NCBI GenBank assembly: GCA_025937235.1
Contig: JAICRU010000021.1
Coordinates: 1 to 41,748, forward strand
Direction of reading: 5' to 3'
Length of the DNA stretch: 41,748 nt
From: Acidimicrobiia bacterium
GTDB taxonomy: Bacteria > Actinomycetota > Acidimicrobiia > Spongiisociales > ZC4RG35
Shown here: positions 1-41,748 of the stretch, one piece after another
Numbering within the stretch: the stretch's first letter is position 1
Layout: every line of letters starts with the position of its first letter
Notes under the pieces: generated by a model
What the model saw: only the letters and a program-made list of their open reading frames with translations
What the model was told of the DNA's origin: nothing
Databases searched by the model: none
Made by a program: the position numbers and the translations under genes

Positions 1-309
1 GCGGTGGCGAGACGGTCGATGGCTGCTTCGAAGACACTGTTGTCGTCGTCGCTGAAGCGGTCGCCTCCTCCGTCGTTGCTGTAGCCGAGGGCACGGACCA
101 GGAAGGCGGCCATCTGTCCTCTGCTGACCGGCTGGTCGGGGCAGAAGTTGGTGTTGGCCGGGGGGTTGCAGCCGAGGGTGACTCCGGCGGTGGCGAGACG
201 GTCGATGGCTGCTTCGAAGACACTGTTGTCGTCGTCGCTGAAGCGGTCGCCTCCTCCGTCGTTGCTGTAGCCGAGGGCACGGACCAAGAAGGCGGCCATC
301 TGTCCTCTG
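1..309 (-). repeat. Near-identical 186-bp tandem repeat encoding SLH-like units
   Basis: Bases 1-123 and 187-309 are the same except for one base (g at 101, a at 287), a period of 186 bp or 62 codons. They encode consecutive SLH-like units of the M15 peptidase (RALGYSNDGGGDRFSDDD). The rest of each period, around the GCNPP motif, has diverged more. The array runs into the window edge, so its copy number is unknown. Confidence 0.9.
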
Positions 310-1952
310 GTCACTGGATCTTCGGGGCAGAACCGGTCGTTGAAGGGCGGATTACATCCCCTGGTTACCTCCGACGCCCCCAACCGGTCGATGGCACCCT
401 CGAAGATGGATGCTTCGTCGTCGAAGAAGAGACCGTTGACGACGAGCCGGTCCGGGTTGGTGCAGTTCTGGTCGGGGCGGGCGAACCACCTCGTAGCCGG
501 GATGCCGGTCGAGGTGTTCCCGATGTGGATATTCAGCCCGCCGCCTGCGGTGAGGATCTGAATGTCGGCCCGCCCGTCTCCGTCGTAATCGGCTGCCCCC
601 AGACCCCGGACCTGAGCCGCCGGCACGCTGATGTCGAGGTTCTGCTCGACGACCGCCCCTCCTTCGAGTTGGATGACCGAGATCCTCGATCCGGGGCCCT
701 TCGGGTAGAGGGCGAAGAGCTCGGGCCGGTTGCCGGCGTCGCGGTCACCGGCCGCGATGTGGAGCGGCGTTCCGGCGGGGAGGTCGAAGTTGGCCAGACC
801 ACTGGCGAACTGGGGCCCGCCCAGGATGCGAAGGCCGCCGCCGGGCCGCGCCTCCCAGAGGTCTGCCCGCCGGTCACCGTCGAAGTCGGCGCCGGCCAGA
901 GCGGCGCTGGCCGGGTCGAGGCCCGTTGTGATGGTCGAGATGTCTTCGAAGTCCGAGCTCCTGGTGGCGACTGTGGCCGTGACCGGGGGATCGGCGCCGA
1001 AGGCCACCAGGTCCTGACCGCTGTCCCCATCGATGTCCATGAACAAGACACGGTCCGCCCGGGCGAGTGCGGGCTCGGGGACGAACCAGCGGTTCACCGA
1101 GCACGCCCCGTAAAGCCAGGTGCCCGATGCGACGTCGATCACTGACCCTCCGGGGTGTGGCCTGACCCCGGCCACGTCAGGGGCTCCCTTCCCGGTCACA
1201 TCGGCGATGGTGATCCGATAGCGGTCGACGACCGAGGCGAACTCGGTTCTATAGCGGTCTGAGGCGGGCCCATAGGCCCGTCGCCCGGTGACAGGGGCGA
1301 ATGATTTCAGCGGCGCCTCGGGCCCGGAGGCGGGGCCCATCCAGGAGAAGTGCATGGCGTCCTTGCTCGAGGCCCAGTCCCCGCCCCAGCAGAACCCGGC
1401 CTCACGCCAGATATCGACGAACCATCCCGGCATGTTGGTGACCAGGCGATCTCGTGTCTGCGGATTCTGCGTCGGGTTGATGTCGATGGCCAGCCCGAGG
1501 CCGTGGCGGGACATCTGCTGGCTGCCGGCGATGGTACGGGAGAAGAAGGCAGACACGTCCCGGATCGGGTAGACCCGCCCCTGCCGGGCCTCTACGGCCA
1601 GGGCCGAGGCCACGCGTTGGAAGGCGGGTAGGGCCCGGAAATGGACCCAGACCATCTGACCGCCGCTTCCGGGCACGGTCCATGGCACGAGGTTGGCCCT
1701 GACCTGTGCCATCGTTCTCCCGAAGTAGCTGCCGAACGGCCCCGGCACTGGCTCGCTGGCGCTCAGGCCACCGGTCTTCGAGGCATATGGGGTCCTGGTG
1801 AACGGCGCCCCGCAGGTCGAGGACTCGGAGAAGGAGTTCCAGCGGGTCGCGGTGTCCGACGAGCTGCGACCGGGCAGGGCGGGGATGGCGGTCAGCAGCA
1901 GGGCCGCGCAGATCAGGGCGCATGTCCGTCTCAACGAGGACATCGGCTGCAT
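1..1952 (-). CDS. Secreted M15-type peptidase with FG-GAP-like and SLH-like repeats (3' partial)
   Basis: This ORF is missing from the supplied track because it leaves the window at the left edge; I translated it directly. It begins at ATG 1952 behind a GAAGGAGGG ribosome binding site and stays open for 650 codons. Residues 1-32 look like a signal peptide (MQPMSSLRRTCALICAALLL). Residues 100-205 carry M15 peptidase motifs, SRHGLGLAIDIN and HFSW, giving likely zinc ligands His150, Asp157 and His201. Such enzymes are D-Ala-D-Ala carboxypeptidases or L-Ala-D-Glu endopeptidases acting on peptidoglycan. Then come FG-GAP/VCBS-like units (for example DYDGDGRADI) and at least three SLH-like units with GCNPPxNxxFCP. 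It is the last gene seen of the minus-strand run, 35 nt after the previous SLH protein. The exact substrate is unknown; wall hydrolysis outside the cell is the best guess. Confidence 0.85.
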   Translation of the reverse strand, partial: MQPMSSLRRTCALICAALLLTAIPALPGRSSSDTATRWNSFSESSTCGAPFTRTPYASKTGGLSASEPVPGPFGSYFGRTMAQVRANLVPWTVPGSGGQMVWVHFRALPAFQRVASALAVEARQGRVYPIRDVSAFFSRTIAGSQQMSRHGLGLAIDINPTQNPQTRDRLVTNMPGWFVDIWREAGFCWGGDWASSKDAMHFSWMGPASGPEAPLKSFAPVTGRRAYGPASDRYRTEFASVVDRYRITIADVTGKGAPDVAGVRPHPGGSVIDVASGTWLYGACSVNRWFVPEPALARADRVLFMDIDGDSGQDLVAFGADPPVTATVATRSSDFEDISTITTGLDPASAALAGADFDGDRRADLWEARPGGGLRILGGPQFASGLANFDLPAGTPLHIAAGDRDAGNRPELFALYPKGPGSRISVIQLEGGAVVEQNLDISVPAAQVRGLGAADYDGDGRADIQILTAGGGLNIHIGNTSTGIPATRWFARPDQNCTNPDRLVVNGLFFDDEASIFEGAIDRLGASEVTRGCNPPFNDRFCPEDPVTRGQMAAFLVRALGYSNDGGGDRFSDDDNSVFEAAIDRLATAGVTLGCNPPANTNFCPDQPVSRGQMAAFLVRALGYSNDGGGDRFSDDDNSVFEAAIDRLAT

Positions 1953-1987
1953 CTTGTCGCACCCTCCTTCTTATGCGATGGCGTCGA

Positions 1988-2986
1988 TCACCTCGCTGTC
2001 ACCCGGGCCGTGGTGCGCTGGATCAGAGTGCCGGCCCAGCGCCACTCCGCCACCATGGTGTGGGTCCCCGAGGAGAAAGTCATGGTCGTCACCCAGGCCC
2101 GCTCTGCAAGGTTGCCCGTGTTCCGGATCGGAGGTGTCGACAGTGAGAGCGAGTCGCCGTTCAAGGTGAGACGGAAGTCGGTCTCGCTCGATCTGAAGGC
2201 AGATTCCTCGCTGCCGCGGTAGGGGAGCACCTGGAACAAGCCCTCGTCGACCCGGTACTTGGTCCCGGCGCCCACCTCCAGGCTCAGACTGCACCGATCG
2301 CCGGTTCTCGAGCAGGCCGATGGGCTCCACGCCGACAACGCGAGCGCGATCCCTGGGATGGGCAGCTCGAGTGCCCGGCGGACGAAGCCGGCGCTCTGGG
2401 CCCGGGTGAGGCGATCGTCGGGGCAATACTGGGTGTTGGCCGGCGGGTTGCAGCCGAAGGTCCAGCCCCGAGCCGCGATGCGGTTGATGGCCCCCTCCAG
2501 ATTGTGCCCGTTGTCGTCGACGAACCGGTCACTGTTGGTAATGGGCAGGTCGTAGGCCCGGGCGAGGAAGGCGGCGAACTCGGCCCGGGTCAGACCTCGG
2601 TTGGGGCAGAAGCGGTCGTTGGCCGGTGGGTTGCAGCCCAGGGTGATCCCGGCCTCGGCCAGACGGTTGATGGCGCTCTCGAGGGGGTGGCCGTCGTCGT
2701 CCCGGAAGTGGTCCTCGCCGGTGTCGGGGAGCTCGAGCGCTCGGGCGACGAAGCCGGCGGCCTGGGCCCTGGTCATGGTGTCGTCGGGGCAGAAGCGGGT
2801 GTTGGCCGGGGGATTGCACCCGAACGTGATCCCCGCCCGGGCTATCGCCTCGATCCCGTTCTCCAAGGGATGCCCGTTGTCGTCGCTGAAGCGGCCGTTG
2901 ACGGTGAGCGCCTCGGCGCGCCCGGGGAAGAGGGCGACCATGACGGCGACCATGGCCACCAGCAGGGAGAGTCGCCGCGTGGTCAC
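1988..2986 (-). CDS. Secreted protein with three SLH-like repeats and an unknown C-terminal domain
   Basis: This is a 332-residue protein starting at GTG 2986, which overlaps the stop of the upstream gene (GTGA). The first 26 residues form a signal peptide (LSLLVAMVAVMVALFPGRAEA). Three SLH-like units of about 61 residues follow, each with a GCNPPANxxFCP/YCP motif and a T-R-A-(Q/E) stretch before an aromatic/Arg-rich helix. SLH domains classically hold proteins to cell-wall polymers. The last 120 residues or so contain a Cys pair (SACSRTGDRC) and predicted beta strands that I do not recognise. No catalytic domain is visible, so it is probably a structural or adhesive surface protein that sits in the wall with the M15 peptidase encoded next. 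Confidence 0.85.
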   Translation of the reverse strand: MTTRRLSLLVAMVAVMVALFPGRAEALTVNGRFSDDNGHPLENGIEAIARAGITFGCNPPANTRFCPDDTMTRAQAAGFVARALELPDTGEDHFRDDDGHPLESAINRLAEAGITLGCNPPANDRFCPNRGLTRAEFAAFLARAYDLPITNSDRFVDDNGHNLEGAINRIAARGWTFGCNPPANTQYCPDDRLTRAQSAGFVRRALELPIPGIALALSAWSPSACSRTGDRCSLSLEVGAGTKYRVDEGLFQVLPYRGSEESAFRSSETDFRLTLNGDSLSLSTPPIRNTGNLAERAWVTTMTFSSGTHTMVAEWRWAGTLIQRTTARVTAR

Positions 2987-3441
2987 ACGATCTCCAAGGT
3001 TTCCAACACGGCGTTCACCTGGGACAGGACGTCGGCGCGGTCGATGTGGGAGCCGAGCACGATGTAGAGGCAGAAAGCTCGGCCCCCTTCGGTGAAGAAC
3101 CGTTGCAGACCGCTCTGCCCGGGGAGGGCCCGCTGCAGGGCGTTGCGGTCGAACTCACGGGCCGCGATCTGGCGGGGGATGCCTTGGGCGGCGAACAATG
3201 GGGTCCCCACGCTCTCCTCCCCGTACTCGAACAGGGTCATGAAGACGTCATCGGACCTCATGAACTCCACCGCGCCGGATCCGAACGACCCCCGCTCGGC
3301 CGGGAGAGGGAACGAGGCCAAGTGCATGACCGTGGGCTCCTTCGCCCCATCCGCCTCCAGCTGGAAGCCGCCATCGGAGATCGCCCCTTCCCAGGTGTCG
3401 GGCACGTCGATGCTGATCCCGGAGCCGCTCAGCCGTGGCAT
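2983..3441 (-). CDS. Hypothetical protein, 152 aa
   Basis: The ORF track starts this gene at 3609, but that extension overlaps the upstream thioredoxin-like gene and reads as low-complexity Pro/Arg/Gly. ATG 3441 is a better start: it lies 2 nt past the upstream stop and has GGAGG in front. The protein begins MPRLSGSGISIDVPDTWEG and ends QVNAVLETLEIV. It has no signal peptide, membrane segment or cysteine cluster. The opening 'IDVPDTWEG' and closing 'L..I..V..TL' resemble small actinobacterial proteins of the type that describe a lipoprotein-like or PsbP-like fold, but I cannot assign a family. Tight coupling on both sides suggests it works with the MauD-like or SLH proteins. Confidence 0.7.
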   Translation of the reverse strand: MPRLSGSGISIDVPDTWEGAISDGGFQLEADGAKEPTVMHLASFPLPAERGSFGSGAVEFMRSDDVFMTLFEYGEESVGTPLFAAQGIPRQIAAREFDRNALQRALPGQSGLQRFFTEGGRAFCLYIVLGSHIDRADVLSQVNAVLETLEIV

Positions 3442-3443
3442 GT

Positions 3444-4145
3444 TCAGGAACCCTCCTCCAGCGGGTTGGAATAGAGCGACGGGTCGCCAGGCTCTATGCC
3501 CGCCTGTCTGAGCTGCTGGTCGGTGAACGCCTCCCGCCCATCGGCGTCGAGACCGGCCGGCACCGCGTCCCGAGCCGATTGGCGGAGGAGGCCGAGCAGG
3601 TGCCTCCACGAGGAGGCGGCCCCTTCACCCATCACCATCCCCTCCCCGTCGACTAGCAGGAAATAGGGGGTCATCGGCACCCGGAACGCCTCCCAGGTGT
3701 CGTCGGACATGATCAGCGGCACCCGGCCCGGGGCAAGATCCCGGATTCGGGCCACCGACTCCGAGCCGGGGCCCTTGGTGACGATCACGGGCCTGGTGTC
3801 CGGGGTGGGCAGGTCGAAGTCACCCTGCATCTCGGTCCAGAAGGTCTGACAGCTGAGACAGCCCGAGGAGAGGAACGCCACCAGAGTTGGCCCCCGGCCG
3901 TGGATCAGGCTCATGCTCTGCTCCGATCCATCCAGGCCCACGCCGTGAAGGGTGTTGGCCGGCGCCTTCTCCATCCCGGTGGTGCGGGGGCGGGTGCGGG
4001 CGGTCCCAACCGTCACGGCCCCGTCCTCGCCGACACCGAGGGCCGCCAGCTGGCGGAGGATCTCGGCGTGGCTCTTGAGGAGACCCGCCACCAGCACGGC
4101 GAGTAGGAGGATCACCACCCCTTCGATGATCACCACGGCTGTCAT
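3444..4145 (-). CDS. MauD-like membrane-anchored thioredoxin-fold protein
   Basis: I take ATG 4145 as the start, giving 233 residues; it shares one base with the stop of the upstream gene (TGATG). The track start at 4370 would run through that gene. Residues 1-25 are a membrane segment, followed by the stretch LLKSHAEILRQLAALG, which I recall from MauD/TlpA-type actinobacterial proteins. The thioredoxin-like domain has SSGCLSCQTFW, a CxxC active site, and the cis-Pro region VPMTPYFLLVDGEG. MauD helps form disulfides in the methylamine dehydrogenase light chain. Here the gene sits between a Cys-rich MauA-like gene and MauE, so it probably oxidises or isomerises disulfides of that exported protein. 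The C-terminal tail (about 45 residues) is not typical thioredoxin. Confidence 0.8.
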   Translation of the reverse strand: MTAVVIIEGVVILLLAVLVAGLLKSHAEILRQLAALGVGEDGAVTVGTARTRPRTTGMEKAPANTLHGVGLDGSEQSMSLIHGRGPTLVAFLSSGCLSCQTFWTEMQGDFDLPTPDTRPVIVTKGPGSESVARIRDLAPGRVPLIMSDDTWEAFRVPMTPYFLLVDGEGMVMGEGAASSWRHLLGLLRQSARDAVPAGLDADGREAFTDQQLRQAGIEPGDPSLYSNPLEEGS

Positions 4146-5464
4146 CAGGCGTTCCTGCCCCAGGTCAGTGGGATCCCGTTCGGGCTGCCGAAGGTGAACG
4201 AGGTGGATGAGCTGGCGCCGAGGTTGCGCACGGTCCATGCCCCCTCGTTGAACCAGCCGACCCCGGTCCGCCCATCGCCGTCCCAGTCTCCGGTCACAGG
4301 CCGGCCACTCCCGGGAAGCTCGAAATCGTTGTCGCCGGGGCCGGCCGACAGAGTGTTGCGCAGGATCCACCGATTCCCGCGTACGACACCAATCCCGCTC
4401 CGACCGTCACCGTTCCAGTCACCGACCACTGGGATGTCCCCGGCACGACCGAACTCGAAATCGATCTCCGGGTCACCGGCCCGATTGGAGTTGCGAAGCA
4501 GCCAACGGTTGCCCCGGACAACCCCGACGGTGTGGACGCCATCTCCGTTCCAGTCGCCCACTACCGGGATGTCGCCGGGCCGCCCGTACTCGAAGACCAG
4601 GTTGGGCTCGCCCGGTCCCTCCACCTGACGCAGGAACCAGATCAGGCTTCCCACCCCGGTCACGCCATGCCGACTGTTGCGGACCATCCCGATGGTGCGG
4701 ACACCCGAGTTCGAGAAGTCGCCGATGACCGGGTAGTCGCCGGGGAGGCCGAACCGGAAGGTCTGGTTGGCGCCACCGCTGGTCAGGGCGTTGCGCATCT
4801 GGATCGTCGTGCCGGAGACCACAGCCGGCCGCGCCCGGTACGGGCCCTTGGGGGTCGTGTCCGGCAACAAGCCGGCGGCGTTGTGGCTGTAGGTCGACTG
4901 GGCGACGGCACTGGTCGTGGTGCAGGTCGAGTCCCACTCCCACGGGGGGACGCAGGTGACCACCCGGCAGGTGATGGGACCGACACAGGGGAGGTGGTTG
5001 TTGCACTGCCCGTACCGGAACCGGGTGCAGCAGATCTTGCGCTCGTTGCAGTTGTCGTGGTTGCACTGGCAGTTGCAGTCGACGCATGAGTCGGAGCAGG
5101 TCCCCGAGCCGCCGCAGCTGCACCCGCCGCAGCTGGCAGTGTTGCAGTCCATGTAATAGCGGCTGCGGCCGTCACAGAAGGTGTTGCCCTCGGCCCGCCA
5201 CCAGCCGGCGACCACGTTGCCGGGAGGGCAGGTGTTGACCCCGTGAATGTTGCAGCAGAAGTCGGTCCAGCCGTCGTTGCAACGGGCGCCGCTGCTGCAG
5301 TTGCTCGGCACCACCGCCCCGTAGGCGCTGCCGGGGCGGAGGATGTAGGTGGCGGGGGCGGCCACCAGGGCGGTTCCCACCATGGCGGCGCGCCGGAGGA
5401 AGCCACGGCGCGAGGTGTGGGTGTCGAGGGCCCGGCTGGCCGCGGCGACCAGACGGGTGCTCAT
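4145..5464 (-). CDS. Tat-exported Cys-rich protein resembling methylamine dehydrogenase light chain, with beta-repeat C-terminus
   Basis: This 439-residue protein has a twin-arginine signal, SRRGFLRRAAMVG, at about residues 18-30 followed by a hydrophobic stretch. Residues 55-182 hold about 23 cysteines. The part DGWTDFCCNIHGVNTCPPGNVVAGWW followed by RYYMDCN resembles the MADH light chain (MauA), whose NCPPG segment precedes the quinone-forming Trp. I see no convincing match to the second, crosslinking Trp region. From about residue 190 there are four or five FG-GAP-like units (GDIPVVGDWNGDG), not found in classical MauA. MauE-like and MauD-like genes flank it with 1-4 nt overlaps, supporting the family call. 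No MauB heavy chain is visible, so methylamine oxidation should not be assumed. Either it is a TTQ-type enzyme subunit with another partner or a disulfide-rich secreted protein using the Mau maturation pair. Confidence 0.7.
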   Translation of the reverse strand: MSTRLVAAASRALDTHTSRRGFLRRAAMVGTALVAAPATYILRPGSAYGAVVPSNCSSGARCNDGWTDFCCNIHGVNTCPPGNVVAGWWRAEGNTFCDGRSRYYMDCNTASCGGCSCGGSGTCSDSCVDCNCQCNHDNCNERKICCTRFRYGQCNNHLPCVGPITCRVVTCVPPWEWDSTCTTTSAVAQSTYSHNAAGLLPDTTPKGPYRARPAVVSGTTIQMRNALTSGGANQTFRFGLPGDYPVIGDFSNSGVRTIGMVRNSRHGVTGVGSLIWFLRQVEGPGEPNLVFEYGRPGDIPVVGDWNGDGVHTVGVVRGNRWLLRNSNRAGDPEIDFEFGRAGDIPVVGDWNGDGRSGIGVVRGNRWILRNTLSAGPGDNDFELPGSGRPVTGDWDGDGRTGVGWFNEGAWTVRNLGASSSTSFTFGSPNGIPLTWGRNA

Positions 5465-5970
5465 CTCGGAGTGGTCGCAGCGAGGTTATTGGGGAGGCGG
5501 GCCAAGAGCAGATAGGAGACAAATGAGCCGACGGCGGCATAGGCGAGGTAGAGGGCGGCCTCGACCATAGGCGCATCCCAGGGAATCGGCGAGCCATCGC
5601 CGACAACGACCGAGACCAGCGCGATCAGCCCGGCCAGGTTGTACCCGACGTGGATCCAAGACGGGGGAGTGTCTTCGCGGCCGAAACAGCCGCAGCTCTG
5701 CCCTGGCACCACGTTGCGCAGCGCCAGCCAGGTGAAGGCGAGGAACCCGAGGTAGAGCAGCGCGGCGCCCGATACCCAGGGCCCTCCGAAGGCCAAACCC
5801 ACGATCGAGGCGGCGACCTCCGTCCCCCCCAACAGACGCACCGACCACGGTTGGGAGGGAAGGCGGGCGGCGCGCAAAGCCCCTACAGTTGGTACGGGAT
5901 CGATGGTCTTGGCCACCCCCGCCGCCCCGAGCAGGCCCAGGGCGATGGCGGAGACCGCGGCAGGGAGCAT
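5461..5970 (-). CDS. MauE/DoxX-like membrane protein
   Basis: The ATG at 5970 gives 169 residues; the track start at 6186 would reach into the end of the permease gene. Four hydrophobic segments are visible, and between the second and third is VVPGQSCGCFGRED, the CGCFG motif typical of MauE. MauE is an inner-membrane protein required, with MauD, for making the methylamine dehydrogenase light chain. Its cysteines may pass electrons across the membrane in a VKOR- or DsbD-like way (inference). The stop overlaps the ATG of the Cys-rich gene (ATGA), so the two are translationally coupled. It lies 62 nt after the permease stop and may be the first gene of the Mau-like subcluster. Confidence 0.8.
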   Translation of the reverse strand: MLPAAVSAIALGLLGAAGVAKTIDPVPTVGALRAARLPSQPWSVRLLGGTEVAASIVGLAFGGPWVSGAALLYLGFLAFTWLALRNVVPGQSCGCFGREDTPPSWIHVGYNLAGLIALVSVVVGDGSPIPWDAPMVEAALYLAYAAVGSFVSYLLLARLPNNLAATTPR

Positions 5971-6032
5971 CAGTCCGAGAGTAGTGCTGGTCGGTGGTGC
6001 CTGATCCGGGTCGAATCGGGAGCGTCGAGTCC

Positions 6033-7805
6033 TCAGAGCCCGTAGATCACCGGCACCAGCCAGACCACGAGCCCGAACACGATCAGTGTCAAAGGGGCAC
6101 CCACCCTCAGATAGTCGGCGATCCGGTATCCGCCGGGGCCATAGACCATGGTGTTGGTCTGATAGCCGAGCGGGGTCAAGAAGCACGCCGAAGCGGCGAT
6201 GGCCACCGCCACTGCCATGCCACGGGGATCGACACCGGCCGCCTGCGCCGAGCTCACCGCGATGGGGAACATGAGGAGGGCGGCGGCGTTGTTGGTGACG
6301 AATTCGGTGAGGGCGATGGTGGCGAGGACCACGCCGGCGAGGACCCCGGCCTCACCCAGGGCCCCGAACAGGGTCACCAGGCCGGACGAGATGTGCGCTG
6401 CCAGCCCCGACGTCTCCATTGCCGCTGCCAGGCCGAATGCCGAGGCGATCACGCCTATGACCTCGAGGTCGATGGCCCGCCGGGCCTCGTCCGGGGTGAG
6501 GATCCGAAGGGCGATGAGAAGGATCGCGGCCCCCAGAGCGGCGTAGAGGATGGGGACGATGCCGAGCGCGGCGAGCAGGATCACCGTGATGAGGATGCCG
6601 ACCACCAGCCATCCCCCCGGGGCGGCGGGCTGAATGTCCTCGTCGAGGGCGGAGATGAGCAAGAAGTCCGACCGCCCGGCCCAGCGGTCGCGGAACCCGG
6701 GGTCGGAGAGCAGTACCAGGGCGTCACCCGTGTGAATCGGCACTTCCCCGAGCTTGGCATCGATGCGGTGCCCGGCGCGGTGGATAGCGAGAACGGCGGC
6801 CTGATAACGCGACCTGAAACCGGACTCTTTCAGCGTCCGACCCACCAACGGGCTGTCTCCGCCGATGGCCACGATGAAGTACGCGGCCGACCGGTCGCGC
6901 ACCGCGCTCACCTGACGGTGCTCGGCGTGCCGTAGCCCTCTCAGATGCTCGAGGTCGAGCACCATGTCGACCCTCCCCACGAAGGTGAGCCTGTTCCCCC
7001 CACGCAGGACCGTGTCCGGTCTGGCCGGAGCGATCACCGTGTCTCTCCGGTCGATCGCCACCAGGAAGACGCCTTCGAGATGACGGAGGCCGGCCTCGTC
7101 GACGGTGATCCCGTCCAGGGCACCGTCCGGGACGACCTCCATCTGGATGGAGAAGTCACGCACATCCTCATCTCTGATCTGGGCGGCGGGGGAGGTCCTT
7201 CCGGCGAGGAGCCGGGGGGAGAGGGCGACGAGGGCGATCAGACCGAGAATGGCGGCGGGGAGACCTATCGCCCCCAGCTCGAAGAAGGCGAACTGCTCCA
7301 TGCCCGCCTCGGTCATCTGACCGGCCACGACCAGGTTCGTCGAGGTACCGATCAGGGTCATCATGCCTCCGAGGCTCGCCCCATAGGCCAGCGGGAGAAG
7401 GAACTTGGCGACGTCGGAGCCGCGGCGACGGGCCCAGCTGGTGACCTCGGGGATCATCATCGCCACCAGGGGGATGTTGTTCATCATCCCGGAGAGCGTG
7501 ATGGTGGGGACGAGCATCCGGAGCATCGGGCGACGGGTGTGGCCGGTCTCGCCCAGAAGCCCCTGGGTGTAGGGCCGGATGGCACCGGTCTTGGCCACGG
7601 CCCGGGCCAGTACGAAGAGGGCGGCGACGGTGAACGGCGCCGGGTTGGAGAATCCGGCCAGGGCCTGGGAGCTGTCGATGACGCCCGCGAACAGCAGGAC
7701 CACCACCCCGGTGAAGACCAGAACCGAGGGCGAGGCAACGTCGAGAACCAAGCCGGCGAGGATCGCGATCACAACTGCGGCGGTCAGCCATGCCTCAGGG
7801 GTCAT
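6033..7805 (-). CDS. DASS/SLC13-family anion permease with two RCK (TrkA-C) domains, probable sulfate transporter
   Basis: About 590 residues from ATG 7805; a TTG two codons earlier is the track start. Hydrophobic helices occupy residues 8-200 and 400-590. Family signatures are NNIPLVAMMIPEV, GTSTNLVVAG in the first half and TEFVTNNAAALLMFPIAV, YQTNTMVYGPGGY in the second, the paired SNT-like motifs of this superfamily. Between the halves are two TrkA-C-like domains at about 220-290 and 310-370. Permeases of this architecture (SAC1/SLT-like) commonly carry sulfate. The gene is divergent from cysD with only 44 nt between them, which supports sulfate as the substrate and suggests shared control. 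Other dicarboxylate-type substrates cannot be excluded from sequence. Confidence 0.85.
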   Translation of the reverse strand: MTPEAWLTAAVVIAILAGLVLDVASPSVLVFTGVVVLLFAGVIDSSQALAGFSNPAPFTVAALFVLARAVAKTGAIRPYTQGLLGETGHTRRPMLRMLVPTITLSGMMNNIPLVAMMIPEVTSWARRRGSDVAKFLLPLAYGASLGGMMTLIGTSTNLVVAGQMTEAGMEQFAFFELGAIGLPAAILGLIALVALSPRLLAGRTSPAAQIRDEDVRDFSIQMEVVPDGALDGITVDEAGLRHLEGVFLVAIDRRDTVIAPARPDTVLRGGNRLTFVGRVDMVLDLEHLRGLRHAEHRQVSAVRDRSAAYFIVAIGGDSPLVGRTLKESGFRSRYQAAVLAIHRAGHRIDAKLGEVPIHTGDALVLLSDPGFRDRWAGRSDFLLISALDEDIQPAAPGGWLVVGILITVILLAALGIVPILYAALGAAILLIALRILTPDEARRAIDLEVIGVIASAFGLAAAMETSGLAAHISSGLVTLFGALGEAGVLAGVVLATIALTEFVTNNAAALLMFPIAVSSAQAAGVDPRGMAVAVAIAASACFLTPLGYQTNTMVYGPGGYRIADYLRVGAPLTLIVFGLVVWLVPVIYGL

Positions 7806-7849
7806 CGCCAAAGTACGCCTACGGTCCGATGGAGCTTTAACCTTTTGCC
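7806..7849. promoter_or_regulatory. Divergent permease/cysD intergenic region
   Basis: Only 44 bases separate the permease ATG from the cysD GTG. No clear Shine-Dalgarno precedes either start, so leaderless transcripts are possible, which are frequent in actinobacteria. Promoters for both directions must overlap here or lie within the genes. I see no obvious operator palindrome. Confidence 0.4.
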
Positions 7850-8758
7850 GTGGCCGCTGTTCAGCCGAGTCATCTCCGCGCCCTCGAATCAGAGTCGATT
7901 CACATCATCCGGGAGGCGGTAGCCGAATCCGAGAATCCTGTCCTCCTCTTCTCGGGGGGCAAGGACTCCGCCCTCGTGCTACGTCTCGCGGTGAAGGCAT
8001 TCTGGCCTGCCCGTCTCCCGTTCCCGGTCATGCACGTCGACACCGGTCACAACTTCGACGAGGTGATCGATTTTCGGGACCGGACCATCGCCGAGCTGGA
8101 GGCGAATCTGATCGTGGCCTCCGTCCAGGAGGCCATCGAGCAGGGGAGGGTGGTCGAAGAGACCGGGCCTCGGGCTTCCCGGAACCGTCTCCAGACCGAG
8201 TCCCTGCTCAACGCTATCGACAAGCACCGCTTCGACGTGGTGTTCGGTGGCGCCCGCCGTGATGAAGAGAAGGCGAGGGCCAAGGAGCGGGTCTTCTCAT
8301 TCCGGGACGAGTTCGGTCAGTGGGACCCCAAGAACCAGAGACCCGAGCTCTGGTCGCTATACAACGGCAGGCACCGTAACGGCGAGCATATGCGGGTGTT
8401 CCCCATCTCCAACTGGACCGAGATGGACGTCTGGCAGTACATCGACCAGGAGGGGGTCGAGCTGCCCTCCGTGTACTTCTCCCACCGACGGCGTGTCTTC
8501 GAACGTGACGGGATGCTGATGGCGGAGTCGCCCTATCTGAGGTTGCTCCCCAACGAAGAGGTGTTCGAGGCCGTGGTGCGCTTCCGGACGGTGGGGGACA
8601 TGACGTGCACCGGTGGCTTCGAGTCGAGGGCAGCCACGGTCCAAGAGATCATCGACGAGGTTTCGATCAGCCGGATCACAGAGCGTGGCGCCAGCCGGGC
8701 CGACGACCGCACCGCCGATGCGGCCATGGAGGACCGCAAGCGGGAGGGCTACTTCTGA
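7850..8758 (+). CDS. cysD: Sulfate adenylyltransferase subunit 2 (CysD)
   Basis: CysD is the catalytic subunit of ATP sulfurylase, which joins sulfate and ATP to make adenosine 5'-phosphosulfate in the cytosol. The 302-residue protein has the PP-loop LLFSGGKDSALVLRLA at about residues 32-47, MHVDTGHNFDEV, GGARRDEEKARAKER and the C-terminal tail DRKREGYF, all typical of CysD, and is full length. Translation starts at GTG 7850. The stop overlaps the cysN ATG by one base (TGATG). It opens a plus-strand run that continues through cysN, cysC and the polysaccharide ABC exporter. Confidence 0.97.
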   Translation: MAAVQPSHLRALESESIHIIREAVAESENPVLLFSGGKDSALVLRLAVKAFWPARLPFPVMHVDTGHNFDEVIDFRDRTIAELEANLIVASVQEAIEQGRVVEETGPRASRNRLQTESLLNAIDKHRFDVVFGGARRDEEKARAKERVFSFRDEFGQWDPKNQRPELWSLYNGRHRNGEHMRVFPISNWTEMDVWQYIDQEGVELPSVYFSHRRRVFERDGMLMAESPYLRLLPNEEVFEAVVRFRTVGDMTCTGGFESRAATVQEIIDEVSISRITERGASRADDRTADAAMEDRKREGYF

Positions 8759-10017
8759 TGACCGAACTGGTTCGCATCGCCACCACAGGCTCGGTCGACG
8801 ACGGGAAGAGCACCCTGATCGGGCGGCTGCTCTTCGACTCCAAGCAGATCTTCGAAGACCAGCTGGTGGCCGTGGAGGACGCCAGCCGGAAGCGGGGCAC
8901 CGACTATGTGGACCTGGCTCTGTTAACCGACGGCCTGCGTGCCGAGCGGGAGCAGGGGATCACCATCGACGTCGCCTACCGCTATTTCGCCACACCGAAG
9001 CGCAGGTTCGTCCTTGCCGACACTCCCGGGCATATCCAGTACACCCGGAACATGGTGACCGGGTCGTCGACGGCGAATATCGCCCTGATCCTGGTCGATG
9101 CCCGCCTGGGGATCCTGGAGCAGACCAGGCGTCACTCGTTCCTCGCCTCGCTGCTCGGCGTGCCCCACCTGGTCCTTTGTGTCAACAAGATGGACCTGGC
9201 CGACTGGTCCCAGGAGCGTTTCGAGGAGATCGTCGACGAGTTCAGGGACTTCGCCACCAGGCTCGACATCCACGATCTCCGTTTCGTCCCAATTTCCGCC
9301 CTGGAAGGGGACAACGTGGTCAACCAGTCGGAGCGCATGCCCTGGTACCACGGACCGACCGTGTTGGAGTTGCTCGAGGAGATCCACATCGGCAGCGACC
9401 AGAACATGATCGATGTGCGATTCCCGGTGCAGTACGTGATCAGGCCCCATCGTCGGGAGTACCAGGACTTCAGGGGGTATGCGGGCAAGGTGGCCGGCGG
9501 GCTGATCAAGCAGGGTGACGAGGTGATGGTCCTGCCCAGCGGGTTCACCACCAAGGTTCGCTCCATCGAGACCTTCGACGGGCCGCTGGAGGAGGCGGCG
9601 CCCCCGATGTCGGTGGTCATCACCCTCGAGGACGATATCGACGTCTCCCGGGGGGACATGCTGTGCCGCCCCCACAACCAGCCCCATGCCTCCCAGGACA
9701 TCGACGCCATGGTCGCCTGGATGTCCGAAGGCCCGCCGCTGAAGGTCGGAGCGAAATACGGCATCAAGCACACCACCCGCTGGGGCAAGGCGATGGTCAA
9801 GGAGTTCCAGTACCGGCTCGACGTCAACACCCTCCACCGTGATGAAACGTCCGAGACTTTGAGTCTGAACGAGATCGGCCGGGTACGGCTGCGCTCCACC
9901 ACACCCCTCTTCTTCGACGAATACCGGCGCAACCGGGAGACCGGCTCTTTCGTCCTCGTCGACGAGGCGACCAACGTCACGGTCGGGGCGGGGATGATCA
10001 CGGGCGAGGGGTCGTGA
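8758..10017 (+). CDS. cysN: Sulfate adenylyltransferase subunit 1, GTPase (CysN)
   Basis: CysN is the EF-Tu-like GTPase that drives APS formation by CysD. The start is ATG 8758, giving 419 residues; the longer track ORF from 8605 runs inside cysD. G1 is GSVDDGKST, then [18 protein letters not shown] (switch I), LADTPGH (G3) and CVNKMD (G4). Beta-barrel domains II and III follow. It is shorter than the 475-residue E. coli protein and is not fused to an APS kinase, unlike many actinobacterial CysNC proteins; the kinase is the next gene. Its stop overlaps the cysC GTG by four bases. Confidence 0.96.
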
Positions 10018-10604
10018 GCGAGAACGTGGTCTGGCACCGGGGTGGGGTCGGGTCAGCGGATCGGGAGCCGACGACAGGGGGCCGGGGTATGACCGTCTGG
10101 ATGACCGGGCTCTCCGGAAGCGGCAAGTCGACCATCGCCTATCTGGCCGAGGAGAGTCTGATCGGTTCGGGGCGGGCGGCCTACGTGCTCGACGGGGACA
10201 ACCTGCGTCACGGTCTCAACGCCGACCTCGGTTTCGGAGCGGAAGATCGAGCCGAGAACGTGCGACGGGTGGGCGAGGTGGCCCGCCTCATGGCCGATGC
10301 CGGTCTGGTGGTGCTGGTGCCGGTGATCTCACCCTTCGCCGCCGACCGGAAGATGGTGCGCGAGGCACACCAGCAGGCCGGGCTGGGCTTCATCGAGGTG
10401 TTCGTCGATGCCCCGCTCGAGGTGTGCGAGGCACGCGACCCCAAGGGTCTCTACGCCCGGGCCCGGGCCGGGGAGATCTCCGAGATGACCGGCATCGATT
10501 CCCCCTATGAGGCGCCGGAGAGCCCCGAACTCAGTCTCGACACCGATGCCTCCGCACCCGAGGAGCTGGCCGAGCTTCTCGTCGCGGAGGTCACCTCGAG
10601 ATGA
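10014..10604 (+). CDS. cysC: Adenylylsulfate kinase (CysC)
   Basis: APS kinase phosphorylates the 3' hydroxyl of APS to give PAPS, the universal sulfuryl donor. The 196-residue protein has Walker [10 protein letters not shown] at about residues 32-40, [10 protein letters not shown], the [12 protein letters not shown] segment, the ISPFAADR loop and [14 protein letters not shown], so all key motifs are present. The first 25 residues before MTVWMTG are extra or the true start is the internal ATG at 10089; GTG 10014 is favoured because it overlaps the cysN stop (GTGA). The gene overlaps the next one, the ABC permease, by four bases, an unusual tie between PAPS synthesis and glycan export. Confidence 0.96.
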
Positions 10605-11422
10605 CCACGACCACCCCATCGCCGGTCTACTACGCCCGTCGCTTCAACGAGTACATGGCCGAGTTGTGGAGGCGACGGGACTTCGTCTGGTTCCTGGCCC
10701 GGGGCAACATCAAGGCACGCAATGCGTCGACCGTGCTCGGGCTCGCCTGGTGGGTCCTCAACCCGCTGCTCCTCGGCTTCGTCTACTTCTTCATATTCGG
10801 CCTGATCTTCCCTACGCAGCGGGACATCGCCTATCTGCTGTCGGGGATATTCGTCTTTCACTACAGCAGCCAGTCCATGTCTGGGGGAGCCAACTCGATA
10901 ATCGGGAACTCCAAGCTGCTGGTGAACATCAGGTTCCCGCGCCTCATCCTGCCCATCGCGTTCCTGCTCGAATCGACCTTTGGTTTCCTGGCCTCACTGG
11001 TGGTCCTCTACCTGATCGTCATCCCCTTCGCCGATGTCATCCCCGGGCCGAGCATCCTTTGGCTCTTAGTGGCCCTGCCCCTTCAGATAGTCTTCAACCT
11101 GGGTCTGGCTGCGGCCACTGCACGCCTGGCAGTGCCCTTCCGTGACATCACCAACCTGATCCCTTACCTGACCCGGATCTGGCTGTACATGTCGCCGATC
11201 ATCTGGCCCCTGTCCATGCTGGAGAGTGTGTCGGAGACATTCCAGGGCCTGTTCCGGCTCAACCCGATGTTCCCCATCATCGCCGTCTATCGGACCGCCC
11301 TTCTTGGCTACCCGCTGGCCCAGGCAGACCTGGTAGCCATGGTGGCCTGGTGTCTGGCGATAGGCGTCATCGGGGTGGCCATGTTCATCAAATTCGAGGG
11401 CCGGATGGTGAGGTACCTGTGA
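10601..11422 (+). CDS. ABC-2 type polysaccharide exporter permease (Wzm/TagG-like)
   Basis: This 273-residue membrane protein has six hydrophobic segments and the ABC-2 pattern of O-antigen and teichoic acid exporters: an N-terminal amphipathic helix ([28 protein letters not shown]), the region [10 protein letters not shown] and the late segment [11 protein letters not shown]...[12 protein letters not shown]. Wzm/TagG proteins form the membrane channel that moves undecaprenyl-linked glycans across the cytoplasmic membrane. It starts at ATG 10601, overlapping the cysC stop, and its own stop overlaps the GTG of the ATPase gene. The cargo is probably the glycan made by this locus. Confidence 0.93.
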
Positions 11423-12186
11423 GCGCCCCCGCCATCAAGGTAGAGAACGTGTGGGTCAGATTCCGGCCCTACGTCGATCGTCGCCCCACGCTGCGCCGCT
11501 CCCTGGCCACATTTCGCCACAAGGAGACCCAGTTGGTCGAAGCACTCAAGGGTGTCTCCTTCGAAGTGCAGAAGGGGGAGGCGTTCGGCGTGGTCGGCCA
11601 GAACGGGGCGGGGAAGAGCACTCTGCTTCGGGTGATGGCCCGCACACTGCGCCCCGATGAAGGCCGGGTGGTAGTCCGGGGCCGGATGTCGACTTTGCTC
11701 CAACTCGGGGTGGGCTTCAATGCGCAGCTCTCCGGGAGCCGCAACATCTATCTGGGGGGCCTGGTGGCCGGCCTCAACAAGAAGCAGGTCGACGAGCGGT
11801 ACGACGAGATAGTGGAGTACTCCGAGCTGGGGGACGCCATCTACCGTCCGATGAAGACCTACTCGTCGGGGATGTTCTCCAGATTGGCGTTTGCGGTTGC
11901 GATGCATCTCGACCCAGAGATCCTCCTCCTCGACGAGGTGCTGGCTGTTGGCGACGAGGGCTTCAAGGAGAAGAGCATGGCCACCATGCACGAGCTGTTG
12001 GACCGGTCGGGAAGCATCGTCTTCGTCAGCCACGCGGTGAGACAGCTCGCCGATTTCTGCGACCGGGCTGCCTGGCTCGACGAGGGCCGGGTCCGCGCCA
12101 TCGGCGAGGCACATGGGGTGGTCGAGGAGTACCGGGAGTTCGTTCAGCGTCGCCGGAAAGAGCTGAGGGCGCAGGGGCTGGCGTGA
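11419..12186 (+). CDS. ABC transporter ATPase for polysaccharide export (Wzt/TagH-like)
   Basis: The GTG at 11419 (GTGA with the permease stop) gives 255 residues; the track's 11350 start lies inside the permease. Walker A is GQNGAGKST, the Q-loop region LLQLGVGFN and NIYLGGLVAGLNKK are typical of Wzt/TagH, the signature is YSSGMFSRLAFAVA and Walker B is ILLLDEVLAVGDEGF, then the H-loop SHAVRQL. It lacks the extra C-terminal carbohydrate-binding domain of long Wzt proteins, so export need not depend on a terminal-sugar modification. Together with the permease it should energise polysaccharide export. Confidence 0.94.
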   Translation: MSAPAIKVENVWVRFRPYVDRRPTLRRSLATFRHKETQLVEALKGVSFEVQKGEAFGVVGQNGAGKSTLLRVMARTLRPDEGRVVVRGRMSTLLQLGVGFNAQLSGSRNIYLGGLVAGLNKKQVDERYDEIVEYSELGDAIYRPMKTYSSGMFSRLAFAVAMHLDPEILLLDEVLAVGDEGFKEKSMATMHELLDRSGSIVFVSHAVRQLADFCDRAAWLDEGRVRAIGEAHGVVEEYREFVQRRRKELRAQGLA

Positions 12187-13454
12187 GGCCCGACGAGAAG
12201 GTCGATTCTGACCTGACCAGGGCCATGGAAGAGTTCCGGACGATCCGTGCCGAGCTCTCAGGCCGCTTGGATGCAGAGATCACTCGCTCACGGGAGTTGA
12301 AACGAGCCCTGGCTCAGGCGGAACGCAAGATCGAATCGATCTTCCAGAGCAAGACCTGGGCCGCGGGCAAGACCTTGCGCCGTCTGGTTCGGCCCTTTTC
12401 TCCGGTCGATGAGGGACCGGCATCGCCACTGGTAGAGATGGAGGAAGCCACGGCGAGTGGCTTCGTCGAAGCCTTGCTGCCGGGCCAACCGCATCCGCTT
12501 TGGACCGAGTATGAGGCTGAAGTGGCCCGCGGGCTGGAGACGGGCAGTGAGGGCCCCGTGTTCATGGTCTCGACCATCAGGTTTGGAGAGGGGCGCGGCG
12601 ATCTGTTCCTGGCCACTGGACTCGGGCGCTACCTGCGCCGGAGCGGCTTTGGTACCGGGTATCTCGATCAGAACGACTGGTACCGGTCTTCACCCGGCGG
12701 CCAGTCCGTCATAGCGATGTTGCCTGCCTTCCGGCCGTCCAAGGCCGCCCCCGGCCCAAAGATCATCGGCTGGGCGCGCAGCGAGTTCGTCAATTGGCTC
12801 ACCCATCCCGAGCTGGATCGCTTCGACGCGATCCTCTGCTCCTCGGTCAAGGCGGCGGCAGAGTTCAGTCGGTACTTCGCCGGCCCCGTCCACGTGCTTC
12901 CCATCGGCGTGGACCTCGAGTTGTTCCAGCCCGATCAAGCCTTGAGCCGAAACCGGGCTGGCGTGGTTTCCACGGTCAACCAGTGGGGGAGAGAGCGCGA
13001 CGTCTACCGAGCGCTGCGTTCAGGCCCAATCGATTTCACCCTTCGAATACATGGCCAGTCGAGGGGACTGCCAGCCGAACTGGCTCGCTATGACCAAGGA
13101 CCTGTCCATTTCTTCGAGCTTCCTGCCGTCTATTGGGGAGCGAAGATCGTCTTGGACGACTTCAACTGGACGACGGTGGGATGGGGGTCAGTCAACAGCC
13201 GCGTGTTCGAGGCAATCGCCGCTGGTGCCCTCCCAGTGACTAACTCGAAGCGGGGTCTCGAGGCGCTGGGCTTGGCGGACGTTCCGACCTACGCCGCCCC
13301 AGACGAATTGAATCCGCTCATCGATCGACTGCTCGGTGATCCCCATGGCACCGATGCCCTGGTCGAGGAGCTGGGCTCTGTGGTGAGGGAGCGGCATTCA
13401 CTCGAGATGAGAGCAGCCGACCTGGTGGCGATCCTGGCCGGGCTCTTGGAATGA
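12183..13454 (+). CDS. CgeB-like family glycosyltransferase with N-terminal coiled coil
   Basis: A 423-residue protein from GTG 12183, overlapping the ATPase stop by four bases. Residues 1-60 are rich in charged heptads (LDAEITRSRELKRALAQAERKIES), a probable coiled coil. The rest resembles GT-B enzymes of the YkvP/CgeB type: VHVLPIGVDLELFQPD, then a second half with GWGSVNSRVFEAIAAGALPVTNSKRGLEAL, where the Glu binds the nucleotide sugar. Such enzymes add a sugar in the cytosol. It closes the six-gene overlapping cys-export run, so it likely acts on the exported polymer. Donor and acceptor are unknown. Confidence 0.8.
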   Translation: MRPDEKVDSDLTRAMEEFRTIRAELSGRLDAEITRSRELKRALAQAERKIESIFQSKTWAAGKTLRRLVRPFSPVDEGPASPLVEMEEATASGFVEALLPGQPHPLWTEYEAEVARGLETGSEGPVFMVSTIRFGEGRGDLFLATGLGRYLRRSGFGTGYLDQNDWYRSSPGGQSVIAMLPAFRPSKAAPGPKIIGWARSEFVNWLTHPELDRFDAILCSSVKAAAEFSRYFAGPVHVLPIGVDLELFQPDQALSRNRAGVVSTVNQWGRERDVYRALRSGPIDFTLRIHGQSRGLPAELARYDQGPVHFFELPAVYWGAKIVLDDFNWTTVGWGSVNSRVFEAIAAGALPVTNSKRGLEALGLADVPTYAAPDELNPLIDRLLGDPHGTDALVEELGSVVRERHSLEMRAADLVAILAGLLE

Positions 13455-13525
13455 GTGGGCTCCGTGGCTGGAGCCGTGGCACCATCACCCGCTGTGGTCG
13501 GAGTCCGGTGTGACATGATGCTGTC

Positions 13526-15124
13526 ATGACGGCCACCGTCGAACAATCACGCTCGCCTGCGACCACGTCATGGTGGGTCGAGCACCGGTATCTGCTGGCT
13601 ATTGGTGCGATAACAATCCTCGGGGCGGCAGTCCGCCTGCTTGGTTTGGGAAGCGAGCCGTTCTGGCTCGACGAAGCGCACACCGCCAACTTCACGACGC
13701 TGACATTTGGAGAGTTGTGGTCATTCGACCCTGTCTACAACAGGGCAAATCCTCCGGGTTACATCGTTCTGATGAAGGCCTGGGCACAGGTCAGCCGTTC
13801 TGAGGAATGGTTCCGGGCGCCATCCTTGATCGCTGGGGTCATCACGATTCCTCTGCTTTATCTGATATGTGCGCGCATGGGTAGCCGGCGGGCCGGGATC
13901 GTGGCCGCCTTGTTGTTGGCGCTGGCGGGTTTTCACGTGAAGTACAGCCAGGAGGCCCGCGCGTACGCGATCCTGACCATGCTCGTCGCGATCGTGATCC
14001 TGTCCGTTGTCCAGTTGGTGACGCAACCCGACGGCGATCTGGCTCAGCGGATACGCAGGCGTCCGAAGGAGCTGAAACTGAGCGGGCAAGGCTTGAGGCG
14101 CCCAATCACGTGGACCGACGTTGCGTGGCCGGCCTACGGGCTAGCGGCGGGCCTTGCGCTCCACATGCACAACACCAGCTTGACAGTTCCCCTCGCGGCC
14201 AGCCTGGGAGTGGGCGTTTGGTGGCTGAACACCAAGTCCAAGCCGCCACGTTTCATCCGCAATTGGGTGCTCGCCAACATCCTGGCTCTCGCGGTCTGGG
14301 CACCATGGATTCCCGGTTTCCTGAAGCAACTGGAGCGGGTGAGTAACAGCTTCTGGGCGACAGGCCCCACGTGGGAGACTGCGGTCCGAGACTTCGCCGT
14401 TCTGGCCAAGGGCGACATCGGCACGATGTGGCCTTTCATCGACACGATCTGGATCAACGTCCTTGTCCTCATCGGTGTTGCTCTACTGACCTTGCTAGGA
14501 CTCAGGAGAATGGACTCCAAATACCGGCCGGTCATCCTGTCCTTCATCCTTGTCCATCCTTTGGCTCAACTGCTGTATGGCCTGAGGAGGCCGGTTTTCC
14601 TCGCCCGCACCCTGATTTGGATATCGCTCGGCGTTCTAGTCGCCATTGGGTTCGCCGTCTCACGCTTGAGAGGCGAGAAGCTCTGGCTGGCGACCGCAGG
14701 ACTGTTGGTGGTTCCGGTGCTGGGAACGATTGGCTATCACGTTGCCTTCGAGAAGACGCCGTGGGACGAGGCTGCTGCGATCGTTGCTGCCGAGGCCGGT
14801 CCGGATGACGTCATCTTCGTCATGTCACCGAACAACATCGTTCCCTTCCGGCACTACTTCCGGGAGTACGACCTCGGCCTTGACGCTACTCGACTCCCGA
14901 ACGACCTTCCGGATCGGGTCACCGACGAGACGATCATCAACGATTCAGATCTCGAGTCGATACGCAGCGTGGTATCGGCCAGCGAGCGAGTCTGGTTAGT
15001 GCTACGCCGGGCGGTCCAGGTTCCCAACTACGAAGATGTCGATCCGTTCCTTCGGTCCTTGGCACGCGATTTCGAAGTCCACGACCTCGGGGACATGGCA
15101 ATCGTCGAGTATGAGATGAACTGA
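13526..15124 (+). CDS. GT39/PMT-like integral membrane glycosyltransferase
   Basis: This 532-residue protein has about 10-12 hydrophobic segments and the GT-C hallmark FWLDEAHTANF near residue 50, the first-loop acidic motif of PMT_2/ArnT enzymes, plus YSQEARAYAIL near residue 148. GT-C enzymes use polyprenyl-phosphate sugars outside the membrane. The C-terminal 120 residues form a soluble extracytoplasmic domain. ATG 13526 follows a 71-nt gap after the previous gene, and the gene converges on the flippase gene. The GtrB-like transferase at 16496 could supply its lipid-linked donor. Acceptor unknown. Confidence 0.85.
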   Translation: MTATVEQSRSPATTSWWVEHRYLLAIGAITILGAAVRLLGLGSEPFWLDEAHTANFTTLTFGELWSFDPVYNRANPPGYIVLMKAWAQVSRSEEWFRAPSLIAGVITIPLLYLICARMGSRRAGIVAALLLALAGFHVKYSQEARAYAILTMLVAIVILSVVQLVTQPDGDLAQRIRRRPKELKLSGQGLRRPITWTDVAWPAYGLAAGLALHMHNTSLTVPLAASLGVGVWWLNTKSKPPRFIRNWVLANILALAVWAPWIPGFLKQLERVSNSFWATGPTWETAVRDFAVLAKGDIGTMWPFIDTIWINVLVLIGVALLTLLGLRRMDSKYRPVILSFILVHPLAQLLYGLRRPVFLARTLIWISLGVLVAIGFAVSRLRGEKLWLATAGLLVVPVLGTIGYHVAFEKTPWDEAAAIVAAEAGPDDVIFVMSPNNIVPFRHYFREYDLGLDATRLPNDLPDRVTDETIINDSDLESIRSVVSASERVWLVLRRAVQVPNYEDVDPFLRSLARDFEVHDLGDMAIVEYEMN

Positions 15125-15155
15125 GACGTCCAAATTCGACAATCTCGCGCTGTCA

Positions 15156-16436
15156 TCATCGAGGAACCCGGTTTCGGACGAAGGGCGCGCCGGTTGCCAT
15201 GGTGGCCACTATTGCCCCCAGTGCCATTACAGACAGGATTGCGGTCGGATCTCCGCCGACTACATAACCAGCACCGATTGTGAGCAACGTCACCGGGATC
15301 CAGGCGATCAACGTTCGGGTGGCTCTTCCCAATGCAAGTAGCGCGACGGAGCTGAGTAAGGCCCCAGTGGCGAGAATGGTCAGTGCGGCTGCCAGAGCGT
15401 GGTCGATCGGCTCAAGAAGTCCCCCAGCCGCGAAGATCGGTGTGATAACCGATTCGCCGAACACCCACCCGGACGCCGCAGCGAGGAGGCTCATGACAAT
15501 AAGCCAAAGACCGGCCCTTCGTGAGGCGGTGGCGATCCTGGACTGGTCCATGCCGGACAGATCCTGGGCGAACCGGCGGGTGATTGCCGGGAGGGCTCCC
15601 AGCACGAGCTGGTAGGGGGCTCGGTAGACAGCCAGCGCGACGAAAAGGGCGGACACCGATTCAGAACTCGCTCCGGAGGCTGCGAGCACTGTAGGTGCCG
15701 CGACCAGGATCAAGTGATCGGAAATCCCGGCTACTGACGCTGCCACTGGCAAGAGACGCTCTTTGGGGAGTGAATCGCCTGCTCCTTCTGCGCGAAGAGT
15801 GGAGATCCTTCCGCGCAGGCCAAGTAGGGCAACTCCATACCCAGCAAGGAGCCCAACTGCATACCAAGTCGCCGCCGCGTTGACGATCCCGAGGATCATC
15901 GCGGCGCCAGCTCTCACGAGGTTCTCGCCCCCGACGACGGCGGCGAGTTGGGTAGGGGATCCATGGACGGCGAGCCATCCTCGGGCCTTTCCTGTAAGGA
16001 ATGCGCCGATCGGGATGAGGGCGCCGACCAGGGGCCAGAACGGGCTCGCGTCGCCGAAGATTCGGACCCGGTAGATCCACAGGAGGGGCACGGTCAGGGC
16101 TAGAAGCAGGAACAGCGGCAGTAGCTCGGCCGATGGAGGGATTCTCCGCTGACCGTCCGTCATCTCGCGTCGCACTGTGACGACTTGGGTCGAAAACGTC
16201 ACCACCGCAGCTGCGATCGCCCAAACCGTCCATAGCTGCGATATGGGTCGGAAGCCTTCAAGCCCGAGGCTGCGGGTTGCGATTAGGACAAAAAGAAAGG
16301 CGCCAAACCCGGCCAAAGCCGACCCAGCAAGGATGACCCAGCGACTCCTCCGAAGCGTGGGCAACCATATTTTGGACACAGCGCGGATGCTATTCACCTG
16401 ATGTATCTGGCTTTGCGACCAGACCGCGCTCTCCAA
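15156..16436 (-). CDS. Wzx-like polysaccharide flippase (MOP superfamily)
   Basis: About 426 residues with roughly 12 hydrophobic segments arranged as in MOP-superfamily Wzx/MviN proteins. The first segments read SRWVILAGSALAGFGAFLFVLIATRSLGLEGF. Flippases of this family move undecaprenyl-diphosphate oligosaccharides across the membrane. The track start is TTG 16436; in-frame GTG 16397 or GTG 16379 may be the real start, as none has a strong ribosome binding site. It stands on the minus strand between two plus-strand glycosyltransferase genes. A Wzx-type and a Wzm/Wzt-type exporter in one locus would be redundant for one polymer, so they may serve different glycans. Confidence 0.78.
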   Translation of the reverse strand: MESAVWSQSQIHQVNSIRAVSKIWLPTLRRSRWVILAGSALAGFGAFLFVLIATRSLGLEGFRPISQLWTVWAIAAAVVTFSTQVVTVRREMTDGQRRIPPSAELLPLFLLLALTVPLLWIYRVRIFGDASPFWPLVGALIPIGAFLTGKARGWLAVHGSPTQLAAVVGGENLVRAGAAMILGIVNAAATWYAVGLLAGYGVALLGLRGRISTLRAEGAGDSLPKERLLPVAASVAGISDHLILVAAPTVLAASGASSESVSALFVALAVYRAPYQLVLGALPAITRRFAQDLSGMDQSRIATASRRAGLWLIVMSLLAAASGWVFGESVITPIFAAGGLLEPIDHALAAALTILATGALLSSVALLALGRATRTLIAWIPVTLLTIGAGYVVGGDPTAILSVMALGAIVATMATGAPFVRNRVPR

Positions 16437-16495
16437 TCAGGGTCCGTTATGCGAGACTGTGACGCAACAGTTCCGCTTCGATTCTCGGGGTTCAG

Positions 16496-17497
16496 ATGAC
16501 GAACGTGTCAGTGGTGGTGCCGGTGTATTCCGGCGAGGACTACCTGCAGGAGTTGACGGCACGTCTCGGGGCAGTCCGGGAAAGCTGGATCGCGCGATAC
16601 GAGGCCGTGCGCTTGCTCGAAGTGATCTTCGTTGACGACGGAAGCGTCGACGGCTCGTCCGAGATGCTCACCGTTCTTGCCGCACGGCACGACTGGGTTC
16701 AGGTAGTCACCCTTTCCAAGAACTTCGGACAGCATCCGGCCACGAGCGCCGGGATTCTCCATTCCAGCGGGGATTGGGTGGCCACCATCGACGAAGATCT
16801 TCAGCACGGCCCTGAGGACATCGAAACCATGCTGCTTGCCGCAGCTACAACCAACGCAGACGTCGTCTACGGCGAGTCGATCGGACCGATACACGGATCA
16901 TGGCGTGATTCGATGTCGCGCTTTTACAAGCGCCTTCTCGCCACAGTCACAGGGAACCCCGTGATTATGCAGTTCTCAAGCTTCCGGGTTTGCCGCGGGC
17001 CGGTGGCGCGCGCCGCAGCCAGTGTCTCGGGTCACGAGACGTATCTCGACGTGGCACTCACCTGGTTCACGGATAGGTTCGTTTCCCAACGGCTCGAGAT
17101 GGTTGATGGCCGTTACCGGGCAGCCGGCAGAAGCGGCTACTCCTTCTTCAAGCTCCTCGGGCACGCCCGCCGACTACTCATCTCATCGCACACGCGGATT
17201 GGCCGACTCGGCGTGGCGATCGGAGTAGCTGCCGTCATGTTCGCCCTCATAATGACCACACGTGTGATGGTGGGCCGCCTCCGCGGCTTGGAGGAGCTCT
17301 ATGTGCCCGGATACGCCTCGCTGATGGTGGCGATACTCGTATTCGGAGGAATCCTCGCCCTGCTTCTCATCGGGGTCACCGAGTACCTGCTGAACATCGC
17401 CCTGCACACACAAGGAAAGCCAACCTATTTCGCCGTTGATCGAAGCGCCGACGAACGATTGGCGAAGGATCTCCAGGCTGGTGTCCGCCTTAATTGA
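16496..17497 (+). CDS. GT2 polyprenyl-phosphate glycosyltransferase (GtrB/Dpm1-like)
   Basis: The 333-residue protein starts at ATG 16496. Its GT2 domain shows VSVVVPVYSGEDYL, VIFVDDGSVDGSSE, TLSKNFGQHPATSAGI and DEDLQHGPEDI, and two C-terminal hydrophobic helices (about 240-262 and 280-305) follow. This layout matches DPM1/GtrB/ArnC enzymes, which transfer a sugar from a nucleotide donor to polyprenyl phosphate. GT-C enzymes such as those at 13526 and 34083 use those lipid-linked sugars. Its end overlaps the next gene by 17 nt. Sugar specificity cannot be read. Confidence 0.87.
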   Translation: MTNVSVVVPVYSGEDYLQELTARLGAVRESWIARYEAVRLLEVIFVDDGSVDGSSEMLTVLAARHDWVQVVTLSKNFGQHPATSAGILHSSGDWVATIDEDLQHGPEDIETMLLAAATTNADVVYGESIGPIHGSWRDSMSRFYKRLLATVTGNPVIMQFSSFRVCRGPVARAAASVSGHETYLDVALTWFTDRFVSQRLEMVDGRYRAAGRSGYSFFKLLGHARRLLISSHTRIGRLGVAIGVAAVMFALIMTTRVMVGRLRGLEELYVPGYASLMVAILVFGGILALLLIGVTEYLLNIALHTQGKPTYFAVDRSADERLAKDLQAGVRLN

Positions 17498-18398
17498 CAA
17501 TCCACGGGTCGTCGACTCGGGCGCAGTTGTGCTCCTCGGGTCTGGTGTACTCGCATCGGCTGTTTCTGCGGCTTTGAGGCAGCGCGGCTGGACGCGGATC
17601 AGGCCTATCACAATCCCATGGGAGGCGAATGGGCGATCAAGGGCACTTCAGGACGCTTTGAGGGAATTGCGGGCAGGGCCCGGCACCTCCAACGCGTTGG
17701 TCTGGGCCGCGGGCCGGGCCGGTTTCTCGGCTGACGAGGAGTCGTGTCAAAACGAACTGTTGGCATTCAAAGACACCGTCGACGCGGTCGAGCGGGCCGC
17801 GGAGCAGCATGGCGAAGGGCGGATGTCCCTTCATTTGGTGAGTTCGGCGGGTGGTCTGTTCGAAGGACTGACCCGGATCTCTGGCGATTCTCCGGTAACA
17901 CCAAGAAGGCCGTATGGCTACCTAAAGCGAGATCAGGAGAGGCTGGCCTTTCGGATGGCAGACCGTGTCCCGGCTTGCATCTATCGGGTGAGCACCGTGT
18001 ACAGCTGCCCGAGGCCGGGCCAACGAGTTGGACTTGTCGGCGAATTGTTGCGGAATGGCCTCGATCGGCGTCCGAGTGCGATATTTGGGGCGATGGACAC
18101 TCTTCGTGATTACGTCGGAAGTGCCGAGGTCGGACGGCATATCGCGGGGCGCATAGTCGACTCCCATGACTGGACTTCGGGCGTTGAGATGGTCGTCGCG
18201 GGTCGACCGACCCCGATCGGAGCCATCATCGAGATCGTGCAACGCCTGCTCCGTCGGCGGCTGCTGATCTCGTTCGAGGACGCATGGAACGCCCGGGACA
18301 TTACTTTCGATCCGGCAATGAGGGCCCGCGGCTTCCGCGCCGAGGACCTGCGGGTGGGTGTTGCGAGATCGTTGTTTGAGCTACTGACAGCTCGCTGA
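17481..18398 (+). CDS. SDR-family NAD(P)-dependent epimerase/dehydratase-like protein
   Basis: GTG 17481 gives 305 residues, overlapping the previous gene by 17 nt; the track start (TTG 17436) is less likely. A Rossmann start VVLLGSGVLASAVSAAL is present, although the glycine pattern differs from the usual GxxGxxG. Later comes VSSAGGLFEG and a YGYLK motif fitting the catalytic YxxxK of extended SDRs, then YRVSTVYSCP. It probably modifies a nucleotide sugar or a related substrate. The closest functional analogues are WcaG/GalE-like proteins, but with the altered glycine motif the activity is uncertain. It converges on the sulfotransferase gene with a 2-nt gap. Confidence 0.72.
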   Translation: MSALIDNPRVVDSGAVVLLGSGVLASAVSAALRQRGWTRIRPITIPWEANGRSRALQDALRELRAGPGTSNALVWAAGRAGFSADEESCQNELLAFKDTVDAVERAAEQHGEGRMSLHLVSSAGGLFEGLTRISGDSPVTPRRPYGYLKRDQERLAFRMADRVPACIYRVSTVYSCPRPGQRVGLVGELLRNGLDRRPSAIFGAMDTLRDYVGSAEVGRHIAGRIVDSHDWTSGVEMVVAGRPTPIGAIIEIVQRLLRRRLLISFEDAWNARDITFDPAMRARGFRAEDLRVGVARSLFELLTAR

Positions 18399-18400
18399 GC

Positions 18401-19147
18401 TCATGCACTGCCGGCGGGGTCGCGTCGTGCCGAGAGGGCTTCCCAAAGTTGGCGCGTAGACCGGGGAAGGTCGACCGAAACGTCCGTGTGGAAGTGTTTG
18501 AGGTCGGGAACGAATCGGGCTCGAAGCGCCAAAGTCAGGTCTGTGGTTGGCGCAGCAACGCCCAAGAACCGAGCCAGCCCCTCGAGTTCGGCGCCGGGAG
18601 ACTCGCTCGTAAGCACGTCGAAATCGACGTAGTGGACCTTGAGATCGTTCAGAGCGAGGAGCGATCTGGCGTGGTAATTCCAGAACCGGTAAGAGACCCA
18701 CAGTGGAACTCGTTGACGACGCTTCAAAGAGTGGGCGACCTGATCGGGCCGACGGAGGCTTACCACGACATCTTGGACGTGTGGATGCCACGCGGGGAGC
18801 GTGAGGGCGAAGCGTGGGTCCTTCACGAAGATGTCTCCGAGGCCATCCGCGGTCCGGTCAATCTCGCAGCGAAGGGCTTCTGCCCGTCGGTCGATCGAAG
18901 CGCGCGCAGGTTGTAGGACGTACCGCACCTGGCTCCACATCGACCGGAATCGCCCTGTAGTTCGCGGAAATCCCGTGATAATCCTGCTGTTCAAATCGAT
19001 GACGTCACGTCGCTCGAAGTAGCCCTCCTGATTCCACTCATCGGCGGCGTAAAAGGCAGTGTGGTCGCCGAACTCCAAACCGAGCGCGTGGACGGTCATC
19101 GCCACAAAGGACGTCCCCGATCTATGCACGCCGGTCACCACCCTCAT
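18401..19147 (-). CDS. Sulfotransferase family protein
   Basis: A 248-residue protein. The N-terminus MRVVTGVHRSGTSFVAMTVHALG fits the 5'-phosphosulfate-binding loop of PAPS-dependent sulfotransferases, and FVKDPRFALTLPAWHPHVQDVVVSLRRPDQVAHSL fits the 3'-phosphate-binding region (the Arg and Ser pair). It would move sulfuryl groups from PAPS to an acceptor, probably a sugar hydroxyl given the neighbours. The local PAPS genes cysDNC lie about 9 kb away. The ATG at 19147 is followed directly by the motif, so there is no signal peptide and action is cytosolic. Confidence 0.8.
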   Translation of the reverse strand: MRVVTGVHRSGTSFVAMTVHALGLEFGDHTAFYAADEWNQEGYFERRDVIDLNSRIITGFPRTTGRFRSMWSQVRYVLQPARASIDRRAEALRCEIDRTADGLGDIFVKDPRFALTLPAWHPHVQDVVVSLRRPDQVAHSLKRRQRVPLWVSYRFWNYHARSLLALNDLKVHYVDFDVLTSESPGAELEGLARFLGVAAPTTDLTLALRARFVPDLKHFHTDVSVDLPRSTRQLWEALSARRDPAGSA

Positions 19148-19568
19148 AGACGGGATTATGACGGTCCATGAGAACTGTGGTTTATGCCGCGTATTCGATG
19201 GCTACGACATCCTTCGCGTGCATCACGTGCGACACGAGGGCATCCCGCTTTGTATGCGTCGCGGATCTGTCTCTCCTAGCAGTTGCTCCATCCGTCATCG
19301 CCTTTGCCAGTCTGCACCGGGGCAGGTGGAATGCGGCGTTTTCCTGCACTCGGACCAACAATGATCGGCGTAATGCCTTAGCCGTGGGGTCGAAACGGGG
19401 TTCCCGCTGTCGGCCGCAGCCGACCGTGAGTCCCGTCTGAGCCGCGCAGTTGAGGTGGGCCATCGAGTGTCCAACGGCAAGCGATGGGTCACTTCACGGC
19501 CTACCTGGTGGTGGACCGAGCGATGATGTTCGAGCCTCGTCAGGTACCTGGATCGGTGGTAGGGACCA
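19148..19568. other. Intergenic region without a convincing gene
   Basis: About 420 bases lie between two minus-strand genes. Short ORFs exist on both strands (for example 93 codons at 19182-19463, minus) but none shows a recognisable motif, ribosome binding site or coherent neighbour. It might hold a promoter for the sulfotransferase gene or debris from cassette exchange. Confidence 0.4.
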
Positions 19569-20477
19569 TCATGAGAGGAGTGTTGCCTCGACGGTCTCCG
19601 CCAAGACCTGCGCCCGTTGTTGGAATGAGAAGCGCTCGCGCACCATTGCCGATGCTGACGTCACCTCTCTCTGAACATGCGGGTAGTTGAGGAGCAGCTC
19701 TTCCATGCACGAGTCAAATTCACTGCGGTCGCGGTAGTAGAGGATGCCAGTGGGAAACATGGCGTGGAGTTCGTCGTGCCAGTCCGAGACCACCGGCAGT
19801 CCACAGGCCAGCGCATCGAAGATCCGGTTGTTGATGAAGCCGTATTTCTTCATGTCGTCCCAGTGATCGTTCAGGGTCGCTCTGGATCGAGCATAGAGTT
19901 GGCCGAGATCCTCGTTGGGGAAGTAGTCGTCGACGACATACTCCCCGGCCGACCAATCACTCCAACCCCGTCCCCATATCTTTAGCCGGATCCCGTAGTC
20001 GATTGCCCACAGGACGCCAGGTCTTTCGACGTCTCGGGTGTTGCCGATGAAGATTATGTCGGTCCGAGGCCCGTCCACATCGCTGGGTGGCCCGAACTCT
20101 TCGAGATCAGTGCACTGTAAGAGAGGCAGGACCGGTGTGTGCAGCATACTTCCCAGACTGTCGGCCAGAGTTCTCGACGCCACGAAGACCATGTCATATG
20201 ACTCATACTCATCGAGCTCGACATCGTCAGGATGACTGATGTTCCACATGACCCTGAGGGCACCCGCGTGAACATCTGCGGGTGGAGAGGCGTACTTTCC
20301 TCGGAGCACCAGTACCACGTCGCAGCTGGCATCTTCGTCCCAGTGCGGGTCGTACTGTGTTTGCACGTCGTGTCCGAGCCGCTCCAGATACTTGGTGAGC
20401 GATCGGCCGAAGTGATAGTCGCCCCACTTCGTGCGCCGCGAATCGGAAGGCGCTGGGTTCTTGATCAACCATCGCAT
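19569..20477 (-). CDS. CgeB-like family glycosyltransferase
   Basis: The ATG at 20477 gives 302 residues; GTG 20486 is the track start, but the GAGG ribosome binding site would be too close to it. GT-B features include DIIFIGNTRDVERPGVLW before the second Rossmann half, KIWGRGWSDW, and KKYGFINNRIFDALACGLPVVSDW, which holds the acidic donor-binding residue and GLPV loop seen in the YkvP/CgeB group. It is a cytosolic sugar transferase of unknown specificity. The protein is related in type, not closely in sequence, to the one at 12183. It sits 28 nt downstream of the large three-domain glycosyltransferase and probably shares its transcript. Confidence 0.82.
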   Translation of the reverse strand: MRWLIKNPAPSDSRRTKWGDYHFGRSLTKYLERLGHDVQTQYDPHWDEDASCDVVLVLRGKYASPPADVHAGALRVMWNISHPDDVELDEYESYDMVFVASRTLADSLGSMLHTPVLPLLQCTDLEEFGPPSDVDGPRTDIIFIGNTRDVERPGVLWAIDYGIRLKIWGRGWSDWSAGEYVVDDYFPNEDLGQLYARSRATLNDHWDDMKKYGFINNRIFDALACGLPVVSDWHDELHAMFPTGILYYRDRSEFDSCMEELLLNYPHVQREVTSASAMVRERFSFQQRAQVLAETVEATLLS

Positions 20478-20513
20478 AGCCGTCACATCCTCGTGATCGA
20501 AGACAAACGGCGG

Positions 20514-23500
20514 CTAGGTGACAGACGCAATCGATTCCGGCCTGTGGCCCCCCGCCCCGACCTTTATCTGCTCCTGGAACGCCGAGAAGAACTCGGCGAA
20601 CTCCTTCGCCACCGGGAGCGTGCCCACATTCGCCATCGCCTCATCCATGATGATCGCTAGGTTTCGGCGCACAGCGTTGTACGAGAACTGGCGAAGATAG
20701 AGCCGTCGCCCCGCCTCCACCATGCGAAGGGTGCCGTTTCGGTCCTCGAACAGACCATCGAGCGTCTCCCGCAGAAGATCGATTCGTCCGAAAGGCACTG
20801 TCTTCAAGTATCCCTGCCGGGCCATATCGCCAAGATCTCCGATGTCATGCGCGACGACAGGCACCTTCATCGCCAGGGCGTCCGTTAGCTTGTACGGCAT
20901 CTGATAACGGCTTGCTGGAACATCGGGGTCGAGCCATAGGATCACAACGTCGCTCGCCCGGTTGATCTGCGCCATATGGTTCCTGTCGACGGGGTCGAGG
21001 ATCGTGACCCGATCGTTGGCGAGGGAGCGAAGCTCTTCGAGCTCGGGACTCGCCCGCGAGCCGACTACTACCAGTCGATACTTCGAACCTTGGTCTCGCA
21101 GGAGGTCAAGCAACTGGAAAACGCCCTTGTGGCGGCGAACCAGCCCGCCGAAGAGGATGACCCGGTCGTCGCGGGAGAAGCCCAGGCGGGAGCGAATCTC
21201 TCCACGGTCGAGCCGATCTGGGTCGTAGTGCTCCTCGTCCTTGGGATTCCTGACAAAGAATGCCCCGTTTCCAAAGTGTCGGTCCAATTCCGAGTTGTGG
21301 GTAACGCGAATAGGAATCTGTTTGACCAGGCTCTCCATGATTTGCGTCCACAGGTCGCTACGGGGGTTGAGGAGCCGAGGGTCACCTGGTTCCACATGCG
21401 ACAGTTGGACGGTTGAGAGCTCGTCGCCACGTCGAGGATTGGCGATGACGGATTCGAGGTCGTTTACCTCGACGACCACGGGTGTGCCGAACTGATAGTT
21501 CGCCAACAGGGCAGCACCGAGGCTCGGAAGCCGCGGTTTCACGGCGTAGATCACGTCGCCAGACAGGTTGGCCACTGCTTTGGCCAGGTGTCGATTCCAG
21601 TCTGGGAACGGCCCGCCGGGTAGGAAGAGAGTCTCGAAGTCGGGTTCGGCGTCCTTATAGGGCGGAAATATCGGTTCATCGAAGAATCGGAACCCAGCTA
21701 ACTGCACCTGAGTCTCCGAAGCCATTGCCTCGGCTACGTTGTATGCCTTCGAAAAATGATTGCGACAGATGTCCCAGCTGATGATCGTGAGGGATGGCGG
21801 GTCACGATCGTGCGCCCCCGACAAGCCCTTCTCATAGGATTGCTCGAGTGTCGACCGGATCAGCTGGGGACTGCTCTTGTCTCGCCGGTATACCTTGGTT
21901 ATCTGATTCCAGGCGTCGCTGCGTCGATACAAGGTAAGGAATCGATCTACGTAGACGGGATCACGTAGGTACGAATATCTGAGGATGAGGTCCCAATCCT
22001 GTTGCCGCACCAAACGCTCATCGAATCCTCCCAGGTGGTCGTAGAGCGAGCGTCTGTGAACGAAGCTGTTGAGGTCGATGAAGTTCTTCATGGTCAGCGA
22101 CTCGTAGTCGAATGGCCTGGATTCGAAGCTTCTGAGCTTTAGCTTGCGTTCGTTCACCATGAGATCAACGAACTTACAGTAAGCGGCATACTGGCCATTT
22201 CCAGGGCCAAGAGCAGCGACCATGCTTTCGAGGAAACTGGGATGCCAGAGGTTGTCGGAGTCGAGGTAGGCAATGACGTCGCCGGTGGCCCGCGACAAAC
22301 CAAAGTTACGTGCCCGCGCCGCGCCACCCCACGGCAACTCGGCGTACTTGATGCGCGCGTCGAGAACCCGACCTACCACTTCCGACGTCCCGTCGGTGCT
22401 CCCGTCGTCACAGATCAGCAATTCCCAATTCTCGTATGTCTGCTCGAGAACACTTGTTATGGCCTCCCCGATGAGGAAGGCTCGATCGCGTGTGGGCATG
22501 ACGATGGACACAAGCGGAAGGCCCGGACCGCCGGGAGCTGACTCTCCAATGGACTCACTCGCGGTCCAGTCGGCGATGAATTCCGTAGGCGCACCTTGCG
22601 CCACGAGATCTCTGATCAACCCGTAGAAGAGTCCAGACCGAGGTGGCGAGTCTTCGAAGATACGTCTGACAGCCTCTCCGTCGATGATTGGTGATGGGGC
22701 CTCTGCGTCGACCGCCGCCTCACTGGCCGAGGTGCCATCGTCAGAACGCGATCGGATCAGGGTTGTGTCCCCGCGACCTCTGACGAGGCGAAACATAGGC
22801 TTCGCCATTCCGGCGACAGCCAGAGCAACGCGAACCGCCCTTCGATTCCTCAGGCGAAGCAGATCCTTCTCGCGACGGAGGCGCGCGGTTGTTTCTCTCT
22901 CGAGGTTCCTTTGGAGCTTTGAGACCTGCTGTCCCAGTGCGCGGCGTTCCTCGTTGTGTTGGACAACGGACTCGCGATACCATTTCTCGGCTTCTTTGAC
23001 CTTGGTCTCGGCAAGGATCGCTCTCTGTTCCGCGGCAGTCTTGGCCTTGCTGATGTCGCGAAGCTCTCGATCTGTTTCACTCAACCGTTTGCGGCGATCC
23101 TCGGCTACTTCGCGAAGCTCTTCGACTTTCCTCTCCTCCCGTAGCATGCGACGCTGGGTTTTGCTCAACTGCTCAAGACGCCCAATCCGGTCTGCTTCGA
23201 CCGCCTCGATGACTCTGATCAGGCTCTCCGGCTCGAATAACTTCATGACTGCTTGATGCACCTGAGGAGGTGAGCCGGAGTCGAGGATGATCCCCAGACC
23301 GTGGAGGCCAGGGATGACATGGAGCATCACGGCACCGGCCTGGCTGGCAACGAAGTCCTCGATTGCCGTCAGCACGCCATTTCGCGGGGTGCCCTCGTGG
23401 ATTGCGTTCTCGAGATGGTCGTTGAATCCATGATCGGCCAGGCCCCTTCGGCCGAACGTTATGCCCCCCTTGCGATGTGGATGTCGGAATGCATTCGGGA

Positions 23501-23921
23501 TTGTGGCGGGGTCGTAATACAGGTCTCGCCGCCCGTAGGGCCAGCCCACATCGTGCAACACCGTCGTCGGAAATGGCTGGTTCGACGAACGAGCTGACGA
23601 ACTCAACATCTCAAGCTCGTGGAAGATGGTGTACCAGTTGTGGTCGCCATCGATGCACGCAAAGTCCACTGGTCCTATATCGACCAGGGCATTCAGCGAC
23701 AGGTCCCGATGGAGACGCAACGTGTCGGGCCATCGTTCGAGCCACCCTGCGACGTCGTATTTTGGCAACGGGTCCACAGAGTGGAGGACCGCCTCGTGAT
23801 CTTGACACCACTGGGCAAGGAGCTCGGTTCCGAAGCCGCGATCACTGCCGATTTCGACGACTTTTGTGGGTCCGACGGCTTCAAGGAGGGGCCGTATTAT
23901 GGGTTCAAAGAAGCGATGCAT
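20514..23921 (-). CDS. Trifunctional methyltransferase - GT2 - GT4 protein with coiled-coil linker
   Basis: This 1135-residue protein joins three enzyme-like modules. Residues 1-210 are a class I SAM methyltransferase (KVVEIGSDRGFGTELL, VDFACIDGDHNWY). Residues 235-360 are a long charged coiled coil. Residues 468-690 are a GT2 domain (VSIVMPTRDRAFLIGEAI, ICDDGSTDG, DSDN as the metal-binding motif). Residues 715-1100 resemble a GT4 enzyme (VILFGGLVRRHKGVFQLLDLL, then the donor-binding part KLTDALAMKVPVVAHDIG). Such proteins resemble the WbdD/WsaE type, in which a methyl cap can control chain length; that role here is inference. The gene is divergent from the methyltransferase at 23987, 65 nt away. 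No frameshift is visible. Confidence 0.88.
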   Translation of the reverse strand: MHRFFEPIIRPLLEAVGPTKVVEIGSDRGFGTELLAQWCQDHEAVLHSVDPLPKYDVAGWLERWPDTLRLHRDLSLNALVDIGPVDFACIDGDHNWYTIFHELEMLSSSARSSNQPFPTTVLHDVGWPYGRRDLYYDPATIPNAFRHPHRKGGITFGRRGLADHGFNDHLENAIHEGTPRNGVLTAIEDFVASQAGAVMLHVIPGLHGLGIILDSGSPPQVHQAVMKLFEPESLIRVIEAVEADRIGRLEQLSKTQRRMLREERKVEELREVAEDRRKRLSETDRELRDISKAKTAAEQRAILAETKVKEAEKWYRESVVQHNEERRALGQQVSKLQRNLERETTARLRREKDLLRLRNRRAVRVALAVAGMAKPMFRLVRGRGDTTLIRSRSDDGTSASEAAVDAEAPSPIIDGEAVRRIFEDSPPRSGLFYGLIRDLVAQGAPTEFIADWTASESIGESAPGGPGLPLVSIVMPTRDRAFLIGEAITSVLEQTYENWELLICDDGSTDGTSEVVGRVLDARIKYAELPWGGAARARNFGLSRATGDVIAYLDSDNLWHPSFLESMVAALGPGNGQYAAYCKFVDLMVNERKLKLRSFESRPFDYESLTMKNFIDLNSFVHRRSLYDHLGGFDERLVRQQDWDLILRYSYLRDPVYVDRFLTLYRRSDAWNQITKVYRRDKSSPQLIRSTLEQSYEKGLSGAHDRDPPSLTIISWDICRNHFSKAYNVAEAMASETQVQLAGFRFFDEPIFPPYKDAEPDFETLFLPGGPFPDWNRHLAKAVANLSGDVIYAVKPRLPSLGAALLANYQFGTPVVVEVNDLESVIANPRRGDELSTVQLSHVEPGDPRLLNPRSDLWTQIMESLVKQIPIRVTHNSELDRHFGNGAFFVRNPKDEEHYDPDRLDRGEIRSRLGFSRDDRVILFGGLVRRHKGVFQLLDLLRDQGSKYRLVVVGSRASPELEELRSLANDRVTILDPVDRNHMAQINRASDVVILWLDPDVPASRYQMPYKLTDALAMKVPVVAHDIGDLGDMARQGYLKTVPFGRIDLLRETLDGLFEDRNGTLRMVEAGRRLYLRQFSYNAVRRNLAIIMDEAMANVGTLPVAKEFAEFFSAFQEQIKVGAGGHRPESIASVT

Positions 23922-23986
23922 GAGTTAGGGCCGGATGAACTGGGATCATTGCATTCTAGAGTCCGCATTTCTTCACGGGACTGCAC

Positions 23987-24643
23987 GTGGCGGGCGCAAG
24001 GAGTCTCCATGATGGGCTCTCTCGACTTCTGCCACTCGTGCCAGGGGGACCCTTGACCGACCAAGATATGAGTCGGCGGCGACACGAGGCCTTTGGCTTA
24101 CTCTTGGGCTTGTTCCCCCCGGGCCGGTGTGTCGATCTGGGCACAGGCCACGGAAGCTTCGCGAGGCAAGCCGCCAGTCTTGGATGGTCGGTCACCGGCG
24201 TGGATGCGCGCACGCAGCGATTCCCGGAGGACGAACGAGTGACGTGGCTCCAGGCGGACATCCGTGAAATGGACTTGGAGGAGTACGACGTCGTGCTTTG
24301 CCTCGGACTCTTCTATCACCTCACGATCGACGATCAATTGGACCTGCTCCGGCGGGCTTCTGGACGTCCCCTGATCATCGACACTCATCTCGACCACGGG
24401 TCCCACGCTCACCCGCTTTCCGAGCCCGTGACCATCGGAGGATTCAAGGGGAGGATGTATCACGAGCCAGGCCATCTCACTTCGTCTTGGGGCAATCAGG
24501 AGTCATTCTGGCCCGACCTCCCTTCCTTCCACCGCATGCTCGAAGAGAACGACTACCGGGCGTTGACTTTCGAACCTTGGTTGTTCAGTGACCGCACTTT
24601 CTTTCTCGCGCTTCCTTTCGCGCGTCTGGATGATGTGGACTGA
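23987..24643 (+). CDS. SAM-dependent methyltransferase
   Basis: A 218-residue class I methyltransferase. CVDLGTGHGSFARQAASLGWSVTGVDARTQ (about residues 47-76) is the SAM-binding motif I and the acidic end of beta 2, and YDVVLCLGLFYHL is motif IV. The track start is GTG 23987; TTG 24053 or ATG 24068 are alternatives as the catalytic domain begins just after. Its acceptor is unknown; glycan O-methylation is plausible from context. It is transcribed away from the large methyltransferase-glycosyltransferase gene. Confidence 0.82.
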   Translation: MAGARSLHDGLSRLLPLVPGGPLTDQDMSRRRHEAFGLLLGLFPPGRCVDLGTGHGSFARQAASLGWSVTGVDARTQRFPEDERVTWLQADIREMDLEEYDVVLCLGLFYHLTIDDQLDLLRRASGRPLIIDTHLDHGSHAHPLSEPVTIGGFKGRMYHEPGHLTSSWGNQESFWPDLPSFHRMLEENDYRALTFEPWLFSDRTFFLALPFARLDDVD

Positions 24644-25047
24644 GCACCCAAGCCGCCGCTCGATCAGCAGATCGGGTTCGGATCCGTACGTTCGGACGTG
24701 GCCGGCTTGACCGGAGTGGGCAGCCGTTCCTCGCCATAGGGCCCCGAGACCTCGTCGGTTGTGACGTCTTTATTTCAGGGAACCTGAATCTAATCCAGGG
24801 AACTCGAACGAGGCGATACCGGATCGAGATAGTCCCGGCGAGTTCCCTCAGTGACGTCAGCTCGTAGGTCTCCCCTTACGGGTCGCAGCGCGCGTGCCTG
24901 ATTTCAGACGGAGTTGCTGGGCGAATCTGAACCATCGTCGGCACGATACCCACCAGGAAGGCAGGAATAGCCACGTCTGTGTATCGTGATTTTCGACGAC
25001 CCACGGACGGTCGTGCGGGGGACCGAGGAGGATGTTGAGGCGCGTCG
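24644..25047. other. Non-coding region before the sulfatase-fold gene, with palindromic elements
   Basis: About 400 bases without a convincing gene. They hold the 15-bp palindrome at 24774, a repeat CAGGGAAC 20 bp further on (24796), and an inverted partner AGGGAACTCG/CGAGTTCCCT at 24797-24806 and 24839-24848. The local sequence around 24765-24795 is A+T-richer than the surroundings. It is a plausible promoter-operator region for the 721-residue gene or an end of a lost element. Confidence 0.45.
24774..24788. promoter_or_regulatory. 15-bp palindrome, possible operator
   Basis: TTCAGGGAACCTGAA is a perfect 6-bp inverted repeat around GAA. The half-motif CAGGGAAC recurs 20 bp away at 24796-24803 in direct orientation and in inverse at 24842-24848. 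This is consistent with a dimeric regulator site, but no binding protein can be named. Confidence 0.4.
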
Positions 25048-27213
25048 ATGCAGTCAGCTAGCGAACCGATCTTGGATTCTGCTCGGACGCGCCTAATGGA
25101 AATCTCGCGGACCGTAACCACGTTCGAGGTGTTCGCGTCGTGCGTCGCGTTCTTGTGCCTGGCTGTTTCCCAACCAATACTTGACCTGCTGGGACGGAAC
25201 CCGGAGTTCTTCCTGGCTAGATCTTCGCCCGCTCTCGACGTGGTCCTTGTCGGAGTCGTCCTGGGATTGGTGGCTCCCGTGCTCACCGGATTATTGGTGG
25301 CGGGGATACACCATCTCAACCTGGCGGTAGGTACGGCCATTCACATCGTCGTGTTGGGGCTCTCCGGCACTGTGTTATTCGTGGATGTGCTCGAGCGATT
25401 CGTGGTCGGATCGCCGCTGCTGGTGGCTATTGCGTGCATGGTGGGAGCTGCAATCGTGCTCCTGTTCTACGGCTCGTTCACGTTCCGCACGGTTACGAAG
25501 TACGTCGCCTTCGCGCCCTTGGTTGTGATGATGAGCTTCGCCACCCTATCCCCCTTATCACGTCTGCTTTTCGCGGCTGACCGAGTGGAGTCGGATGCAG
25601 TAACGGCGGAGGTCGGTAACGAGGTACCGATCGTGATCGTGGTGTTCGATGAGTTTCCGCTGGCATCGCTCATCGATGCGAATGGAGAGATCCAGAGTTC
25701 GAATTACCCGAACTTCGCCCGACTTGCGGCCGATTCCTTGTGGCTGAGGAATGCGGTGACGAACGAGAGCATCACCGAGCGTGCTCTGCCGATGATACTG
25801 ACGGGTAACAGAGCTCAACCGGAAGCCATACCGGCGCTAGGTGATTACCCCGACAACCTCTTCACGTTGCTCGAAGGAACGTACGAGATCCGAGCTACCG
25901 AGGACCTAACCGACCTTTGCCCCTCCTCGGCATGCTCGAGCCTCGAGCCGAGCACATGGCAGGAGCGTTGGCGTGGCATGGCTAGCGATCTGAGAATCGT
26001 CGCCCTGCACGTCCTACTGCCCAGCACCATGACCGCTGGCCTCGCTCCTATCGATCAATCGTGGGCGGACTTCGACGAACAGCAGCTCGATGTGTCAGCG
26101 AGCGACGAGACAGCGGAGTTTAGCGAACGCTTCGCAGAGGTATCCCAGGAGGGCCGGGAGCATCAATTCGCAGAGTTCCTCGATTCGATAGCTCCAGCCG
26201 AGGCGCAGCCCACTTTGGATTTCATCCACCTGCTGTTGCCGCATTCGCCCTGGGAATTCCTGCCCGACGGCAGGCGGCACTGGTCACCGCAACCAGCGCG
26301 GGGGACCAACGGCCCCGGTTGGGTGGACGATCCCTGGCTCGTGCATCAGATCTATCAGCGGCACCTCCTGCAGGTCCAATACACGGACACGCTGGTCGGC
26401 ATGCTTCTCGACCGGCTGCGTGCGCTCGAGGTCTACGACGAGTCACTGATCGTCGTGGTCGCGGATCACGGAATCGCGTTCACTCCTGGCACCGACCACC
26501 GACGGCGACTCACCCGGGAAACCATCGGTGAGATGGTCGCCGTACCGCTCTTCATCAAGCCACCGACGGGGCATCCGACGGGAATTGACGACTACAGGGC
26601 AGAGCTCATCGACATCGTCCCGACGGTTGCCGACATCATCGACGTCGACTTGCCCTGGCCGACCGAGGGCGTATCCCTGCTAGAAGCCGATCGCCCGGCG
26701 CGCGAAGAATCGGTGATCAATCAGAGATCGAAACCTCTGGTCATCGGGATCGATGGACAAGAAAAGCTGGAGGTGGCTCGCGAGAAGATTGCCATCTTTG
26801 GCTCGGGCAGCCCGTACGGATTGGTGCCTTCGGGGACTCGTGACCTGCTCGAGACGCCGCTTTCTGACCTCGACATCGAGTCGTCGGCGCCATTTGATGG
26901 TGAAGTGTCCAACCCGCTGAGGTACCAAGAATTCGATCCGGATGCCGTGATCATCCCTGCTTACGTGCAGGGAGTGCTGGGCCGGACTGTGAATGACGAA
27001 CCAGTACGAATTGCGGTCGCGGTGAACGATGTCATCTCGGCCGTGACACAGTCCTACATCCGGGCTGGACAAGTCTTGTTCCAGGCCCTTCTTCCGCCCA
27101 CGGCTTTCGTCGCCGGGTCCAACGACATCAAGTTGATCTATGTCGCGGGCGATGAGGACCAACTCGAATTGAGCTTTATCGATCTCAGTCCAGCCGCTCC
27201 GTCCACTTCTTGA
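25048..27213 (+). CDS. Membrane-bound sulfatase/alkaline-phosphatase-superfamily protein
   Basis: The protein has 721 residues. Five hydrophobic segments fill residues 25-185, then an extracytoplasmic domain follows. In it VIVVFDEFP is the first metal-binding Asp region, TNESITERALPMILTG occupies the nucleophile position and VVVADHGIAF is the DHG metal motif. LtaS/OpgB-type phosphoglycerol or phosphoethanolamine transferases also use a Thr in front of 'LP.ILTG'. The formylglycine motif CxPxR of true sulfatases is absent, so desulfation is less likely than transfer of a phosphorylated group, although neither is proven. It starts at ATG 25048 and is followed 17 nt later by rfbC. Confidence 0.8.
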   Translation: MQSASEPILDSARTRLMEISRTVTTFEVFASCVAFLCLAVSQPILDLLGRNPEFFLARSSPALDVVLVGVVLGLVAPVLTGLLVAGIHHLNLAVGTAIHIVVLGLSGTVLFVDVLERFVVGSPLLVAIACMVGAAIVLLFYGSFTFRTVTKYVAFAPLVVMMSFATLSPLSRLLFAADRVESDAVTAEVGNEVPIVIVVFDEFPLASLIDANGEIQSSNYPNFARLAADSLWLRNAVTNESITERALPMILTGNRAQPEAIPALGDYPDNLFTLLEGTYEIRATEDLTDLCPSSACSSLEPSTWQERWRGMASDLRIVALHVLLPSTMTAGLAPIDQSWADFDEQQLDVSASDETAEFSERFAEVSQEGREHQFAEFLDSIAPAEAQPTLDFIHLLLPHSPWEFLPDGRRHWSPQPARGTNGPGWVDDPWLVHQIYQRHLLQVQYTDTLVGMLLDRLRALEVYDESLIVVVADHGIAFTPGTDHRRRLTRETIGEMVAVPLFIKPPTGHPTGIDDYRAELIDIVPTVADIIDVDLPWPTEGVSLLEADRPAREESVINQRSKPLVIGIDGQEKLEVAREKIAIFGSGSPYGLVPSGTRDLLETPLSDLDIESSAPFDGEVSNPLRYQEFDPDAVIIPAYVQGVLGRTVNDEPVRIAVAVNDVISAVTQSYIRAGQVLFQALLPPTAFVAGSNDIKLIYVAGDEDQLELSFIDLSPAAPSTS

Positions 27214-27229
27214 TTTACGATGCGGCCGG

Positions 27230-27766
27230 ATGGCACGGCTTTCCAACGAACCGGAGGTAATCGAGGCCAGCGCCTTCGAAGACTCCAGGGGGTTCTTCAT
27301 AGAGTCGTTCAACCAAGCGGCGATCGAGGATCGCGTCGGCGACTTTCGGTGGGTTCAAGACAACCACTCCAGGTCGCGTGTCGGCGTTATCAGGGGCCTC
27401 CACTATCAACTACCACCCAAGGCCCAAGGCAAGCTAGTAATGGTCATTCGTGGAGCGATCTTCGACGTCGCAGTCGACATCAGAAGAACTTCACCGACTT
27501 TCGGTAACTGGACCGGCGTGCACCTCTCGGACGAGAACCACCGGCAGTACTGGATTCCGCCGGGATTTGCACATGGGTTCGTAGCTCTGACCGATCCGGC
27601 GGACGTGGTTTACAAGGTGACCGAGTACTACTCATCGGAGCACGATCGCGCGATCCGATGGGATGATCCCGACATCGGCATCGAGTGGCCGGTCGACGTC
27701 GACCCGATCATCTCTGAGAGGGACGCGACGGCCCCGTACTTGCGGGACGCCGACGTTTTCGCATAG
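27230..27766 (+). CDS. rfbC: dTDP-4-dehydrorhamnose 3,5-epimerase (RfbC)
   Basis: RfbC converts dTDP-4-keto-6-deoxyglucose to its L-lyxo form, the third step of dTDP-L-rhamnose synthesis. The 178-residue protein has FEDSRGFFIESFN, QDNHSRSRVGVIRGLHYQ (catalytic His) and the core YWIPPGFAHGFVAL, and ends with RDADVFA. Key residues appear intact and the length is normal. The other three pathway genes, rfbBAD, lie 2.8 kb downstream. Between them are two foreign-looking genes and then a decayed copy of the 3' end of an rfbC gene. Confidence 0.95.
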   Translation: MARLSNEPEVIEASAFEDSRGFFIESFNQAAIEDRVGDFRWVQDNHSRSRVGVIRGLHYQLPPKAQGKLVMVIRGAIFDVAVDIRRTSPTFGNWTGVHLSDENHRQYWIPPGFAHGFVALTDPADVVYKVTEYYSSEHDRAIRWDDPDIGIEWPVDVDPIISERDATAPYLRDADVFA

Positions 27767-27816
27767 GTTGATCCAGTGCCACCCGAACTTGAGCGTCGGT
27801 GCTGGGTCCGAAGCAC

Positions 27817-29493
27817 ATGAACGTCGTCGTCTACACCGCAGTCTTCAATGACTACGACATCCTGTGGGGCCCCAGGGTGCGAAGTGAAGACGTGCGTTTT
27901 GTGTGCTTTTCCGACCGGCCAATCGTCAGAACCGAGGGTTGGGAAGTGGTTCAGGTCGATCCCCAGAACGGTCATCCTTTCTCGCAGCGCTTCTACAAGC
28001 TTTGTTCTCACCTCGTTTTCCCCGAAGCGGATGTGACTCTCTACCTCGATGGGACGTTCGAGTTGCTAGTCGACCCTCTTCAACTAGTCGACCGGTACCT
28101 GAGCAAATGGGACCTGGCGCTTTTTCGGCATCCCCAGAGACAGGGGGTCTTCGAGGAACTCGACGCGTGTGCCAGATTGGGAAAAGACGACCGTCGCCTC
28201 TTGGAAATGATTGCGGAGCTGTACGCATCCGAGGGCATGCCGGCGAGCGGTTACCTGCGTGCTGGTGGCTTCATCCTCCGCCGTCATTCTCAAGAAGTGG
28301 CTGCGTTCAACGAATGCTGGTTCAGGGAACTCGTTCGTTCCGGGATACGCGATCAGCCTCCACTGGCACACGCCCTGTGGGAGAGCGGAATCTCATTCGA
28401 GACTATCGACGACAACATATGGCGCAACGACATGATGAATTACCATCCGCACAAGGAGAAGCTCCTCCCAGAGCAACGAAGGTTCCTGTTTCTCGGTGGC
28501 AGTCCGCGCTCGGCTACGACAATGCTGCACGGACTCCTTAACAATGATCCTCGCATCGCTCTCGGTAAGGAGCGATACAACACGATAAGGGAAAGGATCA
28601 CTCCGGAGGATTTCTCCGATCACAGTTTCTTTGCGTCAACCCAGGAGGAGACCTCGTCTGTGCCAGCGCGGATGATCCCGCCGGACCAAGCGGGGTTCAG
28701 AGTCTGGCCGGAGGACGAAGCTTCGATGAAGGAGAAATGGACATCAGACACATTGGTGTACATAGGCGATACGTCACCGTTTTACGTCTGGCAACTACCG
28801 TATCTGAGAGAGACATTTCCAGGCGCACGATTCATCGTGATGATTCGAGACCCGGTGTCCAGGGCCGATTCATACCAGAGAAGAAGAGGCTTCGAAGATA
28901 ACTGGCAGTCTGGGAATGACCTCCAGTTGGAAGCTGAGGACCGGGATCAGAATGCGGAGAATCTTCTTGCCTATCTGGAGCGCTTCGGCTTCAACGATGT
29001 CTTCATCATCGACTACGACACCTTCTATGGAGGAGATCGCGACTATCTGCTGTCCCTCTACAGGTTCCTTGACCTGGAAATCGCCCCCGAAGTACAGCGA
29101 CAGTTCGATCTCTTGACCTCCGAGTGGGGTTCTAGCCAACCGCTCCGTCGCGGCCTTGCCGGTGAGGCCGAGGTCGGCCGTCAGTCGAGTCGGGAGGCGT
29201 ACTCGCAGATTCGGCCCGTCCTGCCGATCATGCGCGATTACCACCTGCTTGCACTTGAGCGTGCGGCGCGGATCGACTCAGAGGAGAGGCTTTCAAGCGA
29301 GATGGAAACGAACAGGGGACTTCGCGATCTAGGCCGGTTCCTCTATTTGACTGTCAGAGCTCTGCTTCAGGATGAAGCCATCGGCAACCCCACCGACATT
29401 CAAAGGGCACAGAGGGCCGAGACCGCATGGAGGTCGTTCTGGAAATTGCCGGATTCTGCCGAGACGCCGGCTGCAGGCTGTGGCGGGGAATAG
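27817..29493 (+). CDS. TOD1/DUF616-like glycosyltransferase domain fused to a sulfotransferase
   Basis: Starting at ATG 27817 (GTG 27799 in the track), the protein has about 558 residues. The N-terminal half resembles TOD1/MUCI70 (DUF616) glycosyltransferase-like proteins: MNVVVYTAVFNDYDILWGP, FYKLCSHLVFPEADVTLYLDGTFEL and GVFEELDAC. From about residue 222 comes FLFLGGSPRSATTMLHGLL, the PAPS 5'-phosphosulfate loop, and later IVMIRDPVSRADSYQRRR, the 3'-phosphate loop. So one chain could both add a sugar and sulfate it (inference). It lies in the segment that splits rfbC from rfbBAD, has a lower apparent G+C than the rfb genes, and was probably acquired. Confidence 0.82.
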   Translation: MNVVVYTAVFNDYDILWGPRVRSEDVRFVCFSDRPIVRTEGWEVVQVDPQNGHPFSQRFYKLCSHLVFPEADVTLYLDGTFELLVDPLQLVDRYLSKWDLALFRHPQRQGVFEELDACARLGKDDRRLLEMIAELYASEGMPASGYLRAGGFILRRHSQEVAAFNECWFRELVRSGIRDQPPLAHALWESGISFETIDDNIWRNDMMNYHPHKEKLLPEQRRFLFLGGSPRSATTMLHGLLNNDPRIALGKERYNTIRERITPEDFSDHSFFASTQEETSSVPARMIPPDQAGFRVWPEDEASMKEKWTSDTLVYIGDTSPFYVWQLPYLRETFPGARFIVMIRDPVSRADSYQRRRGFEDNWQSGNDLQLEAEDRDQNAENLLAYLERFGFNDVFIIDYDTFYGGDRDYLLSLYRFLDLEIAPEVQRQFDLLTSEWGSSQPLRRGLAGEAEVGRQSSREAYSQIRPVLPIMRDYHLLALERAARIDSEERLSSEMETNRGLRDLGRFLYLTVRALLQDEAIGNPTDIQRAQRAETAWRSFWKLPDSAETPAAGCGGE

Positions 29494-29606
29494 TGGGCAA
29501 TGATTCTACTTTCGAAAGGACCCAACGCTCCATGTTGGGGAACGGAGAAGTTTGCGTTTAGGGGAAGGTGGCATCCTGCGGGCTCCGTGGGCGTCTTGGG
29601 ATTGAA

Positions 29607-30326
29607 ATGACCTGGCGACAGACTGCTTTGAGTTGGCGACGCTTTGCTGCCAACTATTTGCATTCCCTGGCGATTGCAATGATGCGTCGCGAGTACGCTG
29701 AGTTTGCTCCTCGATCATGGTCAAATCGAGAACTCCGCCGTTTCGCCCATTTGTTCCTCGGTGACGTAATTCACGTATCGGGTTGGGAGGACCGCGACAA
29801 GGAAGGCGGTTTCTATCACGATTATTTCTCGAAGGCTTCCTCGTACCACCTGTCCAATTTTGGTGGCGCGCGGGGCACTAGCCCTCTTACGGACGTTGCG
29901 ATAGATCTCGAAGAGCAGCTTCCGAGCGAACTTGTGGGCAAGTACGACGTCGTCTTTAACCACACTACGCTGGAACACGTATTCGACTTTCGAGGTGCCT
30001 TCGCGCGCCTGTGCGAACTTTCGAAGGATGTAGTAATCGTGGTCGTTCCTTTTGCGCAGGTCGAACATTGGGAGCAAGGCTCTTTTCTTGACTATTGGAG
30101 AGTGACCGAGTTTGGCTTGGAGCGTCTCTTTACAGAAAATGAGCTGGTGCCGCTGTATATTGCGAGCAATCACAACCCAATCTACCCTACGTACTTCTTT
30201 GCGATCGGCTCTCGTCACGGACATAAATGGATTCCGATCGCTCAGGAGGGCAGGAGGAGGCAAGATCAATTCAATCGTGACCGCAAGTTTCGACCCCTCT
30301 GGAACCGATGCAAAGTTCTCATGTAG
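29607..30326 (+). CDS. Methyltransferase-like protein
   Basis: About 239 residues from ATG 29607; the track start is GTG 29568 just behind an AGGGGAAG sequence. YDVVFNHTTLEHVFDFRGAFARLCELSKDVVIVVVPF matches the second half of Methyltransf_11-type SAM enzymes, where the 'HTLEHV' segment is motif IV-V. I do not see a clear glycine-rich SAM motif I (the upstream part reads DVIHVSGWEDRDKEGGFY), so binding may be altered. The base composition is clearly A+T-richer than surrounding genes, pointing to transfer together with the previous gene. The substrate is unknown. Confidence 0.68.
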   Translation: MTWRQTALSWRRFAANYLHSLAIAMMRREYAEFAPRSWSNRELRRFAHLFLGDVIHVSGWEDRDKEGGFYHDYFSKASSYHLSNFGGARGTSPLTDVAIDLEEQLPSELVGKYDVVFNHTTLEHVFDFRGAFARLCELSKDVVIVVVPFAQVEHWEQGSFLDYWRVTEFGLERLFTENELVPLYIASNHNPIYPTYFFAIGSRHGHKWIPIAQEGRRRQDQFNRDRKFRPLWNRCKVLM

Positions 30327-30496
30327 CCATGGCCTCGGAGACGCGGGTCCTTGGCCCGGGTGTATCAGAAGGAGAGCCGGATGGGCCCGCGCTGGCAGTC
30401 TTCAGAGACGGTGAGGCGGTTCGATCGTTCGATCACTCACAAGCGACCGACCAGCTTTTGCGCCCTTTTTCGCCGTTCTCTCTCGAGCTAGTCGTG

Positions 30497-30549
30497 TCCG
30501 ACAAGAATGCCACCCTCGATACTTGCGGGATGCAGAGGTCTTCGCATAG
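30497..30549 (+). pseudogene. Decayed 3' end of an rfbC gene
   Basis: This stretch matches the end of rfbC (27713-27766) but is one base shorter, 53 against 54. It begins SDKNAT in one frame (SERDAT in rfbC), then shifts frame and ends YLRDAEVFA-stop (YLRDADVFA-stop). The final 35 nt including the stop and GTTGA after it differ at about four positions. rfbB starts 10 nt later, as expected if rfbC once sat directly before rfbB. Confidence 0.8.
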
Positions 30550-30558
30550 GTTGAATCG

Positions 30559-31530
30559 GTGTCCCGCAAATATCTGGTGACCGGTGGTGCCGGATTCATC
30601 GGATCGAACTTCGTGCGTTACGTCCTCGAGAAGGAGCCCGACGCTTCGGTGACGAATCTCGACCTCCTCACCTATGCGGGAGTGAAGGCGACCGTCGACG
30701 AGTTGGATCGGTTGCCGGGGCACACCTTCGTGCTCGGTGACATACGCGACCCGGATCTCGTCAACCGGCTCATGCAGGGCATCGACGTGGTCGTCCATTT
30801 CGCCGCCGAGAGCCATGTCGACCGCTCGATCACCGGGCCGTCGGTGTTCCTCGAGACCAACGTCGTCGGCACCGGTGTCCTGCTCGACGCCGCAGCCAGG
30901 CAGGGAGTGCGGAGGTTCATCCATGTCTCCACCGACGAGGTCTACGGGTCGGTGGCCGAGGGCTTCGCCCCCGAGGACGCCCTGCTCGACCCTTCCTCTC
31001 CATACTCGGCATCCAAGGCGGGGAGCGACCTCGTCGCCCTCTCCTACCGGGTTACCTTCGACTACCCGGTGATCGTCACCCGCTGCACCAACAACTACGG
31101 GCCCTACCAGTTCCCGGAGAAGGTCATCCCCCTCTTCGTCACCAACCTCCTCGACGACCTCGAGGTGCCCCTCTACGGGACCGGGTCCAACGAGCGGGAC
31201 TGGCTCTTCGTCGAGGACCATTGCTCGGGCCTCTACCTTCTCGTCGACGAAGGCGCGCCCGGGGAGATCTACAACATCGGGGCCAACGCCCAGATGACCA
31301 ACCTCGATCTCACCCGACGAATACTGGAGATCATGGACAAGGACGAGTCCTCGATCGAATACGTCGAGGATCGCAAGGGCCATGACCTCAGATACGCCGT
31401 TGACTCCTCGAAGATCCGGGCCCTGGGCTGGGCGCCGACACACGACTTCGACGAGCGCATCTCCGACACGGTCGACTGGTACCGGAGCCGCGAGGACTGG
31501 TGGCGACCACTGAAGAAGGCGAGCGCGTGA
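30559..31530 (+). CDS. rfbB: dTDP-glucose 4,6-dehydratase (RfbB)
   Basis: RfbB makes dTDP-4-keto-6-deoxyglucose in dTDP-L-rhamnose synthesis. The 323-residue SDR has the NAD site VTGGAGFIGSNFV, then HFAAESHVDRSI, STDEVYGS and the catalytic YSASKAGSD, followed by RCTNNYGPYQFPEKVIPL. It is full length. The GTG start at 30559 comes 10 nt after the decayed rfbC end. Its stop overlaps the GTG of rfbA by four bases. Compared with the two genes upstream its codons are again G+C-rich. Confidence 0.96.
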   Translation: MSRKYLVTGGAGFIGSNFVRYVLEKEPDASVTNLDLLTYAGVKATVDELDRLPGHTFVLGDIRDPDLVNRLMQGIDVVVHFAAESHVDRSITGPSVFLETNVVGTGVLLDAAARQGVRRFIHVSTDEVYGSVAEGFAPEDALLDPSSPYSASKAGSDLVALSYRVTFDYPVIVTRCTNNYGPYQFPEKVIPLFVTNLLDDLEVPLYGTGSNERDWLFVEDHCSGLYLLVDEGAPGEIYNIGANAQMTNLDLTRRILEIMDKDESSIEYVEDRKGHDLRYAVDSSKIRALGWAPTHDFDERISDTVDWYRSREDWWRPLKKASA

Positions 31531-32402
31531 AAGGCATCGTCCTCGCCGGCGGGGCCGGCACCAGGCTCGACCCGATGACCCGGGTGGCCAGCAAGCAGCT
31601 GCAGCCCGTCTACGACAAGCCGATGGTCTACTACCCGCTGGCCACGCTGATGGAGGCCGGGATCTCGGAAACCCTGCTCATCTCCACCCCACACGACATT
31701 CCTCGGTTCGAGGACCTGTTGGGGGACGGGACACCATGGGGCATCTCCATCGAATACGCTGTCCAAGAACATCCCGGCGGCATCGCCCAAGCCTTCCTCG
31801 TCGGTGAATCCTTCGTGGGCACCGACCCGGTGGCTCTCATCCTTGGCGACAACATCTTCTACGGAGCGCTCGGCCTGGCCGAGATCGTGGAGGGGTTCAC
31901 AGGCGGCGCACTCGTTTTCGGATACCCGGTCTCCGACCCCGAAAGATACGGCGTCGTCGAGCTCGCCGACGACGGCAAGGTTCTCTCCCTGGAGGAGAAG
32001 CCGGCCAGACCCAAGTCGAACCTTGCGGTGCCCGGCTTCTACCTCTACGACGGGAGGGTGGTGGAGATTACCAAGCGGCTCAAGCCCTCGGCCCGGGGCG
32101 AACTCGAGATCACCGACCTGAACCGGGCTTATATGGAGGAGGGGACTCTCCGGGCCGTGCCCTTGGGGCGGGGCATCGCCTGGCTGGACAGCGGCACCCA
32201 TGACTCCCTGCTCGAGGCGGCCAACTTCATCGCCACCATCGAACACCGGCAGGGGCTAAAGATCGCCTGTCTCGAGGAGATCGCGCTGGACCGTGGCCTG
32301 GTCAGCCTGCAGCAGATGGAGGCGACCCTTTCGGCCATGCCCAACTCCACTTACCGCGACTACGTGGCTCGGGTGCTCGGGGAGCACCGATCAGAGGCAT
32401 AG
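31527..32402 (+). CDS. rfbA: Glucose-1-phosphate thymidylyltransferase (RfbA)
   Basis: RfbA joins glucose-1-phosphate and dTTP to dTDP-glucose, the first pathway step. The proper start is GTG 31527 (GTGA with the rfbB stop), giving 291 residues; the 31500 start in the track lies within rfbB. The protein begins VKGIVLAGGAGTRLDPMT and has YDKPMVYYPLATLMEAGI, LGDNIFYG and the end YRDYV, all typical. The stop at 32402 is overlapped by the following rfbD reading frame. Confidence 0.95.
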   Translation: MKGIVLAGGAGTRLDPMTRVASKQLQPVYDKPMVYYPLATLMEAGISETLLISTPHDIPRFEDLLGDGTPWGISIEYAVQEHPGGIAQAFLVGESFVGTDPVALILGDNIFYGALGLAEIVEGFTGGALVFGYPVSDPERYGVVELADDGKVLSLEEKPARPKSNLAVPGFYLYDGRVVEITKRLKPSARGELEITDLNRAYMEEGTLRAVPLGRGIAWLDSGTHDSLLEAANFIATIEHRQGLKIACLEEIALDRGLVSLQQMEATLSAMPNSTYRDYVARVLGEHRSEA

Positions 32403-33229
32403 CGGTCCTCGGAGCGGGGGGCCAGCTGGGAACCGCCTTCATGCGTCTTCTCGGCGACGACGCAGTACCGCTGACCAGGGCCGATCTGGATCTTGCCAGC
32501 CCTGATCACATCGCCCCCACCCTCGACGGGCTCGACCCTTCGATGGTGGTCAACTGTGCCGCCTACACCGCGGTCGACCGGGCAGAGGAGGAAGAGGACC
32601 TGGCCACAGCGGTCAACTCGGTGGCGGTGGGGGTCCTCGCCGAGTGGGCCGCGGTGCGCTCCCGGCCGATGCTGACCTTCTCCACCGACTATGTCTTCGA
32701 CGGGTTCTCCGACGAGCCCTACGTGGAGACCTCACCGACCAACCCAGTCAATGCTTATGGCCGCTCCAAGCTCCCCGGTGAGACGCTGGCCGTGGGGCAG
32801 GGGGCCTTGGTGGTGCGCACCTCGTGGGTGATCTCGGGCAGCCACCCCAACTTCGTGGCCACCATCCTCCACAAGGTCAAAGAGCAGGAGCTACGGGTGG
32901 TGGACGACCAACGGGGCAACCCAACGGTGGCGGCCGATCTGGCCCGGGCCAGCTTCGACGCCCTCGGTGCCGGTGTCACCGGGCTGCTCCATCTGACCAA
33001 CGAAGGGGAGACAACCTGGTACGAGCTGGCCCGGACCAGTGTTGGTCTGGCCGACCTCGACCCCTCCCGGATCTCGCCATGTGCCACCGAGGACTACCCG
33101 ACCCCGGCCCGGCGACCCGCCTATTCGGTGCTCGCCTCGGAGCGGCTGGAGGACCTCGGGCTCGAGCCACTCCCACACTGGCGCACGTCGATCTGGCATG
33201 TCGTGGACGAGCTCAAGACCTGGATCTGA
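32390..33229 (+). CDS. rfbD: dTDP-4-dehydrorhamnose reductase (RfbD), apparent non-canonical start
   Basis: RfbD reduces dTDP-4-keto-L-rhamnose to dTDP-L-rhamnose. Catalytic STDYVFDG and the YGRSK pair (YxxxK) are present, as is the substrate part VVRTSWVISG. The track ORF begins at ATG 32441, but the conserved Rossmann start GIAVLGAGGQLGTAF is encoded upstream in frame, with no ATG, GTG or TTG between it and the frame's earlier codons. ATC 32390 with GGGGAG 5 nt ahead gives (M)RGIAVLGAGGQLG, a normal RfbD N-terminus; ATA 32399 is another possibility. A start at 32441 would delete the NADPH-binding loop. The 3' end overlaps the convergent GT2 gene by 17 nt. Confidence 0.9.
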   Translation: MRGIAVLGAGGQLGTAFMRLLGDDAVPLTRADLDLASPDHIAPTLDGLDPSMVVNCAAYTAVDRAEEEEDLATAVNSVAVGVLAEWAAVRSRPMLTFSTDYVFDGFSDEPYVETSPTNPVNAYGRSKLPGETLAVGQGALVVRTSWVISGSHPNFVATILHKVKEQELRVVDDQRGNPTVAADLARASFDALGAGVTGLLHLTNEGETTWYELARTSVGLADLDPSRISPCATEDYPTPARRPAYSVLASERLEDLGLEPLPHWRTSIWHVVDELKTWI

Positions 33230-34076
33230 ACCAGGCGCGGTGTGAGGCAGTCTCCAGCTCTTTTCTCAAGACGGCCGCCTCATCACGGGCGGCCAGCATG
33301 CGTCTGATCCATGCCACCGCGGTCCTGGCCCGCTCCAGATTGCGGAGATAGTCCTCGGTGTCGGTCGTGTCCAACAGCGGCCCATCGGGGCCGGTCTCCC
33401 AGAGGTCGAGGAAGCTGTCGAGGTTCCTCCGGTATAGGGCGGTCAGCTCCGGCACTTGCTTCATGCTGGCTTGGGACTCGTGATGTATCAGGACCCTGGT
33501 GTCGAGGACCACATCGAGACCGTGGGCCCACACAGTGAAGGCCAGGTCGAGGTCCTCCCCGCTGGCCCGCTCGTAGTCTTCGTTCCAGCCGCCCAGAGCC
33601 TCGATCTGGGCTTTCCTCAGCAGGACCACAACCCCGCTGGGGAACTCGCCGAAAGGGAGCAGGACCTCGACTGTGTCCCCGGGTTCGCTCCGGATCGTCA
33701 CCGGGTTGCCGGCGGCCGTCACCGCGGGCAGGACCATGCCAACGCCCTGATCACCAGCGAGTATCTGAGTCAGCGGCTCATCCCACCCGTCGGGCAAGAC
33801 GGTGTCGTTGTTGACGAAGGCGACATAGGTGCCGACGGCCACGGCCAGCCCCGAGTTGTTCCCGGCGGCAAAGCCCAGGTTCTGCGAGTTGATCACGACC
33901 TTGTCCCCCGCCTCCCTGGCGTAAGCGGCCCCACCGTCGGTCGAGCCGTTGTCGACGATGATCAGCTCGTAGGCGCCCCGAGTACCAGACCGGATCGATT
34001 CGACACATCGTCGAGTGAGGTCTAGGTGGTTCCAGGCGAGAACGACTACGGAGAGATCGGGTGTCTTCACTGACAC
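33213..34076 (-). CDS. GT2 glycosyltransferase (rhamnosyltransferase-like)
   Basis: A 287-residue GT2 enzyme with LSVVVLAWNHLDLTRRCVESI, LIIVDNGSTDGG, INSQNLGFAAGNNSGL and FVNNDTVLPDGW (the DxD-like metal motif NND), followed by SGEDLDLAFTVWAHG. The NLGFAAGNN version is common in WbbL-like rhamnosyltransferases, which fits with the neighbouring rhamnose genes, but the donor is not proven. Start GTG 34076, or GTG 34070 two codons later. It follows the GT-C gene by 6 nt and likely shares its transcript. Confidence 0.88.
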   Translation of the reverse strand: MSVKTPDLSVVVLAWNHLDLTRRCVESIRSGTRGAYELIIVDNGSTDGGAAYAREAGDKVVINSQNLGFAAGNNSGLAVAVGTYVAFVNNDTVLPDGWDEPLTQILAGDQGVGMVLPAVTAAGNPVTIRSEPGDTVEVLLPFGEFPSGVVVLLRKAQIEALGGWNEDYERASGEDLDLAFTVWAHGLDVVLDTRVLIHHESQASMKQVPELTALYRRNLDSFLDLWETGPDGPLLDTTDTEDYLRNLERARTAVAWIRRMLAARDEAAVLRKELETASHRAWFRSRS

Positions 34077-34082
34077 TCGAGG

Positions 34083-35762
34083 CTAGGCACAGGCACCCCC
34101 GTGCAGCCGATAGATGGTCACCACTCCACCGGGCCGCTCGAACTCGAACGGGTACAGGTTCGTCGACCAGTCGAAGTTGAACGGGACGGGGTCGGCCCCG
34201 GGTCCGTAGGGCGACGCATGGAACACGACCTCACCACGCTCCTCCAGCTCCCGGTAGTAGGCCGCGGCCTCAGGCCGGAGCTCCTCGTCGACGAAGAGCC
34301 GGTCGTAGAAAAGGCTGGACGCCGACACCCAGCACCAGCCCTCCTCTTCGTACTGGTCGAGCATCGCCCGACGGGCACCGACTGTGGACTGGTTGCCGTT
34401 CAACGACGTCAACTGCCACCGGCTCTCGATGGCACGGGTGCCTGGGTCTTCGTCGATCATGGGTCGCACCAGCACACCCGAGTTGACGAAGCGCGTGCCG
34501 ACCGGGAGGTTCTCGCGCATCCATTCCGCCGCTTGGGTCCGGGTGTCGGTGCGCCCGAACAGGGTGTTCATGTGGGCGACGTGGATCACGGATTGGAGAC
34601 ACATGAGAACCGTGACCGTCGCCAGGACCGGCGTCGCCGGCCAATCGAGACGGTCGGTGATGGCTTCAGTCAGGCGAATCGCGCCAACAGCGGCCAGGAG
34701 AAGTACGAAGGGAAGAACAGGAAGTAGCCATCTGCCGAAGAACGCCGCCTGCTCGCCCATGAACGCGAAGTACGCGAGAGGTGATGGGAGGAGGAGGGCG
34801 GCCATCCTGCGGTCCCGGATCAATGACCACACCGCGCCGACGATCGCCAGACCGCACGTCAGCCAGCCCAGCCCCCAGGTGAGCACCCACCCGTAATAGA
34901 GGTGACCGTTCTCCTGAGCCTGGCCGATCTTCGGCTCACCGCCGCCACTGGCATCCAATCGGAGCAGGTCATCGAGAACCCCCTGTGTATCCGTGACCAA
35001 GGTGGGAACGGCGAGGAGAAACGCCGCGATCGAACACGCGCCGGCAACGAGAAGGCCGATCACCGCCCGCCCGTGCTCGGCGCGCCAGTGGGTGAAGGCA
35101 GCCGCCAGGAGCGCCAGGATCACGATGCCTGCGGTGTACTTGGTCCCACTCGCCAATCCCAAGCCGACACCCGCCAGGACATAGCCGCCCAAGTGACGGC
35201 TCTTGAGGACGATGGCCGACCCCAGCAGTGAGACGGTCCCGGCCACCATCGCCGCCACGTCGTTGGTGGCGAAATGGGACCAGTGGACCGGGAGGAATGA
35301 GACGGCCATCAACGTCGCGGCCATCAGGCCGGCGCGGCGATCGATCAGCACTCGCCCCACCAGATATATGACCACCACACCGATCGCTCCAATGAGCGCG
35401 ACCACGACACGGGCTACGAGATAGGGAGCGGCCGGATCCGATGCGGCGGTGGCAAGCACACCGTCGCTGCCGGCGAACCACAGGGCGAACGCCAGATAGA
35501 AGACGTATGTGATCAGAGGAGGATTGAGGAAGTAGCCGGTATCGAACCCGCCGATCTCGTGCAATCGAACCGCACGAGGCACGAAATGGGACGCCTCGTC
35601 GGGGTTGAAGATCGCCGGCAGGCCATGGTCGATGCTCCAGAGACGTGCGGTGAGGGCGATGGCGAAGACCAGGGCCAGGACTATCCAGTGCCAGACCGTC
35701 CCCTTCAGCGGCGGGGCGGCGGAGCCTTGCTCATCCACATCGGTCGGCGCAGCCAATGCCAT
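34083..35762 (-). CDS. GT39/ArnT-like integral membrane glycosyltransferase
   Basis: The 559-residue protein has about 11 hydrophobic segments and the GT-C motif IFNPDEASHFVPRA near residue 57, where Asp-Glu are catalytic in this group. A long first extracytoplasmic loop includes YFLNPPLITYV. The C-terminal 150 residues are soluble and outside (QSVIHVAHMNTLF onward). It should transfer a lipid-linked sugar to a glycan or protein outside the membrane. It is divergent from the sulfotransferase gene at 35833; the 70 nt between them probably hold both promoters. Confidence 0.86.
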   Translation of the reverse strand: MALAAPTDVDEQGSAAPPLKGTVWHWIVLALVFAIALTARLWSIDHGLPAIFNPDEASHFVPRAVRLHEIGGFDTGYFLNPPLITYVFYLAFALWFAGSDGVLATAASDPAAPYLVARVVVALIGAIGVVVIYLVGRVLIDRRAGLMAATLMAVSFLPVHWSHFATNDVAAMVAGTVSLLGSAIVLKSRHLGGYVLAGVGLGLASGTKYTAGIVILALLAAAFTHWRAEHGRAVIGLLVAGACSIAAFLLAVPTLVTDTQGVLDDLLRLDASGGGEPKIGQAQENGHLYYGWVLTWGLGWLTCGLAIVGAVWSLIRDRRMAALLLPSPLAYFAFMGEQAAFFGRWLLPVLPFVLLLAAVGAIRLTEAITDRLDWPATPVLATVTVLMCLQSVIHVAHMNTLFGRTDTRTQAAEWMRENLPVGTRFVNSGVLVRPMIDEDPGTRAIESRWQLTSLNGNQSTVGARRAMLDQYEEEGWCWVSASSLFYDRLFVDEELRPEAAAYYRELEERGEVVFHASPYGPGADPVPFNFDWSTNLYPFEFERPGGVVTIYRLHGGACA

Positions 35763-35832
35763 CGTTCGTCGAATGTAACGAGGCGCCTCGGATGGTTGTG
35801 GCCAACGGACCCGGTTCTCTTACAGTCTCTCT

Positions 35833-36567
35833 GTGCCGGGCGGATATCCGACAGTCACCATGCTCCACGTCGGTCGTTGTGGGAGCACGGTCGTGGCCGA
35901 GATGCTGGGTCGTCACCCGTCGATCTCATGGGACGGTGAGGTGTTCGAACCGAAGGTGCGGGCCAAGATCGGTTACGAGGATGTTCCGCCTGTGGCGTTC
36001 CTCCGCGACCGTATCGCCCGGGCTCCCGAAATCTACGGGTTCGAGATCAAATACCTGCCCTCGCATCACCAGCGAGTCCTCGGCCTCGACCTGGAAGGCA
36101 TCCTCCAGCTGACCGACTCAGTGGGTGTCAGCCTCTACGTGACCCTGCATCGGCGCAACTACCTGCGGAGGGTGGTGTCCGGTGTGATCGGGAGGGAGCG
36201 GCGACGATGGCATCGAACCTCCGATCAGCCCACGCCGGACACGAAAGTCCGGGTCGATCTTGGCGCAGTGCCATTCGGGCCCCGCCAGCCGCTTCTGGAG
36301 GTCCTGGAGGAGATGAAGAAAGGGGAGGCGGATCTGAAATCGGCGTTGTTGGATCGGGCCGCCCTACATCTCACGTATGAAGACGACGTGGCGATCGACC
36401 CGGTCAAGGCTTACACGTCGGTGTGTGAATTCATCGGCATCACGCCGGAGGATGTGCGGCCCGCGCTGGGGCGGACAGGCACCGATCGACTCGAATCGAT
36501 GGTGACCAACTACGACGAGATCGTCGAGGCCCTGTCCGGCACCGAATATGCCTGGATGCTGGACTAG
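35833..36567 (+). CDS. Sulfotransferase-like protein
   Basis: A 244-residue protein from GTG 35833. TVTMLHVGRCGSTVVAEMLGRHPSISWDGEVF resembles the PAPS-binding N-terminus of Stf0-like sulfotransferases, with a Cys in place of the usual Ser/Thr. The second motif, ETHRRNY-like in this group, appears as LYVTLHRRNYLRRVVSGVIG, with the arginine and serine for 3'-phosphate contacts. It sits 12 nt before a second sulfotransferase gene. The family assignment is less certain than for that neighbour, but the tandem pair supports it. Confidence 0.72.
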   Translation: MPGGYPTVTMLHVGRCGSTVVAEMLGRHPSISWDGEVFEPKVRAKIGYEDVPPVAFLRDRIARAPEIYGFEIKYLPSHHQRVLGLDLEGILQLTDSVGVSLYVTLHRRNYLRRVVSGVIGRERRRWHRTSDQPTPDTKVRVDLGAVPFGPRQPLLEVLEEMKKGEADLKSALLDRAALHLTYEDDVAIDPVKAYTSVCEFIGITPEDVRPALGRTGTDRLESMVTNYDEIVEALSGTEYAWMLD

Positions 36568-36578
36568 ATCTCCGCCCG

Positions 36579-37400
36579 ATGTTACGTCGACGCCCGAGCC
36601 AAGAGCCACCGGTCGAGTTGCCGATGGCCCCACCCCTTTGGGTCATCGGCGCGCCTCGCTCGGGAACGACCTTCCTGGCGCGGGTGCTGGACCACCACCC
36701 TCAGGTTCTTCTGACCAACGAGACCCGGATCATGCTCCTGTTCAGCAGAATGTTGAACAGATGGGTCGAGTCGCGTCGTCTCCTGGCAACCTCAAAGGCC
36801 GAAATCCTCGACAGCCTGTGGCGCCAGACACCTGGCGTGATCGAGCAGATCTATCGGGATCTCGGCGCCAGACCGGGGCAGCGTTGGGGCGACAAGTATC
36901 CGCAGTATGCCGACGGTGACCAGGAACCGGAAGCGTTGGCTACCATCGACCGTCTGTTCCCAGAGGGCCAATACGTCCACATCATCCGAGACCCGAGGGC
37001 GGTCGTGGCTTCGATCGTGGCCAAGGGGTGGCTCCCGTTCGACGAGGCGATCCAAGCTTGGCGCGACTTCGTGACTCATGCCATGGCCTTCGGACAAGGT
37101 GTCGGGTCGAGCCGTTACCACGAGCTCAGGTTCGAGGATCTGGTGACCGACGGACCGACGACGGTCGACTCGATCCTGAAGTTCCTCGGCCTTCCCGATG
37201 ATGAGGGCGTCGTCCGATTCCTCCGCTCCCAGGAATCGGGGCGCGATCGATTGAGTTATCCGACGGGGATTCCGGGGAGCATCGGACCGGCGGCTTGGGA
37301 AGCACGACTCGACGGCGAGCAGGTACGAGCCGTGGAGTCCAAGCTCGGCGACCTGATGACCGAACTGGGTTACGAACGCTCTTCGTCATCGACGTACTGA
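36579..37400 (+). CDS. Sulfotransferase family protein
   Basis: The 273-residue protein carries WVIGAPRSGTTFLARVLDHHPQV (about residues 21-43), the standard 5'-phosphosulfate loop, and YVHIIRDPRAVVASIVAKGW, the 3'-phosphate loop with its Arg and Ser. It also ends with the PAPS-family-typical region LRFEDLVTD and LKFLGLPDD. It would sulfate a sugar, probably the locus glycan, in the cytosol using PAPS from CysC. The 12-nt gap to the preceding sulfotransferase suggests one transcript. No signal peptide or membrane helix is visible. Confidence 0.9.
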   Translation: MLRRRPSQEPPVELPMAPPLWVIGAPRSGTTFLARVLDHHPQVLLTNETRIMLLFSRMLNRWVESRRLLATSKAEILDSLWRQTPGVIEQIYRDLGARPGQRWGDKYPQYADGDQEPEALATIDRLFPEGQYVHIIRDPRAVVASIVAKGWLPFDEAIQAWRDFVTHAMAFGQGVGSSRYHELRFEDLVTDGPTTVDSILKFLGLPDDEGVVRFLRSQESGRDRLSYPTGIPGSIGPAAWEARLDGEQVRAVESKLGDLMTELGYERSSSSTY

Positions 37401-37465
37401 AATGCCGAGTTTCAAATTCTCACCGACGGGGTAGGGTCGCCGCCGGCTCTGAAGAGGAGGAAGAC

Positions 37466-37585
37466 ATGGGTCTACCCGTACGCGCATCGATCGACATTCG
37501 CAGAGTGCGCGATGGGAGATACGGGAGGTCCATCTTCCGAAGATTCAAGAGCCCGGAACGGAGCGCCGATACTGCTCCGGCGTGA
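37466..37585 (+). CDS. Small basic protein or leader peptide, 39 aa
   Basis: Hidden at the end of a longer track ORF, ATG 37466 opens a 39-codon frame (MGLPVRASIDIRRVRDGRYGRSIFRRFKSPERSADTAPA) behind GAGGAGGAAGAC, one of the strongest ribosome binding sites in the window. Its stop overlaps the GTG start of the M23 peptidase gene by four bases (GTGA). It is rich in Arg, has no membrane helix and resembles no family I know. It may be a real small protein or mainly serve to couple translation of the peptidase gene, which has no good site of its own. Confidence 0.6.
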   Translation: MGLPVRASIDIRRVRDGRYGRSIFRRFKSPERSADTAPA

Positions 37586-38676
37586 GGAACCCGACACGAC
37601 TGATAGCGGGACTCGTGTTGATCCTCGGGACCGTCTTTGTCCCGAGCGCACCCGCTGAGGCCGCAGCCTTCGATCCCAGCGGGATGGCTTTCCCCCTCGA
37701 CGGGGAGTACCGGCTCACCGACAGCTTCGGTGACTGTCGTGGCTCCGGGTGCTCGAGGGCACACGAGGGCGTCGACATCATGGCGGAGAAGGGCGTCCCA
37801 GTCCTGGCCGCCGGCGCCGGTGTCGTCTCCTGGATCAGTTCCGGACCCGGGGACTGTTGTTATCTCGGTATCGATCATGGCGGGGGTTGGGTAACCCGCT
37901 ACATACATCTCAACGACGACAAGAAGGACGCCGCCGGGAACTACATCGACGGCTCCGACGGTCAGGGCTGGGGGATCGCCAAGGGAATCGTCGAGGGCAC
38001 CCAGGTGAGGAGAGGCCAGCACATCGGCTGGGTGGGCGACTCGGGCAACGCCACCGAAGGCGTGCCCCACCTCCATTTCGAGTTGCGCAAGGACGGTGCA
38101 GCCATCGATGCCTACCCCTACTTGGTCAGCGCGGCCGTCGGATGGGACGGTCGGTTCAGTGACGACGACGGCAACGTCCATGAGGCGAACATCGAGATCA
38201 TCGCCGAACGTGGGATCACCATCGGCTGCAACCCGCCGCTCAACAACAAGTTCTGCCCCGAGGCTCAGATAACACGGGGTCAAATGGCGGCCTTCATCGC
38301 ACGTGCCCTCGATCTGCCCAACAAGGGAGAGATCCCATACACCGATGTGGTCGGCAACAAGTTCGAGCCGGCGATACGAGGTATCGAGGCGGCCGGCATC
38401 GGGTTTGGCTGCACCGAGACCGAGTTCTGCCCCGACGTCCCGCTGCTCCGCCATGAGATGGCCGAGTTGCTGGTGCGGGCCTTCGGCTACGACAACCCGG
38501 ACGGAACCGACTTCTTCGTCGACGATGAGGGGAACCCGTTCGAAGACTCGATCAACGCCCTGGCGGCCCATCGCATCACGATGGGGTGCAACCCACCGGC
38601 CAACACCAACTACTGCCCGGACATGCCGTTGAAGCGCTCGCAGATGGCGACATTCTTCGTACGGGCCCTGCCCTGA
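37582..38676 (+). CDS. Secreted M23 peptidase with SLH-like repeats
   Basis: This 364-residue protein begins with a signal peptide (MRNPTRLIAGLVLILGTVFVPSAPAEA). Residues 40-185 form an M23/LytM metallopeptidase domain: HEGVDIMA supplies the HxxxD zinc motif and HLHFEL the HxH motif, so catalysis looks intact. Such enzymes cut peptidoglycan cross-bridges. Three SLH-like units follow, with GCNPPLNNKFCP and GCNPPANTNYCP in the first and third; the middle one is shortened (GCTETEFCP). They match the repeats in the M15 and SLH proteins at the left end of the window. The GTG start at 37582 is coupled to the 39-codon ORF. Confidence 0.9.
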   Translation: MRNPTRLIAGLVLILGTVFVPSAPAEAAAFDPSGMAFPLDGEYRLTDSFGDCRGSGCSRAHEGVDIMAEKGVPVLAAGAGVVSWISSGPGDCCYLGIDHGGGWVTRYIHLNDDKKDAAGNYIDGSDGQGWGIAKGIVEGTQVRRGQHIGWVGDSGNATEGVPHLHFELRKDGAAIDAYPYLVSAAVGWDGRFSDDDGNVHEANIEIIAERGITIGCNPPLNNKFCPEAQITRGQMAAFIARALDLPNKGEIPYTDVVGNKFEPAIRGIEAAGIGFGCTETEFCPDVPLLRHEMAELLVRAFGYDNPDGTDFFVDDEGNPFEDSINALAAHRITMGCNPPANTNYCPDMPLKRSQMATFFVRALP

Positions 38677-38677
38677 G

Positions 38678-40102
38678 CTACTCGACCACCTCGTAGTACT
38701 TGGCGACGATCTGGCGGCGTCTTTCGACGTACTCCTCCGAGGACCCGGCCATGACGTGCTCGATGGGATAGGCGGCCCTGGGGTCGATGCGGTCCCGCTC
38801 GCTGGTGATGACCAAAGTCAGGACCTCACCTTCGGGCCCGCTGGGCGGCTCACCGAGCCGGACCTCGACCCGCTCCACCGCATGATCGGGCACCGATCGG
38901 CCCAACAGCGTCTTGAGCCGGGCCTTGCCCGATTCCCCGAGGACAGCGCCGGCGATCCGACTGGTCAGCGGAGCGTTCCAACTGTTCTTTGCCATCTCCC
39001 GTCCCACCGGCGCCGGGGGCTTGGTCAGCTCGGCGGCGACCGCCGTCGCCCCGCCCACCCGCTGGGCGATGCCGCTGGCACGGTGCTCTTCGACCAACCG
39101 GGCCCGCACCGAGGGGTCGAGTAGGTGCTCTGTCTCTCTGGCTACCGCGGCGAGATCGTCGTCCCGGGCGGCCAGGGCGACCCCGAGATCGGCCAGATAG
39201 GCGGCCCGGCCCTCCTGGTTGTCGGTCTTGCTCGAGGTGTTGGGGATGAGCAGGGTGGGGACCCCGGCCGGGATCAGCTCGTGCACCGAGTTGTACCCGG
39301 CTGCGCTCACCGTGGCGTCGAAGGCATCGAGATATCGGAGCAGGGGATAAACGCCCTTGATCTCGTTCACCCGGGGATCGTCCACCAGCGGCACCAGGTT
39401 CACCGCCACCGGCGAGTTGGTGACGCAGATCTGCCATTCGGGATGACGAAGCGCCGTATCCAGCGCGGTGGAGCCGGGGCCGGCCACGTCGCCGAGGCGG
39501 CCCGAGCCCAGGGTGAGCAACAGGGTCGGCCGGTCCGGATCGATGCCCAAGGCCGCCGCTGCCGAAGCTCGATCGAGGCGGTCCATGACTTCGAGCAGGC
39601 TGATCGGGGGGACCCTGATCGCATCGGTGCCCACCGTCGCCCCGGTGTCGATCTCCGAGGCGAGATCGGTGGGCTCGATGACGAAGTCGAAGCCCTTGGT
39701 CTTCTGCAGCTGATGGTCGTTGGAGCCCTCCCGCCACATCCCCCGACGCAGCCATCCCACCACCACGTCGGGCATCGAGGAAATTGCCCGCATGAACCCG
39801 GAATAAGGGGCCACTCCGTCGAACAGCATCACCTCGGGACGGACCTCCTCGGCGAAGGCGGTTACCCGGTCCTGGAGGTAGTTGTCCCACTCCTTCCGGA
39901 CTACGAACGGGGAGGTGAAGCTGGGGCAGTACTCACCCTCGATACCGAATTCCATGGCCAGGGGGAACCCGGGGGAAAGCGAGAACATGGTCGTCTCCGC
40001 CCGGTCACCCATGGCCAGGGCGATAGCCAGCTGACGGGTGAGATGGCCCAGCCCCCAGCCGTTGCTGGTGACGAGGAGGATGCGGGGCCGGTCGCTGCTC
40101 AG
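38678..40102 (-). CDS. GT28/MurG-like glycosyltransferase, apparent CTG start
   Basis: The track gives ATG 40012 (444 residues), but the frame continues upstream as SSDRPRILLVTSNGWGLGHLTRQLAIALA, the conserved glycine-rich N-terminus of MurG/GT28-type enzymes. No ATG, GTG or TTG lies there. CTG 40102 overlaps the stop of the upstream gene as CTGA, the same geometry as the ATGA and GTGA couplings elsewhere in the window, and would give 474 residues. The second half has VSAAGYNSVHELIPAGVPTLLIPNTSSKTDNQEGRA, a donor-binding region typical of GT28. It should be a cytosolic or membrane-associated sugar transferase; specificity is unknown. It converges on the M23 gene with a 1-nt gap. Confidence 0.85.
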   Translation of the reverse strand: MSSDRPRILLVTSNGWGLGHLTRQLAIALAMGDRAETTMFSLSPGFPLAMEFGIEGEYCPSFTSPFVVRKEWDNYLQDRVTAFAEEVRPEVMLFDGVAPYSGFMRAISSMPDVVVGWLRRGMWREGSNDHQLQKTKGFDFVIEPTDLASEIDTGATVGTDAIRVPPISLLEVMDRLDRASAAAALGIDPDRPTLLLTLGSGRLGDVAGPGSTALDTALRHPEWQICVTNSPVAVNLVPLVDDPRVNEIKGVYPLLRYLDAFDATVSAAGYNSVHELIPAGVPTLLIPNTSSKTDNQEGRAAYLADLGVALAARDDDLAAVARETEHLLDPSVRARLVEEHRASGIAQRVGGATAVAAELTKPPAPVGREMAKNSWNAPLTSRIAGAVLGESGKARLKTLLGRSVPDHAVERVEVRLGEPPSGPEGEVLTLVITSERDRIDPRAAYPIEHVMAGSSEEYVERRRQIVAKYYEVVE

Positions 40103-41748
40103 CTCACGGCCTTCTGCAGCAGTATCGATGCGTCCCGTAGACGCCCCCGATAGGTTTCCACCATCCGGTCCGTCTCCGCGGTGCCGACCTCGATGGCACG
40201 GACCGCCATCTCGGTCAAAGAGCCGGGGGACAGCTCGTCGGTGCGCAACAACAGATCCGACCGCCCCACCGATTCGGCGAAGTCGCCCAGCTTGGGCCGA
40301 TACTCGACCCCGACGAAGGGGGTCGACACCGCGGCGGCCAGGATGCAGGCATGTAGCCGCTCGCCGATGACCACCTCGGCGGAGGCGAGCAGGTCGATGG
40401 CCGCCTGGGGATCTCGATACCCGGCCAGATAGGGCAGCACCTGGCCGCCGGTGGCCTGGCTCAGCTGGAGGATCTGCCCGTCGTCCTCGGGGCTGGAGGC
40501 GAGACAGACCACCTCCCTGCCCTCACCCCGCCACTGGCTCGCGGCACCGGCCAGGGCGGCCACCACGTTGGCGTCCGAGCCGCCCCACAGCTCACCTTTG
40601 GTCCACACCGGCGCCACCACCACCCGGCCCTCCTGTCGCTCCACGCCCTCACCAGCGCTGGAGAGCAAGGCGGAGTCACCGCAGATCTCGAGCTCGCCCT
40701 TGAACCCCCACGACCGCAGGATCTCGGCCGTCTGGGGTCCGCGCACGCCCACATAGGCACAGCTCGCCAGCCAGCGCGCCCAGCGGCCCGGGTCCTCGGT
40801 CAGACCCCAGAACTCGGGGCTGGCCACACCGGTGCCCAGCGTCGCCCGCTCGATCCGGGGCGAGTCACGCTCCGAAACCCAGCGCAGATAGGTGTGCATG
40901 TTGATCAGGGTTCCACCCCCGAGGAGGATCAGATCCTGGGGGTCGCCGGTCTCGACAATGTCGGCCCAGTCGAGCAACTCCCGGACCCGCGCCACCATCA
41001 CGTCGTCGCCCAGATTGAACCGGCCGGTCCAGCCGACGTATCGGGCCTGCGGTCTGCCCTCGGTGGGCGGGGAAGCCTTCTCCCTCCGTTGCGACACCGG
41101 CGTGTAGGTGCTGCCCTGGCCCCGGGCCCGGGCATAGCGGGAGAAGGTGTCCGCCGCCTGGCGGGGCTGTTTGATCAGGTCCTTTACCACCCGGCGCGGG
41201 TGGGGAGGCACGTTGGTGAAGTCGTCGGGGCGGTCGGTGCGAGTCAGCCCCGGGAGCCGCACCGCCGCCGAAGGCCAATGGCGGTTGAGGTCCCATTCCT
41301 GGGTGATGGCCCATATACGGGGGATGTCGGCGCCGACCCTCATCAGCTTGGCCACCTCCCGCTTGCGGATGAACCAACACAGCGGGGTGGCGACACCCCA
41401 GCCGTCGTCGACCGCTCGGGCCCCGTTGAGGGTACGGACCGCCCCGCCCTGGTCGCGGGGGAGGGCATAGCCGACGGTGGCGGTGACATGCTCGGGACGC
41501 TGGTCGAGCCGCTTGACCACCTCGGAGAGGAGCACCTGGGAGGGGGCGCCATGCCCGTTCAGGAAGCACAGGTACTGGCTCCGGGAGGTGGCGGAGGCAT
41601 CTTCCAACGAGTCTGCGAAGCGAAGACGGGGGTCGCCCGCCGCCGCCCCGGCGAACGGGTCGTGGTCCGAAGGGTCGGCGACGACCACCAGCTCGAAGTC
41701 GGTGCGCGGCTGGTCGAGCAACATCAGCCACATTGTCTCGGCCGCCCC
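40099..41748 (-). CDS. GT2-like domain fused to polysaccharide pyruvyl transferase (5' partial)
   Basis: The track starts this gene at ATG 41733, but five more in-frame codons reach the window edge and AETMWLMLLDQPRTDFELVVVADPSD reads as the interior of a GT2 domain, so the start is outside. About 549 residues are visible. The first 180 or so are GT2-like (LCFLNGHGAP). From about residue 235 comes RYVGWTGRFNLGDDVMVARVRELL, LILLGGGTLIN, GVRGPQTAEIL, GDSALL and VIGERLHACILAAAVSTPFVGVEYRPK, typical of the polysaccharide pyruvyl transferase family (CsaB, WcaK). Pyruvylated wall polymers are ligands for SLH domains in Gram-positives. It is translationally coupled to the GT28 gene by CTGA. Confidence 0.83.
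   Translation of the reverse strand, partial: GAAETMWLMLLDQPRTDFELVVVADPSDHDPFAGAAAGDPRLRFADSLEDASATSRSQYLCFLNGHGAPSQVLLSEVVKRLDQRPEHVTATVGYALPRDQGGAVRTLNGARAVDDGWGVATPLCWFIRKREVAKLMRVGADIPRIWAITQEWDLNRHWPSAAVRLPGLTRTDRPDDFTNVPPHPRRVVKDLIKQPRQAADTFSRYARARGQGSTYTPVSQRREKASPPTEGRPQARYVGWTGRFNLGDDVMVARVRELLDWADIVETGDPQDLILLGGGTLINMHTYLRWVSERDSPRIERATLGTGVASPEFWGLTEDPGRWARWLASCAYVGVRGPQTAEILRSWGFKGELEICGDSALLSSAGEGVERQEGRVVVAPVWTKGELWGGSDANVVAALAGAASQWRGEGREVVCLASSPEDDGQILQLSQATGGQVLPYLAGYRDPQAAIDLLASAEVVIGERLHACILAAAVSTPFVGVEYRPKLGDFAESVGRSDLLLRTDELSPGSLTEMAVRAIEVGTAETDRMVETYRGRLRDASILLQKAVS

Follow-up and report, generated by a model that had tools for sequence, protein, structure and literature searches.

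The locus considered here belongs to an uncultured actinobacterium; its rpoB shares 66–74% identity with the named actinobacterial genomes compared, which by itself suggests no more than the phylum. The locus raises the question of what PAPS would be made for when the genes for its synthesis run directly into those of a polysaccharide exporter. Genome annotation routinely assigns CysDNC to the cysteine pathway. In the window, i.e. the whole stretch of 41,748 nt that was analysed, they open a run of six forward-strand genes (7850–13454): cysD (7850–8758) encodes the small subunit of ATP sulfurylase with the PP-loop SGGKDS (PF01507, 154 bits; TIGR02039, 445 bits against a curated cut-off of 396.6), cysN (8758–10017) its GTPase subunit (TIGR02034, 571 bits against 336; NF003478, 608 bits, also over cut-off) and cysC (10014–10604) an APS kinase with a Walker motif (PF01583, 228 bits; TIGR00455 (apsK), 243 bits against 139). 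All three products exceed their curated family cut-offs, and P-loop/PP-loop motifs are present in the translations. They are followed by a wzm-type ABC-2 polysaccharide export permease (10601–11422; PF01061, 33 bits), a wzt-type polysaccharide exporter ATPase without the C-terminal carbohydrate-binding domain (11419–12186; PF00005, 79 bits) and, as the last gene, a glycosyltransferase (12183–13454; PF13524, 55 bits).

Successive genes overlap by 1, 4, 4, 4 and 4 nt: the cysD stop codon TGA (8756–8758) shares its last base with the cysN ATG at 8758, and the other junctions are GTGA at 10014–10017 (cysN/cysC), ATGA at 10601–10604 (cysC/wzm), and GTGA at 11419–11422 (wzm/wzt) and 12183–12186 (wzt/glycosyltransferase). 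A second species of the same genus (G002) carries the same six genes in the same order, with the same 1–4-nt overlaps and 71–92% protein identity (71% for the glycosyltransferase). Thus, with all five junctions read, the families assigned and the arrangement repeated in G002, the overlapping six-gene run described in the first-pass annotation was borne out. Judged from the overlaps only, translation along the run may be coupled. The run itself contains no sulfotransferase.

Ordinary sulfate assimilation, with the reductive genes missed through incomplete assembly or divergent enzymes, would agree with the usual role of CysDNC and with the state of the genome, a draft in 171 contigs. The draft is, however, 96.7% complete, and a profile search of it for sulfite reductase (PF01077) gave no match, whereas the same search was positive in 11 of 14 controls. 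Thiol-dependent APS/PAPS reductases belong to PF01507 and should be recovered by that profile, which matched only CysD in the whole genome. CysH and sulfite reductase, the pair that marks an assimilatory sulfate reduction operon, were thus both absent from the genome searched, and the first-pass remark that no cysH was seen holds beyond the window. A cysH/cysI cluster beside the present genes with no other cysDN copy, which had been named as contrary to a role in sulfation, was accordingly not found. No dedicated CysQ was found; the one PF00459 gene is a generic IMPase below both CysQ cut-offs.

Among 99 genomes of the order, a strong APS kinase was detected in 43 and sulfite reductase in 6; strong CysH-type matches were confined to these 6, and PF01077 was missing in 39 of the 43 cysC-bearing genomes, both of which also argue against reductive genes overlooked here. 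With PF01077 and CysH absent genome-wide, assimilation is largely refuted and was rejected as highly improbable. APS kinase co-occurred with sulfotransferase (33 genomes with both, 10 with the kinase only, 5 with sulfotransferase only and 51 with neither; Fisher 2e-12 by genome, p 2e-7 to 6e-7 by genus), the 10 being cysC-bearing genomes in which sulfotransferase was not detected, and cysC showed no association with sulfite reductase in the same 99 genomes (p 0.40). In a relative able to reduce sulfate (G008), a CysH-SiR-SUMT-rhodanese cluster lies apart from cysDNC. Sulfotransferases were found near sulfate-activation genes in G002 (GT4-ST-cysD-cysN, L160), G056 and G071, and glycosyltransferases near sulfotransferases in 18 of 40 neighbourhoods against 1 of 40 control regions (p 8e-6).

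A role of PAPS here in sulfation, not assimilation, is therefore supported by gene content: CysH and sulfite reductase are lacking, cysC tracks sulfotransferases and the reductive cluster of G008 is separate. Since the genome is without CysH and sulfite reductase, PAPS would be usable only by sulfotransferases, and a loss of cysC should have consequences for sulfation alone. The cysteine-pathway reading of CysDNC appears wrong for this genome and, by gene content, also for most cysC-bearing members of the order. These bacteria would need reduced or organic sulfur, which changes the sulfur nutrition inferred for them. Whether sulfate reduction has been largely lost throughout this actinobacterial order, while about two-fifths of its genomes retain activation (CysDNC or fused Sat-CysC) with the sulfation of envelope glycans as nearly its sole purpose and one genus couples PAPS synthesis translationally to a glycan exporter, we hold to be evenly balanced; if true, sulfated surface polysaccharides would be a normal actinobacterial trait.

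For the locus itself, the explanation we consider probable is a dedicated sulfation module, comprising sulfate import, PAPS synthesis, sulfation of a surface glycan and Wzm-Wzt export. In this model, sulfate would enter through an SLC13-type permease divergent from cysD, CysDN would form APS and CysC PAPS, as their family assignments indicate, and PAPS would in all likelihood go solely to sulfotransferases. Cytosolic sulfotransferases would modify a rhamnose-containing, perhaps pyruvylated surface glycan during its intracellular assembly, the co-encoded Wzm-Wzt pair would export the completed chain, and through the overlapping reading frames the production of this exporter may be linked to the supply of PAPS. 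Since the cytosol is where PAPS arises and where glycans bound for ABC export are finished, sulfation ahead of export is mechanistically coherent.

The permease gene (6033–7811, reverse strand) encodes an SLC13/DASS-type anion transporter, with PF03600 (212 bits) and PF00939 (61 bits) over cut-off, two PF02080 (TrkA-C) domains, and TIGR00785 (DASS) falling short of its cut-off (136 against 198.6 bits). Homologues lie divergent to cysD in G008 (L042) and G022 (L169), and one with 68% identity adjoins a PAPS synthase in G019 (L057); across the compared genomes the SLC13 gene thus adjoins two unrelated sulfate-activation systems, and from this context sulfate is probably the substrate imported.

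Four sulfotransferase domains had been counted within 30 kb downstream of the run, two of which proved solid and two weak. The solid ones, both above the PF13469 cut-off of 27 bits, are a TOD1/MUCI70 glycosyltransferase-like domain fused to a sulfotransferase (27799–29493, forward; PF04765, 70 bits; PF13469, 74 bits) and a sulfotransferase with the motif GAPRSGTT (36579–37400, forward; PF13469, 106 bits; PF00685, 36 bits). The gene at 35833–36567 (forward; GRCGST) is a probable sulfotransferase that scores 24.6 bits with PF13469, below cut-off, and 90% in hhalign against a sulfotransferase profile over 34 columns only; its orthologue in G002 (81%, L162) lies beside that of 36579–37400, and its predicted structure (pLDDT 33) gave no usable model. 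The gene at 18401–19147 (reverse) probably encodes a divergent sulfotransferase with the motifs GVHRSGTS and SLRRPDQVAHSLKRR (LRRPDQVAHS); it has no Pfam or NCBIfam match, and its evidence consists of these motifs and a profile–profile match (hhalign 95.7% over 88 columns), together with 28% identity to the N-terminal part of a fusion protein whose gene directly follows cysC in Mangrovicella (L122). PDB profile searches with these two weaker candidates gave no useful match.

Rhamnose would be supplied by forward-strand genes for dTDP-rhamnose synthesis, namely rmlC (27230–27766; PF00908, 231 bits), an rmlB-like dehydratase gene (30559–31530; PF16363, 243 bits), rmlA for the nucleotidyltransferase (31500–32402; PF00483, 212 bits) and rmlD for dTDP-4-dehydrorhamnose reductase (32441–33229; PF04321, 266 bits). 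The order rmlC-B-A-D was also seen in G019. The product of 25048–27213 was considered as a glycan-trimming type I sulfatase and rejected, as the C/S-X-P-S-R formylglycine motif is absent despite 68 bits with PF00884.

SLH domains bind pyruvylated polymers. The same contig encodes SLH proteins at 3–1952, 1988–2986 and 37582–38676, the last (forward) with an M23 peptidase domain (PF01551, 70 bits), and a polysaccharide pyruvyl transferase at 40099–41733 (reverse; PF04230, 80 bits). Homologues of the M23-SLH protein occur near wzm-wzt in several families (L170, L171, L172, L173), in the genomes G010, G013, G035 and G044. A tentative refinement, compatible with the sulfation module, would make the sulfated glycan a secondary cell-wall polymer that is pyruvylated and anchors SLH-domain proteins, with sulfation tuning its charge; the pyruvyl transferase gene, however, lies outside the operon, and we regard this refinement as possible but doubtful.

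The adjacent ABC-2 permease and polysaccharide-type ATPase identify an ABC-dependent polysaccharide exporter (Wzm-Wzt/TagGH), and the best solved relatives of Wzt include TagH, TarH and RfbE (E 2e-59 to 2e-49). The sole NCBIfam match of Wzm, the galactan export permease NF050109, is below cut-off, and the exporter reaches no NCBIfam equivalog cut-off. Homologues of Wzm with 48–89% identity were found in G002, G013, G017, G035, G038, G044 and G045. Since cysC and sulfotransferase (PF13469) were not detected in G035, G038 and G045, where the exporter is orthologous, specificity of the exporter for sulfated chains was rejected.

These orthologues also favour a different outcome, in which PAPS is still used for sulfation, yet mainly on something other than the Wzm-Wzt polymer. 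The sulfotransferases would then act on other glycans, on glycolipids or on small molecules, and cysDNC and wzm-wzt would be neighbours since both serve envelope biogenesis. Contig C35 of the same genome, whose cluster could make such products, has three more sulfotransferase genes, accompanied by a separate ABC-2 permease, an ABC ATPase and glycosyltransferases; the six-gene run is without a sulfotransferase; and in most relatives cysDNC lies beside other, unrelated genes. On the other hand, the run is kept with its overlaps in G002, and homologues of 36579–37400 adjoin wzm-wzt in G017 (42%; wzm-wzt, then an ST-ST-GT fusion) and G044 (48%; with rml), and precedents with solved structures in Vibrio and Cobetia use ABC export. 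We therefore consider this alternative rather unlikely. The earlier proposal that PAPS is made to sulfate the exported polymer accordingly stands for sulfation, while for the polymer of the wzm-wzt pair, given the orthologous exporters, we infer only that it may be sulfated. Likewise, the suggested conservation of cysDNC beside wzm/wzt extends to G002, whereas in most cysDNC-bearing relatives the neighbours are different; direct adjacency is limited to two cysDNC-bearing family members, both of this genus. wzm-type genes were weakly enriched near sulfotransferase loci (4 of 40 against 0 of 40 control regions, p 0.12, hand-picked loci left out); in a larger set, wzm-wzt pairs were present at 7 of 51 such loci against 0 of 40, but 3 of the 7 had helped to build the profile, and the statistical link was set aside.

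PAPS synthesis, glycan export, sulfotransferases and sugar synthesis are encoded together in one locus, which gives it the gene content of a sulfated-capsule locus of the Vibrio/Cobetia type. This cluster type is known from marine Proteobacteria and hardly described in actinobacteria; what is unusual here is that, by gene content, sulfate activation is used across the order largely without the reductive steps. In Vibrio sp. KMM 8419 the capsule locus likewise combines cysD, cysN, cysC, an ABC exporter (Kps), rmlABCD, glycosyltransferases and several sulfotransferases, and its polymer is sulfated with a solved structure (PMC11641403). Its cys genes are second copies, so the strain has another set, and it has Gram-negative kps parts absent from the Acidimicrobiia locus, where the cys genes run with an overlap straight into the exporter genes and the genome is without the reductive branch. 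In Cobetia marina KMM 1449, whose sulfated capsule also has a solved structure, the ABC exporter genes lie next to cysNC, cysD and a sulfate permease gene, and the locus further contains rhamnose genes as well as genes for a sulfotransferase and a pyruvyltransferase (PMC11766843); it differs in being a Gram-negative group III capsule locus with fused cysNC and with cysQ, of which there is none beside the genes here.

Among actinobacteria, the wps-1 polysaccharide cluster of Actinoplanes missouriensis (PMC13390465, June 2026) has two sulfotransferases but Wzx/Wzy export, and its sulfation was predicted by the authors without chemical proof. The neighbouring sulfate adenylyltransferase/APS-kinase gene AMIS_7390 is required for normal sporangia and was treated as a sulfur amino acid gene, not as a PAPS source (PMC13390465); the PAPS-for-sulfation reading suggests why its mutant was defective. 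With wps-1 only a prediction, the present locus offers a clean testable case for actinobacterial sulfated surface polysaccharides. In mycobacteria, CysDN and APS kinase also feed sulfotransferases, but the pathway is shared with assimilation via APS reductase, and the sulfated products described are Sulfolipid-1, SL1278 and menaquinone S881, not an exported polysaccharide (PMC3141025). The synechan xss cluster of Synechocystis 6803 has sulfotransferases inside an extracellular polysaccharide cluster and a demonstrated sulfated product, but uses Wzx/Wzy export, and the text of the paper makes no mention of PAPS genes there (PMC8205485). The same gene order, in which the cys genes are followed by an ABC-2/ABC pair, was found in the Alphaproteobacterium Asticcacaulis taihuensis (cysD-cysNC-wzm-wzt, L129), where cysNC is fused and wzm is only 25% identical.

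The six-gene run lies on contig C20, whose full 41,748 bp make up the window, in a draft genome (G000) of 3.08 Mb, 171 contigs and 96.7% completeness. All six genes are on the plus strand: cysD (7850-8758) is followed by cysN (8758-10017), which overlaps it by 1 nt, and then by cysC (10014-10604), the ABC-2 permease gene wzm (10601-11422), the ATPase gene wzt (11419-12186) and a glycosyltransferase gene (12183-13454), each overlapping its predecessor by 4 nt. Profile scores of CysD, CysN and CysC exceeded curated cut-offs in 3/3 cases, and the translations retain intact PP-loop, GTPase and Walker motifs. Because TagH, TarH and RfbE are among the solved structures nearest to the ATPase, the ABC pair is, judged by its sequence, of the polysaccharide-export type.

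The first-pass annotation had seen no cysH-type gene and had proposed that PAPS is made for sulfating the exported polymer. The absence was borne out genome-wide, as CysD is the sole PAPS_reduct-family match in G000, and a profile search of this 96.7% complete genome found no NIR_SIR domain. In a set of 99 genomes from the order, 43 had a strong APS kinase and 6 a sulfite reductase; strong CysH-type matches were confined to these 6. Across this set, the strong APS kinase and PF13469 sulfotransferases occurred together in 33 genomes, APS kinase only in 10, sulfotransferase only in 5 and neither in 51 (Fisher p 2e-12 by genome; 2e-7 to 6e-7 with a single value per genus), whereas APS kinase and sulfite reductase did not co-occur (p 0.40), all p-values being indicative only, as the genomes are related and partly incomplete. 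Some families carry a fused Sat-APS kinase in place of cysDNC, and therefore two unrelated sulfate-activation systems share one pattern. Thus, PAPS here is very probably not for assimilation: the reductive genes were not found in G000, and in the order cysC tracks sulfotransferases and not sulfite reductase. In G008, the assimilatory set (rhodanese, SiR, CysG-CysH fusion, SUMT) is on a different contig from cysDNC; its CysH is fused to a CysG-type sirohaem synthase domain (L263:4622-5929).

Four sulfotransferases had been claimed in the window, and this count is fair, but only the TOD1-like/sulfotransferase fusion (27799-29493) and the clear sulfotransferase at 36579-37400 are solid. The candidate at 35833-36567 is sub-threshold, with a G002 orthologue adjoining that of 36579-37400, and the candidate at 18401-19147 (minus strand) is motif-level. 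G000 has a second envelope-glycan region on contig C35 (L038, L039), where three sulfotransferase genes occur together with glycosyltransferases and with genes for an ABC-2 permease and an ABC ATPase. With home-made profiles and control regions that began at contig ends, GT2/GT4-type genes were found in 18/40 sulfotransferase neighbourhoods versus 1/40 controls. GT4, sulfotransferase, cysD and cysN form a single run in G002, and sulfotransferase and sulfate-activation genes are also near each other in G056 and G071; in most genomes they are separated. In this G002 run, the cysD-cysN pair, directly after the GT4-sulfotransferase pair, is the genome's second (C247; L160:10976-15004), and cysC was not detected on that contig. 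In G071, a sulfotransferase gene immediately precedes that of a 745-aa ATP-sulfurylase-containing protein (L209, C122, 226-3419); APS kinase was not detected in this genome. About 1 kb after cysC, Mangrovicella endophytica encodes a 1745-aa protein (L122:11553-16790) whose N-terminus resembles a sulfotransferase and which also has apparent glycosyltransferase domains.

The six-gene run is kept in G002, a relative within the genus; in G001, also of this genus and 98% complete, cysC, cysD and wzm of this type were not detected. In G017, homologous wzm-wzt genes precede a 1302-aa protein in which two sulfotransferase domains are joined to a glycosyltransferase; in G044, they occur with rml genes and with a sulfotransferase that has 48% identity to 36579-37400. 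Since equally close pairs occur in G035, G038 and G045, in which cysC and PF13469 were not detected, we conclude that this wzm-wzt serves the order as a general exporter of envelope glycans, with sulfation as an addition in some lineages. For the window, the most economical reading of the gene content is that the exported polymer is sulfated.

In the proposed pathway, sulfate would enter through a permease of the SLC13/DASS type that carries two TrkA-C domains and is encoded divergently from cysD; its putative role follows from adjacency to cysD (G000, G008, G022) or to a fused PAPS synthase (G019). Bacterial DASS sulfate transporters have been characterised (PMC5840216), and algal SLC13-like proteins bearing TrkA-C are described as sulfate transporters (PMC8780407). 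CysDN and CysC would produce APS and then PAPS, sulfate would be moved onto a rhamnose-containing glycan within the cytosol, and Wzm-Wzt would export the product. Downstream of the run are rmlC, rmlB, rmlA and rmlD, several glycosyltransferases, a pyruvyl transferase and two PMT-type membrane proteins. A search for a PAP removal enzyme (PF00459) found one gene in G000, a generic IMPase.

This kind of locus is already known. Vibrio sp. KMM 8419 shares cysDNC, ABC export, rml and sulfotransferases with the window, and the structure of its sulfated capsule is solved; its authors regard PAPS genes and sulfotransferases within a polysaccharide cluster as a hallmark of the synthesis of sulfated polysaccharides (PMC11641403). 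Cobetia marina KMM 1449 additionally has cysQ, a pyruvyltransferase and a sulfate permease (PMC11766843). Within the actinobacteria, for Actinoplanes wps-1, a sulfated product was predicted without chemical proof, and sporangia require a neighbouring sulfate adenylyltransferase/APS-kinase gene (PMC13390465). The window's locus is unusual in its host group and in that the reductive branch is almost wholly lacking throughout the order.

SLH-domain proteins are encoded at 3-1952, 1988-2986 and 37582-38676, M15 peptidase/FG-GAP and M23 peptidase proteins among them, and homologues of the M23-SLH gene lie close to wzm-wzt in four further genera of the order. The minus strand encodes a multi-helix membrane protein (15156-16436) that matches no Pfam or NCBIfam family and, judged by its sequence, may be a Wzx-type flippase, and a 1135-aa fusion of methyltransferase, GT2 and GT4-type domains (20514-23921). 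The protein encoded on the plus strand at 25048-27213 is anchored in the membrane and belongs to the alkaline-phosphatase superfamily (PF00884), but lacks the formylglycine motif; instead of a sulfatase, it may be a phospho-substituent transferase.

Follow-up and report, generated by a model that had tools for sequence, protein, structure and literature searches.

The presence of PAPS genes together with sulfotransferases in a polysaccharide cluster is regarded as a hallmark of sulfated polysaccharide synthesis in the pertinent section of one report (PMC11641403), and clusters from Cobetia and Vibrio have been assigned, in the sections cited here, to sulfated capsules whose structures had been determined (PMC11766843, PMC11641403). 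As outlined in those sections, Cobetia marina KMM 1449 and Vibrio sp. KMM 8419 carry cysDNC, sulfotransferases, dTDP-rhamnose genes, glycosyltransferases (GTs) and an ABC exporter in one cluster, as does the DNA analysed here, and the Cobetia cluster also includes a sulfate permease comparable to the sulfate-type transporter described below (PMC11766843, PMC11641403). The family TOD1_MUCI70 (PF04765, formerly DUF616) is described from plants, where MUCI70 is reported to be a rhamnogalacturonan I galacturonosyltransferase, RGGAT1, active in vitro (PMC10576798), while alkaline ceramidase activity was reported for Arabidopsis TOD1 expressed in yeast (PMC4309442). Here a protein is described in which a domain of this family is joined to a sulfotransferase domain. 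The window, the whole stretch of DNA that was analysed, comprises 41,748 nucleotides of a contig from an Acidimicrobiia bacterium (GCA_025937235.1, JAICRU010000021.1). It encodes several glycosyltransferases in addition to the following features.

6033 to 7811, reverse strand: CitMHS / Na-sulfate symporter family transporter, probable sulfate uptake
7850 to 10601, forward strand: cysD, cysN and cysC, ATP sulfurylase and APS kinase for PAPS synthesis (NCBIfam matches over cut-off)
10601 to 12186, forward strand: ABC-2 polysaccharide exporter pair, Wzm/Wzt-like
20514 to 23921, reverse strand: chimeric ORF of 1135 aa that combines methyltransferase, GT2 and GT4 domains
25048 to 27213, forward strand: sulfatase-superfamily protein whose N-terminal part is hydrophobic
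27230 to 27766, forward strand: rmlC, dTDP-4-dehydrorhamnose 3,5-epimerase
27817 to 29493, forward strand: fusion protein of 558 aa (open frame and Pfam matches to both halves)
27817 to 28470, forward strand: N-terminal DUF616/TOD1_MUCI70 GT-A domain of the fusion, residues 1-218 (Pfam, alignment, model, Foldseek)
28471 to 29490, forward strand: C-terminal Sulfotransfer_3 domain of the fusion, residues 219-558 (Pfam, PAPS motifs, model)
29568 to 30326, forward strand: probable SAM methyltransferase, assigned by eye, the second gene in the rmlC-rmlB interval
30559 to 33229, forward strand: rmlB, rmlA and rmlD, dTDP-rhamnose synthesis, a conserved flank
35833 to 37400, forward strand: two further sulfotransferase genes (35833-36567 a weak match below cut-off, 36579-37400 a strong match)

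The frame at 27817-29493 contains 558 open codons from an ATG at 27817, with an alternative in-frame GTG start at 27799. The original prediction, made from the sequence alone, that this frame joins a DUF616-like domain to a PAPS-binding sulfotransferase domain was borne out. Residues 42-182 matched TOD1_MUCI70 with 69.1 bits against the curated Pfam cut-off of 21.4, so that the profile search that could have refuted the N-terminal assignment supported it, and residues 224-422 matched Sulfotransfer_3 (PF13469) with 74.2 bits against a cut-off of 27. The C-terminal half contains a 5'-PAPS loop (GGSPRSATTML) and a 3'-PAPS motif (IRDPVSRADS), both of which aligned with those of other sulfotransferases.

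The structures of the two halves were modelled separately rather than as one chain. The model of the N-terminal domain has a pLDDT of 94.7 and a pTM of 0.91, and its top Foldseek matches are GT6 enzymes, the human ABO enzymes and bacterial BoGT6a (E ~5e-7, probability 1.00), superimposing with TM ~0.55, mostly 0.5-0.58, at 11-15% identity. Residues K61, D78, E114, R155 and Q180 are invariant across an alignment of 59 DUF616 domains drawn from cellular and viral loci, the fusion's included. The model supports assignment of the N-terminal half as a GT-A glycosyltransferase structurally nearest the retaining family GT6, and by its fold the domain may use a UDP-sugar with retention of configuration. 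The polymer on which MUCI70 acts contains rhamnose, and the fusion gene is located among rml genes; transfer of the sugar onto rhamnose could therefore be proposed by analogy as a testable guess, no more. The model of the C-terminal half is of moderate quality (pLDDT 64.6) and, like the sequence, resembles PAPS-dependent sulfotransferases, a likeness of fold and sequence from which the acceptor cannot be read.

The gene neighbourhood provides a source of activated sulfate for such a domain. The only APS kinase found in the whole genome, which is 96.7% complete, is the cysC of the window, and the only PF01507 gene found is the cysD of the window; this draft genome thus yielded no PAPS or APS reductase of PF01507. 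Since no such reductase was found, the PAPS made by the products of the window probably serves sulfation and not sulfur assimilation, absence from a draft genome being weak evidence. With PAPS genes, sulfotransferases, glycosyltransferases and an exporter together, the window has the composition by which sulfated-polysaccharide clusters are recognised. The product of the gene at 29568 to 30326 had no match in Pfam, NCBIfam or PHROG. A second sulfotransferase gene cluster is present elsewhere in the source genome (L156, contig C35).

Comparison with a genome of the same genus (G002) revealed conserved flanks on both sides of the fusion gene. This genome retains cysD, cysN, cysC, wzm, wzt and the next glycosyltransferase gene with 71-90% identity, and rmlB, rmlA, rmlD and the next two genes with 77-87% identity, which shows that the contig belongs to the genus and is not a contamination. 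The window genes between the wzm-wzt/GT flank and rmlBAD were not found in the G002 sequence, bar a weak sulfatase-family match, an absence that is apparent only, the flanks in G002 being on two separate contigs of which that with rml is short. A weak counterpart of the sulfatase-superfamily protein is located at L155:13012-14706 in the same-genus genome. Downstream of the exporter genes, G002 contains another, different gene that by eye alone resembles a sulfotransferase and that has no match in Pfam. The GC content at third codon positions (GC3) is 0.81-0.86 in cysDNC-wzm-wzt and 0.84-0.87 in rmlBAD, and 0.58-0.75 in the genes between, with a sharp boundary at rmlB where the value rises from 0.58 to 0.87. 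A variable cassette between conserved flanks is the usual layout of surface-antigen loci. Given the flanks conserved in G002, the apparent lack there of the genes between and the lower GC3 of the latter, the fusion probably lies in a strain-variable, antigen-type cassette of ~18 kb that ends at rmlB. It had been proposed that the gene is part of a segment inserted between rfbC (rmlC) and rfbB (rmlB). In agreement, rmlC is located immediately upstream of rmlB in 11 of 14 relatives; however, rmlC itself shows the lowered GC3 of the cassette (0.74), and the sharp change comes only at rmlB. The variable block therefore probably includes rmlC, and the larger cassette is the better description.

The pairing of the two domains is rare in the sequences searched. 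A set of 142 ORFs (43 of them of at least 400 aa) gave 105 distinct DUF616 domains, from viruses and several phyla; of these ORFs the fusion is the only one that also matches a sulfotransferase profile, one built partly from the fusion protein itself, the Pfam result being independent of that profile. DUF616 was detected in 4 of 397 genomes sampled from the source phylum, in 4 of 399 from the phylum of Amaricoccus (3 over the cut-off) and in 10 of 388 from the phylum of a Verrucomicrobia genome. Viral contigs often encode DUF616 glycosyltransferases, with at least 80 loci (L038-L117) in a scan with a three-sequence alignment, and such enzymes are also present in Cellulophaga and Synechococcus phages. 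The search for the same fusion in other bacteria returned single halves only, with no full-length homologue in 60 relatives or 395 genomes of the class, in the species-level genome collection and viral contigs searched with peptide patterns, or in plasmids and phages searched by tblastn; a literature search found no description of a DUF616-sulfotransferase fusion. Separate sulfotransferase genes were, in several loci, located beside DUF616 genes: at 22 bp in Cereibacter (a weak profile match), and adjoining or near in Amaricoccus, in two further genomes (G1433 and G780) and in one viral contig. This proximity in unrelated loci is no more than supportive. In two unrelated bacteria (L007, L119) DUF616 shares an ORF with a C-terminal part that by eye is methyltransferase-like, and that in L007 is without a Pfam match.

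Based on domain assignments and models, it is fairly probable that the fusion is bifunctional, both adding and sulfating a sugar of an exported, probably rhamnose-containing surface glycan. The strongest support comes from the linked sulfate-type transporter, cysDNC, exporter and rml genes, the two additional sulfotransferase genes and the lack of a detected PAPS reductase. The two-domain protein, probably cytoplasmic, would function in a sulfated surface-polysaccharide locus, in which the DUF616 domain would extend a lipid-linked glycan by one sugar, the most likely donor being a nucleotide sugar, for instance a UDP-sugar. The C-terminal domain would move sulfate from PAPS, supplied through the sulfate-type transporter and CysD-CysN-CysC encoded in the window, to the added sugar or its neighbour prior to export of the sulfated chain by the linked Wzm/Wzt-like ABC transporter. 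The original prediction that one protein carries out both sugar addition and sulfation is plausible and strengthened by the linked PAPS genes: since genes for making activated sulfate are part of the cluster, the two steps are likely coupled, the activities and the coupling alike being predictions. In the most specific form of this proposal, which is put forward tentatively, the GT6-like domain would hand each new sugar to its own sulfotransferase domain such that one polypeptide fixes both chain building and sulfation pattern.

Both domains could instead be active in the same glycan pathway on different residues, the fusion merely co-localising or co-expressing two enzymes as in other DUF616 chimeras. 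In other single ORFs DUF616 is joined to GT2, GT4, RgpF or methyltransferase domains, and the methyltransferase-GT2-GT4 chimera in the window is a neighbouring example of domains combined in one chain. Nothing decisive opposes this explanation, as the linker of ~10 residues permits coupling but does not require it; we consider it possible but rather unlikely. It is improbable that one half is degenerate, with DUF616 only binding the acceptor for an active sulfotransferase, or vice versa. The fusion does depart at two near-invariant DUF616 columns (G11 to N and S182 to P), and in its PAPS loop RSATT replaces the RSGTT of the closest relatives, a single G-to-A departure; however, every invariant DUF616 residue is kept, and the RDQP at the second departing column is also present in another large glycan protein (L027).

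Sulfation of protein tyrosines by the C-terminal half would follow from its nearest solved relatives, the tyrosylprotein sulfotransferases TPST1 and TPST2, which are closest both in sequence and in the fold of the model. The identity to these enzymes is only ~20%, however, STF9 and the glycan sulfotransferase heparan 3-O-sulfotransferase (3-OST) were matched lower and NDST was matched too, and the entire neighbourhood is devoted to glycan synthesis, making this activity very improbable. Equally slight is the chance that an error of sequencing or assembly created the fusion, or that it reflects a private stop-losing mutation between two neighbouring genes. The fusion is present in only one of the genomes searched, a draft of 171 contigs, and adjacent DUF616 and sulfotransferase genes are known in other loci; against this, the codon-position pattern continues unbroken with the frame from one half into the other and the halves have almost equal GC3 (0.68 and 0.66), which argues against a sequencing error, and the linker contains no ATG. 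That the DUF616 half is an alkaline ceramidase like yeast-expressed TOD1 (PMC4309442) is almost certainly wrong, for although the published activities of the plant members conflict, the predicted GT-A fold nearest GT6 favours an activity of the MUCI70 type, a galacturonosyltransferase (PMC10576798), and Pfam names PF04765 glycosyltransferase-like.

The preferred reading, an enzyme that both adds and sulfates a sugar, connects DUF616, a bacterial glycosyltransferase family of which little is understood, with sulfation through a gene fusion. In the genus concerned, the cysDNC genes appear to be reserved for the sulfation of glycans and not for sulfur assimilation. If true, a sugar-adding and sulfating enzyme in a single piece would be a handy tool for the preparation of defined sulfated glycans.

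Compared with characterised proteins, the N-terminal domain has its nearest solved fold in the ABO transferases and BoGT6a, at ~12-14% identity, a resemblance of fold that does not imply membership of GT6. It belongs over cut-off to the same family as the plant pectin-synthesis enzyme MUCI70/RGGAT1, with the invariant residues retained and in a setting of glycan synthesis, and differs from TOD1/MUCI70 in that the protein is bacterial, is joined to a sulfotransferase and matches only profile positions ~129-281 of 314. The C-terminal half falls within the PF13469 family of TPST, STF9 and NoeE-like enzymes, above cut-off and with PAPS-binding motifs, and differs from these in having no close relative among the sequences found and in being joined to a glycosyltransferase. 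Whereas the Cobetia and Vibrio clusters, in the sections cited, have separate glycosyltransferase and sulfotransferase genes and Kps-type export, the window has the fusion and a Wzm/Wzt-like exporter (PMC11766843, PMC11641403). The domains and the type of locus are thus known, and what is new is the pairing of the two domains in one protein.
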